Of a stretch of 64,000 nt of DNA, positions 1 to 64,000 are shown piece by piece. Origin of the DNA: Impatiens glandulifera. Taxonomy: Eukaryota > Streptophyta > Magnoliopsida > Ericales > Balsaminaceae. Every line of letters begins with the position of its first letter. The first letter of the stretch is position 1. The stretch is from the NCBI RefSeq assembly GCF_907164915.1, contig NC_061867.1:2503676-2567675 (forward strand), read 5' to 3'. Below the pieces are notes generated by a model. It did no database searches. It saw only the letters and a list, made by a program, of their open reading frames with translations, and was not told the origin of the DNA. Both the position numbers and the translations under genes were made by a program.

Positions 1-499
1 GGGCTTGGGGTAGTAGTTGAAAAATAATTATATTTGTCGAAGTTTGCATTGCTTGATCGACTTCAAACTTTGACAACATGTTAGTTATTTCTGGTGTTAT
101 GTTATGAACGGTGAATATCTAATCTTTTGAGGTTTTTATGTCTGTCTAAGAAAGTAAGAACAATCATAAATGCATAATTTGTATGGTTGGTTAATCTTTT
201 TTTTTTTTTTTTTTTGTTATTTGTCAAAATAGTTGTGTGATTTTGATACACTTAATTAGACTCTAGTTTGGTTATATCTAGAGACCCTAATTGTAACATT
301 GTTAAAGATAGTGGATTGTTACGTGGTTTTATTCTCAATTTTGTAAAGATTTTCCACGCTAAACTTGTAATCAATATCATTTTGTTTTGTTCTCTTGGGA
401 AAATGTTTTGTTTTAAAAAAAAAACATTTTCTTAATCAAAATTAAGTATTTTACTATTTGTTTTCCCAATCTTGTGACATTGTAATATGTGACTTTTCA
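1..499 (+). mobile_element. Copia-type LTR, 3' part, running off the left edge
   Basis: This stretch is nearly the same as 40970-41415, which follows a recognisable Copia RNase H tail and polypurine tract on the + strand. A more diverged relative lies at about 60130-60660. The shared landmarks are a GTAGTAGTTG/GTAGCAGTTG block, the ACTCTAGTTTG block and a TTTTCCACGCTAAACTTG block close to the 3' end. The likely 3' end is the TTTTCA at 494-499, directly before sequence shared with the 5' region of the CLE-like gene at 33052. The 5' part lies outside the window, so solo LTR versus full element cannot be decided. Confidence 0.6.
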
Positions 500-560
500 A
501 TATCTATTGAAGAAGAAACTGCATCTAATCTTCCAATATATTCCCATTCCCAAATCCTCA

Positions 561-788
561 ATGGTGAATCACAATTTCCCTGTTGTTTTCATTCTGCTCA
601 TATCTCTTAGTCTCATGAATCAAGATTCCAACTGTCGGCCAATCCCAAAACCATCATCATCGGAGCAAATGGTAAAAACCCAATTTGATCTTCATAGTTT
701 GATTCCATCAACAACAAAAGCAGACCTAATCTATGGAGCTTCAAAACCAAACATTCCAGCAAGACCAAACCCACTTCACAACAGATAA
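561..788 (+). CDS. CLE-type signalling peptide precursor (copy 1, variant peptide)
   Basis: The 75-residue product looks like a CLAVATA3/ESR-related prepropeptide. Residues 1 to about 25 form a hydrophobic signal peptide (core FPVVFILLISLSL). A polar variable region follows, and the C terminus (residues 63-74, PNIPARPNPLHN, then a final Arg) matches the 12-residue CLE hormone pattern RxVPxGPxPLHN at Pro4, Pro7, Pro9, Leu11, His12 and Asn13-equivalent sites. CLE peptides are processed from such precursors, secreted, and read by leucine-rich-repeat receptor kinases. Two normally strong positions differ: the first Arg is Pro and the central Gly is Arg, so activity is doubtful. The ATG at 561 is chosen over an in-frame ATG at 489 because it opens the signal peptide and is conserved in the copies at 33052 and 41477. 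A Copia LTR directly precedes the 5' region. The TLP gene at 912 converges on it. Confidence 0.62.
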   Translation: MVNHNFPVVFILLISLSLMNQDSNCRPIPKPSSSEQMVKTQFDLHSLIPSTTKADLIYGASKPNIPARPNPLHNR

Positions 789-911
789 GTTTTGACCGGA
801 TCAAGACCCCTCTCTGTTCTTCTCGAGTTCCCAATATCATCATGTAATTAATTAAGCATATGAAATTAAACAAATAGTTAATAAAATTCATTAACATAAA
901 ATCATAAATTG

Positions 912-1730
912 TTATTGTTTTGACAAGGAAACATAAAACTGTTTGTTGCAACTCTTGAATGCAGGGGCAACAACTGTTATTTTAGCCGAAGGAGGAATAC
1001 TTATAGTGGAATTACGTGGGCACATTGTTCTTGTTTTTATTGATTCCGAACCTGGGCAGAAAACAACCTTGTAGTCAGTTCCTCCCGGGCAAGTGAAAGT
1101 GCTTGTTTGATCGTCTTTCGGGTAACTATAAGCATCCGGGCATCTATCCTTGAAGAATCTTGAAAAACTGGTAGGTTCACATCTACTAGAATTGCAACAA
1201 TACTGGTCAGTCTTGAATACGGTACATGGGTTATTGCATCCTCCTAGAGCCTGTAATTGGTTTGGACATTGCCCGATGATATCATCGGTGCACCGAATGT
1301 CTGAGGTGCACCCGTTTGAGGTGGGACTGAATTGCATCGGCAAGTTGAACCCGTCGACAAGAGACATGTCAAAGAAGTCCAAGTTATTGAACTGATTCAA
1401 TGCATACTCGGCCAAAGTGTTGGGAGGTGAGCCGTAGGTTTGACACTCTAGGAGCCCATTGCAATCCCCTGTTTGGCAACTACCATGACCGGACTCGTTG
1501 AATTCGCAGCCAGTCCTGGCCCAGATTCGGCCTGTTGTTTTTAATGGCATGTTTAAGGTCCATGTTTGGGATTGGTTGAGTTGCCGGCCACCGCCGGGTA
1601 TGGCAGCAGCCCAAACGGGGAAGGAGCAGTTATTGGTGATCGTGAAAGTGGCTGAATCGATGAAAGATGGGGAAAGAAGGGATGATGTAACTAGAAGGAG
1701 AGAATTAATGGAGAAGGAGAAGGAGACCAT
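912..1730 (-). CDS. Thaumatin-like / PR-5 protein (TLP copy 1, intact)
   Basis: A single-exon 272-residue secreted protein. Residues 1-26 are a signal peptide ([14 protein letters not shown]...). The mature protein starts near [16 protein letters not shown], the usual TLP opening. The family signature [16 protein letters not shown] is complete, followed by [16 protein letters not shown] and [16 protein letters not shown]. The sixteen canonical cysteines are present, as are the acidic-cleft residues (Arg in GRIWAR, Glu in LLEC, both Asp in [11 protein letters not shown], Asp in CPDAY). TLPs of the PR-5/osmotin group are extracellular or vacuolar defence proteins, some binding beta-glucan. Unusual: about 40 extra residues follow VVFCPG, with two more cysteines and an N-glycosylation site (RNST), shared by most copies here but not by the one at 63683. 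It converges on the CLE-like gene at 561. Confidence 0.93.
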
Positions 1731-4654
1731 TAAGTTAATTTAGGTTTGTGATTGAAACAGAGGATTGATTAGAATTAGGAGAGAAGAATTCCATGGTCAT
1801 ATCATATGTAGTGTGGTGGAACATAAACACACATAAGTCACGGTCCTTAATTAATGTTTATCTTCACTTTTAGTCAAAGTGAACCTATATATTTGTCGGC
1901 CATCAATGATTAATGTTCCGCGTTGTTGAATAATAGAAGTATAGGATATTTTTAAACAAGTAAATATCCTCGTTTTAATACAATATGAATAGTTTTTAGG
2001 TGAGACATTGCTTAATTTGTTTGTTAAGATTATCCATATTATTTTTGTTGGAAAATGTTTTGAGAGTCAAATATTACATTCAAAATCTCGTTTCTTTATG
2101 ACTAGTTAATATGTTTGGTAAGTCTTATATGTCACGAGGAGGTTGAATTGACAACCCACTTATTTTGCATTGTCAATAGATGACTAGTATCTGAAGTCTT
2201 TTGTACAGTATTACTGAAATTTATTGGGTGATGTCCGAGTCTTTAGAAAGTTGCTAAAAAATTTGAATTGATGCGTTTGATATTACATACTACATATTTG
2301 GGTTATCATTCCAATTATATTTTGGTGGACTATCTGGTTTGAGAGAAATCGTCAAAACTTCAATGATCGTAGACGTCTGATGTTTATAATTTATAATGTT
2401 ATTATTACGTTTTTTTAGATTCGTTTCGGAAAATCGATGGAATCAACTGGAGAGTTAATTGTTTTTCTTGAAGGCATACAAGCTCAATAGCCTATTAGAT
2501 ATTTTGGTTGTATTATATATATATTTTTTTTCATATCAAGTTTTATGAATTTTATCATTTTTAATAAATTGACCATTTTAAAATAATAATAATAATAATA
2601 ATAATTTAACCGTACCTCAAGTGACAGAAGTTAGTATTTAATAACCAACATTTATGGGTTTTTGTAGAGACTTGTAAAGCACAAACTCATGCATTTATGG
2701 TCATAGGTTTGAGTCTTCATCCGGGTCCATTGGCAACTCTCAAGATTTTGTGATTCACAAGGAATTATTCATCGACGATCTTGTCCTCACACGCATAAAC
2801 AAAATGGGAAAGAGAAACACAAACACCGTCACATTACTGAAATTGGTTTAACGCTTCTCGCTCATGCCTATATGCCCTCATCATTTTGGGACGATGGTTT
2901 TGCTATGGCGGTCTATATAATAAATCGATTGCCAAATATAAAAAATATTTTTTTGGGTTTTCAAATTCGAAAACAAAAGTAAATATAAATGAATTGTATA
3001 TGAATAAAAAATATTTAAGATATCTTTATTTATTATTACTATTTATTTTTAAAGTTTGTATTGTCCTTCAAATGTTTAGAGATATTAACTCTCCAAAACA
3101 ATAATCTATATATATATAAAAAACACACTTTTTTTTTATAATTTTTTAAAGGGCGGTGTAGGTATAAAATAATCTTTGTTAATTTTTTTCTCTTTAGCTA
3201 GGTTACTAGATATTTTTCACTCAATTAACCTTATATATTCTTCGAATTCCTTCTCCAAGATATATTCCCTCTTTGTTAAATATATTTTAGTTTAATAAAT
3301 ATTTATAAAAAAATACCTCAATTAAAGAATTATATAAAAAAAAATTACAAATATACAAAATAACATTTGCACAATTCAAATAACTAAATGAAAAATTAGA
3401 TGCTAAATAGTATAAATTATTTGTATAAATTAAAATTGTAACAAAAAAAACTCAACAATTTTATAATTTTTGTAAAAGTGATTTCAAATAATAAAAAATT
3501 GTTTAAACTCAGTAACGATGGAGGATGAAACTAAGCAAATTGAACAAACAAATTATTAAATATTATGAGTGATGTAAAAATCATTATTATGTATGGATCG
3601 ATAAACAATGCCAAAATTTGTTTATAAGTGATATCTAATCATTTACCTATATAGTTAAAATTATAATAAGAAATTATAAAAATCATGTAAAGATAAATGA
3701 AAAGGAGCCTTCAAAATTATGAACGATACTAAATTGATGCAACATACCCATATTTCAATTTACTATGTTTTGTGTTTCGTTTTGTACCACCTTCACACAG
3801 AAATTGATCATTTTATAAAATGAGTTAAAAGTAAAAAAAAAAAAAATCAATATATTTTGTGAATGTGATACAAAGTGGAACACAAAATTTGGAAAAATAG
3901 ATTTGAACCTTAATATATCTAGGGCCACTTTTAATGGATTGAGGGCCACTTTTAATGGATTGAGAAATTGTTAAAGACCATCGAGAAAGAAACTAGACTT
4001 TTTGTGAGCTTTGAAAAATTTAGAAAAACATGATTTGAGGCAAAGAAAATGAAAAAAAAAATGTTTTTGAAGGAATCAAACATAGGATTTAATTGTTATT
4101 ATTTAAAAAAAGTTGTAAAATATACTAATTTGGTAAGCAATAATATTTGTATGGACTAGTACAGACTGTTTCTCACCACTTTCTTTTTGGCATCATCGAT
4201 CCATTAATTCAGAACGCACTTAAGAGGATCATGTAAAATTCATTCCTTGGCCGAATAGTAGATTCCCAATATTGAACATTATTTAATTAGTTTTGGTGAC
4301 TAATTACTTTAAGTTTTTCTGTTTGGACGTGTATGATCGGTTTTGTTTCGCACCCAACTATTCATCTTGACTAATGTATTTAATAAAATAAAATATGATA
4401 TTAATATAAATTAAGACTTTATTTAACTCAAATTCTTTTATTTTTTATTTGATTACTTGCACTAATTTTAGAGATGGCAAACTTTTTTCATGTAAGTTTT
4501 TTTTTTAATCTAACTTTTGATATGTTAAATTTTTATAATGGTAGGTATACTTATAATATTTAAACTAATATTCTTAAAAAAACAGATTACTTTCCAAACA
4601 TAAAAGATTGATATATATATATACTATGCCAACCCATTTTTCAAGGCAATTCAT
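1731..4654. repeat. AT-rich intergenic block, duplicated elsewhere in the window
   Basis: I see no gene here. Long stretches recur near 42660-45900 and 57300-58740, with shorter pieces at 38400-38560 and 48540-49260 and an inverted piece at 52020-52350. Shared landmarks include GATGACTAGTATCT (about 2180), TTTGTGATTCACAAGGAATTATTCATC split over about 2747, and CTCAATTAACCTTATATATTC (about 3220). It also holds an (ATA)n tract at about 2584-2605 and a 23-bp direct duplication at 3918-3963. The block moved together with the TLP gene to its left. Confidence 0.7.
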
Positions 4655-4815
4655 CTAATAAAATAAAGAAGATATTACTAGAGTTTTAAAGTATAAAATT
4701 ATCTAACCTAGTGGTTTATGATAAAAATTTAGTATTTTTAATTGGTCATGAGTTCTAATCTCTCAAAAATCTATTTTTCTATCAATTTTTTTTTGTAGCG
4801 CAAAGCTCGCTTAGA
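4655..4815 (+). repeat. SINE-like fragment related to the start of the 4.9-kb array unit
   Basis: The order TAATAAAATAAAGAA, TAACCTAGTGGTTTA, GTCATGAGTTCTAATCTCTC matches the start of each array unit (for example 15995-16140). TAACCTAGTGG resembles an RNA polymerase III A box and the GAGTTCTAATC piece a decayed B box, as in tRNA-derived SINEs. No clear tail or target duplication is visible, so the class is tentative. Confidence 0.4.
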
Positions 4816-5016
4816 TATTCTTTCTAAAAAGATTCGGCACTATTATATTGAAAAAATTTTAGAGGTTTTCCTGACTTTGTCTGTGTCAACAAAAAATTCG
4901 AAATATCTCGACTTTATTAGAACGAGTTTGAGTCAAATTGTCTGCGGTTGAATATGGAAGTAAAGAAGAATAGATATACCGGTCATTGGAAGGAATAACC
5001 ACCCTAAAAATCTTCC

Positions 5017-5516
5017 NNNNNNNNNNNNNNNNNNNNNNNNNNNNNNNNNNNNNNNNNNNNNNNNNNNNNNNNNNNNNNNNNNNNNNNNNNNNNNNNNNNN
5101 NNNNNNNNNNNNNNNNNNNNNNNNNNNNNNNNNNNNNNNNNNNNNNNNNNNNNNNNNNNNNNNNNNNNNNNNNNNNNNNNNNNNNNNNNNNNNNNNNNNN
5201 NNNNNNNNNNNNNNNNNNNNNNNNNNNNNNNNNNNNNNNNNNNNNNNNNNNNNNNNNNNNNNNNNNNNNNNNNNNNNNNNNNNNNNNNNNNNNNNNNNNN
5301 NNNNNNNNNNNNNNNNNNNNNNNNNNNNNNNNNNNNNNNNNNNNNNNNNNNNNNNNNNNNNNNNNNNNNNNNNNNNNNNNNNNNNNNNNNNNNNNNNNNN
5401 NNNNNNNNNNNNNNNNNNNNNNNNNNNNNNNNNNNNNNNNNNNNNNNNNNNNNNNNNNNNNNNNNNNNNNNNNNNNNNNNNNNNNNNNNNNNNNNNNNNN
5501 NNNNNNNNNNNNNNNN
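5017..5516. other. Assembly gap of 500 N
   Basis: Exactly 500 unresolved bases, which suggests a placeholder of arbitrary size. The gap removes the 5' end of the Ulp1-like gene and probably the left end of the Mutator-like block. Confidence 0.99.
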
Positions 5517-5517
5517 A

Positions 5518-8500
5518 TTCGAGAACAGTGGAGGTCCTTCAACCTACCAAATGCCTGACAAAATTCTACAGAACACAGAAGGAGACAGTAACTTCAAGAT
5601 GGACTTCGTGGTGTTTGTTGTATCCAGTTTTTTGTGGACATCCCAAAATCCACAGTGCAGGTAAACCCAAAGAACCTAGCATTAATTCTGTGATCTCATT
5701 TAGAACTTCAATATCATTTTACATGGCTTGAGTCACTACTTTTTTATTTTCAGATTCAAAGTACTGAAATCCCTCCAGGATGTATCTAAAATCAAAGACT
5801 ACAACTGGTGCAAGTTCACGTTAGACGGGCTAGTCGACAGTGTTTATAAGTGGAAAGCAAAGAAGACATCCTATTTCCATGGACCATTAACCTTTCTTTT
5901 GGTGAGTGTAGAAATCTATTTGCTGGAGGTTGTCCATTCATAATTTTTTGATGACTTTGAACGTAACATATATTTGTTCATGCTAATGTATCAGTTGTGC
6001 TACTTGGACCGTGTGGTTGAGTTCAAGGTAAACAGTAAGATCTCAAGGAGTTTTCCTATTCTAGGATGCTGGGACGAGAAGAAGATGTACGAAAGGGTTG
6101 AGTATGAGGCTGCACAGGGGGGGTTTGGACATGGTAGGGTGGTTGCTCGCATAGCCATGCCGAATGAGCAACCACCGATGCAACAAAATGTGCAGCCAAC
6201 ACCACCACAAACTGGAGATGACCATCCAACTCAGCATGCTCCAATTACACAAAACCTGGCGTCATGTTTGAGGAAGGTTGCTGCCGCTGCCGAAGAATTG
6301 GCACAAGGGGCTAAATATCTGAATGAGATGCACCAGATAAACGCCATGGAACTTGTACAGTCTGCGTTTGAGCCCTTGGCCACGGTGCTAAACTCCAATG
6401 CAATCCTGAGGGAAGGCTTACAGCGGAGTCTGGACCAAAACAAAAAGCAGCAGCCCAGAGGAAGTGGCATTAACCCCCACACGGAAGCCACCACCCAAGC
6501 GAAAGGCAACACCCTTCCTACCAACAAACCCTGCCAACACCAATCCAACGGCCCCATCGAACAAGAACACATTCACCCCCTCCACCGAAACGAAGACAAA
6601 GCCAACCACCCACCAACGGCCCCATCCAACAAGAGCACACTTTCTCCCAACATCCAAAAAAAGATCAACGCAGACAACCAAGCCAAATCCAACACCCATC
6701 CTCTAAACACCCTAGACCACACACAACCCACCCTCACACCAACACCCCAATCCCACAAGAACCCCCTTCCACTCAAAACAGTTACCCAAACCCCAGCCCC
6801 ACCCCCTCCAATGGCACAAGCCAACGCCAACCCCCTTCCTCCAATCATAACCACACCCCCTCCAGTGGCACAAGCCAAAGCCAACCCCATTCCTCCACTC
6901 AAAACCACACCCCCTCCAATGGCACAAGCCAAGCCCAAAACAAACCCCATTCCTCCACTCAAAACCACACCCCCTCCAATGGCACAAGCCAAAGCCAACC
7001 CCATTCCTCCAATCATAACCACACCCCCTCCAATGGCACAAGCCAAGCCCAAAACAAACCCCATTCCTCCACTCAAAACCACACCCCATACATTGGCACA
7101 AGACAAGCCTAAAGCAAACCCCATTCCTCCACTTAAAACCACACCCCCTCCATTGGCACAAGACAAGCCCAAAGCAAACCCCATTCCTCCACTCAAAACC
7201 ACACCCCCTCCATTGGCACAAGACAAGCCTAAAGCAAACCCCATTCCTCCACTCAAAACCACAACCCCTCCATTGGCACAAGACAAGCCCAAAGCAAACC
7301 CCATTCCTCCACTCAAAACCACACCCCCTCCAATGGCACAAGACAAGCCCAAAGCAAACCCCATTCCTCCACTCAAAACCACAACCCCTCCAATGGCACA
7401 AGCCAAACCCAAAGCCAACCCAATTACTCCCAAAACAGAAACCAACACGAACCCCAGCACTACAACCACCCCAGCCTTGCCTCCTACCCTAATTATCCAA
7501 AAAAAAGAGGAAGCAGGACCTTCAAAGGCCTTAAATGTCCAAAGAAAAGCCCCACGAAATTTGAAAACTGATTGGTTAACCGATGTCATCAAAACCGAAA
7601 CCAACAAAAACTCCCCTTCTTTGGCGATAGTTAAAAAGGAACCTGAAGAATGCATCTCCAGTCTACCACAGCCACTTCAAACCGCCTCGTCATTGGAGAC
7701 AGTAAAGAATGAACCTGAAGAAGGCATCTCCAGTCTACTAACGCCATTTCACACCGCCTATTCTTTGGAGATAGTAAAGAATGAACCGGAAGAAGGCATC
7801 TCCAGTGTACTACCGCCACTTCAAACTGGCTCTTCTCGTCCAAACATGCGAACGACAGAATGGGTTAAAGCATTGGAATTGCCTACAGCTTTGAAAACAC
7901 CACAATTCAATAAAATGTTTAGGGATGACAAGAAACTAACAAACTTTCAGAAGATTTTTGTGGGTTTCGTATTTGCTGGAGGACTTGATCCAAGGTAATG
8001 TTTGCTGCAAATGCTTTTTTCCATCATAAAAAATAGGAATTGCACACCATCTTGAAAAATGTTTTGCTGTTTTCATGCAGTGAAATGTTATTTATTGCGG
8101 AACACCTATGTCTACACGTGACGCGCGGGGACATGCTCACAATGGCTAATGAAACCTGGGTAGACAGTATGATTATTGATGTTTGGTCATACATTTTGCA
8201 CAACCTTTGTAGGAAAAATGTCAAATCTCGTTACAAGAAGATTTTCTACACAACCGTGCTCACCGTAAGTTGTACTAGCACTGTTATTTATCAATTATGT
8301 TATTCTTGTGAGACTAAAGGACTGCTGTAAACAGATTTTTTTCGTGAAGGTGGGATAACTACGCGAGAAAAATTCAATGACAGGTTCTGTCTAGAAGGTC
8401 GTGCTTTCCAAATTTCAAAAATGGACCTCTGGGAAGTGGACCTCGTAAGTACATCTCTGGCTGTCATACCTTATAATATCATTTACCACTCAGTTCAAAT

Positions 8501-9080
8501 CTAATCTTTTCTAATTCTATCCACAGTTGTTTTTCCCAATCATTGATGACAGACATTTCTACCTTGTTTGCTATAACTTCATACAAAGGCAATTTCAAGT
8601 AATTGATAACCGGGAGTCACCTATGCAATCGCCCTTCGAAAGAAGATATAAGAATGCACAAATCTTGGTATGACACTACAATTAAAATTTAAAACAGTTC
8701 AATTTTGGAATTCTAGTAGCACTAAAATACATTACATAATGTTGTTTGTAATGATGTATCAGGATGACTACATTCAACAATATATGAACGACGTAGACCC
8801 CGTTCTTGCTAAAAAGTATGGCGGTTTGGAAAAGATATGTCTGAAATTGCCATGGCAGGATTCAAAGAATTACACTGACTGCGGCATTTTTTGCATGAGA
8901 CACATGGAGACGTATGAAGGTGAGGTGAAGGGGTGGAAAACTGGCTTTGGAGTTAAAAGAAATGTAAGGAACCAAATAAGGACATTGAGGATGGAATACT
9001 GTTGGCGTGTCATTGGCTCGGAGCTCAACAAGGCCAGGAGCGAGGTCTACAATTCCTGCCGTAAATGGATAAGTCAATGA
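5518..9080 (+). CDS. Ulp1-like (C48) cysteine protease family gene of plant MULE type, 5' truncated by gap
   Basis: Proposed exons: 5518-5660, 5754-5901, 5995-7994, 8081-8264, 8335-8444, 8527-8667, 8763-9080, all with GT/AG borders; about 1010 residues remain. The N-terminal part (FKMDFVVFVVSSFL, VLKSLQDVSKIKDYNW, LCYLDRVVEF) is the conserved region found upstream of Ulp1 domains in plant transposon-linked proteins. The C-terminal part is the protease: His in DDRHFYLVCYN (8554), Asp in FQVIDN (8605), Gln in LPWQD (8856) and Cys in YTDCGIFCMRH (8880). Ulp1/SENP enzymes cleave SUMO from precursors or conjugates. The large third exon adds a proline-rich repeat (6790-7437) and three 24-residue repeats (7618-7833). 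In-frame joining works at every junction except exon 5, which is 110 nt: one base short in a T run. That could be a frameshift or a sequence error. Convergent with the transposase gene. Confidence 0.8.
6790..7437 (+). repeat. Coding minisatellite, 54/60-bp units, proline-rich
   Basis: About eleven head-to-tail units inside the third exon of the Ulp1-like gene encode variants of TTPPPMAQAKPKANPIPPLK (20 residues) or an 18-residue form lacking PK. Unit variants alternate (MAQAK, LAQDK), suggesting growth by unequal exchange. The frame is kept throughout. Confidence 0.93.
7618..7833 (+). repeat. Three 72-bp coding repeats with SUMO-acceptor-like VKxEPEE motif
   Basis: Three exact-length 24-residue units each begin SL-x-x-V-K-[KN]-E-P-E-E-[CG]-I-S-S. 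The cores VKKE (7630), VKNE (7702) and VKNE (7774) fit the SUMO acceptor consensus (hydrophobic-Lys-x-Glu) with acidic residues after it. A fourth match, IKTE, lies just upstream at 7588. Confidence 0.9.
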
Positions 9081-10110
9081 ATTAGGAACTGTATACATAA
9101 TGTGTAATTAAATTTTACAAAGAATTTTAGTTCACATGAGTACAATAATGTACTCATAGACAGATGGGGTAATTAAACTATTCCTATAATTGTAATGATT
9201 TATTGTTACAATAAAGAATATGTTGTGTAATTTCAATTCTAAAAAATTGTTACTTCACATCCTCACACTTATGAACGTGTATACATGAAGTGTGTTTTTT
9301 ATGAAATTTGATTTTCAAATACTTGTTCAATTATGTGTTAAATGAATAAATTAAGTGAAATAAACATGAGCCGCATAAATATTCGCTTCAAACACCTTCT
9401 CTTCATAAAATATGTATGTGAAGCCTCTAATTTCATGAAAGAAATATGAAGAGAATAAATATTCGCCTCTAATACATACTTTCGATGAAGCGAATACATA
9501 TTCGCCTCACGTTACTGATAATGTAAAGACACCATCTCATCCATGAGAAGCGGGATGACTTGTCATGTCACTGCACTTACCACGACATGTAAATACCAGT
9601 TTCAACATAAAGATCAATTTCATCAGACAAAGATGGTTAGGTTCAAGCGAAAACATCTTCGCCTCAGTATTATGTTTCATTTTCTCAATTTGCAACTAAA
9701 AGGATACTTAATATTAGTTGACTTGGGGCGAATAAATATTCGATTCATATAGGTGTTTGTAATTTTTTAGAAATGAATTAGTGTGGTCATTCATTTGGTA
9801 TTTCATAAAACTTCGCATGCATACATTCGACCTTATTGTTTGTTTCAAATCCAACGTACATACAATACTATATACATATCAGATTTCACATGAAACTGGA
9901 ATTCGATAGTTGAGATGACAAAAGAACAGTGAACGGAGTATTGGCGTCCATGCTGAAACTTTCGTCCCATTGTTGAGGAGTTGAGAACTGAGGAGTTGTC
10001 GTTGGCATTGCACTTGATGGCTGGAAAGGAAGATCAAATTTATTTAAAAGTATGTTATTATATGAATATTAATAACACAATTATTAGTAAAGAAGGGTAA
10101 GTCAGCAATT
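9081..10110. other. Spacer between convergent Ulp1-like and transposase genes with short palindromes
   Basis: No gene seen. The spacer contains several copies of a palindromic word of the type GAAGCGAATacATATTCGCCTC, at about 9369-9391, 9448-9469, 9487-9508, 9644-9665 and 9725-9747. The same words recur upstream of the transposase and BRCT genes but not elsewhere in the window that I could see. Confidence 0.6.
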
Positions 10111-12491
10111 TCATACCGGAATATGTGATTCACTAGTTATTCTTGTTGATTTTCGTTTTCTTGAGTTCTTCTCCAGTCCACCTTTCCTTCTCTTACCCGA
10201 CTTTGTTGGCTTCTTAGTTTTCATTCCTTTTGCTTGCACAGGGGCACCCTCGGCCGAACGTGATAAACCGGTTGGTGGAGTTTGCATATTTAAACTCTCC
10301 TGCAATTTTTTATCCACAAACGTGCACTGGCTCAGCATGATTTCTTTGACATGATTGTAAGTGTCATCTCTTTCGGCTGCCTTGTTAAATAAATGCATGG
10401 ACAACCCACACAAATCTCTGTATCTTATGTTATGAAGCTCACTCGGATCAACATTAGTACTGTCCACGATTGGATCAGTTCCAAATATTCCATCTTTGGC
10501 TGTTCTTGTCCACCTCTTCAATATCAACGCCGGAGGAATCTTCAACACGTCAATCGTTGTGAAAATCTTTAGGATGTGAGCACACAAAATCCCTCCAAAT
10601 TCAAATTTACAGCAGCTACACTCGATATTCTTATCGTCATTCTTATGAACTATAACTGTATGAGAGCATCTCCTAGTGTGGGGTGTTACCTTGTATTTTC
10701 TGTGTGTGTCAACATCCTCTAACATTTCAACACCACAATCATGCGACATAAACCATTGTTGTTCAAAGCACTTAAAGACCTCTGGGGTGTAAACTTTGCA
10801 GGCATCCTTTAAGATCAAAACTGGATAGTTAAGACTTGGTTGGCTGGTAATTGATTTGAAATCAGCCTTCAACACATCATATCTTCTTTCATCAAGTAGT
10901 CTTTCAAAGTGTTTGAAAAATTCTAAAAACTTGTGTTTGTAGGAGCAGTACCTTTTCAACATACTGTTCATACTCTCACTTCTCTGTGTTGTAGTCATAT
11001 CAGCACAAAATATTTGTCGTCCATACACTAATGCCCACTTTCGCCTGATGCTAAACATGCGTTTCAACCAATCGTTGTTTTCAAGCCCGTAGTTTGTCAA
11101 CATTTGATTCCAAGCTTCAACAAACTCTATCTCTTCTTCAAAATCATATATGCACGAAGAAAAATCCTTAGAAAAATCTCTGAAATTATGGAACACCGAG
11201 CTAAGATGTATGGCTGCATTTTGAAATATGTGCCAAATACAGAGACGATGATTTGTTTCGGGCCATTGAGACGCCAAGGCCTTAGCCATGGCCGCGTCTT
11301 GATCTGTAAGAATGGTTTTTGGTTTTTTCCCATGCATAGCTTTGGTGAAAGTCTCAAACAACCAATCAAAAGTCATCGCAGTTTCATCGTATAATAGAGC
11401 TGCTCCAAAAAGAATTGATTGTTTGTGATGATTGACACCTACAAAAAGCGCAACTGGACGACCTTCATTATTCTTCTTGTATGTGGTGTCAAAACTGACC
11501 ACGTCTCCGAAGTATGAATAATCGGACCGCATGTTGGAATCACACCAAAAAATATTCGTTATCAAATCGTCCGCATCAAGTTGAAAAGCATTATAAAAAC
11601 CAGGATCATTGGATTGTTTGTTCTGCAAATACTCTAATACACCCCCTGTTTCCCCAAAATTACACTCTCTGGTTCTTTTCGTGCGCATGTAATTTTTGTA
11701 ATCCTCAGGAAGAAAACCTAGATTCTCCCTTCCACCGATTTGTTTAGACATTAGAGCATGTGATGACTTAGGAGGAATTCCCACGTTAGTGGCCATCTCG
11801 ATATGTAAGCCTGCAACTGCAGAAATATTCCTATGGCATCTATACAGGTGAGTTTTCTTTGGACTTGCAAGAGGATGACTATGATCACTAATAAAATTTA
11901 CCACTTGGAACTTTCCATTGTCTGCACGCTTTATCCTCAATTTCGCTTCACAACAGAACCGAGTCACAGAACGTCTACGTTTCACATAGACATCACGTTT
12001 GTCCTTTCCCCGTTCACCCTGTGCACTACAACAAAAAACTCTATCCAGTATTTTACCCTCCTTGTCTACATGTTTTGAACTGCGCCTTATACCAAATCCT
12101 ATTAGTTTAGCGTATGCTAAGTAGAATACGTAGCCTTCTTCTTCACTCTCAAATTCTCTACCTAAAAGTGGAATTAAGTTGGATTCGATGTCCTCCAAAG
12201 GTTGGCCGTTTCCATCGAAATTCAATTGACGACGACAAGTAGCAGATTCGCTGTTCAGTTTGAACAAGTGGAAAATAAAGGTTTGTAGATTATTGGAAAA
12301 TGAAAACAATATAAGCGAAGAATGCTTCACTTCAACAGTATGAAGATTGTAATATTAGGCGAATATAGTTTCGCTTCATAAGATATTATCTCATAATATA
12401 GTAGTGAAGAGATCTTCGCTTACATGTGCACTACAAAAATTGGAGAAGTTAAAAAATGTTACCTTAAATCAATAATATCATTCTCGTCCAT
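10111..12491 (-). CDS. FAR1/FHY3-type MULE transposase (or domesticated relative), two exons
   Basis: Proposed exons on the minus strand: 12491-12463 (MDENDIIDL, ending in a GT donor) and 12250-10111 (after a CTGAACAG acceptor). They join in frame to give 722 residues. A continuous reading from 12330 is possible but would begin inside the intron. Domains: an N-terminal FAR1 zinc-finger DNA-binding region (FCC...RFCCEAK...DHSHP, about residues 50-140); a MULE DDE core with Asp in VVSFDTTY (about 264), Asp in ILTDQDAAM (about 326) and Glu in QRSESMN (about 435); a SWIM finger CSCC...CAH (about 554-568); and a basic Lys/Arg-rich tail like a nuclear signal. All key residues are present and there is no internal stop. 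Placement beside an Ulp1-like gene and terminal-type tandem repeats favours a Mutator-like transposon over a resident FRS transcription factor. Confidence 0.85.
12310..12422. repeat. Cluster of GCGAA/TTCGC palindromes in the transposase intron
   Basis: AAGCGAAGAATGCTTC (about 12313), AGGCGAATATAGTTTCGCTT (about 12358) and GTGAAGAGATCTTCGCTTAC (about 12402) are three short near-palindromes of the family seen at 9.4-9.7 kb and 14.4-15.5 kb. All but the first base or so of the cluster falls in the predicted intron. Confidence 0.6.
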
Positions 12492-13193
12492 ATCATTCTC
12501 GCTGATACGTATTCCTTCCTGATAATCAAAAAGAACATGACCTTTTCATGTCGATGATTCAAAAAACATAGAAAAGGTTGGGAAGAAAAGTAAAGGAGGT
12601 ATAAATGACATTCAAAAACAAACCATTTTATAATTTAGGAAGACGGATTGATATTATAATGAAGTCTCCGGCGAAGGAGAGGTCGATGGTAGACAATGTA
12701 GTATAACTCCGGCGAAGAAATGGTCGTACAGTAGAGAGAGAGAAGAGTACAAAGTTGTCTAGCTTAGCAGCATGGCTTGCTGCATGCAGCATTTAATGAA
12801 AAGGTGGCAGGTGTTAGGTGGCGGTGAGGTGACTTGTTAAAAAAATTATTTCATTTTAATAATTAAATGACAAAAATTATTATGAAATTAAATTAATAAA
12901 TCAATCAATCAATCAGTCTGCGAAGATTTCTTCACATTATTGTTTTGACAATTGTTTTACAAATATTATTTTGACAGTAGTTTTAAAAAATATTAATTAT
13001 TTATCAAATTTATACTTCAATTTATACAGTATTTGTTAATGTTTCAAGATTTAGTTAAATATAAGGCTGATGTTTAAAAAAAAAAACAATTCGAAGAACA
13101 AAAAACATAATTCTGAAATCAAATATGACATTGAATTTTCAAGAATGCAAAATATTCAAATATTAAGTAACAAATTAAACCAACACATGTCTA
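12492..13193. other. Spacer upstream of the transposase gene
   Basis: No gene seen. The left part (12600-12760) is GC-richer, contains an AGAGAGAGA tract and is a plausible 5' leader for the minus-strand transposase. From about 12840 the sequence is AT-rich with a short ATCA tetranucleotide run at 12898-12914. Confidence 0.5.
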
Positions 13194-14402
13194 TTACAAA
13201 AACAAAGGCTGCAAATCACAAGCAGCAATGGATTCTAGCAAGCTTGTGTGAGGAACACCAAACACATCCAAATATGTCTTCAGAGGATTCTCTGCCTCAA
13301 ATACCCAAACAAGTTCATTAACATCGTGCCTAGACTTGTCGTATACAACTATAGTTTTGTCGTCCTCGGGCTCGACAAATGGATTCTCCATTTCTTTAGT
13401 TGTACCTCCTCCAGCAATTACAAACCCCATAAGATCAAGTTTGTAAGCCGGGATGAATTCCCCTGCAAATATGAAGGTGTAACTGTCGAAGAGTTTGGGC
13501 AGCTGAAAGAAAATACAATACATTATTAGTAATGATGGACAATTGAATATCATATGGAGGATGGAATAAGACAAAACTTACATTGTTCAAATAACGCATT
13601 CTGCCAGCTCTTGGACCGCCCAAAGTCCCATGATTATCTCGCTGCACCTCGTATGGTTCCTCGTCCACGTAACAGTTAAATCTGATTGATGATTTTATCC
13701 CTGTATAAAAGCAATAGGTGTTTTTAGTTTCATATATGTGAAAATGAATATTGAGTTAACAGTAAAGGGTTAAGAATAACAGAGTCTCACAATCAATGGT
13801 AAGGACCCAACTCCCGTTCAATATGCCCTTCAATACTTTGATAGTGCGACCGCATCCACCATTAGAATCGGTGGATGCTATGACGTGGGTAACATCGTCT
13901 CGCCACCTCATTGACACCGTGGCACCACATGTGTTAGCATATTGTTGCATCAAGTGCTGTTTAAGAACAATCATAAATATTTCAGTTAAACAGGATGAAA
14001 ACTTAAACAATATGGAAAAAAAAGGGAGAAATGTAACGAAGAGTACTATCTCTTCACTTCTTAATTGATTTGGGCATAAAATCCAATCTTTGCCAAAGTT
14101 TTGGACGGATGCTGAGGCAGCCTGCACGTGCATGAAAAAAACATTGATTTACAGTCAAGGTAACATTTTGAGAGTAGGGTTTCCAAAAGATTAAAGAGAC
14201 AACAACATCACATAACAGAATCTAGTGTAGTAGTTCCATAATCCTAAATATTAAAAGCTACTAGTCAGGAATACGTACCATTGAGGAGTCGTGAAGATGT
14301 GGATTCAGGTTCGGTCGACGGGGAGCCGGTTACGAATCGCCGTGAAAAGGAGGCAGGAAGAGAGAGAGATGAATCGGGCGGAAATGATAATAAAATAATC
14401 AT
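13194..14402 (-). CDS. Tandem-BRCT protein resembling the BRCA1/BARD1 C terminus, five exons
   Basis: Proposed exons on the minus strand: 14402-14279, 14111-14047, 13956-13791, 13700-13582, 13502-13194. All introns are GT/AG, the phases match at every junction, and the total is 783 nt (260 residues plus stop). After about 41 Ser/Pro-rich residues comes a first BRCT with RWRDDVTHVIASTDSNGG, RTIKVLKGILNGSWVLTIDW and VDEEPYEV. The second BRCT starts LPKLFDSYTFIFAGEFIPAYK and ends LLESIAACDLQPLF. This order and wording match the C terminus of plant BRCA1/BARD1 proteins, which bind phosphopeptides in DNA repair. The RING domain and all middle parts of BRCA1/BARD1 are absent. It may be a gene fragment captured by the Mutator-like block and provided with its own first exon; the open frame argues against old decay. 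Confidence 0.72.
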
Positions 14403-14429
14403 ATTAGGGGGTATATATATTCATGTAAC

Positions 14430-14620
14430 CGGGGCGAACATGTCTTCTTTCGAAAAGCGACTATTCATTCCATGTAACATGACACAGGGACCAGGGGCGA
14501 ATAAGTGTTCTCTCGAGAAGCGACTATTCAATCCATTTTACATGGAACATGGTCTAGGCGAACAAATGTTCTTTTCCAGCGAAAAAATTGAAATAAAGAA
14601 AAAAAAGTAATGAATTAATT
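14430..14620. repeat. Palindrome-rich 5' flank of the BRCT gene
   Basis: Two variants of GGGGCGAA(C/T)A...GAAAAGCGACTATTCA(T/A)TCCAT lie in tandem (about 14433 and 14496), followed by GGCGAACAAATGTTC (about 14558). The words ACATG and CATGTAA also repeat. This continues into the 275-bp tandem repeats. Confidence 0.6.
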
Positions 14621-15500
14621 GAAGCAAATATATCTTCGCTCCAGAGAGTCTCGAGGCAAAAAAAATGAATTAAAAAAAAAATAGGAAAAAAAACTAGCCG
14701 GTAATTGAGGCGAAGATTTGTTCGGTTGCTGCATGTCATCTTCAATTAATTGAATTAATATTTAAAAAACGGAAATATAAAATCCATGTAATTTTGGTCT
14801 TCACATAAACGGGTAAGTGTCTTTACATGGTATTCAAGCGGTCTTTACATGTGTGGGTAGGGGGGATTTACATGGGGTTTTTATTAAAATTAATTGAAGC
14901 AAAGAGATCTTCGCTCCAGAGAGTCTCGAGGCAAAAAAAATGAAATAAAAAAAAAATAGGAAAAAAAAAATAGCCGGTAATTGAGGCGAAGATTTGTTCG
15001 GTTGCTGCATGTCATCTTCAATTAATTGTATTTATATTTAATAAACGGAAATATAAAATCCATGTAATTTTCGTCTTCACATAAACGGGTAAGTGTCTTT
15101 ACATGGTATTCAAGCGGTCTTTACATGTGTGGGTAGGGGGGATTTACATGGGGTTTTTATTAAAATTAATTGAAGCAAAGAGATCTTCGCTCCAGAGAGT
15201 CTCGAGGCAAAAAATATGAAATAAAAAAAAAATAGGAAAAAAAAAATCCGGTAATTGAGGCGAAGATTTGTTCGGTTGCTGCATGTCATCTTCAATTAAT
15301 TGTATTTATATTTAATAAACGGAAATATAAAATCCATGTAATTTTGGTCTTCACATAAACGGGTAAGTGTCTTTACATGGTAGTCAAGCGGTCTTTACAT
15401 GTGTGGGTAGGGGGGTTTTACATGGGGTTTTTATTAAAATTAATTGAAGCAAATATATCTTCGCTCCAGAGAGTCTAGAGGCAAAAAAAAATTAAATAAA
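14621..15500. repeat. Tandem repeat, about 275 bp, three full units plus a partial
   Basis: Units begin GAAGCAAA-TATATCTTCGCTCC or GAAGCAAAGAGATCTTCGCTCC at about 14621, 14896, 15172 and 15446 (periods 275, 276, 274). Each unit carries CCGGTAATTGAGGCGAAG, TTGTTCGGTTGCTGCATG and three TTTACATG words. This kind of direct repeat is common in subterminal regions of plant Mutator-like elements, though here that role is inferred from position only. Confidence 0.9.
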
Positions 15501-15966
15501 AAAAGTAAATAAAAAATCCAAGAAAATAAAAGATTGAATTACTTGAAGCGAATATTATATCGCTGCCTGTGTTATTTAATAAATTAAATTAATATTTAAT
15601 AAACTTAAAGAAAATCTGACTGTCAATTCGGTCTTTACATGGAAGTGTAAGTGTATTCTCACGAACGGCAGGCGTTCTTCTCATGGGTGGGTATGCGGGG
15701 TTTACATGAGGGTCATGGCAACGGGCGTGTAGATCAGAGCGAAGATATCTTATCTGGGTATTATCTGAATATTATATTATTTCCGGGCGTTAACGGGCGC
15801 TTCCGTTAACGGCGTCTTGTGTGAACCCGGGCCTAAACCCGGATTCCGGATTCTCCCTCCCTCCGTCTCCTGCCCAGATTGATTTATTATTAAATTAATA
15901 ATGCTGCAATCTGATTGGTGCGCCACAGGGGAACACGGCAATCGGTAGCAGAAGATCTGAACTGCT
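15501..15966. other. GC-richer right end of the Mutator-like block
   Basis: The first part continues the GAAGCGAA and TTTACATG motif series. From about 15780 composition shifts to GC-rich, with CGTTAACGGGCG and CCGTTAACGGCG at about 15787 and 15803 and CCCGGGCCTAAACCCGG at about 15827. It ends where homology to the 4.9-kb array begins. It is probably the element's terminal region, but no matching left terminus is visible. Confidence 0.4.
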
Positions 15967-16203
15967 GGCAAGACTCCGGAGTAGAAATTTCCTAGGTCAG
16001 TCCATTAAATAAAATAAAGAACAAATTTCTAGTATTTTATAATTATCAAATGGTTTAACCTAGTGGTTTAGGGTGAAAATTTAAGTTTATACTCTAGTCA
16101 TGAGTTTTAACCTTACCAAAAATTAATTTTTTATCATTTTTTTTAGCGATCAAAATTCACGTTTTTTTTAGGTTGGGCAGCTCAAAAGTCGGGGCCGGCT
16201 CTG

Positions 16204-16790
16204 CTCACAATCATCTGTAGAAGCCGAATATCGTAGTTTTGCGAATATGATATGTGAGATCAAATGAATATGTTATCTTCTAAATGACTTGAGAGTCAAA
16301 ACAACATTTTCAATTAGACTTTGGTGTGACAATCAAGTGAGTGGATCTTCGAAAATACAGTTTTTCATGAAAGAACGAAACAAATCGAAATCAATTGTGA
16401 AACAAATTTAAAATTGGAATTATTTTGTTGCAACATATTCCGTTCAAACATTTTTTGAAAAGCATTAGCTGTCATCCATTTTCAGAATTAAAGAACAAAC
16501 TTAATTTTTAAAATATTCAGAGGAGGGATATAAAACAATATGTTAAGCTTGTTTTATTTATTAAATTATGTTATATTTTAATACATTATGTTCTTCATAT
16601 ATTTAAACGTAAACAAAACAATCATTTAAGGATTGTTTAGTAATTATTATATTTTATTATTAAAAGGTAAAAGATTTGATAATCCCCAAAGTTGCTTTTT
16701 ATTTTTTCTATCGGTAACCTTAGCTCAATATTCTCTCATCTTGTTGATTCACCGCCATTGTCACAAATTTCCAGGTTTCTTTCATTTAAT
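16204..16790 (+). mobile_element. Copia RNase H 3' end, polypurine tract and partial LTR (array unit 1)
   Basis: The + strand reads SSVEAEYRSFANMICEIK and then a stop where a Trp is expected, followed by further RNase H wording (LWCDNQVSG, FMKERNKS) with more lesions. This is the C-terminal RNase H of a Copia polyprotein. GAGGAGGGA at about 16520 is the polypurine tract and TGTTAAGCTTG at 16541 is the likely LTR start. The LTR is cut short beside the TLP tail. The same piece is repeated in units 2 to 4 from about 21095, 26046 and 30986. Confidence 0.7.
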
Positions 16791-16829
16791 CAAACAAAAC
16801 AGTTAATAAAATGTATTTAACATAAATTG

Positions 16830-17120
16830 TTATTGTTTTGACAAGAAAATATAAAACTGTTTGTTACAACTCTTGAATGCAGGAGCAACAACTGTTATTT
16901 TAGCCTGAGGAATAATAATAGTAGAATTACTTTGGCATATTGATACTGTTGTTGTTGTGTTCCTTGTTATTGTATTTGTTAACACCGAACCAGTTGGGCA
17001 GAAAACAACCTTGTAGTCAGTTCCTCCCGGGCAAGTAATAATAGTAGAATTGTATATTAATAAAATTATATTTAAATTTGTATTTATATGATTTAAATTT
17101 CTAGAACTGTTTGGGATCAT
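16830..17120 (-). pseudogene. TLP C-terminal fragment in array unit 1
   Basis: Only the last part of a thaumatin-like gene is present, from [16 protein letters not shown] to the stop after [14 protein letters not shown], including the two-cysteine C-terminal extension. It is closest to the gene at 47349 (shared [18 protein letters not shown]). Upstream the frame stays open into unrelated AT-rich sequence, giving a 96-residue ORF starting MIPNSSRN. There is no signal peptide, so a functional product is unlikely. Confidence 0.9.
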
Positions 17121-17269
17121 AAATTACTCTCTGCTAACTAACTAACGAAAGTTGAGAAAAGACTACATAAAAGAAAATTGGCAAGTCCAATTTGGAGAAA
17201 AGACTATTAAAAAAAATTAAGTGGGAATATTGAGATACACAATATCGAACAAAACCTTGGGAGTACAAT

Positions 17270-17477
17270 TAGGGGCGGAGCCAGGATTTCAAACTTATCC
17301 GGGCTAATTTTTTATTAAAAAAATCTACCCGGACTAGTTATGTCGCCAACACCTTTTACCGACGGGAAATAACCAATAACGACGGTAATGTACTGTCGTT
17401 ATTTATTAAATACATATAGTCTATTTGGGGCTACCCGGGTTCCAGCCCGGGCCGACTTGTATTTGGCTCCGCCCCTG
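17270..17477. mobile_element. hAT-type MITE (array unit 1), 8-bp target duplication
   Basis: About 208 bp bounded by inverted ends (C/T)AGGGGCGGAGCCA and TGGCTCCGCCCCTG. AGTACAAT is duplicated on both sides (17262-17269 and 17478-17485). An 8-bp duplication with CAGGGG ends fits the hAT superfamily. It has no coding capacity. Internally it holds CCCGGGTTCCAGCCCGGG and GACGG/CCGTC inverted words. Confidence 0.9.
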
Positions 17478-17759
17478 AGTACAATATAACTTTTATTTTT
17501 TAAATATCTTTTATTAATTTTAGGTTTAATAGTTTATTTGTCAGAATTTATGAAAACAAATCAAATTATTGAGAAATAAAAAACAAGCAAATTTTTCATA
17601 GATAAAAAGTCAAACCTCAAGTGTGTGGCAAGTGTGTGTCACAAAGAGTTGGAACTCAAAATTCAATTTGTCAAATTGTGCCTTGTTTGACCAAAGAAAG
17701 TACCTTTAAAGTTTGAAATAAAAAATAAAGCATTTGTAAACTAAAAGAAGAAAATGACT

Positions 17760-18579
17760 CCAAACAGGCCCAAATTTCTAGAATAATAAGGGCTTGTTTT
17801 TTTAGACTAAATTAAATTTTCATTTTTTTCACTGATAGGACGAGATAAGAAACGACTATAATACCCTTATATTTATTTTTGTAGAGTTTTCAAAAAATTC
17901 TACAAATAATATTAATAAATTTTAATATTACTTATAATAATATAAAAGTTTAATTATTTAAATAGTTTTTTATATTGAATATTTTGTTTTTTTATTAAAA
18001 ATATTTAAATTAATATTTATAAAATATTTTTTAATTTAATAAAAAAAGTTTAAAACAATTAAATAATATAATAAGATTTTCAATACATAAATAATTAAAA
18101 AAATAATTAAAAAATATTAATAAATTTTAGTTAAAAATTTAGTTAATAAATAATTAAAATAATATTTATTTAAATTTCATTAATTTATATAATAATTGAT
18201 TATTATTTTTTAAGTTTTTAATTCAAAATAATTAAAATATATATTTTTAAAATATCTTTGATTTATATTTAATATTTATTTATTTTATATAAAAATTTGA
18301 AAATATTTAAAAATTATTTATATAATTTTATTAAGATTTAATAATTTAAAAAACAATTTAACTCATAAATTATATATATATATATATTAAAACGTTATTT
18401 AAATTATTTAAATTTTATTTAAAATAAGTTAATAAATAATATTGGATTTAGAAATAATAATAAAAGTATTTATGTTTTATATTTTTAATAAATATAAATT
18501 TTAACACCGATATATAATTTATTTAAAAAAATAAAATCTTATTTATAAAATTATATTATTCTAAATTTTAATTAATATT

Positions 18580-18611
<32 letters not shown>

Positions 18612-20735
18612 TCTTCAGTTAAATTTTATATAATGTTTTTAATATAGTTAATATAATTTTTAAAATAAAATATTTTTATAATTATAAAAATATATAAAAT
18701 AATAATTTCATCTTTTCAAAAAAAAAATAAGAATTTGTTAATTTTATATAAAATTAATAATTTTATTTTATCAGTTTTTTTAAATCTAAATAAATCCTTT
18801 TATTTATTTAAATAAATAAACTAAAATAAATTAATAAAATCTAATAAATATATTAGTTAAAGATAAAAAACTATTATATTTATTTATATTTTAAATATAT
18901 ATTTTTAAACTAAATTTTAAATTACTTAATTAATTAATAATATTGTTTTAATTTAGTAAATTGATATTATAAATATATTAAATAAATATACATACCATAA
19001 ATATTTATTTATATTTTTAAAATCTTGTTATCTAAATCATATTATTTTATTTTTCTATTCTTTTTTTTCTTTTTAACAATTTAATTAAAATTATTAGAAA
19101 TATGTTCATAAATTTAATTATAATAATAATTATTGTAAAAAATAATTGTTTTAAAATTTATTATAAAATAATATACAAAAAATTATTAGAAATATGTTCA
19201 TAAATTTAATTATAATCATAATTATTTTAAAAATAATTGTTGTAAAATTTATTATAAAATAATATACTTATTGTTTAAAAATAAAATAATAAAATTTAAA
19301 TATTTTTTTATTGTTTAAAAATAAAATAATTTAAAATTTAGTTTAAAAAATAAATTTAAAAATTATAAAATAATATTTTTAATTATTTATTGAATTTGTT
19401 TGAAATGTGTAGAATGACTTCTAAAAACATATATTTTTTATTATTAATTGTAAAAATATAAATTGTAATATTAAAATTGATCATAAAATAAGAATTAGAA
19501 AATTTCAATATAAATTAATCATATTATTCTTAACATACAGATTATTTATAATTTATAAAGAAAGAGGAGGAACTAGAGATTTAAAAAATGATTCTTTCAT
19601 GAAAAATCAAAATTTATTAATTTTTATATAAACATAATAATTTTTTTATATTTTTTAAAAATAAATAATTTTATTTATTTAAATAAAATAATAAAAACTA
19701 ATAAATATATTAGTTAAAGATTAAAAATATTATATTTACGAATATTTTAAATATAATTTTTTATAACTAAATTTTAAATTATATTAAGAATAATTATTAA
19801 AATTTCTATATTATTTTAAAATAATTTTTTTAACAATAATTTTTTAAATATCTATGATTATAACTAAATTTATTAACTTCTTTCTAATAATTTTTAATTA
19901 AATTGATAAAAAGAAAAGGAAATGGAAAAATAAATTAAATGATTTAACTAATAAAAAATTTAAAATATTTCATTAATAATAATAATAAAAATTCTATAAT
20001 AGAATTAAAATTTATTTATTGTTTATGTACTTTTTATTAATTATTTATAACAATTTGATTATTTTATATGTTAAAAATATATTTATTTATATTAAATATT
20101 TTTGAACATCTTAATTACAGTATGCAATTATTATAATAATTATTATTATCATTATAATAATTATTGTAATTATTATAATTATTATAATAATAATAATTTG
20201 TTTTATTTTAATTATTATTAATATTATTTTGAAAAAGGTATACATATATATATTTTACTATTATTATAATTTTCTTAAAGTTATAAAATGCAAAAAAAAT
20301 ATATATATATATATGGAAAAAATATAGTTACTTTATAAATCAGTCCTTACTAACTAAAAAATTATTTTTCACCTTTTCCATTTATCAAAATTTAAGAGTT
20401 ATTGACGAGAGTGCACTAGTTTGTAAAAAAGACATTATTATTATAATTTTAACAAAATTTAGAATAATTAAAAAAAATGTAAAAACATTATTAATATTAT
20501 TATTGTTATTAAATTTTTTATTATTATAATTATTATTATTATTTAAATATATATATATATATATTTATTATTATTATTATTATAATTATTATTATAATTA
20601 TAATTATTAAAATTATTAAACTATTATTATATTATTATATTATTACTATAATAATAATAATAATTATTATTATTAATTTGATAATTATTATATTTATTAT
20701 TTTTATTGTTATAATTATTATAATTATTATAATAT
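17760..20735. repeat. Extreme AT-rich block, array unit 1
   Basis: Nearly 3 kb is almost wholly A and T, with (TA)n tracts (about 18370, 18590, 20310, 20550), long ATT/AAT runs able to fold on themselves (20130-20200, 20500-20720) and an internal near-duplicate (19098 and 19180, TATTAGAAATATGTTCATAA). No gene is seen. Equivalent blocks are 22690-25695 and 27640-30635. Confidence 0.9.
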
Positions 20736-20854
20736 ATGACTTTTTGTCCAGATTCAATGTTCAGATTCAAGACGATCCTATTAGATTACTATTAGATTAG
20801 GTAAATCAAGAAAAAACAAAAGTCTCAACATCAGAAATTGCCTAAGGTAAGCCT
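20736..20854 (+). other. Exon-like scrap at unit 1 / unit 2 junction
   Basis: After an ATG at 20728 region the frame reads DFLSRFNVQIQDD, then the sequence duplicates CTATTAGATTA, breaking the frame. In units 2 and 3 the frame continues PIRLGKSRNKQKS...QKLPK and meets AAG|GTAAGC, a good splice-donor match. I do not recognise the protein. Confidence 0.3.
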
Positions 20855-21094
20855 GGCAAGACCCCAGACTAGAGCAGAAATTTACTAGGACAGTCCATTA
20901 AATAAAATAAAAAACAAATTTCTAGTATTTTATAATTATCAAATGGTTTAACCTAGTGGTTATGGTGAAAAATTAAGTTTATACTCTAGTCATGAGTTTT
21001 AACCTTACCAAAAGTTAATTTTTTATCATTTTTTTTAACGATCAAAATTCACGTTTTTTTAGGTTGGGCAGCTCAAAAGTCGGGGCCGGCTCTG

Positions 21095-21680
21095 CTCACA
21101 ATCATCTGTAGAAGCCGAATATCGTAGTTTTGCGAATACGATATGTGAGATCAAATGAATATGTTATCTTCTAAATGACTTGAGAGTCAAAACAACATTT
21201 TCAATTAGACTTTGATGTGACAATCAAGTGTGTGGATCTTCGAAAATACAGTTTTTCATGAAAGAACGAAACAAATCGAAATCAATTGTGAAACAAATTT
21301 AAAATTGGAATTATTTTGTTGCAACATATTCCGTTCAAACATTTTTTGAAAAGTATTAACTGTCATCCATTTTCAGAATTAAAGAACAAACTTAATTTTT
21401 AAAATATTCAGAGGAGGGATATAAAACAATATGTTAAGCTTGTTTTATTTATTAAATTATGTTATATTTTAATACATTATGTTCTTCATATATTTAAACG
21501 TAAACAAAACAATCATTTAAGGATTGTTTTGTAATTATTATATTTTATTATTAAAAGGTAAAAGATTTGATAATCCCCAAAGTTGCTTTTTATTTTTTCT
21601 ATCGGTAACCTTAGCTCAATATTCTCTCATCTCGTTGATTCACCGCCATTGTCACAAATTTCCAGGTTTCTTTCATTCAA
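21095..21680 (+). mobile_element. Copia RNase H/LTR scrap (array unit 2)
   Basis: Same fragment as in unit 1 with a few base changes (for example AATACGATATGTG where unit 1 has AATATGATATGTG). It keeps the in-frame stop after SFANT/MICEIK-type wording, the GAGGAGGGA tract and the TGTTAAGC start. Confidence 0.7.
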
Positions 21681-21720
21681 TCAAACAAAACAGTTAATAA
21701 AATGTATTTAACATAAATTG

Positions 21721-22011
21721 TTATTGTTTTGACAAGGAAATATAAAACTGTTTGTTACAACTCTTGAATGCAGGAGCAACAACTGTTATTTTAGCCTGAG
21801 GAATAATAATAGTAGAATTACTTTGGCATATTGATACTGTTGTTGTTGTGTTCCTTGTTATTGTATTTGTTAACACCGAACCAGTTGGGCAGAAAACAAC
21901 CTTGTAGTCAGTTCCTCCCGGGCAAGTAATAATAGTAGAATTGTATATTAATAAAATTATATTTAAATTTGTATTTATATGATTTAAATTTCTAGGACTG
22001 TTTGGGATCAT
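21721..22011 (-). pseudogene. TLP C-terminal fragment in array unit 2
   Basis: 96-residue open frame with the TLP tail [16 protein letters not shown] to FYISLSKQ. It differs from unit 1 by Pro for Ser near the start and Ser for Phe near the end. No signal peptide or TLP core. Confidence 0.9.
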
Positions 22012-22157
22012 AAATTACTCTCTGCTAACTAACGAAAGTTGGAGAAAAGACTACATAAAAGAAAATTGGCAAGTCCAATTTGGAGAAAAGACTATTAAAA
22101 AAAATTAAGTGGGAATATTGAGATACACAATATCGAACAAAACCTTGGGAGTACAAT

Positions 22158-22364
22158 CAGGGGCGGAGCCAGGATTTCAAACTTATCCGGGCTAATTTTT
22201 TATTCAAAAAATCTACCGGGCTAGTTATGTCGCCAACACCTTTTAGCGACGGGAAATAACCAATAACGACGGTAATGTACTGTCGTTATTGATTAAATAC
22301 ATATAGTCTATTTGGGGCTACCCGGGTTCCAGCCCGGGCCGGCTTGTATTTGGCTCCGCCCCTA
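22158..22364. mobile_element. hAT-type MITE (array unit 2)
   Basis: CAGGGGCGGAGCC at the left and GGCTCCGCCCCTA at the right (last base changed), with AGTACAAT at both flanks (22150-22157, 22365-22372). Same insertion as in unit 1, copied with the unit. Confidence 0.9.
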
Positions 22365-22689
22365 AGTACAATATAACTTTTATTTTTTAAATATCTTTTA
22401 TTAATTTTAGGTTTAATAGTTTATTTGTCAGAATTTATGAAAACAAATCAAATTATTGAGAAATAAAAAACAAGCAAATTTTTCATAGATAAAAAGTCAA
22501 ACCTCAAGTGTGTGGCAAGTGTGTGTCACAAAGATTTGGAACTCAAAATTCAATTTGTCAAATTGTGCCTTGTTTGACCAAAGAAAGTACCTTTAAAGTT
22601 TAAATAAAAAATAAAGCATTTGTAAACTAAAAGAAGAAAATGACTCCAAACAGGCCCAAATTTCTAGAATAATAAGGGCTTGTTTTTTT

Positions 22690-23468
22690 AGACTAAATTA
22701 AATTTTCATTTTTTCACTGATAAGACGAGATCTTGTTTGATAAGAAATGACTATAATACCCTTATATTTATTTTTGTAGAGTTTTCAAAAAATTCTACAA
22801 ATAATATTAATAAATTTTAATATTACTTATAATAATACAAAAGTTTAATTATTTAAATAGTTTTTTATATTGAATATTTTGTTTTTTTATTAAAAATATT
22901 TAAATTAATATTTATAAAATATTTTTTAATTTAATAAAAAAAGTTTAAAACAATTAAATAATATAATAAGATTTTCAATACATAAATAATTAAAAAAATA
23001 ATTAAAAAATATTAATAAATTTTAGTTAAAAATTTAGTTAATAAATAATTAAAATAATATTTATTTAAATTTCATTAATTTATATAATAATTGATTATTA
23101 TTTTTTAAGTTTTTAATTCAAAATAATTAAAATATATATTTTTAAAATATCTTTGATTTATATTTAATATTTATTTATTTTATATAAAAATTTGAAAATA
23201 TTTAAAAATTATTTATATAATTTTATTAAGATTTAATAATTTAAAAAACAATTTAACTCATAAATTATATATATATTAAAACGTTATTTAAATTATTTAA
23301 ATTTTATTTAAAATAAGTTAATAAATAATATTGGATTTAGAAATAATAATAAAAGTATTTATGTTTTATATTTTTAATAAATATAAATTTTAACACCGAT
23401 ATATAATTTATTTTAAAAAATAAAATCTTATTTATAAAATTATATTATTCTAAATTTTAATTAATATT

Positions 23469-23508
<40 letters not shown>

Positions 23509-25702
23509 TTCGGTTAAATTTTATATAATGTTTTTAATATAGTTAATATAATTTTTAAAATAAAATATTTTTATAATTATAAAAATATATAAAATAATAA
23601 TTTCATCTTTTCAAAAAAATAAGAATTTGTTAATTTTATATAAAATTAATAATTTTATTTTATCAGTTTTTTTAAATCTAAATAAATCCTTTTATTTATT
23701 TAAATAAATAAACTAAAATAAATTAATAAAATCTAATAAATATATTAGTTAAAGATAAAAAACTATTATATTTATTTATATTTTAAATATATATTTTTAA
23801 ACTAAATTTTAAATTACTTAATTAATTAATAATATTGTTTTAATTTAGTAAATTGATATTATAAATATATTAAATAAATATACATACCATAAATATTTAT
23901 TTATATTTTTAAAATCTTGTTATCTAAATCATATTATTTTATTTTTCTATTCTTTTTTTTTCTTTTTAACAATTTAATTAAAATTATTAGAAATATGTTC
24001 ATAAATTTAATTATAATAATAATTATTGTAAAAAATAATTGTTTTAAAATTTATTATAAAATAATATACAAAAAATTATTAGAAATATGTTCATAAATTT
24101 AATTATAATCATAATTATTTTAAAAATAATTGTTGTAAAATTTATTATAAAATAATATACTTATTGTTTAAAAATAAAATAATAAAATTTAAATATTTTT
24201 TTATTGTTTAAAAATAAAATAATTTAAAATTTAGTTTAAAAAATAAATTTAAAAATTATAAAATAATATTTTTAATTATTTATTGAATTTGTTTGAAATG
24301 TGTAGAATGACTTCTAAAAACATATATTTTTTATTATTAATTGTAAAAATATAAATTGTAATATTAAAATTGATCATAAAATAAGAATTAGAAAATTTCA
24401 ATAAATTAATCATATTATTCTTAACATACAGATTATTTATAATTTATAAAGAAAGAGGAGGAACTAGAGATTTAAAAAAAATGATTCTTTCATGAAAAAT
24501 CAAAATTTATTAATTTTTATATAAAAATAATAATTTTTTTATATTTTTTAAAAATAAATAATTTTATTTATTTAAATAAAATAATAAAAACTAATAAATA
24601 TATTAGTTAAAGATTAAAAATATTATATTTACGAATATTTTAAATATATTTTTTTATAACTAAATTTTAAATTATATTAAGAATAATTATTAAAATTTCT
24701 ATATTATTTTAAAATAATTTTTTAAACAATAATTTTTTAAATATCTATGATTATAACTAAATTTATTAACTTCTTTCTAATAATTTTTAATTAAATTGAT
24801 AAAAAGAAAAGGAAATGGAAAAATAAATTAAATGATTTAACTAATAAAAAATTTAAAATATTTCATTAATAATAATAATAAAAATTCTATAATAAAATTA
24901 AAATTTATTTATTGTTTATGTACTTTTTATTAATTATTTATAACAATTTGATTATTTTATATGTTAAAAATATATTTATTTATATTAAATATTTTTGAAC
25001 ATCTTAATTACAGTGTGAAATTATTATAATTATTATTATTATCATTATAATAATTATTGTAATTATTATAATTATTATAATAATAATAATTTGTTTTATT
25101 TTAATTATTATTAATATTATTTTGAAAAAGGTATACATATATATATTTTACTATTATTATAATTTTCTTAAAGTTATAAAATGCAAAAAAAAAATATATA
25201 TATATATATATGGAAAAAATATAGTTACTTTATAAATCAGTCCTTACTAACTAAAAAATTATTTTTCACCTTTTCCATTTATCAAAATTTAAGAGTTATT
25301 GACGAGAGTGGTCTGTTATATTCATATTTTTATTAATGAATAATCAGTGTTTTTAAAATTTGTAGAAAAAAACTAGTTTGTAAAAAAGACATTATTATTA
25401 TAATTTTAACAAAATTTAGAATAATTAAAAAAAATGTAAAAACATTATTAATATTATTATTATTATTAAAATTTTTATTATTATAATTATTATTATTATT
25501 TAAATATATATATATATATTTATTATTATTATTATTATAATTATTATTATAATTATAATTATTAAAATTATTAAACTATTATTATATTATTATATTATTA
25601 CTATAATAATAATAATAATAATAATTATTATTATTAATTTGATAATTATTATATTTATTATTTTTATTGTTATAATTATTATAATTATTATAATATATGA
25701 CT
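22690..25702. repeat. Extreme AT-rich block, array unit 2
   Basis: Counterpart of 17760-20735. It has a longer (TA)n at about 23477-23507 and contains the 60-bp stretch near 25311 that is absent from unit 1. No gene seen. Confidence 0.9.
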
Positions 25703-25839
25703 TTTTGTCCAGATTCAATGTTCAGATTCAAGACGATCCTATTAGATTAGGTAAATCAAGAAACAAACAAAAGTCTAAACATCAGAAATTGCCTAAGGTA
25801 AGCCTGGCAAGACCCCAGACTAGAGCAGAAATTTCCTAA
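25703..25839 (+). other. Exon-like scrap, end of unit 2
   Basis: An open frame (FLSRFNVQIQDDPIRLG, then KSRNKQKS...KLPK) ends at a splice-donor-like AAG|GTAAGC, flanked on the left by an AT-rich run and TTGTCCAG, which could be an acceptor. It looks like a single captured exon. The protein is not recognised. Confidence 0.3.
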
Positions 25840-26045
25840 GGCAGTCCATTAAATAAAATAAAGAACAAATTTCTAGTATTTTATAATTATCAAATGGTTT
25901 AACCTAGTGGTTTAGGGTGAAAAATTAAGTTTATACTCTAGTCATGAGTTTTAACCTTACCAAAAGTTAATTTTTTATCATTTTTTTTAACGATCAAAAT
26001 TCACGTTTTTTTTAGGTTGGGCAGCTCAAAAGTCGGGGCCGGCTC

Positions 26046-26640
26046 TGCTCACAATCATCTGTAGAAGCCGAATATCGTAGTTTTGCGAATACGATATGTG
26101 AGATCAAATGAATATGTTATCTTCTAAATGACTTGAGAGTCAAAACAACATTTTCAATTAGACTTTGGTGTGACAATCAAGTGAGTGGATCTTCGAAAAT
26201 ACAGTTTTTCATGAAAGAACGAAACAAATCGAAATCAATTGTGAAACAAATTTAAAATTGGAATTATTTTGTTGCAACATATTCCGTTCAAACATTTTTT
26301 GAAAAGCATTAGCTGTCATCCATTTTCAGAATTAAAGAACAAACTTAATTTTTAAAATATTCAGAGGAGGGATATAAAACAATATGTTAAGCTTGTTTTA
26401 TTTATTAAATTATGTTATATTTTAATACATTATGTTCTTCATATATTTAAACGTAAACAAAACAATCATTTAAGGATTGTTTTGTAATTATTATATTTTA
26501 TTATTAAAAGGTAAAAGATTTGATAATCCCCAAGTTGCTTTTTATTTTTTCTATCGGTAACCTTAGCTCAATATTCTCTCATCTCGTTGATTCACCGCCA
26601 TTGTCACAAATTTCCAGGTTTCTTTCATTCAATCAAACAA
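26046..26640 (+). mobile_element. Copia RNase H/LTR scrap (array unit 3)
   Basis: Same fragment as units 1 and 2, with the in-frame stop, GAGGAGGGA polypurine tract and TGTTAAGCTTG. No intact domain. Confidence 0.7.
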
Positions 26641-26672
26641 AACAGTTAATAAAATGTATTTAACATAAATTG

Positions 26673-26963
26673 TTATTGTTTTGACAAGGAAATATAAAAC
26701 TGTTTGTTACAACTCTTGAATGCAGGAGCAACAACTGTTATTTTAGCCTGAGGAATAATAATAGTAGAATTACTTTGGCATATTGATACTGTTGTTGTTG
26801 TGTTCCTTGTTATTGTATTTGTTAACACCGAACCAGTTGGGCAGAAAACAACCTTGTAGTCAGTTCCTCCCGGGCAAGTAATAATAGTAGAATTGTATAT
26901 TAATAAAATTATATTTAAATTTGTATTTATATGATTTAAATTTCTAGGACTGTTTGGGATCAT
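26673..26963 (-). pseudogene. TLP C-terminal fragment in array unit 3
   Basis: Protein-identical to the unit 2 copy (96 residues, TLP tail with two extra cysteines, no signal peptide). Confidence 0.9.
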
Positions 26964-27109
26964 AAATTACTCTCTGCTAACTAACGAAAGTTGGAGAAAA
27001 GACTACATAAAAGAAAATTGGCAAGTCCAATTTGGAGAAAAGACTATTAAAAAAAATTAAGTGGGAATATTGAGATACACAATATCGAACAAAACCTTGG
27101 GAGTACAAT

Positions 27110-27316
27110 CAGGGGCGGAGCCAGGATTTCAAACTTATCCGGGCTAATTTTTTATTAAAAAAATCTACCGGGCTAGTTATGTCGCCAACACCTTTTAGCG
27201 ACGGGAAATAACCAATAACGACGGTAATGTACTGTCGTTATTGATTAAATACATATAGTCTATTTGGGGCTACCCGGGTTCCAGCCCGGGCCGGCTTGTA
27301 TTTGGCTCCGCCCCTG
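27110..27316. mobile_element. hAT-type MITE (array unit 3)
   Basis: CAGGGGCGGAGCC...GGCTCCGCCCCTG with AGTACAAT at both sides (27102-27109, 27317-27324). Confidence 0.9.
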
Positions 27317-27639
27317 AGTACAATATAACTTTTATTTTTTAAATATCTTTTATTAATTTTAGGTTTAATAGTTTATTTGTCAGAATTTATGAAAACAAAT
27401 CAAATTATTGAGAAATAAAAAACAAGCAAATTTTTCATAGATAAAAAGTCAAACCTCAAGTGTGTGGCAAGTGTGTGTCACAAAGATTTGGAACTCAAAA
27501 TTCAATTTGTCAAATTGTGGCTTGTTTGACCAAAGAAAGTACCTTTAAAGTTTGAAATAAAAAATAAAGCATTTGTAAACTAAAAGAAGAAAATGACTCC
27601 AAACAGGCCCAAATTTCTAGAATAATAAGGGCTTGTTTT

Positions 27640-30600
27640 TTAGACTAAATTAAATTTTCATTTTTTTCACTGATAAGACGAGATCTTGTTTGATAAGAAA
27701 TGACTATAATACCCTTATATTTATTTTTTGTAGAGTTTTCAAAAAATTTTACAAATAATATTAATAAATTTTAATATTACTTATAATAATACAAAAGTTT
27801 AATTATTTAAATAGTTTTTTATATTGAATATTTTGTTTTTTTATTAAAAATATTTAAATTAATATTTATAAAATATTTTTTAATTTAATAAAAAAAGTTT
27901 AAAACAATTAAATAATATAATAAGATTTTCAATACATAAATAATTAAAAAAATAATTAAAAAATATTAATAAATTTTAGTTAAAAATTTAGTTAATAAAT
28001 AATTAAAATAATATTTATTTAAATTTCATTAATTTATATAATAATTGATTATTATTTTTTAAGTTTTTAATTCAAAATAATTAAAATATATATTTTTAAA
28101 ATATCTTTGATTTATATTTAATATTTATTTATTTTATATAAAAATTTGAAAATATTTAAAAATTATTTATATAATTTTATTAAGATTTAATAATTTAAAA
28201 AACAATTTAACTCATAAATTATATATATATATATATTAAAACGTTATTTAAATTATTTAAATTTTATTTAAAATAAGTTAATAAATAATATTGGATTTAG
28301 AAATAATAATAAAAGTATTTATGTTTTATATTTTTAATAAATATAAATTTTAACACCGATATATAATTTATTTTAAAAAATAAAATCTTATTTATAAAAT
28401 TATATTATTCTAAATTTTAATTAATATTATTATAATATATATATATATATACATATATATTCTTCGGTTAAATTTTATATAATGTTTTTAATATAGTTAA
28501 TATAATTTTTAAAATAAAATATTTTTATAATTATAAAAATATATAAAATAATAATTTCATCTTTTCAAAAAAATAAGAATTTGTTAATTTTATATAAAAT
28601 TAATAATTTTATTTTATCAGTTTTTTTAAATCTAAATAAATCCTTTTATTTATTTAAATAAATAAACTAAAATAAATTAATAAAATCTAATAAATATATT
28701 AGTTAAAGATAAAAACTATTATATTTATTTATATTTTAAATATATATTTTTAAACTAAATTTTAAATTACTTAATTAATTAATAATATTGTTTTAATTTA
28801 GTAAATTGATATTATAAATATATTAAATAAATATACATACCATAAATATTTATTTATATTTTTAAAATCTTGTTATCTAAATCATATTATTTTATTTTTC
28901 TATTCTTTTTTTTCTTTTTAACAATTTAATTAAAATTATTAGAAATATGTTCATAAATTTAATTATAATAATAATTATTGTAAAAAATAATTGTTTTAAA
29001 ATTTATTATAAAATAATATACAAAAAATTATTAGAAATATGTTCATAAATTTAATTATAATCATAATTATTTTAAAAATAATTGTTGTAAAATTTATTAT
29101 AAAATAATATACTTATTGTTTAAAAATAAAATAATAAAATTTAAATATTTTTTTATTGTTTAAAAATAAAATAATTTAAAATTTAGTTTAAAAAATAAAT
29201 TTAAAAATTATAAAATAATATTTTTAATTATTTATTGAATTTGTTTGAAATGTGTAGAATGACTTCTAAAAACATATATTTTTTATTATTAATTGTAAAA
29301 ATATAAATTGTAATATTAAAATTGATCATAAAATAAGAATTAGAAAATTTCAATAAATTAATCATATTATTCTTAACATACAGATTATTTATAATTTATA
29401 AAGAAAGAGGAGGAACTAGAGATTTAAAAAATGATTCTTTCATGAAAAATCAAAATTTATTAATTTTTATATAAAAATAATAATTTTTTTTATATTTTTT
29501 AAAAATAAATAATTTTATTTATTTAAATAAAATAATAAAAACTAATAAATATATTAGTTAAAGATTAAAAATATTATATTTACGAATATTTTAAATATAT
29601 TTTTTTATAACTAAATTTTAAATTATATTAAGAATAATTATTAAAATTTCTATATTATTTTAAAATAATTTTTTAAACAATAATTTTTTAAATATCTATG
29701 ATTATAACTAAATTTATTAACTTCTTTCTAATAATTTTTAATTAAATTGATAAAAAGAAAAGGAAATGGAAAAATAAATTAAATGATTTAACTAATAAAA
29801 AATTTAAAATATTTCATTAATAATAATAATAAAAATTCTATAATAGAATTAAAATTTATTTATTGTTTATGTACTTTTTATTAATTATTTATAACAATTT
29901 GCTTATTTTATATGTTAAAAATATATTTATTTATATTAAATATTTTTGAACATCTTAATTACAGTGTGCAATTATTATAATTATTATTATTATCATTATA
30001 ATAATTATTGTAATTATTATAATTATTATAATAATAATAATTTGTTTTATTTTAATTATTATTAATATTATTTTGAAAAAGGTATACATATATATATTTT
30101 ACTATTATTATAATTTTCTTAAAGTTATAAAATGCAAAAAAAATATATATATATATATGGAAAAAATATAGTTACTTTATAAATCAGTCCTTACTAACTA
30201 AAAAATTATTTTTCACCTTTTCCATTTATCAAAATTTAAGAGTTATTGACGAGAGTGGTCTGTTATATTCATATTTTTATTAATGAATAATCAGTGTTTT
30301 TAAAATTTGTAGAAAAAAACTAGTTTGTAAAAAAGACATTATTATTATAATTTTAACAAAATTTAGAATAATTAAAAAAAATGTAAAAACATTATTAATA
30401 TTATTATTATTATTAAAAATTTTATTATTATAATTATTATTATTATTTAAATATATATATATATATTTATTATTATTATTATTATAATTATTATTATAAT
30501 TATAATTATTAAAATTATTAAACTATTATTATATTATTATATTATTACTATAATAATAATAATAATTATTATTATTAATTTGATAATTATTATATTTATT

Positions 30601-30644
30601 ATTTTTATTGTTATAATTATTATAATTATTATAATATATGACTT
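27640..30644. repeat. Extreme AT-rich block, array unit 3
   Basis: Counterpart of 17760-20735 and 22690-25702; its (TA)n near 28434-28460 is interrupted by one C. No gene seen. Confidence 0.9.
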
Positions 30645-30780
30645 TTTGTCCAGATTCAATGTTCAGATTCAAGACGATCCTATTAGATTAGGTAAATCAA
30701 GAAACAAACAAAAGTCTCAACATCAGAAATTGCCTAAGGTAAGCCTGGCAAGACCCCATACTAGAGCAGAAATTTCCTAG
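30645..30780 (+). other. Exon-like scrap, end of unit 3
   Basis: Same open frame as at 25703 with small changes (KSQHQ for KSKHQ, ARPHT for ARPQT). It ends at the donor-like AAG|GTAAGC. Not recognised. Confidence 0.3.
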
Positions 30781-30985
30781 GGCAGTCCATTAAATAAAAT
30801 AAAGAACAAATTTCTAGTATTTTATAATTATCAAATGGTTTAACCTAGTGGTTTAGGGTGAAAAATTAAGTTTATACTCTAGTCATGAGTTTTAACCTTA
30901 CCAAAAGTTAATTTTTTATCATTTTTTTAACGATCAAAATTCACGTTTTTTTTAGGTTGGGCAGCTCAAAAGTCGGGGCCGGCTC

Positions 30986-31580
30986 TGCTCACAATCATCT
31001 GTAGAAGCCGAATATCGTAGTTTTGCGAATACGATATGTGAGATCAAATGAATATGTTATCTTCTAAATGACTTGAGAGTCAAAACAACATTTTCAATTA
31101 GACTTTGGTGTGACAATCAAGTGAGTGGATCTTCGAAAATACAGTTTTTCATGAAAGAACGAAACAAATCGAAATCAATTGTGAAACAAATTTAAAATTG
31201 GAATTATTTTGTTGCAACATATTCCGTTCAAACATTTTTTGAAAAGCATTAGCTGTCATCCATTTTCAGAATTAAAGAACAAACTTAATTTTTAAAATAT
31301 TCAGAGGAGGGATATAAAACAATATGTTAAGCTTGTTTTATTTATTAAATTATGTTATATTTTAATACATTATGTTCTTCATATATTTAAACATAAACAA
31401 AACAATCATTTAAGGATTGTTTTGTAATTATTATATTTTATTATTAAAAGGTAAAAGATTTGATAATCCCCAAGTTGCTTTTTATTTTTTCTATCGGTAA
31501 CCTTAGCTCAATATTCTCTCATCTCGTTGATTCACCGCCATTGTCACAAATTTTCAGGTTTCTTTCATTCAATCAAACAA
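30986..31580 (+). mobile_element. Copia RNase H/LTR scrap (array unit 4)
   Basis: Fourth copy of the same decayed fragment, with the same in-frame stop and polypurine tract. Confidence 0.7.
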
Positions 31581-31612
31581 AACAGTTAATAAAATGTATT
31601 TAACATAAATTG

Positions 31613-31903
31613 TTATTGTTTTGACAAGGAAATATAAAACTGTTTGTTACAACTCTTGAATGCAGGAGCAACAACTGTTATTTTAGCCTGAGGAATAATA
31701 ATAGTAGAATTACTTTGGCATATTGATACTGTTGTTGTTGTGTTCCTTGTTATTGTATTTGTTAACACCGAACCAGTTGGGCAGAAAACAACCTTGTAGT
31801 CAGTTCCTCCCGGGCAAGTAATAATAGTAGAATTGTATATTAATAAAATTATATTTAAATTTGTATTTATATGATTTAAATTTCTAGGACTGTTTGGGAT
31901 CAT
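31613..31903 (-). pseudogene. TLP C-terminal fragment in array unit 4
   Basis: 96-residue open frame identical in protein to units 2 and 3. The partial fourth unit ends before the AT-rich block. Confidence 0.9.
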
Positions 31904-32048
31904 AAATTACTCTCTGCTAACTAACGAAAGTTGAGAAAAGACTACATAAAAGAAAATTGGCAAGTCCAATTTGGAGAAAAGACTATTAAAAAAAATTAAG
32001 TGGGAATATTGAGATACACAATATCGAACAAAACCTTGGGAGTACAAT

Positions 32049-32256
32049 CAGGGGCGGAGTCAGGATTTCAAACTTATCCGGGCTAATTTTTTATTAAAAA
32101 AATCTACCCGGACTAGTTATGTCGCCAACACCTTTTAGCGACGGGAAATAACCAATAACGACGGTAATGTACTGTCATTATTTATTAAATACATATAGTC
32201 TATTTGGGGCTACCCGGGTTCCAGCCCGGGCCGGCTTGTATTTGGCTCCGCCCCTG
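32049..32256. mobile_element. hAT-type MITE (array unit 4)
   Basis: CAGGGGCGGAGTC at the left (one change) and GGCTCCGCCCCTG at the right. AGTACAAT flanks both ends (32041-32048, 32257-32264). Confidence 0.9.
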
Positions 32257-32687
32257 AGTACAATATAACTTTTATTTTTTAAATATCTTTTATTAATTTT
32301 AGGTTTAATAGTTTATTTGTCAGAATTTATGAAAACAAATCAAATTATTGAGAAATAAAAAACAAGCAAATTTTTCATAGATAAAAAGTCAAACCTCAAG
32401 TGTGTGGCAAGTGTGTGTCACAAAGAGTTGGAACTCAAAATTCAATTTGTCAAATTGTGGCTTGTTTGACCAAAGGAAAGTACCTTTAAAGTTTGAAATA
32501 AAAAATAAAGCATTTGTAAACTAAAAGAAGAAAATGACTCCAAACAGGCCCAAATTTCTAGAATAATAAGGGTTTGTTTGTTTAGACTAAATTAAATTTT
32601 CATTTTTTTCACTGATAAGACGAGATCTTGTTTGATAAGAAAGGACTATAATACCCTTATATTTATTTTGTAGAGTTTTCAAAAAAT

Positions 32688-33051
32688 AAAACAAGATTAG
32701 TAATTTGTTTCATATTTGATGGACATTTCCGCAATTTCAGCATCAACAAACCATGCCCGCATGGCCGGCTAGCTAATTTGGCCATTATATATGAACAACA
32801 GATGAACCATTTGATGTAAAATGATAAAGGTTGGATTTTTCCATTACAAAACAAGCTTGATCAATTCAAGAACAGAGAGAAAGAGAAAGAGATCCACCAC
32901 CCACCATTTGAACTTCTTGGAAATCAAACCCGACCATCTCCGGTATACCAATTCAAAAATCAGCACCAGCTGCCCTGGTTCTAAACCAGATCGATCCATT
33001 GAAGAAGCTGCATCTGATCTTCCAATATATTCCCAAATTCCCAAATCCCCA
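32688..33051 (+). promoter_or_regulatory. Probable native promoter and 5' leader of CLE copy 2
   Basis: A less AT-rich stretch with a TATA-like TTATATATG at about 32785 and an AG-rich leader (GAGAGAAAGAGAAAGAGATCC, about 32875) before the ATG at 33052. Copies 1 and 3 share only the last part, from ATTGAAGAAG onward; upstream they have Copia LTR sequence instead. This copy probably keeps the original 5' region. Confidence 0.5.
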
Positions 33052-33318
33052 ATGGTGAATCACAATTTCCCTGTCGTTTTCATTCTGCTCATATCTCTTA
33101 GTCTCATGAATCAAGATTCCAACTGTCGGCCAATCCCAAAACCATCGTCATCATCGGAGCAAATGGTAAAAACCCAATTTGATCTTCATAGTTTGATTCC
33201 ATCAACAACAAAAGCAGACCTAATCTATGGAGCTTCAAAACGAAAGATTCAGATAAGTTTTGACCGGATCAAGACCCCTCTCTATTCTTCTAGTTCTAGT
33301 TACAGTATCATCAAGTAA
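33052..33318 (+). pseudogene. CLE-type precursor copy 2, peptide motif deleted
   Basis: The first about 60 residues are almost the same as copy 1 (signal peptide VVFILLISLSL, then CRPIPKPSSSSEQ). A 26-bp deletion just after KRKI removes the whole CLE peptide segment and shifts the frame into the former 3' UTR, giving an 88-residue product ending SSSSYSIIK. The break has short repeats (CAG) at its edges, as in end joining. Without the 12-residue motif a CLE signal cannot be made. An Arg precedes the lost motif (SKRK), closer to the CLE consensus than copy 1. Confidence 0.75.
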
Positions 33319-33345
33319 TTAAGAATATGCAATCATTTATAAAAT

Positions 33346-36300
33346 TGTTAGGATTTCCCCAAATCCAATCTTAAACTATTTGTAAAGAAAAAGAAAAAAA
33401 AAAGACACGGATTTATAGTGATTTAAATCAAATGAGTTACGTTCACTTCAACCGATACCAAATTTTACTATCACGAAGAAGAAGAAATACAAAAATTTTA
33501 TCTTAAATTTTATCCCTCTAAAATTATGTCTAATAAATGTAAACTATTAATAATAACATATTTAAAAAGTAACATTTAAGTAATAAAACATAAATAACTT
33601 CAAACTAAACCCAAATACAAAACCAATAAACTCTAATTAAATATTATAGATTTTATTATAAATGTAGCCTCAATAAATCAACAATCTCCCACTTGAAGAA
33701 TAACTTCATCATCTCTCGATCGCTAGCGGTTCTCTATCCGATGTTTTAACAAAAAAGACCAACTGAAGTTGCACACAACTTCAGTTTCTCGTTTGTCATA
33801 GCTTTCGTTAGCATATCAGCTGAATTTTCACTCCCGATAATCTTCTAAAGAGCTAACACTTCACCTTCTAAAGCTTATCAGATTAAATTATAACGAACTT
33901 GTATGTGATTCGTTCTGCCATGATAAACAAGATTTTTTGCCAAATGAATGACACTCTGACTGTCGCATTGCAACACACTTCCCTCGTAGTCTTGACCCAA
34001 ATCTCGCAATAATAAGGGTTGCAACCACATCATCTCCTTAGCAGGTTTTGTCACAACAAAATACTCTGCCTCGTAACTAGAAAAATCAACAATTTTCTGC
34101 AATTTTGAAACTCAACTGATTACAATACCTCCCAGAATATAGATGTATCATGTTGTGCTCTTTTACTATCAACATCACCACCATTGTCAGCATCAACATA
34201 TCTTTCCAAGCCCATATTAGACTTTTGAAAACACAAAATGAGACTCATACTTTCTCTTAAGTGTCGTAGTTACACTTTACTACTTCTCAATGTTGTCTAC
34301 CCAGGTTGTTCAATAATCTGCTAACAACTCCCAATGAATGTGCTATGTCTGGTCGTGTGCAAAACATTGCATAGATAATACAAACAATGGTAGAGACATA
34401 CCGAACGATGACCGTTTAATTTTCTCATCCTTTGTTAAAGACGATTGATCTTTAAATAGTTTGAAGTGACTAGGTAAGGGGTAGTAACTGATTTTGCATC
34501 GTAGAAGTTGAATCTGCTAAGAACTTTCTTCACATATTTTCTTGTGGAAGTTTGAGAATTTTTTATCACTAAACTCTCATCTTAATGATTTGTTTTGCAG
34601 CACCCAAATTTTTCATTGCAAACATCTTAGACAACTATTTCTTTAGTTTGTTAAGTAATCAATATGTCATTAACATAGAAGAGAAGAATAATGTAAAATT
34701 TATCAAACTTCTTGATATAGCAACAATGATCAGCTTCACACCTCAAAAAATTGTTACTTTTTATGAAGCTATCGAGATTCTTGTACCATTGTCTTGGAGT
34801 CTATTTCAAACCATATAGACTCTTCTAAAGTTTACACACAAACTCATGTTTTCCTTTAATTTCAAAGTTTTGTGCTTGTCACATATAAATCTTTTCATCT
34901 AAATCACCATAAAGAAAAATAATTTTGACATCCATTTGTTGAGGATGAAATTCTTTTTCACAAACAAACTCAAAATAGTTTTAATTGTCATCAATTTGAC
35001 CATTAGAGAGAAGATATCATTGTAGTCAATACTTTTTTTCTATTGAAATCCTTTCACAACTAACTTTGCCTTGTACCTCATGATTTTATCATGTTTTTCT
35101 TAATCCTGAAGATCCATTTATTATGAAGTGTTTTATTTCCTTTTGTTTTAGCTCAATGAGTTCCCAAATCCGATTCGACGTCAAAGAGTACATCTAATCT
35201 TTCATTGTAGACTCCCATTTAACTGATTCATTAGATTGTATTGATTCATCATAGCATTTATGTTCGTCTCTATCTGTCAATAATATATAGTTCAGAGATG
35301 GGACCACATCTCTACTAGCTTTTGATTTCTTGGCGATCTTCTCAACTATATAATCGGTGTTTGCTTATTTGTGTTTGGGGTCACGTTCTCAACGATTTCA
35401 TCTTCAACCACACATTGGTCTTTTTCGACAGTCAGTATATATTAAGTTGAAAAATCTCTCAAATCAACCGTACCAGTCTCTTCCAACTGCGAGATAAACT
35501 TTTCCATAGTTTTCATACAAATAATTCTCCATTAATTTTTGTGGGCAGTGGTGTGGAAAGATGCTCCCGAGTTCAAAACTCATGAGTCTATCGGGATATC
35601 AACTAACAGAAACAACACATTGGTATCATTTTCTATAACAACGTTGGCTGCATCTTTTTCAGTATCACCGTTTCTCTTCGGTGTTTTATAGTTTCTCTTC
35701 AAATGACCATGTTTACCACAATTTCACCAATCAAATGTTCGTCCAAACTTGGACTGACTCCTAATGTTTCTCGAAATAGATCTTCTCTTACCTCGGTTTA
35801 ATTTTTTATCATTATTTATACTCCTATTTTCAACATTTAGAGGAGACCTTTGATCGTTTCACCAGAATCAATTTTACAAACTTTTTCAGCAAAAGTTCGA
35901 TTTCTAACTTCAATAAATTTCAATTTAGAATTTTCAACAGAGTTACTAATTTCTGCCCTCATAGATTTCCAACTATTTGGTAGAGATACTAACAAAATCA
36001 GAGCACAAACTTCGTCCCCAAAATCAATCTCAATAGATAGCAATTGATTCACAGTTATATTAAATTCGTTCAATTGAGTAGTGTTAGAAATATCATCAAC
36101 CATTTTTAAATTGAAGAGTATTTTCATTAAATTTACTTTGTTGTTAGCAAATGATTTCTCATACATATCAAATAGAACTTTCATCAGACTAATGGTAGTC
36201 TTCTCCTTTGCTAGGTTGTGAGCAACAGTCTTAGTTAGCGTCAATCAGACAACTTCTAAAACCTGTTTATTAATGAGTTTTTTCATTCAGCTTCATTAAT

Positions 36301-36825
36301 CTTATTTGGTTTCTCACTCAAATGAATTTGAAACTTATTCCAATAGAGATAATCATCAATCTGCATCCTCTAGAATACATAATTTGTTCTATCAGCTCAA
36401 TTCTTTCAATTCTATGTCTTATACTGTTATCGTTTTCAATGCTCCGATCTAGCCTAACCTCGCTCTAATACCAATTGTTAGGATTTGGATTTCCAAATCT
36501 AACTTACTTGAAACAATTTGTAAATACAAAAAAAAAAACAAAGAACACAAAGAAGACACGTATTTATAATGGTTCACTCAAATGAGCTACGTCCATTTCA
36601 GCCGTTATTAAATTTCACTATGAAAAAAAAAATATAGAATTTTTGTCTCACATTTTATTTATTTAAAATTATGTTTAACCAATGTAAATCCTTAATAATA
36701 ACATGTTTATAGGGTAAAATTTATGTCACAAAACTAAATAACTCAACCACAAACACAAATACAAACTACAATTCCAATGAATTATAATTAACTATTATAT
36801 AGTTTATTATAAGTATAAGTTAACC
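33346..36825 (-). mobile_element. Copia LTR retrotransposon, internally decayed, with target duplication
   Basis: Two related LTRs bound the element: 33346-33683 (TGTTAGGATTT...AATCAACA) and 36476-36825. AAAAT is duplicated at 33341-33345 and 36826-36830. On the minus strand the primer site TTGGTATTAGAGC follows the right LTR (about 36463-36475), and AAGTGGGAGAT precedes the left LTR (about 33684-33695), so transcription runs right to left. Internal remnants: UBN2-type gag (36244-35837), a damaged CCHC knuckle (NCGKHGHLK, about 35720), a protease-like SGASFHTT region, and RNase H (SSYEAEYFVVTKPAKE, LQCDSQSVIHLAKN, 34102-33878). Many stops and a total length of 3.5 kb mean it is defective. It separates CLE copy 2 from TLP copy 2. 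Confidence 0.85.
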
Positions 36826-36864
36826 AAAATTTATTAAAATAAATTGTTATTATTTTGTCAAATA

Positions 36865-37684
36865 AACGTAAAACTGTTTGTTACAACTCTTGAACCAGGG
36901 GCCACAACTGTTATTTTAGCCTGTGTAGATAAAGTAGAATTACGTGGGCATACTGTTGTTTTTATTAATACCGAACCAGATGGGCAGAAAACAACCTTTT
37001 AAGTCAGTTCTTCCCGGACAAGTGAAAGTACTTGCTGGGTTGTCTTTCGGGTAACTATAAGCATCCGGGCATCTATCCTTGAAGAATCTTGAAAAAATGG
37101 TAGGTTCACAACTACTAGAATTGCAACAATACTGGTCAGTCTTGAACACAGTACATGGGTTATTACATCCTCCTGGAGCCTGTAATTGGTTTGGGCATTG
37201 CCCGATGATATCCCCCGGTGCACCGAATGCCTGTGGTGCACCCATTTGAGGTGGGACTGAATTGCATCGGCACGTTGAACCCGTCGACAAGAGACATGTT
37301 AAAGACGTCCACGTTAGAGAAGTCATTGTAGTCATCATTCCAAATGATTTGATTCAATGAATACTCGGCCAAGGTGTTGGGAGGTGAGCCGTAGGTTTGA
37401 CACTAGAGGAGCCCATTGCAATCCCCTGTTTGGAAACTACCATGACCAGACTCGTTGAAATTGCATCCAGTCCTAGCCCAGATTCGGCCTGTTGTTTTTA
37501 ATGGTATGTTTAAGGTCCGTGTTTGGGATTTGTTGAGTTGCTGGTCACCGCCAAGTATGGCAGCCACCCAAACGGGGAAGGAACAGTTATTGGTGATCGT
37601 GAATGTGGATGCATCGATGAAAACTGTGGAAAGAAGGCATGTAATTAGAAGGAGAGAAATAATGGGAAAGTAGATGGACACCAT
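36865..37684 (-). pseudogene. TLP copy 2, pseudogene
   Basis: It starts with an intact signal peptide and TLP opening ([29 protein letters not shown]) but has a stop in place of Glu in the LLEC of the family signature (about 37403), and the preceding signature Cys is Phe (GSFQTGDC). A short in-frame insertion lies before [11 protein letters not shown] (first cleft Asp now Asn). Frameshifts follow near GIRCT (about 37212) and near TCPGRTD (about 36997). It pairs with the CLE copy at 33052; the Copia element lies between. Confidence 0.92.
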
Positions 37685-37769
37685 TGTTAGTTTAAGTTTG
37701 GGTTTGAAACAAAGGATTTACTTAGAAATAGGAGACATGGTCAATGTGTGGTGTGCTGGACCATAAAAG

Positions 37770-37938
37770 CAGGGGCGGAGCCAGAATTTGAAATCTACCC
37801 GGAGTAATTCTTTATCAAAAAAATCTATTCGGGCTAAGCAAACGAAATAAACTAAGTATACCGTCACTAATACTTTTTAGCGACGGAAAACATCAATAAT
37901 GACGGTAATTTGCAAGCTTACACTTGGATCCGCCCCTG
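37770..37938. mobile_element. hAT-type MITE, independent insertion
   Basis: CAGGGGCGGAGCCAG at the left and GGATCCGCCCCTG at the right, with flanking CATAAAAG / CGTAAAAG (7 of 8 matching). Internal words (TAGCGACGG, GACGGTAAT) show it belongs to the family found in the array, with a deletion in the middle. Confidence 0.82.
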
Positions 37939-38572
37939 CGTAAAAGACACTCTAATCACGGTCCTTAATTCAGGGTATAGTCAAATTCAACTGATAGAGT
38001 TGTCTACAATTTATCTTTAAAAGCTACCAAAGTATACAACTTTCACCCCAGAAAATAGTTATCCACATTATTAAAAACAATCATCTAGGCCTTTTTTTTT
38101 TAAATGTCTAAATTGAAGTTAAACGAATAAATATTATTAAACTTATTAATATATACATAATTAAAAATATTCTAAACATAATTTCACTTAAATCAAAACC
38201 CCAATAAAATATTATAAATAATATAATTTTTAAATAAATAAAAATTAAAAATTAAAAATTAAGGTCAATCTCAGCTCCACATCCAGGTCAAAAAACAAAC
38301 AGGGCATGCATGCAAAAATATTATTTTTCTTTTATTTTTATTCATGCATATAGTGAAACATGTATAAATTTGGAGGAGAGGATCTACCCTAATATAAAAA
38401 ACGGACGTTTTATAATTTATTAAGGTGATCGGTGAAGGTAAATAATTTTTTTTTATCTATATAGATACTGGGTATTTCACACTCAATTAACCTTATATAA
38501 TCTTAGTCTTCCTCCTCCGACATAGATTTTCATCTTTGTTAGTTATATATATAGTCTAACGACAACTAGAGG
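37939..38572. other. AT-rich spacer
   Basis: No gene seen. The part from about 38400 to 38560 (CTCAATTAACCTTATATAATC, CTCCGACATAGATTTTC) repeats the spacer sequence found near 3220, 44240 and 57655. Confidence 0.6.
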
Positions 38573-38850
38573 TGGATATCCCCAAACTCCTTGAGAGGTC
38601 CTGGGTTTGAGTCCGTCAAGCGGTAAGTTCTGCGTCTAGTTAAATGGTTAAGTGTGTTTGCGAGCTATATGCTTAACCCTCTTGTGACAACATTTTTATC
38701 CTCTCTTCTAACTTAGCGGCAACAAAACTTGGATATCCCCAGCCTCCTTGAGAGGTCTTGAGCTCGAGCTCGTCAGCCGGCAAGTTATGCGTCTAGTTAA
38801 ATGATTAAGTGTGTTTACGGGCTATGTGTTTAACCTCTTGTGGCCATTGT
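38573..38850. repeat. Direct duplication, period 157 bp, with tRNA-like box motifs
   Basis: GGATATCCCC(A)...CTCCTTGAGAGGTC occurs at about 38574 and 38731, followed in both by GTCTAGTTAAATG(G/A)TTAAGTGTGTTT. GGTCCTGGGTTTGAGTCC resembles a polymerase III B box and TAGTTAAATGGTTAAG an A box, so this may be two copies of a SINE-like unit. Confidence 0.55.
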
Positions 38851-40807
38851 TGATGATTTTCTTATTGTTTGTTATAATGATGTTGAAATTGTTAATATAT
38901 CTTGTGATGAGATTGATTGGATTGTGACAATGGTGCTTCTACTAATGCTACATCACAACGAGATTTTTTCTCAACATATGAGGCTGATGGTTTTGGTATT
39001 GCTCGTATGTGCAATATTGACAAAGCTAAAATGGTTGAAATTGGTAATGTTTGTGTTGAGATGACCAATGACACTATCTTTTTTCTAAAAGAGGTTGAAC
39101 ATATTCCTGATATTCGCTTCAATCTTTTATCGGTTGGAAGAATAGATGATAAAGCTTCTGTAATTCTTTTTCTAGTGGTGAATGAAAGTTTAAAAAAGGA
39201 TCAATAGTTGTTGTTAAAGGTAAATTTTTTTTGAATTTTTATAATGTTTGTTCTGGAATATATATAAATGTTACATTAACACTTGTAAAACTTATTCTTC
39301 TTCTGAGTTGTGGCACAAACGTTTGACTCATATTAGCGAGAAAAGCTTAGCTATGTTGGCTAAGAAAAATGTGCTATGTGGGGTTTCAAATGTGCATTTG
39401 AAGAGATGTTCATATTATTTGGCTGAAAAACAAAGACGAGTGTTATTTAAATCATCTGAATCGAAAAAAGTCAGAATTACTAGACTTGATACATTTTGAT
39501 ATATGTGGGTCAATGAAGTCAAGATCACTTAATGGTGCATACTACTTTGTAACCTTCATTGATGACTATTTTCAAAAGGTTTGGACCTATAAATTGAAGA
39601 TGGAAGATCAAGTGCTAGACACATTCAAAGTGGTTCAAGCCTTAGTTGAGAGGGAAGCTGAAAAAGGGTGAAGTGTATTTGAACGGACAACGAGGGAAAT
39701 CTTTTTGATGAGTATTGTCGACAACAAAGATTGTCTCCGAAAACACCATAGTTAAATGGGTTGCTTGCAAAAATAATATGACACTAGTGAAAATGGTGAG
39801 ATGTGTGCTTTCATAAGCAAAGTTATCAAGATACTTTTAGGGTGAAGCATTGAGTACAGTGATACATGTGTTAAATCTCGCACCATGTGTTCTTTTGAAC
39901 TTTGATTTATCGAACTATGTTTGGAGTGGACAAAAGAATATCACTTAGGATCATCTTTGAGTATTTGGATGTATGCTTACGTGTATGTTTCAAAGATGAG
40001 GGTCAAAGTTGGAAGACAAGACTAATAAATGTGTGTTTGTCAGTTATTGACTAGATGAGTTTGAATATCGGTTCTTTGATCCGATTAATAAGAAACTTAT
40101 TCGTAGTCGCGATGCTGTATTCTGGAGGATTATACTATTGAAGATATCAATTGGGTAGATGTTGTTGTTCACACTCAAGTAAATGAGGAAATGGTTGAAA
40201 TAAATCCAATTTTAGTTGCTCCTAACTCGTTAGGTACCAACAACGATCAAACTGAAAATCAAGGCACATGTTGTTAATCATTTAAATACTAATGAATTTA
40301 TTGATGTTGACTTTAGCAGTGGACATAATGCTAGAAATGAAAATTAGCAAGGGAATGAAAATGTTGAGGAGTCTATGTCTTTTAATAAACCAAGATGGTC
40401 TACTCGAGAGACGATATTTAGTTAGATATTCATCAAATGAGTATGTATTTTTCATTAATGGTGGAGAACTTAAAAGTTTTCAAAAATATTGAAAAATAAA
40501 ATAAAAAGGAATTGATGGATGTCATGGAGGATGAAATGTAATATCTTCGAGTGAATAACACTTTTGAGCTAACAAAGCTGTCTAAAGACAAGAAATCTTT
40601 AAAAATCGATGGTTTTATCGGTTGAATCAAGATGAACATACTTCACAACCTAGATACAAGACTCAGTTGGTTGTAAAAAGTTTTTTTTCAAAGAAAATAT
40701 GATAATGGATCAGATATGATGACAAAAATATTGTCACGAAATAAGTTTGAGTTATGTCGCTTGGTTAACGAGTTGACATTTCCCTCCAACTAGTTGGTCG
40801 GGGAGTT
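38840..40807 (+). pseudogene. Decayed Copia polyprotein (protease, integrase, RT and RNase H scraps)
   Basis: Recognisable pieces in order: protease (DNGASTNATSQRDFF with PDIRFNLLSVG, about 38917-39150), GAG-pre-integrase (LWHKRLTHISEKSLAM, about 39309), integrase start (HFDICGSMKSRSLNG, then FIDDYF, about 39489-39600), reverse-transcriptase start (EDEM then LRVNNTFELTKLSKDKK, about 40530-40620), and the RNase H end (DNGSDMMTKILSRNKFELC, about 40700-40760). Stops and frame changes separate all of them, and most of RT is deleted. It continues directly into the LTR at 40808. Confidence 0.85.
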
Positions 40808-41415
40808 TGTTAAATTTTATCCCCCGTAGTTAGAGAAACTGAACTTGGTATGAGTTTTATTTAAGTTCGTGTTATATAATGTGAAGGAAAATGATTTAAT
40901 CTAGGTTCTTCAGTGGATTTTACCGAACAACAAAAGAGAGAAGAGCAAAAAACATATTTAGGGGTTTGGGGTAGCAGTTGGAAAATAATTATATTTGTCG
41001 AAGTTTGCATCATTTGATCGACTTCAAACTTTGACAACGTGTTGGTTATTTCTTGTGTTACGTTCTGAACGGTGAATATGTGTTTTTTTAGGTTTCTAAG
41101 TCTGTCTAAGGAAGTAAGAACAATCATAATTGCAGAATTTGTATGGTTGGTTAATCTTGTTTTTTGTTGTTATTTGTCAAGATTGTTGTGTGATTTCAAT
41201 ACAATTAATTAGACTCTAGTTTGTTTATATCTAGGGTAAACCCGTAGTTGTAACATTGTTAAAGATAGTGGATTGTTATGTGGTTTTATTCTCAATTTGT
41301 AGAGATTTTCCACGCTAAACTTGTAATCAATGTCATTTTGTTTTGATCTCATCAAAATTGAGTATTTTACTATTTGTTTTCCCAATCTTGTAACATTGTA
41401 ATATGTGACTTTTCA
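40808..41415 (+). mobile_element. 3' LTR of the Copia element, abutting CLE copy 3
   Basis: It follows the RNase H end and a GGTCGGGGAGT polypurine-like tract; TGTTAAATTTTATCC is the likely start. The 3' half is nearly the same as 1-499, and both copies end at the same point before ATTGAAGAAG of the CLE 5' region. The LTR was therefore in place before the CLE/TLP segment was duplicated. Confidence 0.75.
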
Positions 41416-41476
41416 ATATATATTGAAGAAGAAGCTGCATCTGATCTTCCAATATATTCCCATTCCCAAATCCCCA

Positions 41477-41683
41477 ATGGTGAATCACAATTTCCCTGTC
41501 GTTTTCATTCTGCTCATATCTCTTAGTCTCATGAATCAAGATTCAGACTGTCGGCCAATCCCAAAACCATCATCATCATCGGAGCAAATGGTAAAAACCC
41601 AATTTGATCTTCATAGTTTGATTCCATCAACAACAAAAGCAGACCCAATCTATGGAGCATCAAAACGAAACATTCCAGCCTGA
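41477..41683 (+). pseudogene. CLE-type precursor copy 3, stop codon inside the peptide
   Basis: Signal peptide and variable region match copies 1 and 2 (VVFILLISLSL, CRPIPKPSSSSEQ). The motif starts KRNIPA and then meets TGA exactly where copy 1 has the codon AGA (Arg) and CLE peptides normally have Gly (GGN). The rest of the motif (PNPLHN) is still encoded after the stop, in frame. The last possible product is 68 residues without the C-terminal half of the hormone. It converges on the TLP at 41839. Confidence 0.78.
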
Positions 41684-41838
41684 CCAAACCCACTTCACAA
41701 CAGATAAGTTTTGACCGGATCAAGACCCCTCTTTGTTCTTCTCTATACTTGCAGTTTTCTCTAGTTCACAATATCATCATGTAATTAAGAATATGCAATC
41801 AAACAAAACAGTTGACAAAATTTATTCAACATAAATTG

Positions 41839-42651
41839 TTATGACAAGGAAACATAAAACTGTTTGTTGCAACTCTTGAATGCAGGGGCAACAACTGTTA
41901 TTTTAGCCGGAGGAGGAATACTTATAGTAGAATTACGTGGGCACACTGTTCTTGTTTTTATTGATTCCGAACCTGGGCAGAAAACAACATTGTAGTCAGT
42001 TCCTCCCGGGCAAGTGAAAGTACTTGTTGGGTCGTCTTTCGGGTAACTATAAGCATCCGGGCATCTATCCTTGAAGAATCTTGAAAAATTGGTAGGTACA
42101 CAACTACCAGAATTGCAACAATACTGGTCAGTCTTGAATACGGTACATGGGTTATTGCATCCTCCTGGAGCCAGTAATTGCTTTGGGCATTGCCCGATGA
42201 TATCACTGGTGCACCGAATGCTTGTGGTGCACTCGTTTGAGGTGGGACTGAATTGCATCGGCACGTTGAACCCGTCGACAAGAGACATGTCAAAGAAGTC
42301 CAAGTTATTGAACTGATCTAATGCATACTCGGCCAAAGTGTTGGGAGGTGAACCGTTGGTTTGACACTCGAGTAGCCCGTTGCAGTCCCCTGTTTGGCAA
42401 CTGCCATGACCGGACCTGTTGAAATTGCAGTTAGTCCTGGCCCAAATTCGGGCGTTGATTGTTTGTTCTGGTGGGTTTAAGATCCATGTTTTGGATTGTT
42501 GGAGATAGCGGCCACCGCCGGGTATGGAAGCAGCCCAAACGGGGAAGGAGCAGTTATTGGTGATGGTGAATATGGTTGCATTTATGAAAGTTGGGAAAAG
42601 AAGGGATGTTAATACAAGGAGAGAATTAATGGAGAAGGAGAAGGAGACCAT
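41839..42651 (-). CDS. Thaumatin-like / PR-5 protein (TLP copy 3, intact)
   Basis: A 270-residue single-exon protein. Signal peptide to about residue 25, mature start near [17 protein letters not shown]. The family signature [16 protein letters not shown] is complete, [11 protein letters not shown] and [12 protein letters not shown] follow, and all sixteen canonical cysteines and acidic-cleft residues are present. It has the same C-terminal extension as copy 1 ([15 protein letters not shown], then [12 protein letters not shown]). It differs from copy 1 mainly in the region between the start and the signature ([16 protein letters not shown]). Likely secreted or vacuolar, defence-related by family; substrate unknown. 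Confidence 0.93.
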
Positions 42652-45600
42652 TGTTGATTAGAATTAGTAAATAGGAATTCCATGGTCATATCATATGTGG
42701 TGTGGTGGAACATAAACACACACAAGTCACGGTCCTTAATTTTAATGTTTATCTTCACTTTTAAAAAGTGAAAGTGAACCTATACTTTTGTCGGCCATCA
42801 ATGATTAATGCTCCTCGTGGTTGAATAATAAAAGTATAGGATATGTTTAATTGTTGATAAAGTAATTTTGCTAGTGGAATTAGATCTGAAAAGATAGTTT
42901 TTTTTCCATTCTTATGGCGTAAATTAGTGTCCTTGTTTGAACAAGATGCAATGACAATATATGAATAGTTTTCATTTGAGACATGGTTATAATTTGTTCA
43001 CTAAGATATTATATATATGTTATTTTTGTTGGGAGAAGTTTTGAGAGTCAAAGATAACATCTAAAATTTCGTTCTTTGGATAAAGCATTATTCACGACAA
43101 AATTCATATTAGATGATATGTGCATGAAAAAAATGTTGTATTATGGTAAGTCGTATATGTCACGAGAATGTTGAACTGACAACTCACTTACTTTGCATTG
43201 GCGATGGATGACTAGTATCTAAATTTTTTTGTGAAGTATCTGAGATTATTGGGTGATGTCCGAGTCTTTAAGAAATTGCTAAAATGTTTGGATTAATGCG
43301 TCAGATATGACATACATACATACATACATATTTGAGTTATCATCCCAATTATTGTTTAATAGACTATTTGGTTGGAAAAAAATTGTCGAACCTTCAATAA
43401 TCATAGTCATATATTGCTTATCATTCAAAAATTATTATTACGACGTTTTTTTATACTCGTTCCGAAAAATCGATTTAGGAGTTAATCGTTCTTTTTTAGG
43501 GCCTATGAGCTCGATAACCTATTAGGTATTGTGATTATATTATATTCTTATTTTTTCATGTCAAGTTTTGTCATTGTGTTTAAACGAATTTTATCGTTTT
43601 TAATTAAAAAAATAAATAATAATTTAAACATATTATAGTACCTCAAGTGACAAAAGTTTGTATTTAAAAGACCAAACTTTATGGGTTTTTGTGGAGACTC
43701 GTAGCTTATTGATAAAACACAAACTCGTGAATTTGGGGTCATGGGTACAAGTCTTCATCCGGGATCATTTGACAACTCTCAACATTTTGTGATTCACAAG
43801 GAATTATTCATCGACAATCTTGTCCACACACATGAACAAAATGAGAAAGCGAAATACAATTGGCTTAACACTTCTCGTTCATGCATGCCTATATGCCCTC
43901 ATCATTTTGGGATGATGATTTTGCTAAGACGGTCAATATATAAATCGAATATAAAAAAAAAAACATTTTTTGGGTTTTCAAATTGAAAACAAAAAGTAAA
44001 TATAAATGAATTGTATATGAATAAAAAATATTTAAAATGTTTCTTGATCTTTATTTATTATTACTATTTATTTTTAAAGTTTATATTGTCTTTCAAATTG
44101 TAGAGATATTAACTCTGAAAAACAATAATTTATCTATATATAAAAACACACTTTTTTATAATTTATTAAGGGACCATGCATGCAGGTATAAAATAATCTT
44201 TGTTTTTTTTTATCTCTCTTTAGGTTACTAGATATTTCTCACTCAATTAAACATTATATATTCTTCAAATTCCTTCTCCTAGATAGATCCCTCTTTGTTA
44301 TATATATTTTAGTTTAAAATATATTTATAAAAAAATCTCTCAATTAAAGAATTATATAAAAAAATTAATTTAAAAATAATACAAAATAATATTTACACAA
44401 TTAAAAATATAACTAAATGAAAAATTAGAGGCTAAATAGTATAAATTATTTGTAAAAACTAAAATTTTAATTAAAAAAACCCAACAATTTTACAATTTTT
44501 TTTAAGTGATTCCAAATAAAAATTTGTTTAAGTTAAGTAACGATAGAAAGAAGTTAAGCAAATTGAAAAAATTAATTACTAAATATTATGAGCGACAATT
44601 AAAAAACAATTATATAATTATAATTATAATAATAAATTATAAAAATCATGAAAAGATAAATGAAAAGGAGCCTTCAAATTATGACCGGTACTAAATTGAT
44701 GCAACATACACACTAATATATGGGTTCAAATCTGATGTTCTATAATAAATAAATAAATAAATAAATAATGAAAAGTCAATATATTTTGTGAATGTGGTAT
44801 AATTGGTTTACTTTCTCACCCAATTATTCGGTGATTTAGTCATTACTTTAACTAGTATTTATCCCGTGTATTTGCACGAATAATAATATAAAAAATCGTG
44901 AAAAAAATATTACGGTAAGAATGTGATAGCATTTTTAATTTTATTTTTAACCGTTTTAAGTTTATGGCGAATCAACCAACAATCCGACTCAAGTATCCAT
45001 TTACTCTCACATTGCAGAACGATTTCTAAAACAATTGATAAAGTTTGATTCCTCAACTCAATTAGTTTGACATTTAGAGTCCACTTCTTCCCCATACTAC
45101 GAATAAAAAGAAAAAATTTAAATACTAGTATTAAAGTAGCCCAAACGAGACTTACTATATCCATATGAATTATGTTCCTTATCTCTATAAATATGACAGA
45201 ATTCTTCCATTATTGCTCACTAATAATAGTGAAATATATAGTGTAAAGTCAAAAGAGAATTATGACTGATTAAAAACTATTAATTAACCACCGCTTTTAT
45301 CAAATATGGTGTTGAATTTAAAATATAAAGTGGTATTAGATTAGTTGGTTAAAAGAGTTGTATTTATTTTGTTAGGTTTCAAGTTCGAACCATACCTATA
45401 GAAATTTTTTTATTTAAGTTTATGGGCGGGTCAACCTACAATCCGACCCAAGTATCCATTTACTCTCACATATATATCCAAATTAACAACAGCTCTCGAC
45501 CAGCAATCCGGACACTTTAAAAATTAAGCATCGTAATATATAAATAGATTTGTTCTGTTTGGTTCGATAACGCGAGTTAACATGTATAATCGGTTTTCTT

Positions 45601-46081
45601 TTTCACCCAATTATTCATCGTGACTAATGTATTTGATAAAATAAAATATGACATTAATACAAATTAAAACTTTGTTTAACTCAAATTCTTTTATTTTTTA
45701 TTTTTTTACTCGCATTAATTTTCAAAATGTCAATTTTTTTTATTTTTTTTTTTAAGTAAGAGTTTTTTCTTTGGGAATCTAACTTTTGATATTAAGTTAA
45801 ATTTTATAATGGTAGGTATACTCAACAATTAAACTAATATTCTTAAAAAACATATTACTTCCAAACATAAAAGATTGATATATATTTAAATACATTATTA
45901 AAAAGCTTAATTTTCATATTGGTTTTCATCCTTTTGTAACAATGTCTCAAGGCATGCAATCATGCATGACTCATAAAATTAAAGTGCATTAATACAAAAG
46001 ACTCAAGATCTTATTACATATAACATGGCTCGATGCAATAGTGGATACATTTAATTTATTCGGGTCAGCATGAGCACTTAT
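42652..46081. repeat. AT-rich spacer, copy of the 1731-4900 block
   Basis: No gene seen. Much of the block parallels 1731-4900 (for example AAGTCACGGTCCTTAAT at about 42723, TAGTATCTAAA at about 43214, TCATCCGGGATCATTTG at about 43755, CACTCAATTAAACATTATATATTC at about 44240). A SINE-like piece lies at 45320-45425 with A-box-like TAGATTAGTTGGTTAAAAG and B-box-like GGTTTCAAGTTCGAACC. TAAGTTTATGG...CAACCNACAATCCGAC occurs at about 44935 and 45415. (TAAA)n lies at about 44744-44768. Confidence 0.65.
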
Positions 46082-46429
46082 TTAATAGTTGTGGGTTTTA
46101 TGGACATAATATTGTAATTTTAATCTAATTATGGTGGTGTCTATTATTGGTACTGTTGTTGGTGATGAATTTGTTGATGGCGGTGCAACTATTGTTGGTA
46201 TTGTTTTTGGTGATGAATTTGGTGATGGCGGTGTTACTATTGTTGTCGGTGATGAATCTGGTGGTGATGGTGGTGCTAATATTGTTTGGACGAGTCGTCG
46301 ACCACCTTTAGGTATGACATCAGCCCAAACGGTAAAGGTACCTTTAGTGGTTTCGGTGAAAAGCCCGACAAAAACAAGAACTGTGATGAGGAGGCGAAAT
46401 TTGTGAAAGGATTTAGAGGAGGACACCAT
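46082..46429 (-). CDS. Chimeric ORF: TLP signal peptide/N terminus joined to Ser/Pro/Thr-rich repeats
   Basis: A 115-residue ORF. Residues 1-30 are a good signal peptide (FRLLITVLVFVGLF). FTVWADVIPKGGRRLVQT matches the TLP opening ([18 protein letters not shown]) but lacks the ITNNCS part. The next about 55 residues are three degenerate repeats of PPSPNSSPTTI type, matching the 39- to 51-bp DNA repeats at about 46150-46290. No TLP core or cysteines remain. SP-rich repeats after a signal peptide resemble cell-wall or arabinogalactan-type proteins. It may be a decayed TLP or a young chimeric gene; transcription is unknown. Confidence 0.5.
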   Translation of the reverse strand: MVSSSKSFHKFRLLITVLVFVGLFTETTKGTFTVWADVIPKGGRRLVQTILAPPSPPDSSPTTIVTPPSPNSSPKTIPTIVAPPSTNSSPTTVPIIDTTIIRLKLQYYVHKTHNY

Positions 46430-47348
46430 TCTTGATTATGAAAGTATGTGCTTTACTTAAAACACTACATATATAGGAATTTCATCATATCATAATGTGG
46501 GTGAACCATAAAGACCTTAATTCAACTTGTTTGAAGGTTCTTCTTCTCTTATAGTCAAAGTCTTTGTTTAAAAAAGACTGTTACGTACTGTATAATATAT
46601 TGAAAAACATTTTTACAAATTACAAAAAGAATTATCTCAAAGAAAATCAAATTTCACTAGTCTATACAAAAATATATTTATTTATATTTTTAAATGATAA
46701 AACGTTTTTCATTTATTATTTATTCGATAAAATTCTAACTAAATGGTAAAATCTATTATAAAAAATTATCTTTTTTTATTATAAATTATCCAAGAGAAAA
46801 AAAAATATTTGAAATATTAAATAGTATTAAAAAAAATTTAAAAATTAAAATTTTAATATAAAAACACAACAATTTTACTAAATTCCAATGTTGCACATGT
46901 AAAATATAGTTCACTTGGGTGAATAATATAGTTAGGGGTGAATAAGACAGTGTCACCCGCGGTTTTTTTTTTATTATTATAGTTCATCCGATATTGTTCC
47001 TCCCTAAATAAATAAATAAGTTACGGGTGAAGTATACCGTTGTTTTTTTAATTTCAGGTGAAACTATAATTCACCAAAAGAAAAAAGAAAAACAACGGAG
47101 GACTATAATTCACCTGTGGCTTCTTTTATAATTTCAGTGAATTATAATTCATCTGCGGCTTCTTTTATAATTTGAGTGAACTATAATTCACCCGCTGATT
47201 TAGGTATTCATTACTTTTGTATCAAATATATATTATTATTATTATATATATTATAAAATTCTTTTATTAAACTTTATAACTAGAGCACCCAATTAAGAAT
47301 ATGAAATCAAACAAAACAGTTGACAAAATTTATTAACATAATAAATTG
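46430..47348. repeat. Spacer with a cluster of GTGAA-TATA-TTCAC palindromes
   Basis: No gene. Between about 46915 and 47205 there are several near-palindromes such as GTGAACTATAATTCACC, GTGAATTATAATTCATC and AAACTATAATTCACC. A tandem pair has CTGTGGCTTCTTTTATAATTT / CTGCGGCTTCTTTTATAATTT at about 47113 and 47151. The rest is AT-rich. Confidence 0.55.
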
Positions 47349-48212
47349 TTATTGTTTTGACAAGGAAACATAAAACTGTTTGTTACAACTCTTGAATGCA
47401 GGGGCAACAATTGTTATTTTAGCCTGAGGAATAATAATAGTAGAATTACTTTGGCATATTGATACTGTTGTTGTTGTGTTCCTTGTTATTGTATTTGTTA
47501 ACACCGAACCAGTTGGGCAGAAAACAACCTTGTAATTAGTTCCTCCCGGGCAAGTGAAAGTGCTTGTTTGATCGTCTTTCGGGTAACTATAAGCATCCGG
47601 GCATTTATCCTTGAAGAATCTAGAATAACGGGTAGGTTCACAACTACTAGAATTGCAACAATACTCGTTAGTATTGTACACGGTACACGGGTTATTGCAT
47701 CCTCCTGGAGCCTGTAGTGAGCCGGGGCACTGCTCATTGATGTCACCGATGCATTGAATGTCTGTGGTGCACAATTTTGAGTTGGAACTGAATTGCATCG
47801 GCACGTTGAACCCGTAGATAAGAGAAATGTCAAAGAAGTCCAAGTTATTGTTCTGATTCAATGCATACTCGGCCAAAGTGTTGGGAGGTGAGCCGTAGGT
47901 TTGACACTCTAGGAGCCCATTGCAATCCCCTGTTTGGCAACTACCATAACCGGACTCGTTGAAATTGCAGCCAGTCCTGGCCCAGATTCGGCCTCGGGTT
48001 GTATTTTCTGGTGGGTTTAAGGTCCATGTTTGGGATTGTTTGAGTTGCTGGCCACCGCCGGGTGTGGCTGCAGCCCAAACGGTGAAAGAACAGTTATTGG
48101 TGACAGTGATTGTGGCTGCATCGATCAAAGCTGCGGAAAGAAGGGATGTAAATAGAAGAAAGGAATTAATGGGAAAACATGAAGAGAAGAAGGAGAAGGA
48201 GATAGACACCAT
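47349..48212 (-). CDS. Thaumatin-like / PR-5 protein (TLP copy 4) with altered acidic cleft
   Basis: The start is taken at 48212 (MVSISFSFF), matching the other copies; an upstream in-frame ATG at 48278 would add 22 residues. The 287-residue product has a signal peptide, the opening [15 protein letters not shown], the signature [16 protein letters not shown] and sixteen canonical cysteines. The acidic-cleft segment reads [11 protein letters not shown]: the second Asp, conserved in the other copies (VDGFN), is Tyr. The receptor-facing loops ([21 protein letters not shown]) also differ. The C-terminal extension is longer, with [18 protein letters not shown] rich in N-glycosylation sites, and is the version found in all four array fragments, so this gene or a close relative is their source. 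Confidence 0.92.
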
Positions 48213-48278
48213 TGTTAATTTAGATTTGTGATTGAAAACAGAGGATTTACTAGAAATAGGAGATAGGAATTCGGTCAT

Positions 48279-51200
48279 ATGTAGACCATAAACACAATCA
48301 AGTCATGGTCCCTTTAGTCAAAGTCAACTTATAGAATTTTCAGATTTGTTGAATAATATAAGTATATCAATAGTTGAGCACATTTCGAAGGTTTCATTAG
48401 TCGAATTAGATATAAAAAAAAAGAATAAAACTTATTTAGAATTATTTTATAATAGAATTTATTTTTATTAAGACGCAAACAAGTGTCATCGTCTAAACAA
48501 AATGTTATACGTTGACTAGACATGAATACTTTTCATGTAGGACTAATGCGTCTGATGTGACAGACCTACATATTTTGGTTAATATCCCAATTATTTTTTG
48601 TGCACTATTTGGTTGAAGAGAAATTGTCGAATTTTTAATAATCGTAGTTGTAAGATGTTTATCATTTATAATTATATGTTACGACTTGTTTCGTAAGGTG
48701 TGTTTATGGGTTCTTGATCTCAAGAATCAAGTTCTTGATCTCTAGGACCGGTGGAAATTCTATAATCAAAGGGCAGGAGAATGTTTTTAATAGAGAGTTT
48801 GGGATGAGGGGATAGAAGAACCAATGGTGAGAAGAGAAATATTGTTGGTCAATACCAAACAGTCCATAATAAATAATAATAGACAAATGGGTCGAAGTTC
48901 ATATCTTCATTATTCCATTCATGGGTCATTGGAGAAGAAAGATCAGTCTTATATAGGTGATGTCTTGCCCCAAAATATTCGGTTACAAAAACTACTAGAA
49001 AATAACAAAATTCGGTTTGTAAAATAGAAATGGAAAGCAAAACAAAATATTAAAACAACAAATAGAAATCTGGCCTATGTGCACAATAGGACCGAGAAAG
49101 GGTGCCGAAAAAGGTTGCTGAAATTATTTTAGGACCGAGGCCTTAATTTGGAGACCCTAACATTATACTTTTTATATTCGTTTCGGAAAATATGTGAAAT
49201 CGGTTAGAGAGTTAATCGGTTTTTTTCAAATACATATGAACTCGATAACTTATTGGTATCGTGGTTGTATTTTATTATTATTTTTTTATTTTCATTTTTA
49301 TCATTGTGTTTTTTATTATTTTTAATATACATGGTCCATTATAATTTTTTTTTAATATATTAGAGTAGCTAAAGTGAATAAACCGATCAAAATTTATTTC
49401 AGTTTTTTTTTTAAGGTTTGTCTACTCTTCTGTTATAGTTAAAGTCACATAAATATAAATATAAATATAAATATAAATATAAATATATAAGTAATGATAT
49501 ACAATACATTTACCTTGTATAACACCTTTATTTAATGTAAGTGTCTCCAAAAATATATTTATTTATCGTTTTAAAATATAAAACATTTTCATTTAAATGA
49601 TATTGTAACTAAACGGTAAAATCTATTAAAAAATAATTTAGTGTAATTTATAACTTAAATTATTCAAAAGAAGAAAAACAATTAAAAAAAAAGTTTAGAT
49701 GTTAAATAACATCACAAAATCTTGGTTCAAGATTACAAATAGACTGTTATAAAATATATGAAACTGATGTAAATCTGATGAATAGAATGAAAAATCTTTA
49801 TAAATTAAGTTGATTTTTTTATTATCATATTTTCATTGAATGATTAAAATTTAAATTTTATTATCATATTTTCTTTGAATGATTAAATATTAAGTTTATT
49901 TTTTGTATACCTTAAATTATCTTAAATGACAATTTAAATATTAAATTGGTAAGTTGGTTTCTTTTTTCCATGTAATAATGTCTCAATAGGGGGCAATATA
50001 TGCATCATGAGTCTCAAATCTAATCAACCGTAAAGACTTTTCAAATTAATCAATTTTGGGTAAATGTCATACCTAATTTTTATAATTGTGAAATTTTAAT
50101 TAAAATATTCACATAAATTAGTGAAAATGATGTATAACTACTACATTTATTTATTTTATATTTTAACAAGATCATTTTATATTTTAACATAAATCATTTT
50201 ATATTTTATATCATTTATTAAAATATTCACATAAATTAGTGAAAATTAGTGAAAATGATTATATTAATTTTCGAGTCGAAATCAGAAATGAAAGACACAA
50301 ATATCGTCTTCATACATCTTTTTTCAAACTACATGTCAAATTATAGAAAATACCACACCGATAATTCATATTAAAAACCACGTAACATAATATTATTGCT
50401 CTTTACTAATGACAATTTTCTTTGCTAACGTAGGTTTTAAACATTCTAATTGGACGAGCCATGTCCTAATGTTTTCTTATTTTTCATCAAATAAAAAAAA
50501 AAATAGGCATCTCCACGATCCTACACTCATCTTAGAAAATAAAGAAATATTTTTATTTTACTTTACTTTTATATTCCAACATATATTTGGTTTAATGGTG
50601 ATCTTTACTTTAGGTTTAATAAATTATGAGATCAAAATATTATTTTGGTTAATTTTGTTAGAGTATAATATAATATATTTATAAGATATTATTATAATAT
50701 TATAAATTATGATAATATTAATATTATATTATTTAATTTTTTTATATATCAATTATAATAGACATATTCTATGTAACACATTTGTGATATGTGTTATATA
50801 TATATATGTAAACAGTTGTGGCATGTGTAAGTTCAACAAGTTTATGTGTTAAGATCAATCCCAAAGCCCAAGTCAACCTCAAACAAACATAGTAGAATGA
50901 AATGAGTCAACCTCAAAATGGTCTTTTTTGATTGGGGCAGCCCAAAAAGTATCCTTTACATTAAGTTTTTTCTTGATAGGTAAAGGCCCAGTAGAAATTA
51001 AAGTACACATACGAATTTTGTGGAATGGAGGCAACAATGCTGGTTCAATTATAAATTTGAAAATTAAAAGTTTAATTAAAATGTTGTTATGTAAATTTGT
51101 AAAATTATGAGTTTTACTTAAAAAAAAAAAATTGTGTAACTTAGAATTTATTTAAAATCATACAAGTTTATTTTAAATGAAATTATATAATTATTATTTA

Positions 51201-52019
51201 TATATTTAATTAAATATATTAATATTAAATACAATAATAAACCAATCACATTAAAAGTTATAATTATAGTATTTAATCCAAACCTTATTCTTTTGTCATC
51301 CCAAAACATACTACTCATTTAATCTATTCTCAGAAAACCATAAACCTTGTTTCTATTTACAAGAGTTATGATATTGGATACTCACACATATACCAATTAT
51401 CAACTTTTGAAAAAAATGTGTTCTTATTCTTTATTTAGCTTTTTATATTTTATATTATATTAAAAATATTAATAATTTTGTATTGTGTTAAATGATCAAA
51501 TTGTTTCTAAGGTCATAGGTTCTAACCTTATTAAGCTATAATTTTTTTTGGAGGCATGGGCGGCGGTCTTGGTTTCCTTAACATAGGGCCGACTCTGGCC
51601 CTTTTACAGATCGACTATAACTGGTGTCAAAGTATATAATTCACATGATTTATTTGAGCACCTCAAGTCTATAGATAATTCATAATAGTCGCTACGGGAC
51701 ACACCATCAACATAAAAGTATTAATTAGCATAAGAGGTCTCCTGCGAGACACTCCGATGCATTCAGATTATCACCAAGAATCTCAAGTTATAGAAAATCA
51801 AATTAATTAAGTAATGTAAAGTACACTATTTTACCGATTTAATGGTATCATATTTCAATGAACCTGTAATTATGAATTATTTAGATAGGAACGTTATAAA
51901 ATATAATAAGTGACATACTTTTATAATTAGTATAAAAAATGTTTTTGTAGTAGTAACGTGTATTAGAAAAAAGAAAATTGTTTAAGCACAACGACTAAAC
52001 TTGACATAAAAATAAAAAA
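48279..52019. other. Gene-poor AT-rich spacer
   Basis: No convincing gene. Pieces of the 2.0-2.5 kb block recur at about 48540-48680 and 49170-49270, separated by about 470 bp of other sequence (TCTTGATCTCAAGAATCAAG at about 48711). A six-base repeat (AAATAT)n lies at about 49452-49490. A SINE-like 3' piece with GGTCATAGGTTCTAACC is at about 51511. Short ORFs at 50409 and 50928 have no recognisable domains. Confidence 0.5.
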
Positions 52020-52351
52020 TAAAAATGTTACTCAATAGGTTATCGAGTTCGTAAATTTTCGAGAAAAACGATTAATTTCTCGACGAACCCTACTAATTTT
52101 ATGTAACGGGTCTCAGAAAACATAATAATAATATATTATGAATGATACGCATCAGACAACTATGATTATTGAAAGTTGAACGATTTTTTTTCAAACCAGA
52201 TAATCCACTAAAAAATAATTGAGAAAGACACGGACATCACTCAATGAATTTCAGTAATACTCCACAAAAGACTTCATATACTAGTCACATCTACAAAAGT
52301 AAGTGAGTTATCAATTCAACGTACTCGTCACATATACGACGACTAATCATA
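52020..52351. repeat. Inverted copy of the 2.1-2.5 kb spacer segment
   Basis: Read on the minus strand it gives GATGTGACTAGTATATGAAG, ATGTCCGTGTCTTTCTC and GATTAATCGTTTTTCTCGA-type wording, matching 2150-2480 and 43180-43520 in reverse orientation. Confidence 0.65.
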
Positions 52352-52525
52352 ACAGATAAGTTCTGATCAGAAATGACCCCTCTCTCTTCTTCTCTATAAG
52401 TTTTCTCTAGTTCCCAATATCATCATGTAATTAAGAATATGCAATCAAACCTAACAGTTAAAATTTATGAATATTAATTGTTATTGTTTTGACAAAACAA
52501 GGAAACATAACACTAGCAATATTTG
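52352..52525. pseudogene. Relic of the CLE/TLP junction (fourth pair), both genes lost
   Basis: CATAACAGATAAGTTCTGATC, GACCCCTCTCT, ATCATCATGTAATTAAG and TTGTTATTGTTTTGAC follow in the same order as in the 3' ends and shared spacer of the CLE/TLP pairs at 780-930 and 41700-41860. Neither coding region is present beyond these ends. Confidence 0.65.
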
Positions 52526-53539
52526 ATTCCTAAATCATTTTATTTGTTATCATGTCATTTAACCGATTAAATTATGTTATTTTGTTTAAAATAATACAAA
52601 TTTATTATAATTACTTTGTATAAAATATATTTGTTTTAACTAAAAAATAAAAATAATACTTTTTGTTGTCTTAGGTAGTTTATTAGTGGTTGGATGTGTT
52701 GAAGTATTAATGAAACAATGTAATGTAGACAGGTCATTTTAAGTGAGGTTAAGTTTGTCATCGACACAAATGTCAAATTTTCATAATTTCACTATTAATT
52801 TTTCGTTCTTTCTTTGGATAAGGCACTATTTTTTTAGACAATAAGCTCTTATAAGTGTTGAGCTTTAACTTTAAGATAGTCGCATAGTATTTTATCCTCA
52901 ATTATTCCCTTCTCGTGTCACAATTCCATTATGTTTCATCTCCCGTATAATTTGCATGTGTCTCATATAGTAGATTCCACGGTTTGTTTTATAATTGAAT
53001 TTTTTTACACCTTGATGTGATATGGAATTGATGTATTGAAGTAATGAAACAATGTAATGTATATATAGGGTTGGGGGGAGACATTTCATTTAATGTTTCT
53101 TGGAAAGTTTGTCAATTTTGTGGAATTTTTTTCTTCTTCTAAAAATGGTGTGGAAATACATGTATTGTTAGTGAATTTTTTTTCTATTTGAATTATTGCA
53201 TGAAGATTATTTATATAATTATATGATATTAAACTCATTAAAAAATATTTATTTATTTTTTAAATAAACTAGTTATCCACTATTTCATAAAAATCATCAT
53301 TATTATTTGTAAGATTATCATTTGATCTATTAATTTTTATTTTGTACATAAATTATGACAATATTATATGAAAAACATCACTTGTGGATTAAAATATCTG
53401 TACGTTCTCTCTGTAATGATAATTAATCTAATTCAATATAAACAATTTTAATTGTGATTTAATAAAATTTATCTTTTTCATTTTATTAAAAAAAATTATG
53501 AAAACAAACATATTAGGATCTCATGTTATATCAACCTGA
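52526..53539. other. AT-rich spacer
   Basis: No gene seen. A short piece, GAAACAATGTAATGTA, occurs at about 52711 and 53046 with related flanks, suggesting a local duplication. Confidence 0.4.
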
Positions 53540-54538
53540 AAAAAGTGTTTGTTGCAATTCTGAAATAATACCGATATAATTAGGAGTTTTATACTTTAAA
53601 TTAAATTAGAGTGTTATTATTGAAAATTAAACTATCAGATTTATTAATTTTTTTATGTTCCAATAGGATTATTTTTGTTTTTGTGGTTGCAAAATATTTG
53701 ATATTATGTTATACTTATGTGATGATGTATTCAATTAATGTGAGAATACAAGTTAATGAAATTTAGAATTTAGAATTTATAAATACAAGATAATGAATTT
53801 ATGATCACGTGTGATGGACCATAAAGACCTTAGTCTTTCTTATAGTCAACTTAATTATATATATATTTGTGACCCATGGACCATGATTAATTAATGTCAT
53901 ATTCAATTATATTTAAACACTGTTTAATTTACAGTGCAAAATATATTTTAAAAAAACTACATATCAAAAAATCTAAATTTTATTTGTTTATATGAAAATA
54001 TATTTATTTACAAAGAGAGTAATTACTTATGGATCAATTTTCACCTTTTATCAAGATCTTCCTAAGAAACTCAACTCATGATAAATGATGGTTTTATTTT
54101 AATTTAAAAAAAAAAATCTTTTAAACCTAATAATCCTATCATATTTTTCCAACAATCAAATAATTTAATTAATCAATTAAAATACTAAAATATATTTTAT
54201 TTTATGAAATTTAAATTAAAAATACAAAAAACATTATAATAATTCAACTGATTAAAAACACAATAATCTACATTTTAATCAAACAATTTTGTTTTCAAAA
54301 CTTAATAAAAAAAACTAAAATAATTAATATGATATTTTAAACCATTGACCATTTTCTAGATTTTCTATAAATGTTTCCTCAATACATAAGTATAGCTATT
54401 CTTTTCACATGAGAGTCTCCAAGTTTGTAACTTACTAAATAAAATATAACAAAAATTAGACATTTCAAAAGGATTTTTATTTTGCTGAATATTTTTCAAA
54501 TGATCTGTTTTAGGTAATACCCTAAATAAATTATGTAA

Positions 54539-54580
<42 letters not shown>

Positions 54581-54790
54581 GATGTTTTTAATTAAAAAGA
54601 AAATAAGTTACATCCCTCTTGATGCTTATATATTATAAATTTTAAATTAAATTTTGTATATATTTGTGTGTGACAAGACAAATAGAGGAGGGTTGAGATG
54701 CTCTAGGAAAAAAATATATTGGTGGCCCTGATAATTGGAAAAACAAAATTGTGGGCCTGAAAATTTAAACAATTATATTAATAATAAGTT

Positions 54791-54882
<92 letters not shown>

Positions 54883-55050
54883 AAATTAAATGTATAATTA
54901 TAGAAAGATATATGAAATTAAGTATCTAAAAATAAAAGAAAAAATTAAGAACTTTATAGAGGGATACAAAATTAAATTGAGACAAAATCTAATGATTTTA
55001 AATAGAGATATTAATATTGTTTTGACTTGTATGTAATTAGGGACTATAAG
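53540..55050. repeat. Segmental duplication copy A (partner 61410-62790)
   Basis: Shared landmarks in order: TGTTTGTTGCAATTCTGAAA, GAGTGTTATTATTGAAAATT, TCCAATAGGATTATTTTTG, GTGATGGACCATAAA, AGTCTCCAAGTTTGTAACTT, GAGATGCTCTA, TGATAATTGGAA, then (TA)n and CCAAATTAAAT. No gene seen. Copy A has a much longer (TA)n (54794-54880) and a second one at about 54541-54577. Confidence 0.85.
54794..54880. repeat. (TA)n microsatellite, about 43 units
   Basis: An uninterrupted TA dinucleotide run; the duplicate at about 62618-62652 has far fewer units and one C. Confidence 0.95.
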
Positions 55051-56808
55051 TGTTACCGTCCTTTCCTACTTTCATACACTTTATTTCAACGTGATTTCGA
55101 ACATAAATGCGGAAGCTCTAAGGTGCCTATTCGACATGATCATTGAAAAGGTTGATATAATAGTCGGTCATACGGTCTCGGTCTCTCCTCCCACACACAT
55201 TTCCGACACCATGCTTCACTCCAAATCTTCCTTCACCTGTCATAAAATCCGTTGACTGGATTCCTACACCATACAAGCATAGTGAGTCTAAGGACCCAAC
55301 AAGTATTTAATAGAAGACATTCATTAGACATTGCATCGATGAGTGTTTTTAAGGGTATTTCATCAGTCAATCATGTAAAGTTTCATGAGCCATATTTGGG
55401 ACCCTTAGCCTAGAGAGCTGATCCTCCAAGGTAGGCATCCATTCGTCAATTTCTTCAGCCATATTTTGGAATCATACTACCAGAGCTCATGCCGGTAGCC
55501 ATCCTCCCCTATATACGTCAATTCCATTGAATCCATATCCCTTCATAAAATCATCATTCTTTAAAAATCATGGACATGCATTGAAACATGCTTTGAAAAC
55601 CATATGCATAATTTATATAAAATAAATGAATAAATAGCACTGTGTGGGTTTTAGAAAACGTATAGAAAAGTACTTGCCTGATAATTCCTTGTTTGTGGAA
55701 ATCATCGGTCAGACCACTCGGTCCTGGGTGCCATCATCCACGGTTATAGATCTCTGTCAAGACCGCAGATTCCTCGGTCTAGAAAAGTTGATTTTGGGAT
55801 GTGACAAACTACCCCTCTTATAAAGAATTTCGTCCTCGAAATTCGATCATAAGGGCAATACTACTAGTGTGTTTATGAAAAATGGTTTCATGAAAAACAT
55901 TATTTCCAATCCTTATGAAAAACTGTTTCATGTCATGCAAAACATCATTTTAAAACAATTTACAGACATGAAGGCATTGGATATGCATCTGCAGGAGCAT
56001 ATGTGTGAAAGTGCTAAGGTTCGGAACCGTTGCTCTGATACCAAATTGTTATGCCCTCATTTCTTACTTTCATGCACTTTATTTCAACATGATTTTGAAC
56101 ATAAATGCGGAAGCTCTAGGGTGCCTATTCGACATGATCATTGAAAAGGTTGATATAAAAGTCGGTCCTACGGTCTCGGTCCCTCCTCCCACACACATCT
56201 CCGGCACCATGCTCCACTCCAAATCTTCCTTCACCTGTCATAAAATCCGTTGGCTGGATTCCTACACCACACAAGCATAGTGAGTCTAGGGACCAGCAAG
56301 TATTTAATAGAAGACATTCATTAGGCATTGCATCGATGAGTGTTTTTAAGGGTATCTCATCAGTCAATCATGTACAGTTTCATACTTGAGCCATATTTGG
56401 GACCCTTAGCCCAGAGAGCTGATCCTCCAGGGTAGGCATCCATTCGTCAATTCCTTCAGCCATATTTTGGAATCAGACTACCAGAGCTCATGTCGGTAGC
56501 CATCCTCCTCTATATCCGTCAATTCCATTGAATCCATATCCCTTCATAAAATCATCATTCTTTAGAAATCATGGACATGCATTGAAACATGCTTTGAAAA
56601 CCATATGCATCGTTTATATAAAATACATGAATAAATAGCACTGTGTGAGTTTTAGAAAACGTATAGAAAAGGTATTTGCCTGATATTTCCTTGTTTGCGG
56701 AAATCATCGGTCGGACCACTTGATCCTGGGTGCCATCATCCACGGTCATAGATCTCTGTCAAGACCGCATATTCCTCGGTCTAGAAAAGTTAATTTTGGG
56801 ATGTGACA
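55051..56808 (-). mobile_element. Complete miniature LTR retrotransposon (TRIM/LARD-like) with target duplication
   Basis: Two LTRs of 756 and 762 bp (55051-55806 and 56047-56808) enclose only 240 bp. On the minus strand each LTR starts TGTCACATCCCAAAA. The primer site TTGGTATCAGAGCAACGG (initiator tRNA-Met type) follows the right LTR, and AAGAGGGGTAGTT (polypurine tract) precedes the left LTR. ATAAG is duplicated at 55046-55050 and 56809-56813. There is no gag or pol, so mobilisation would need another element's proteins. It is inserted at the right end of segmental duplication copy A. Confidence 0.92.
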
Positions 56809-56813
56809 ATAAG

Positions 56814-58865
56814 TTTATAATATATATTAGATAATGGATTAATATTATAATATACAGTATTTGTATATGTTAATATTGTAATATAGTTAATATAAATTGG
56901 GTCATTTAAAAGAGGGTACCATGTACAATGAAATGCAATTGCAAAACTTGAATGCAGGCACAACTCACATATAAGATTTGAAATCTTATTTATACCATTT
57001 TTAAGCCACTCATCGTAATTGTAATTATAATTATAACTTAACTTTTAGGACTTTAAAAGTTCAAAGTCGTCTAAATGCCCTAATTCTTAAAGCAATACTT
57101 AATTTCCTAGGGTTTCTATCACTCACTTTGGGGTTGATTCATGAAGGGTAAAATAAATTGAATTAGATGTTCAAAATATTCTAGAATTTTTTTTCTCAAA
57201 CGTTAAGGATCACAGAATTACCTAGTTCTAATTTATTTTGTATTCATGGTTGTCGTCAATTATTTAGTTCTTCACTTGTTTACGTCTTTAACATCAAACC
57301 AATTATTTAACTTGGGGTCATGGATCAAGTCTTCATCTGGGATCATTTGGCAACTCTCAACATTTTGTGATTCAAAAGGAATTATTCCAAATGGTCTTGT
57401 CCTCACACACATGAAAAAAATGTTTAAGCGAAACAGAAACAGCGTCACATTATTTAATAAATGCTTGCCGAATAAAAATATTTTTTTTGGGTTTTCAAAT
57501 TTGTAAAAAAAAAAATATAAATGAATTGTATATGAATAGAAAAACATTTAAGATGTTTCTTGATCTTTATTTATTATTAATATTTATTTTTAAAGTTTGT
57601 ATTGTCTTTAAAATGTTTACAGACTTTTTTTATATCTCTTTAGGTTACTATATATTTCTCACTCAATTAACCTATATATATTCTTCGAGTTCCTCTTCCA
57701 AGATAGATTCCCTCTTTGTTATATATATTTTAGTTTAAAATATATTTATAAAATAAATTTCCTCAATTAAAGAATTATTTAAAAAATTAATTTACAAATA
57801 ATACAAAATAATATTTACACAAATAAAATAACTAAATAAAAATTTAGATGCTAAATAGTATAAATTATTTATAAAAATTAAAATTTTAATAAAAAAAAAC
57901 CAACAATCTTACAATTTTTTATAAAAGTGATCTTAAATAAATAAAAAATCGCTTAAATTCAATATCAATGGAACGAAGTTAAGCTAATTTAACAAACTAA
58001 TTATTAAATATTATGAGTGACTGTAAAATCAATATTATATATGGATCGATAAATAATACTGAAAAGTGTTATAGAGATATTATCTAATTATTTATATAAT
58101 AAAAAATTATAAAAATCATGAAAAGATAAATGAAAAGCAGCCTTCAAATTTATGAAAGATTTGATGCATCATATGCATTAATATAGGGCCACTAATTATT
58201 ATTATTTAAAAAAAGTTGTAAAATATACTAATTTGGTAAACAAGAATATTTTTATGGGCTAGTGGCTTCATCAATTATTATTATTTTAAAAAAGTTGTAA
58301 AATTATACTAATTTGGTAAGCAATAATATTTTATGGGCTAGTGGCATCATCAATTAGTTCAGAATGCACTTTAGGACCAAGTAAAATTCATTCATCCTTA
58401 GCCTAATAGTAGTTTCGCAATATTGAACATTATTTCCTTATTTAATTAGTATTAAAGACAAAAGAGACTATCAATTAATTGACTAAATTTGTTTTAGGAG
58501 TTTTTAGTAATTTTAGTTATGTCACGACGACGTGGTTTTGGTGAGTAACAGTTCGGGTTGGTTATCCGCGGTTAAGTGCAAAGCTTGAACTACTTCTAAC
58601 TCGGTTTCATTCGTTCCTAATTTATTTTAGCGACAATTTATTTTGTGGTTTTGTCATCACTTTAAGTTTTCTTGGATTAAGGCAGCCAAAGGCATGGGCA
58701 GACACTTAACGGAAAACAACAAAACGAACAAAGCGCCTCACATTTAATAAAGTTCAAATCTAAAATTTACTTAAAATTTGTTGAACAATTATAAATTTGT
58801 AAAATTAAGAGTTTATTTATAATCATGGTTCAAAATTCCAATTTCAAATTCGGAATTTGGACTTT
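56814..58865. repeat. AT-rich spacer including another copy of the 2.7-4.9 kb block
   Basis: No gene seen. Landmarks GGATCAAGTCTTCATCTGGG (about 57321), TTTTGTGATTCAAAAGGAATT (about 57363), CTCACTCAATTAACC (about 57657) and ATTGAACATTATTT (about 58421) repeat those at 2710-2770, 3220 and 4270. A local duplication (TAAAAAAAGTTGTAAAATATAC / TTAAAAAAGTTGTAAAATTATAC) lies at about 58205 and 58286. Confidence 0.65.
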
Positions 58866-58912
58866 TCTGCTCATATCTCTTAGTCTCATGAGTCAAGATT
58901 ATGACTGTCGAT
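58866..58912 (+). pseudogene. CLE-type fragment (fifth pair)
   Basis: TTCTGCTCATATCTCTTAG and then TCTCATGAGTCAAGATTATG encode ISLSLMSQDYDCR, part of the CLE precursor signal-peptide region (ISLSLMNQDSNCR in copy 1). Homology stops after CTGTCG, where a SINE-like sequence begins. No start codon region and no peptide motif remain. Confidence 0.7.
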
Positions 58913-59020
58913 TAAGGTAACTCATTGGTAAGAGTCGGTTTAAGAGACAATAAAAAGGTCAACGGTTCGATTTCATCTGTAAGCGCTTTAAGATTAAACG
59001 AGGACCATGGCGGTGTAGTT
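58913..59020 (+). mobile_element. SINE-like sequence breaking the CLE fragment
   Basis: GGTAACTCATTGGTAAGAG resembles a tRNA-type A box, and GGTCAACGGTTCGATTTC about 35 bases later resembles a B box (GGTTCGANNCC). It lies between CLE-derived sequence and the AATATCATCATGTAATTAAG spacer of the pair. No clear target duplication. Confidence 0.5.
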
Positions 59021-59042
59021 CCGAATTAATATCATCATGTAA

Positions 59043-59408
59043 TTAAGAATATGAAATCAAACAAACAATTAATAAAATGTATTTAACATAAATTGTTATT
59101 GTTTTGACAAGGAAACATAAAACTGTGTTGCAACTCTTGAATGCAGGAGCAACAACTGTTCTTTTAGCCGGATGAATACTTATAGTAGAATTACGTTGGC
59201 ATGCTGCTGTTGTTTTTGTTAATACCGAACCTGGGCAGAAAACAACCTTGTAGTTAGTTCCTCCGGGGCAAGGGAAAATGCTTGTTATTTCGTCTTTCGG
59301 GTAACTATAAGCATCCGGGCATCTTTTCTTGAAGAATCTCGAAAAACTAGTAGATTCACAGCTACTAGAATTGCAACAATACTCGTCAGTCTTAAACACG
59401 GTACACGA
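59043..59408 (-). pseudogene. TLP copy 5, C-terminal fragment
   Basis: The TLP frame starts abruptly at about 59408 ([15 protein letters not shown]) and runs through [19 protein letters not shown] and [16 protein letters not shown]. Near the end a 2-base deletion (CTGTGTTGC where other copies have CTGTTTGTTGC) shifts the frame after KSCN and adds about 20 foreign residues. Everything before the break, including signal peptide and family signature, is missing. Confidence 0.9.
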
Positions 59409-59979
59409 ATATTCACCTCTTGTTTCGATATACTACGGTACACGGGCCTTTGGTGATTTTTACTTTAGATTTAATAAATTATTAGTTCAATTCTTGAAAT
59501 ATTGACATTGTTTTATTAGATCTGGAGCTGGATTTGACCCGATTTTTTAAAAGTATTTTTAGGATTATATTTTTCTTACCGTATCTAATTGATTTAGATT
59601 AAATATTGTTTTAAAATATATTTTATTTATGTATATTAATAAATTTAATAATATTTTTGTTTTTATTTGGGATAAAAAAAATGATAGAGTTCTGATATGT
59701 TTCAGCTCAACAAGTTTCTAAGCTAAGTAAGACTTACCTAAAAGTAAATCAATTTCTAAGACCAAGTCAACTTTAGACAAACCTTGTTATTCTCTTTTTT
59801 TTTCCTTTTTTTTTCTAATTTATAAATATTTAATTACATAGATAGTTAATGAGTTAAAATAGAGACAAACAAATAAATAAAATGGGTCAACCTTTGGTCT
59901 TCTTGGATTAGGGCAGACCAAGAGCACGAGCAATTTACCGCTCAATTCTCAAACAACAATCTTTACATACTTTGTAAAT
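59409..59979. other. AT-rich spacer
   Basis: No gene seen. GTTTCGATATACTACGGTAC at about 59422 repeats part of the TLP break sequence (GGTACACG) a second time, consistent with repair of the break. Confidence 0.4.
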
Positions 59980-60690
59980 GTTGTGTTTTGTTCTTTTAGT
60001 TGAAGAGACCCAATTTTATATGGATTTTATTTATGTCTACCTTATATAATGTGAAGAGATATTATTTTTTTCATTTAAGTTATTTGAGTTTAGTATAGAA
60101 CAAGAAAAGAGAGGGAGGAGAGAAAAATAAACTTAGGGGTTTGAGATAGTAGTCGAAATGATTTATGTTTGTTAGAGTTTTACCGTTTGATCAATTTCAA
60201 ACATTAGTCGCTTGTTGGTTATTTATGGGGGCTTAATTCTAACAGTAAAGATCTATTTTTTTAGGCTTCTAAGTCACTTGAAATGACGAAGCAGAAACCA
60301 GATGAGACATTCACCGAGTTGAAAGCCACCAAGATGCTAAACCGACCGTCCGAAGAAGACCAGGTACAACTGATCGTAAAGAACCTCCAAGACAAGTCCG
60401 ACAAACAACCGGAATTGCATAATTTATATAGTTGTTGATCTTGTTCTTTGTTGTTTTATCAAGATTATTGTGTGATCTTGATATAATTTATTAGACTCTA
60501 GTTTGGTTATATCTATAGTGAACATTTAGTTGTAACATTGTTGATAATAATGTATTGTTAAGTGTCATATACTAACTGGTCACGTGGTTTTACTCTCGAT
60601 TTGTAGATCAGGTTTTTCATGCTAAAACTTTTTTTGCATTGTCACTTCACATTAGGTTTAACTTATCTCTTATACTCAATTAATTGAGAA
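59980..60690 (+). mobile_element. Diverged Copia LTR relic with foreign insert
   Basis: It matches the LTR at 40808-41415 at several points (CTTATATAATGTGAAG, GAGAGGGAGGAGAGAAAAAT-like leader, CTTAGGGGTTTGAGATAGTAG, TTAGACTCTAGTTTGG, TTGTAACATTGTT, CACGTGGTTTTACTCTC). At 60275-60412 a GC-richer segment replaces about 26 bp of LTR sequence. Confidence 0.7.
60275..60438 (+). pseudogene. Ty3/gypsy gag scrap inside the Copia LTR
   Basis: The frame from 60283 reads MTKQKPDETFTELKA, then NRPSEEDQVQLIVKNLQDK, wording typical of the gag region of plant Ty3/gypsy elements (ETFTDF..., RPSEEDQ, IKNL). After about 44 residues it runs into Copia LTR sequence and stops at 60436. Only about 130 bp is foreign and there are no gypsy ends, so this looks like filler DNA picked up during break repair. 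Confidence 0.65.
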
Positions 60691-61409
60691 AATGTTATAA
60701 TATTTTTAAAAATATATTTTCCCATCATTTAACCCTTCCTTTTGAAGCTTAAATCCTAGGTACATACAAATCAATATTGGTTTTATCACATGAACATGTC
60801 GGAAGTGGATTTTCATCAAGTAATATTCTTCAATATCCAAATTCATTTACGTAGTAGTACAATGGGCCTTAATTAAATAAAGTTGTGGTGAAGGTTTGGT
60901 CTTCTCATCATAATAGTACTAATATATTTGTGGCCACCCAAAAAACAAATTTAATATTATATCTCATCAATCTATTCAATTATTAATTAAATATAAAAAT
61001 AAAATTATATTTATTTATTTATTTTTAATATATATGAACCATTTTAAATATATATATAGATAATTATGAGATTAATTATATAAATTTTGTAAATGAAATT
61101 AGTATTAATATAAAAGGCTCGTGATTTTATTACATATAATAAGAAAAACCAAGATAAGAATGACAAATGATAAATTTTTTATTTTCATTAACACGTTTCA
61201 AAGAAATATTAATTCCAATTTTTTTATATAAATCACTTACAATTCTACATAATTTAATTGCAATAATTGTAAATACAAATAGATTGTACAATCTTTTTAC
61301 AGATAGTAAAAGAGTTTTTTCAAAAAAAAATCAAATTAAAATTATGGAGTTCAAAACTTAACCTCTTGTATTATTAGTTAATTGTGCCTTTGTACCAAAA
61401 ATATAAGAA
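60691..61409. other. AT-rich spacer
   Basis: No gene seen. Mostly A/T runs and short TATATA tracts. Confidence 0.5.
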
Positions 61410-62617
61410 GTGTTTGTTGCAATTCTGAAATAATACCAGTATAATTAGGAGTTTTTTTACTTTAAATTAGAGTGTTATTATTGAAAATTGCACTATCAGA
61501 TTTATTAAATTCTTAAGTTCCAATAGGATTATTTTTGTTTGTGTGGATGCAAAATGTTTGATAGTTTGATAGTATATTATACTTAGTTGATGATTGATTC
61601 AATTAATTTGAGAATATAAGTTAATGAAATTTATAATTTAAGATTTAGAAATAGAAGATCATGTGATGGACCATAAATTAAGTCTTTCTTATAGTCAATA
61701 TTAATTATATATATTTGTACATTACCCATGTGACCCATGGGCCATATCCAATTATATTTATAAGAACTACAAATCAAAAAAAAAAATATATGTTACAAAA
61801 AAAATCTAAATTTTATTAGTTTACATGAAAATATATTTATTTATAAAGAGAGTATGTCAAGATATTTATAAGAAACTTAACTCATGATAAAAGATGGTTT
61901 GATTTTTATTTTATTTTTAAATTCTTTTACACCTAATTATTTTATCATATTTGTTCAACAATCATATCATTTAATTAATTAAATAAAAATACTAAAAAAT
62001 ATTTGAATTTATTTTATAAACTTTAAATTAAAAATACAAAAAATATTATAATAATTCATCTAATTAAAAACACAATAACCTACCTTTTAATCAAATAATA
62101 TTTTTTTTAAATCTAATAAAAATCTCAAATAATCAATATCAAACAAGTCATTGATCATTTCTAGATTTTATATAAATTTCTCCTCAATACATAAGCATAG
62201 CTCATCTTTCCACATAGAGTCTCCAAGTTTGTAACTTACTAAATAAAATGTAAAAAAAATAGACTTTTCAAAATAACTTTTTTTTAGTGCTGAATACTTT
62301 TCAAATTATCTGTTTTAAAGTAATATATATCCCAATTAAATTATGTAATCATCTGTATATTTATATATGATTTTCTTAATAAATAAGAAAAGAAGCTACC
62401 GACCTCTTGATGCTTATATATTATATATATATATTCATAAGAGAAATTAAGAAATAATCCTTTTATTTTACATTATCTTGTATATATTTTTTGTGTGCAA
62501 GACAAATAGAGTAGAATTGAGATGCTCTATGAAAAAAAACATTGTGGCCCTGATAATTGGAAGAAAAATAATTGTGGGCCTGAAAATTAAAATAATTATA
62601 TGAATTATAAGTTTAAA

Positions 62618-62648
<31 letters not shown>

Positions 62649-62790
62649 TATACCAAATTAAATATATAATTTTATAGAAAGATATATGAAATTAAGTACC
62701 TAAGAAGAAAGGAAAATGTTAAAGAACTTTAGAGAAGGATAAAAAATTTAAATTGAGACAAAAAAAAATAATAGAGATATATTAGTATAG
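61410..62790. repeat. Segmental duplication copy B (partner 53540-55000)
   Basis: Contains the same landmark order as copy A with substitutions and small indels. It lacks the miniature LTR element and has a short (TA)n at about 62618-62652. Confidence 0.85.
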
Positions 62791-63682
<892 letters not shown>

Positions 63683-64000
63683 TTAAGGGCAGAACACTAC
63701 TCTGTAGTTAGTTCCTCCCGGGCAAGTGAAAGTGCTAGTTGGGTCATCTTTAGGGTAGCTGTAAGCATCTGGGCATCGAGTCTTGAAGAATCTCGAAAAA
63801 TCAGTAGGTTGACAGCTACCCGAATTGCAACAATATTGGTCGGTCTTAAACACAGTACACGGGTTATTGCATCCTCCAGGAGCCCTTAGTTGGCTCGGGC
63901 ACTGTCCATTGATATCCGCGGTGCACCGAATGCCCCTAGTGCACCCGTTTGAGGTGGGACTGAAATCCATGGGCACGTTGAACCCGTCCACAAGAGAAAT
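63683..64000 (-). CDS. Thaumatin-like / PR-5 protein (TLP copy 6), partial at right edge
   Basis: The last about 105 residues of a [68 protein letters not shown], then stop. Unlike copies 1, 3 and 4 it ends right after VVFCP, the standard end for sixteen-cysteine TLPs, with no C-terminal extension. The reading frame continues open to the window edge, so the gene is probably intact beyond it. Confidence 0.92.

What the first reader, a model, noticed from the sequence alone, without database searches (positions are those of the whole stretch)
5518..15966. Mutator-like block combining transposase, SUMO-protease-like gene and tandem-BRCT gene
Seen: within 10 kb lie an Ulp1-like protease gene (+), a FAR1-type MULE transposase with complete DDE triad and SWIM finger (-), and a BRCA1/BARD1-like tandem-BRCT gene (-), with shared palindromes in all their spacers and tandem repeats at the right end. 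Known: some plant MULEs carry Ulp1-like genes and many capture host gene pieces. Inference: the three genes may be one mobile unit, with SUMO processing and a repair-type phosphopeptide reader added to the transposase. I know of no described MULE with a BRCT gene.
Basis: partly seen in the sequence, partly recalled or inferred. Interest (0 to 1): 0.8.

Follow-up and report, generated by a model that had tools for sequence, protein, structure and literature searches.

The report
Plant jumping gene with repair-type domain
A stretch of plant DNA holds an intact jumping-gene enzyme, a SUMO-protease-like gene and a gene resembling the end of the repair protein BARD1, tied together by a shared set of palindromes, so it is probably one transposon that captured a repair gene, but its left end and other copies could not be seen.

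Summary
The block contains an open FAR1/MULE/SWIM transposase (-), a Ulp1-type (C48) gene (+), and an open five-exon, 223-codon gene (-) resembling only the tandem-BRCT end of BARD1. A palindrome, GCGAAN6TTCGC (up to 2 mismatches), occurs 23 times in the block, never in coding sequence, and 6 times in the rest of the window. This argues for one element.

Jittery-like MULEs with ULP genes are known (melon, grapevine). The BRCT gene is the new part; my paper searches found no MULE with one. It is divergent (41-45% identity to five plant relatives) yet open, so probably maintained. The layout resembles Arabidopsis VANDAL/VANC anti-silencing elements: three genes, tandem peptides in one protein, motif-rich noncoding DNA. 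I infer self-protection against silencing, with the BRCT protein added for chromatin or break-site tethering.

Mobility is unproven. The left end lies in an assembly gap, no terminal inverted repeat or target duplication was found, the spacer between transposase and BRCT is the weakest link, the Ulp1 gene has one out-of-frame junction, and the genome search did not complete (17 tries).

The parts
5017..5516 (.). assembly gap (500 N); probably hides the Ulp1 5' exons and the left end of the element
5518..9080 (+). Ulp1/C48-type gene: exons 5518-5660 (partial), 5754-5901, 5995-7994, 8081-8264, 8335-8444, 8527-8667, 8763-9080; exons 4 and 5 of this list do not join in frame
   Evidence: splice borders; PF02902; relatives P0126/P0127
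6797..7436 (+). tandem peptide repeat (60-bp unit, about 10 copies) in the middle of the Ulp1-type protein; a second, 72-bp repeat lies at 7617-7835
9081..10110 (.). spacer S1 between the 3' ends of the Ulp1 and transposase genes; 5 palindromes
10111..12491 (-). FAR1-MULE-SWIM transposase: exon 1 12491-12463, exon 2 12250-10111; intron 1 holds 3 palindromes
12493..13193 (.). spacer S2 between transposase start and BRCT 3' end; 3 palindromes, two of them with 2 mismatches
13194..14281 (-). tandem-BRCT gene, exons 14281-14279, 14121-14047, 13956-13791, 13700-13582, 13502-13194; 223 aa
14282..15964 (.). spacer S3, BRCT upstream region and probable right end; 12 palindromes, partly in the 276-bp tandem repeat
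14613..15504 (.). 276-bp tandem repeat, 3.2 copies, carrying palindromes
15964..15965 (.). probable right boundary: homology to the 4.9-kb array units starts at 15965

Best explanation
The block is one large autonomous-type plant MULE with a FAR1-type (Jittery-like by domain order) transposase and a Ulp1-type gene in the opposite orientation. It has captured the C-terminal tandem BRCT of a BARD1/BRCA1-type host gene and kept it as a third gene. Shown: the three genes, their splice structures, and one palindrome family concentrated in the block's noncoding DNA. Inferred: the element moves as a unit. Inferred: the Ulp1-type protein, with its repetitive middle, binds the GCGAA palindromes and keeps the element unmethylated and expressed, as VANC/KIU proteins do for VANDAL elements, or else the transposase binds them. 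Most speculative: the BRCT protein tethers the element or its transposase to damage-marked or replicating chromatin, or competes with host BARD1/BRCA1 at the breaks left by excision.
For: Palindrome GCGAAN6TTCGC: 23 sites in the block, 0 of 23 in about 5893 coding bases. Of the 5-base half-sites with at least two G/C, it is the only one forming 6 or more such palindromes (up to 1 mismatch) in the four segments: 17, against 1 in 53 kb of flank. At up to 2 mismatches each of the four segments exceeds all 300 Markov shuffles. S1 and S3 share more 9-mers (with at least 3 G/C) than any of 83 overlapping control windows: 19 of 762, rate 0.0249 against a maximum of 0.0230; the transposase intron and S3 share 8 of 762, rate 0.0105 against 0.0103. 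CATGTAAAGAC (up to 1 mismatch) occurs 10 times in the window, 2 in S1 and 7 in S3 in opposite orientation, mostly through the tandem repeat; no chance control was run. The BRCT frame is open at 41-45% identity to plant relatives; neutral simulation leaves few open frames: 10% at 0.85 identity, 4% at 0.75, 0 of 400 at 0.67, 0.3% at 0.60. ULP genes in Jittery-like MULEs, and reversed in KI-MULEs, are known. VANC elements have motif arrays in introns and spacers as tandem repeats, and tandem peptides in VANC.
Against: No terminal inverted repeat between left flank and right end (95 of 100 shuffles score as high). The left end is in the gap. No second copy was seen. S2, between transposase and BRCT, shares no 9-mer with S1, and its rate with S3 (0.0105) is inside the control range (maximum 0.0123); at up to 1 mismatch it has one palindrome, reached in 2 of 300 shuffles. 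A 26-28 bp AT-rich inverted match, 12879-12906 with 15877-15902, brackets the BRCT gene alone (0 of 100 shuffles). No palindrome lies in the visible Ulp1 introns or the BRCT introns, nor left of 9371. The palindrome is symmetric, unlike the same-orientation VANC21 motif. DUF1985 is only a sub-threshold hit and DUF287 is not found in the visible part. The Ulp1 gene has a frame break.
Confidence: 0.55

Rival explanations
1. Nested or neighbouring insertions: a standard ULP-MULE, plus a separate non-autonomous element of the same family (Pack-MULE-like) that carries the BARD1 piece and landed beside it.
For: A 26-28 bp inverted match flanks the BRCT gene alone (score 35, 0 of 100 shuffles, largest 32). 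S2 shares little with the other spacers. Same-family elements would share the palindrome.
Against: The inverted match is AT-rich and was one of five comparisons; a better one (score 38, 0 of 100) links S1 (9338-9391) to the right end (15543-15599) and includes a palindrome. Palindromes continue through the transposase intron and S2. The BRCT gene is complete with its own start and stop, whereas captured fragments are usually pseudogenes (PMC13317346, passages).
Confidence: 0.22
2. The BRCT gene is an ordinary truncated host BARD1/BRCA1 duplicate that happens to lie beside a MULE, whose end lies in or before S2. The repeats in its promoter come from a fragment of a related MULE.
For: BARD1-type similarity. 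The gene is long diverged and open, as a host gene would be. S2 is the weakest palindrome segment.
Against: 12 palindromes of the MULE's own type lie on its upstream side and 3 on its other side, against 6 matches in the rest of the window. No close short relative was found among annotated proteins of 0.55-1.75 times its length (5 hits from 127 candidates, 41-45% identical).
Confidence: 0.15
3. The palindromes are transposase-binding (subterminal-type) sites rather than targets of an anti-silencing protein. This concerns the motif's role and can hold together with a single unit.
For: The site is a symmetric 5-6-5 palindrome, as expected for a dimeric binder, and lies on both sides of the transposase gene.
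Against: Sites are spread through internal spacers and an intron rather than seen only near an end. This layout matches VANC targets (passages of PMC5735166).
Confidence: 0.4

Closest known systems
Jittery-like and MuDR-like MULEs with ULP genes (grapevine, melon, rice; Arabidopsis KAONASHI)
   Same: MULE transposase with a ULP gene downstream; reverse orientation in KI-MULEs and both orientations elsewhere (PMC2528002 section 10); FAR1 at the N-terminus and SWIM at the C-terminus as in the Jittery plant group (PMC6446971 passages)
   Different: extra complete tandem-BRCT gene; dense block-specific palindromes; ends not seen here; no transposase tree was made
VANDAL elements with VANC / KIU anti-silencing proteins
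   Same: three genes, noncoding motif arrays in an intron, spacers and a tandem repeat, tandem peptides in the middle of the ULP-type protein
   Different: FAR1-type transposase; symmetric palindrome; DUF1985 sub-threshold and no DUF287 in the visible part; anti-silencing untested
Plant and human BARD1/BRCA1 tandem BRCT
   Same: aligned along both repeats; THVI, RT-K, ILNG-W and EEPYEV stretches mostly shared with plant relatives
   Different: no RING or PHD part, 223 aa only, Ser-Gly of the human BARD1 pocket replaced by Asn-Gln, BRCT2 shortened and without its Trp
Pack-MULEs
   Same: a MULE-associated captured host gene piece with introns
   Different: sits beside an open transposase gene, has a complete ORF, and is diverged but open

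Membership tests
FAR1-type (Jittery-like) MULE | FAR1, MULE and SWIM domains in order | tested here: met
   each above its Pfam cut-off
FAR1-type (Jittery-like) MULE | groups with Jittery in a transposase tree | not tested
   no tree was made; the Jittery label rests on domain order only (passages)
FAR1-type (Jittery-like) MULE | intact catalytic acidic triad | tested here: inconclusive
   two Asp invariant in 8 of 8; third acidic residue in an E-rich but variable stretch
FAR1-type (Jittery-like) MULE | terminal inverted repeats and 8-11 bp target duplication | tested here: inconclusive
   none detected, but the left end is in the gap
FAR1-type (Jittery-like) MULE | several dispersed copies | not tested
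   The genome search did not complete (17 calls, listed in Tried and rejected)
ULP-MULE (KI type) | C48 protease domain with His-Asp-Cys | tested here: met
   PF02902 21.4 bits, cut-off 20.7; residues by reading the translation
ULP-MULE (KI type) | ULP gene downstream of and opposite to the transposase | tested here: met
VANDAL/VANC | DUF1985 and DUF287 in the anti-silencing protein | tested here: inconclusive
   DUF1985 14.7 bits against 35.1, profile positions 85-139 of 141; no DUF287 in the visible part; the 5' end is in the gap
VANDAL/VANC | element-specific motif dense in noncoding regions, in tandem repeats | tested here: met
   within this window only
VANDAL/VANC | motifs arrayed in one orientation (VANC21) | tested here: not met
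   the motif is a palindrome
VANDAL/VANC | sequence-specific loss of DNA methylation | not testable with these tools
   needs bisulfite sequencing
BARD1/BRCA1 tandem BRCT | first BRCT repeat | tested here: met
   PF00533 39.1 bits, cut-off 21.3, residues 21-87
BARD1/BRCA1 tandem BRCT | second BRCT repeat | tested here: inconclusive
   aligned with BARD1 to residue 170 and with plant relatives, but no Pfam hit above cut-off and no PDB hit for its exon; model confident only in residues 1-58; PDB fold matches led by BARD1 and Brc1 BRCTs at E about 0.05, none at 0.001 or better
BARD1/BRCA1 tandem BRCT | phosphate pocket Ser/Thr/Lys | tested here: inconclusive
   Thr and Lys kept; Ser replaced by Asn (roles recalled); plant BCP4 uses Gln/Thr/Asn contacts (PMC11014961 passages)
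BARD1/BRCA1 orthologue | RING or PHD part before the BRCTs | tested here: not met
   gene model starts at the BRCT; stop codon in frame upstream of the ATG

The most novel reading that the evidence does not exclude
A plant MULE lineage has assembled a three-part self-protection kit: a transposase, a ULP/VANC-like protein that recognises the element's own GCGAA palindromes and blocks silencing, and a captured BARD1-type tandem BRCT that couples transposition to the host's damage-marked or replicating chromatin. As far as my searches show, it would be the first transposon described with its own BRCT reader.
Probability: 0.2. Interest if true: 0.85.

Novelty: new variant of a known kind. Interest (0 to 1): 0.52.

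Why it matters
A transposon that carries a host repair-chromatin reader would show how an element can steer break repair or choose chromatin. The palindromes give a ready binding assay: which of the three proteins binds GCGAAN6TTCGC? It would also extend sequence-specific anti-silencing beyond VANDAL elements to FAR1-type MULEs.

Tried and rejected
Terminal inverted repeats of the whole unit: left flank against right end, best match AT-rich, 95 of 100 shuffles as good; Ulp1 5' part against right end, 59 of 100; S1 against S2, 5 of 100. An empty site by comparison with segments at 43-64 kb: left-flank homology stops at 4621 (to 45888) and right-flank homology resumes only at 16788, so no clean empty site. 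Target duplication: CTGGCAAGAC occurs exactly at 15965 and at the start of the three later array units, with two 1-mismatch copies at 55754 and 56756, but not left of the block. The boundary at 15965 could be the start of the tandem array rather than the element's end. A first palindrome pattern with the wrong spacing gave 0 hits. Rfam: no match in the window at gathering thresholds. An exact palindrome pattern in viral contigs: 0. BRCT2-exon structure: mean pLDDT 61.6, residues 59-102 under 50, Foldseek best E 0.045, so only weak support. The literature on BRCT with Mutator-like held 2 papers, of which I saw titles and abstract starts; neither is about MULE cargo by those.
Full report
What is there. 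The window is plant nuclear DNA by inference: a complete thaumatin-family gene lies at 912-1730 (PF00314, E 3.3e-62) and further similar segments follow. Between 5518 and about 15964 lie three genes. The transposase (10111-12330, minus strand) is a 739-codon open frame with FAR1, MULE and SWIM domains above the Pfam cut-offs. A first exon at 12491-12463 joined over a 212-bp GT-AG intron gives an N-terminus...SESATCRRQLNF, that resembles relatives such as P0011. The protein search gave 810 hits at E up to 0.001 among 7804 candidates, of which 120 were listed. The best is 61% identical in Zingiber; others listed are in Salvia, Impatiens, Coffea, Cannabis, Humulus and Prunus, and most named ones are called FAR1-related. 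Seven of the hits were aligned.

The Ulp1-type gene (plus strand, 5518-9080) reads through seven exons with canonical borders where visible. Its last part matches Peptidase_C48 just above the curated cut-off. Two database relatives, P0126 (Perilla, 32%) and P0127 (Orobanche, 27%), were the only hits among 286 candidates; by reading they have the same layout and the H...D...C residues, and only P0127 carries a precomputed PF02902. The middle is a proline-rich array of about ten 20-residue repeats, followed by three 24-residue repeats. The 5' end is in the assembly gap. Exons four and five do not join in frame at a T run, which may be decay or a sequence error.

The BRCT gene (minus strand, 14281-13194) has five exons, GT-AG at all four introns, and a complete 223-codon frame. 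It matches human BARD1 (E 1.5e-14) better than BRCA1 (best 1.5e-10). Its five database hits, from 127 candidates, are 41-45% identical in the alignment (44-47% in local matches). Those hits are 63-73% identical to each other over the core, while this protein is 49-54% identical to them, so its branch is long. In a substitution-only neutral simulation the frame stayed open in 10% of 400 runs at 0.85 identity to the start, 4% at 0.75, none at 0.67 and 0.3% at 0.60. The share of divergence on this branch is unknown and indels were not modelled, so maintenance by selection is likely rather than shown. Thr and Lys of the phosphate pocket are kept, and the Ser-Gly of human BARD1 is Asn-Gln (residue roles recalled; alignment); P0001 and P0002 have Ser there. 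The Trp of BRCT2 is Ser here, although it is present in the 4 of 5 relatives that cover the region. The exon with most of BRCT2 gave no Pfam family above cut-off and no PDB hit alone, and its model is confident only in its first 58 residues. Plant BCP4 reads phospho-H2A.X with Gln, Thr and Asn contacts (PMC11014961, passages), so the pocket change does not exclude phosphopeptide binding.

What joins them. The pattern GCGAAN6TTCGC at up to two mismatches occurs 29 times in the window against 6.7 expected, and 23 of the 29 lie between 9371 and 15754. The other 6 are at 22232, 27184 and 32124 (one site in three array units), 39336, 43849 and 47176. None of the 23 touches about 5893 coding bases. 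They fall in the Ulp1-transposase spacer (5), the transposase intron (3), the transposase-BRCT spacer (3) and the BRCT upstream region (12); the other visible introns hold none. Several of the 12 are copies made by a 276-bp tandem repeat, so they are not independent; 7 lie in 14282-14887 plus 15506-15964. Among half-sites with at least two G/C, no other one gives six or more such palindromes in these segments at up to one mismatch. The spacer between transposase and BRCT is the weakest link: two of its three sites have two mismatches, at one mismatch it has a single site that 2 of 300 shuffles reach, and its 9-mer sharing is no better than control windows. No palindrome is seen left of 9371, so the Ulp1 gene is joined only on its 3' side.

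Ends. Homology to a 4.9-kb tandem array begins exactly at 15965, so the right end is probably 15964. The same point could instead be the array's own start. No terminal inverted repeat or target duplication was found, and the left end is hidden by the gap. A short AT-rich inverted match brackets the BRCT gene alone and keeps the nested-insertion reading open.

Comparison with what is known. ULP genes are described in grapevine MULEs of MuDR-like and Jittery-like families, in melon (also Jittery-like) and in rice, with Arabidopsis KAONASHI as the reverse-orientation case (PMC2528002, section 10 read). That this transposase is Jittery-like rests on domain order (PMC6446971, passages); no tree was made. 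A 2026 review describes KIU-carrying VANDALs as demethylating their own family through noncoding motifs, with a VANC gene that has a ULP part (PMC13317346, passages). In Arabidopsis VANDAL21 the motifs lie in introns and spacers, often in tandem repeats, and VANC proteins often carry tandem peptides (PMC5735166, passages). The present block shows a similar layout but does not show DUF287 in its visible part and lacks the same-orientation feature, so it may work like these elements without being filed as one. For BRCT cargo, BRCT with Mutator-like gave 2 papers. Broader searches gave no relevant title among those listed (20 of 47, 12 of 12, 20 of 34). The main texts of three MULE or gene-capture papers contain the word zero times. 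Most subscription journals and Repbase were not searchable.

How it most likely works. Shown: gene content and motif distribution. Inferred: the transposase mobilises the unit; the Ulp1-type protein or the transposase binds the palindromes; binding by the Ulp1-type protein would oppose silencing; the BRCT protein links the element to repair or chromatin. The genome search that would settle unity and mobility did not answer in 17 attempts.

Noticed in passing
15965-32716: Tandem array of a 4.9-kb unit (starts 15965, 20853, 25804, 30745; last copy cut at 32716), copies about 97% identical; the three full copies each hold roughly 2 kb of DNA at only about 6-9% G+C, which is extremely AT-rich for plant nuclear DNA (judged from recall).
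   Followed up: partly
912-1730 and similar segments at 36839, 40962, 47291, 59028, 63687: A complete thaumatin-family gene (PF00314) with several similar gene or gene-fragment segments across the window by BLAST; the fragment ORF 16830-17120 gave no Pfam family and the others were not scanned.
   Followed up: partly
4638-4792 and 15988-16144: A direct repeat of about 155 bp, 76% identical, on both sides of the block; looks like a dispersed short element (SINE-like by eye, not tested) rather than a target duplication.
   Followed up: partly
9520, 9586, 14819-15631: A second word shared by spacers, CATGTAAAGAC, forward in S1 (2) and reverse in S3 (7), 9 of 10 window hits at up to 1 mismatch; no chance control was run.
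   Followed up: partly
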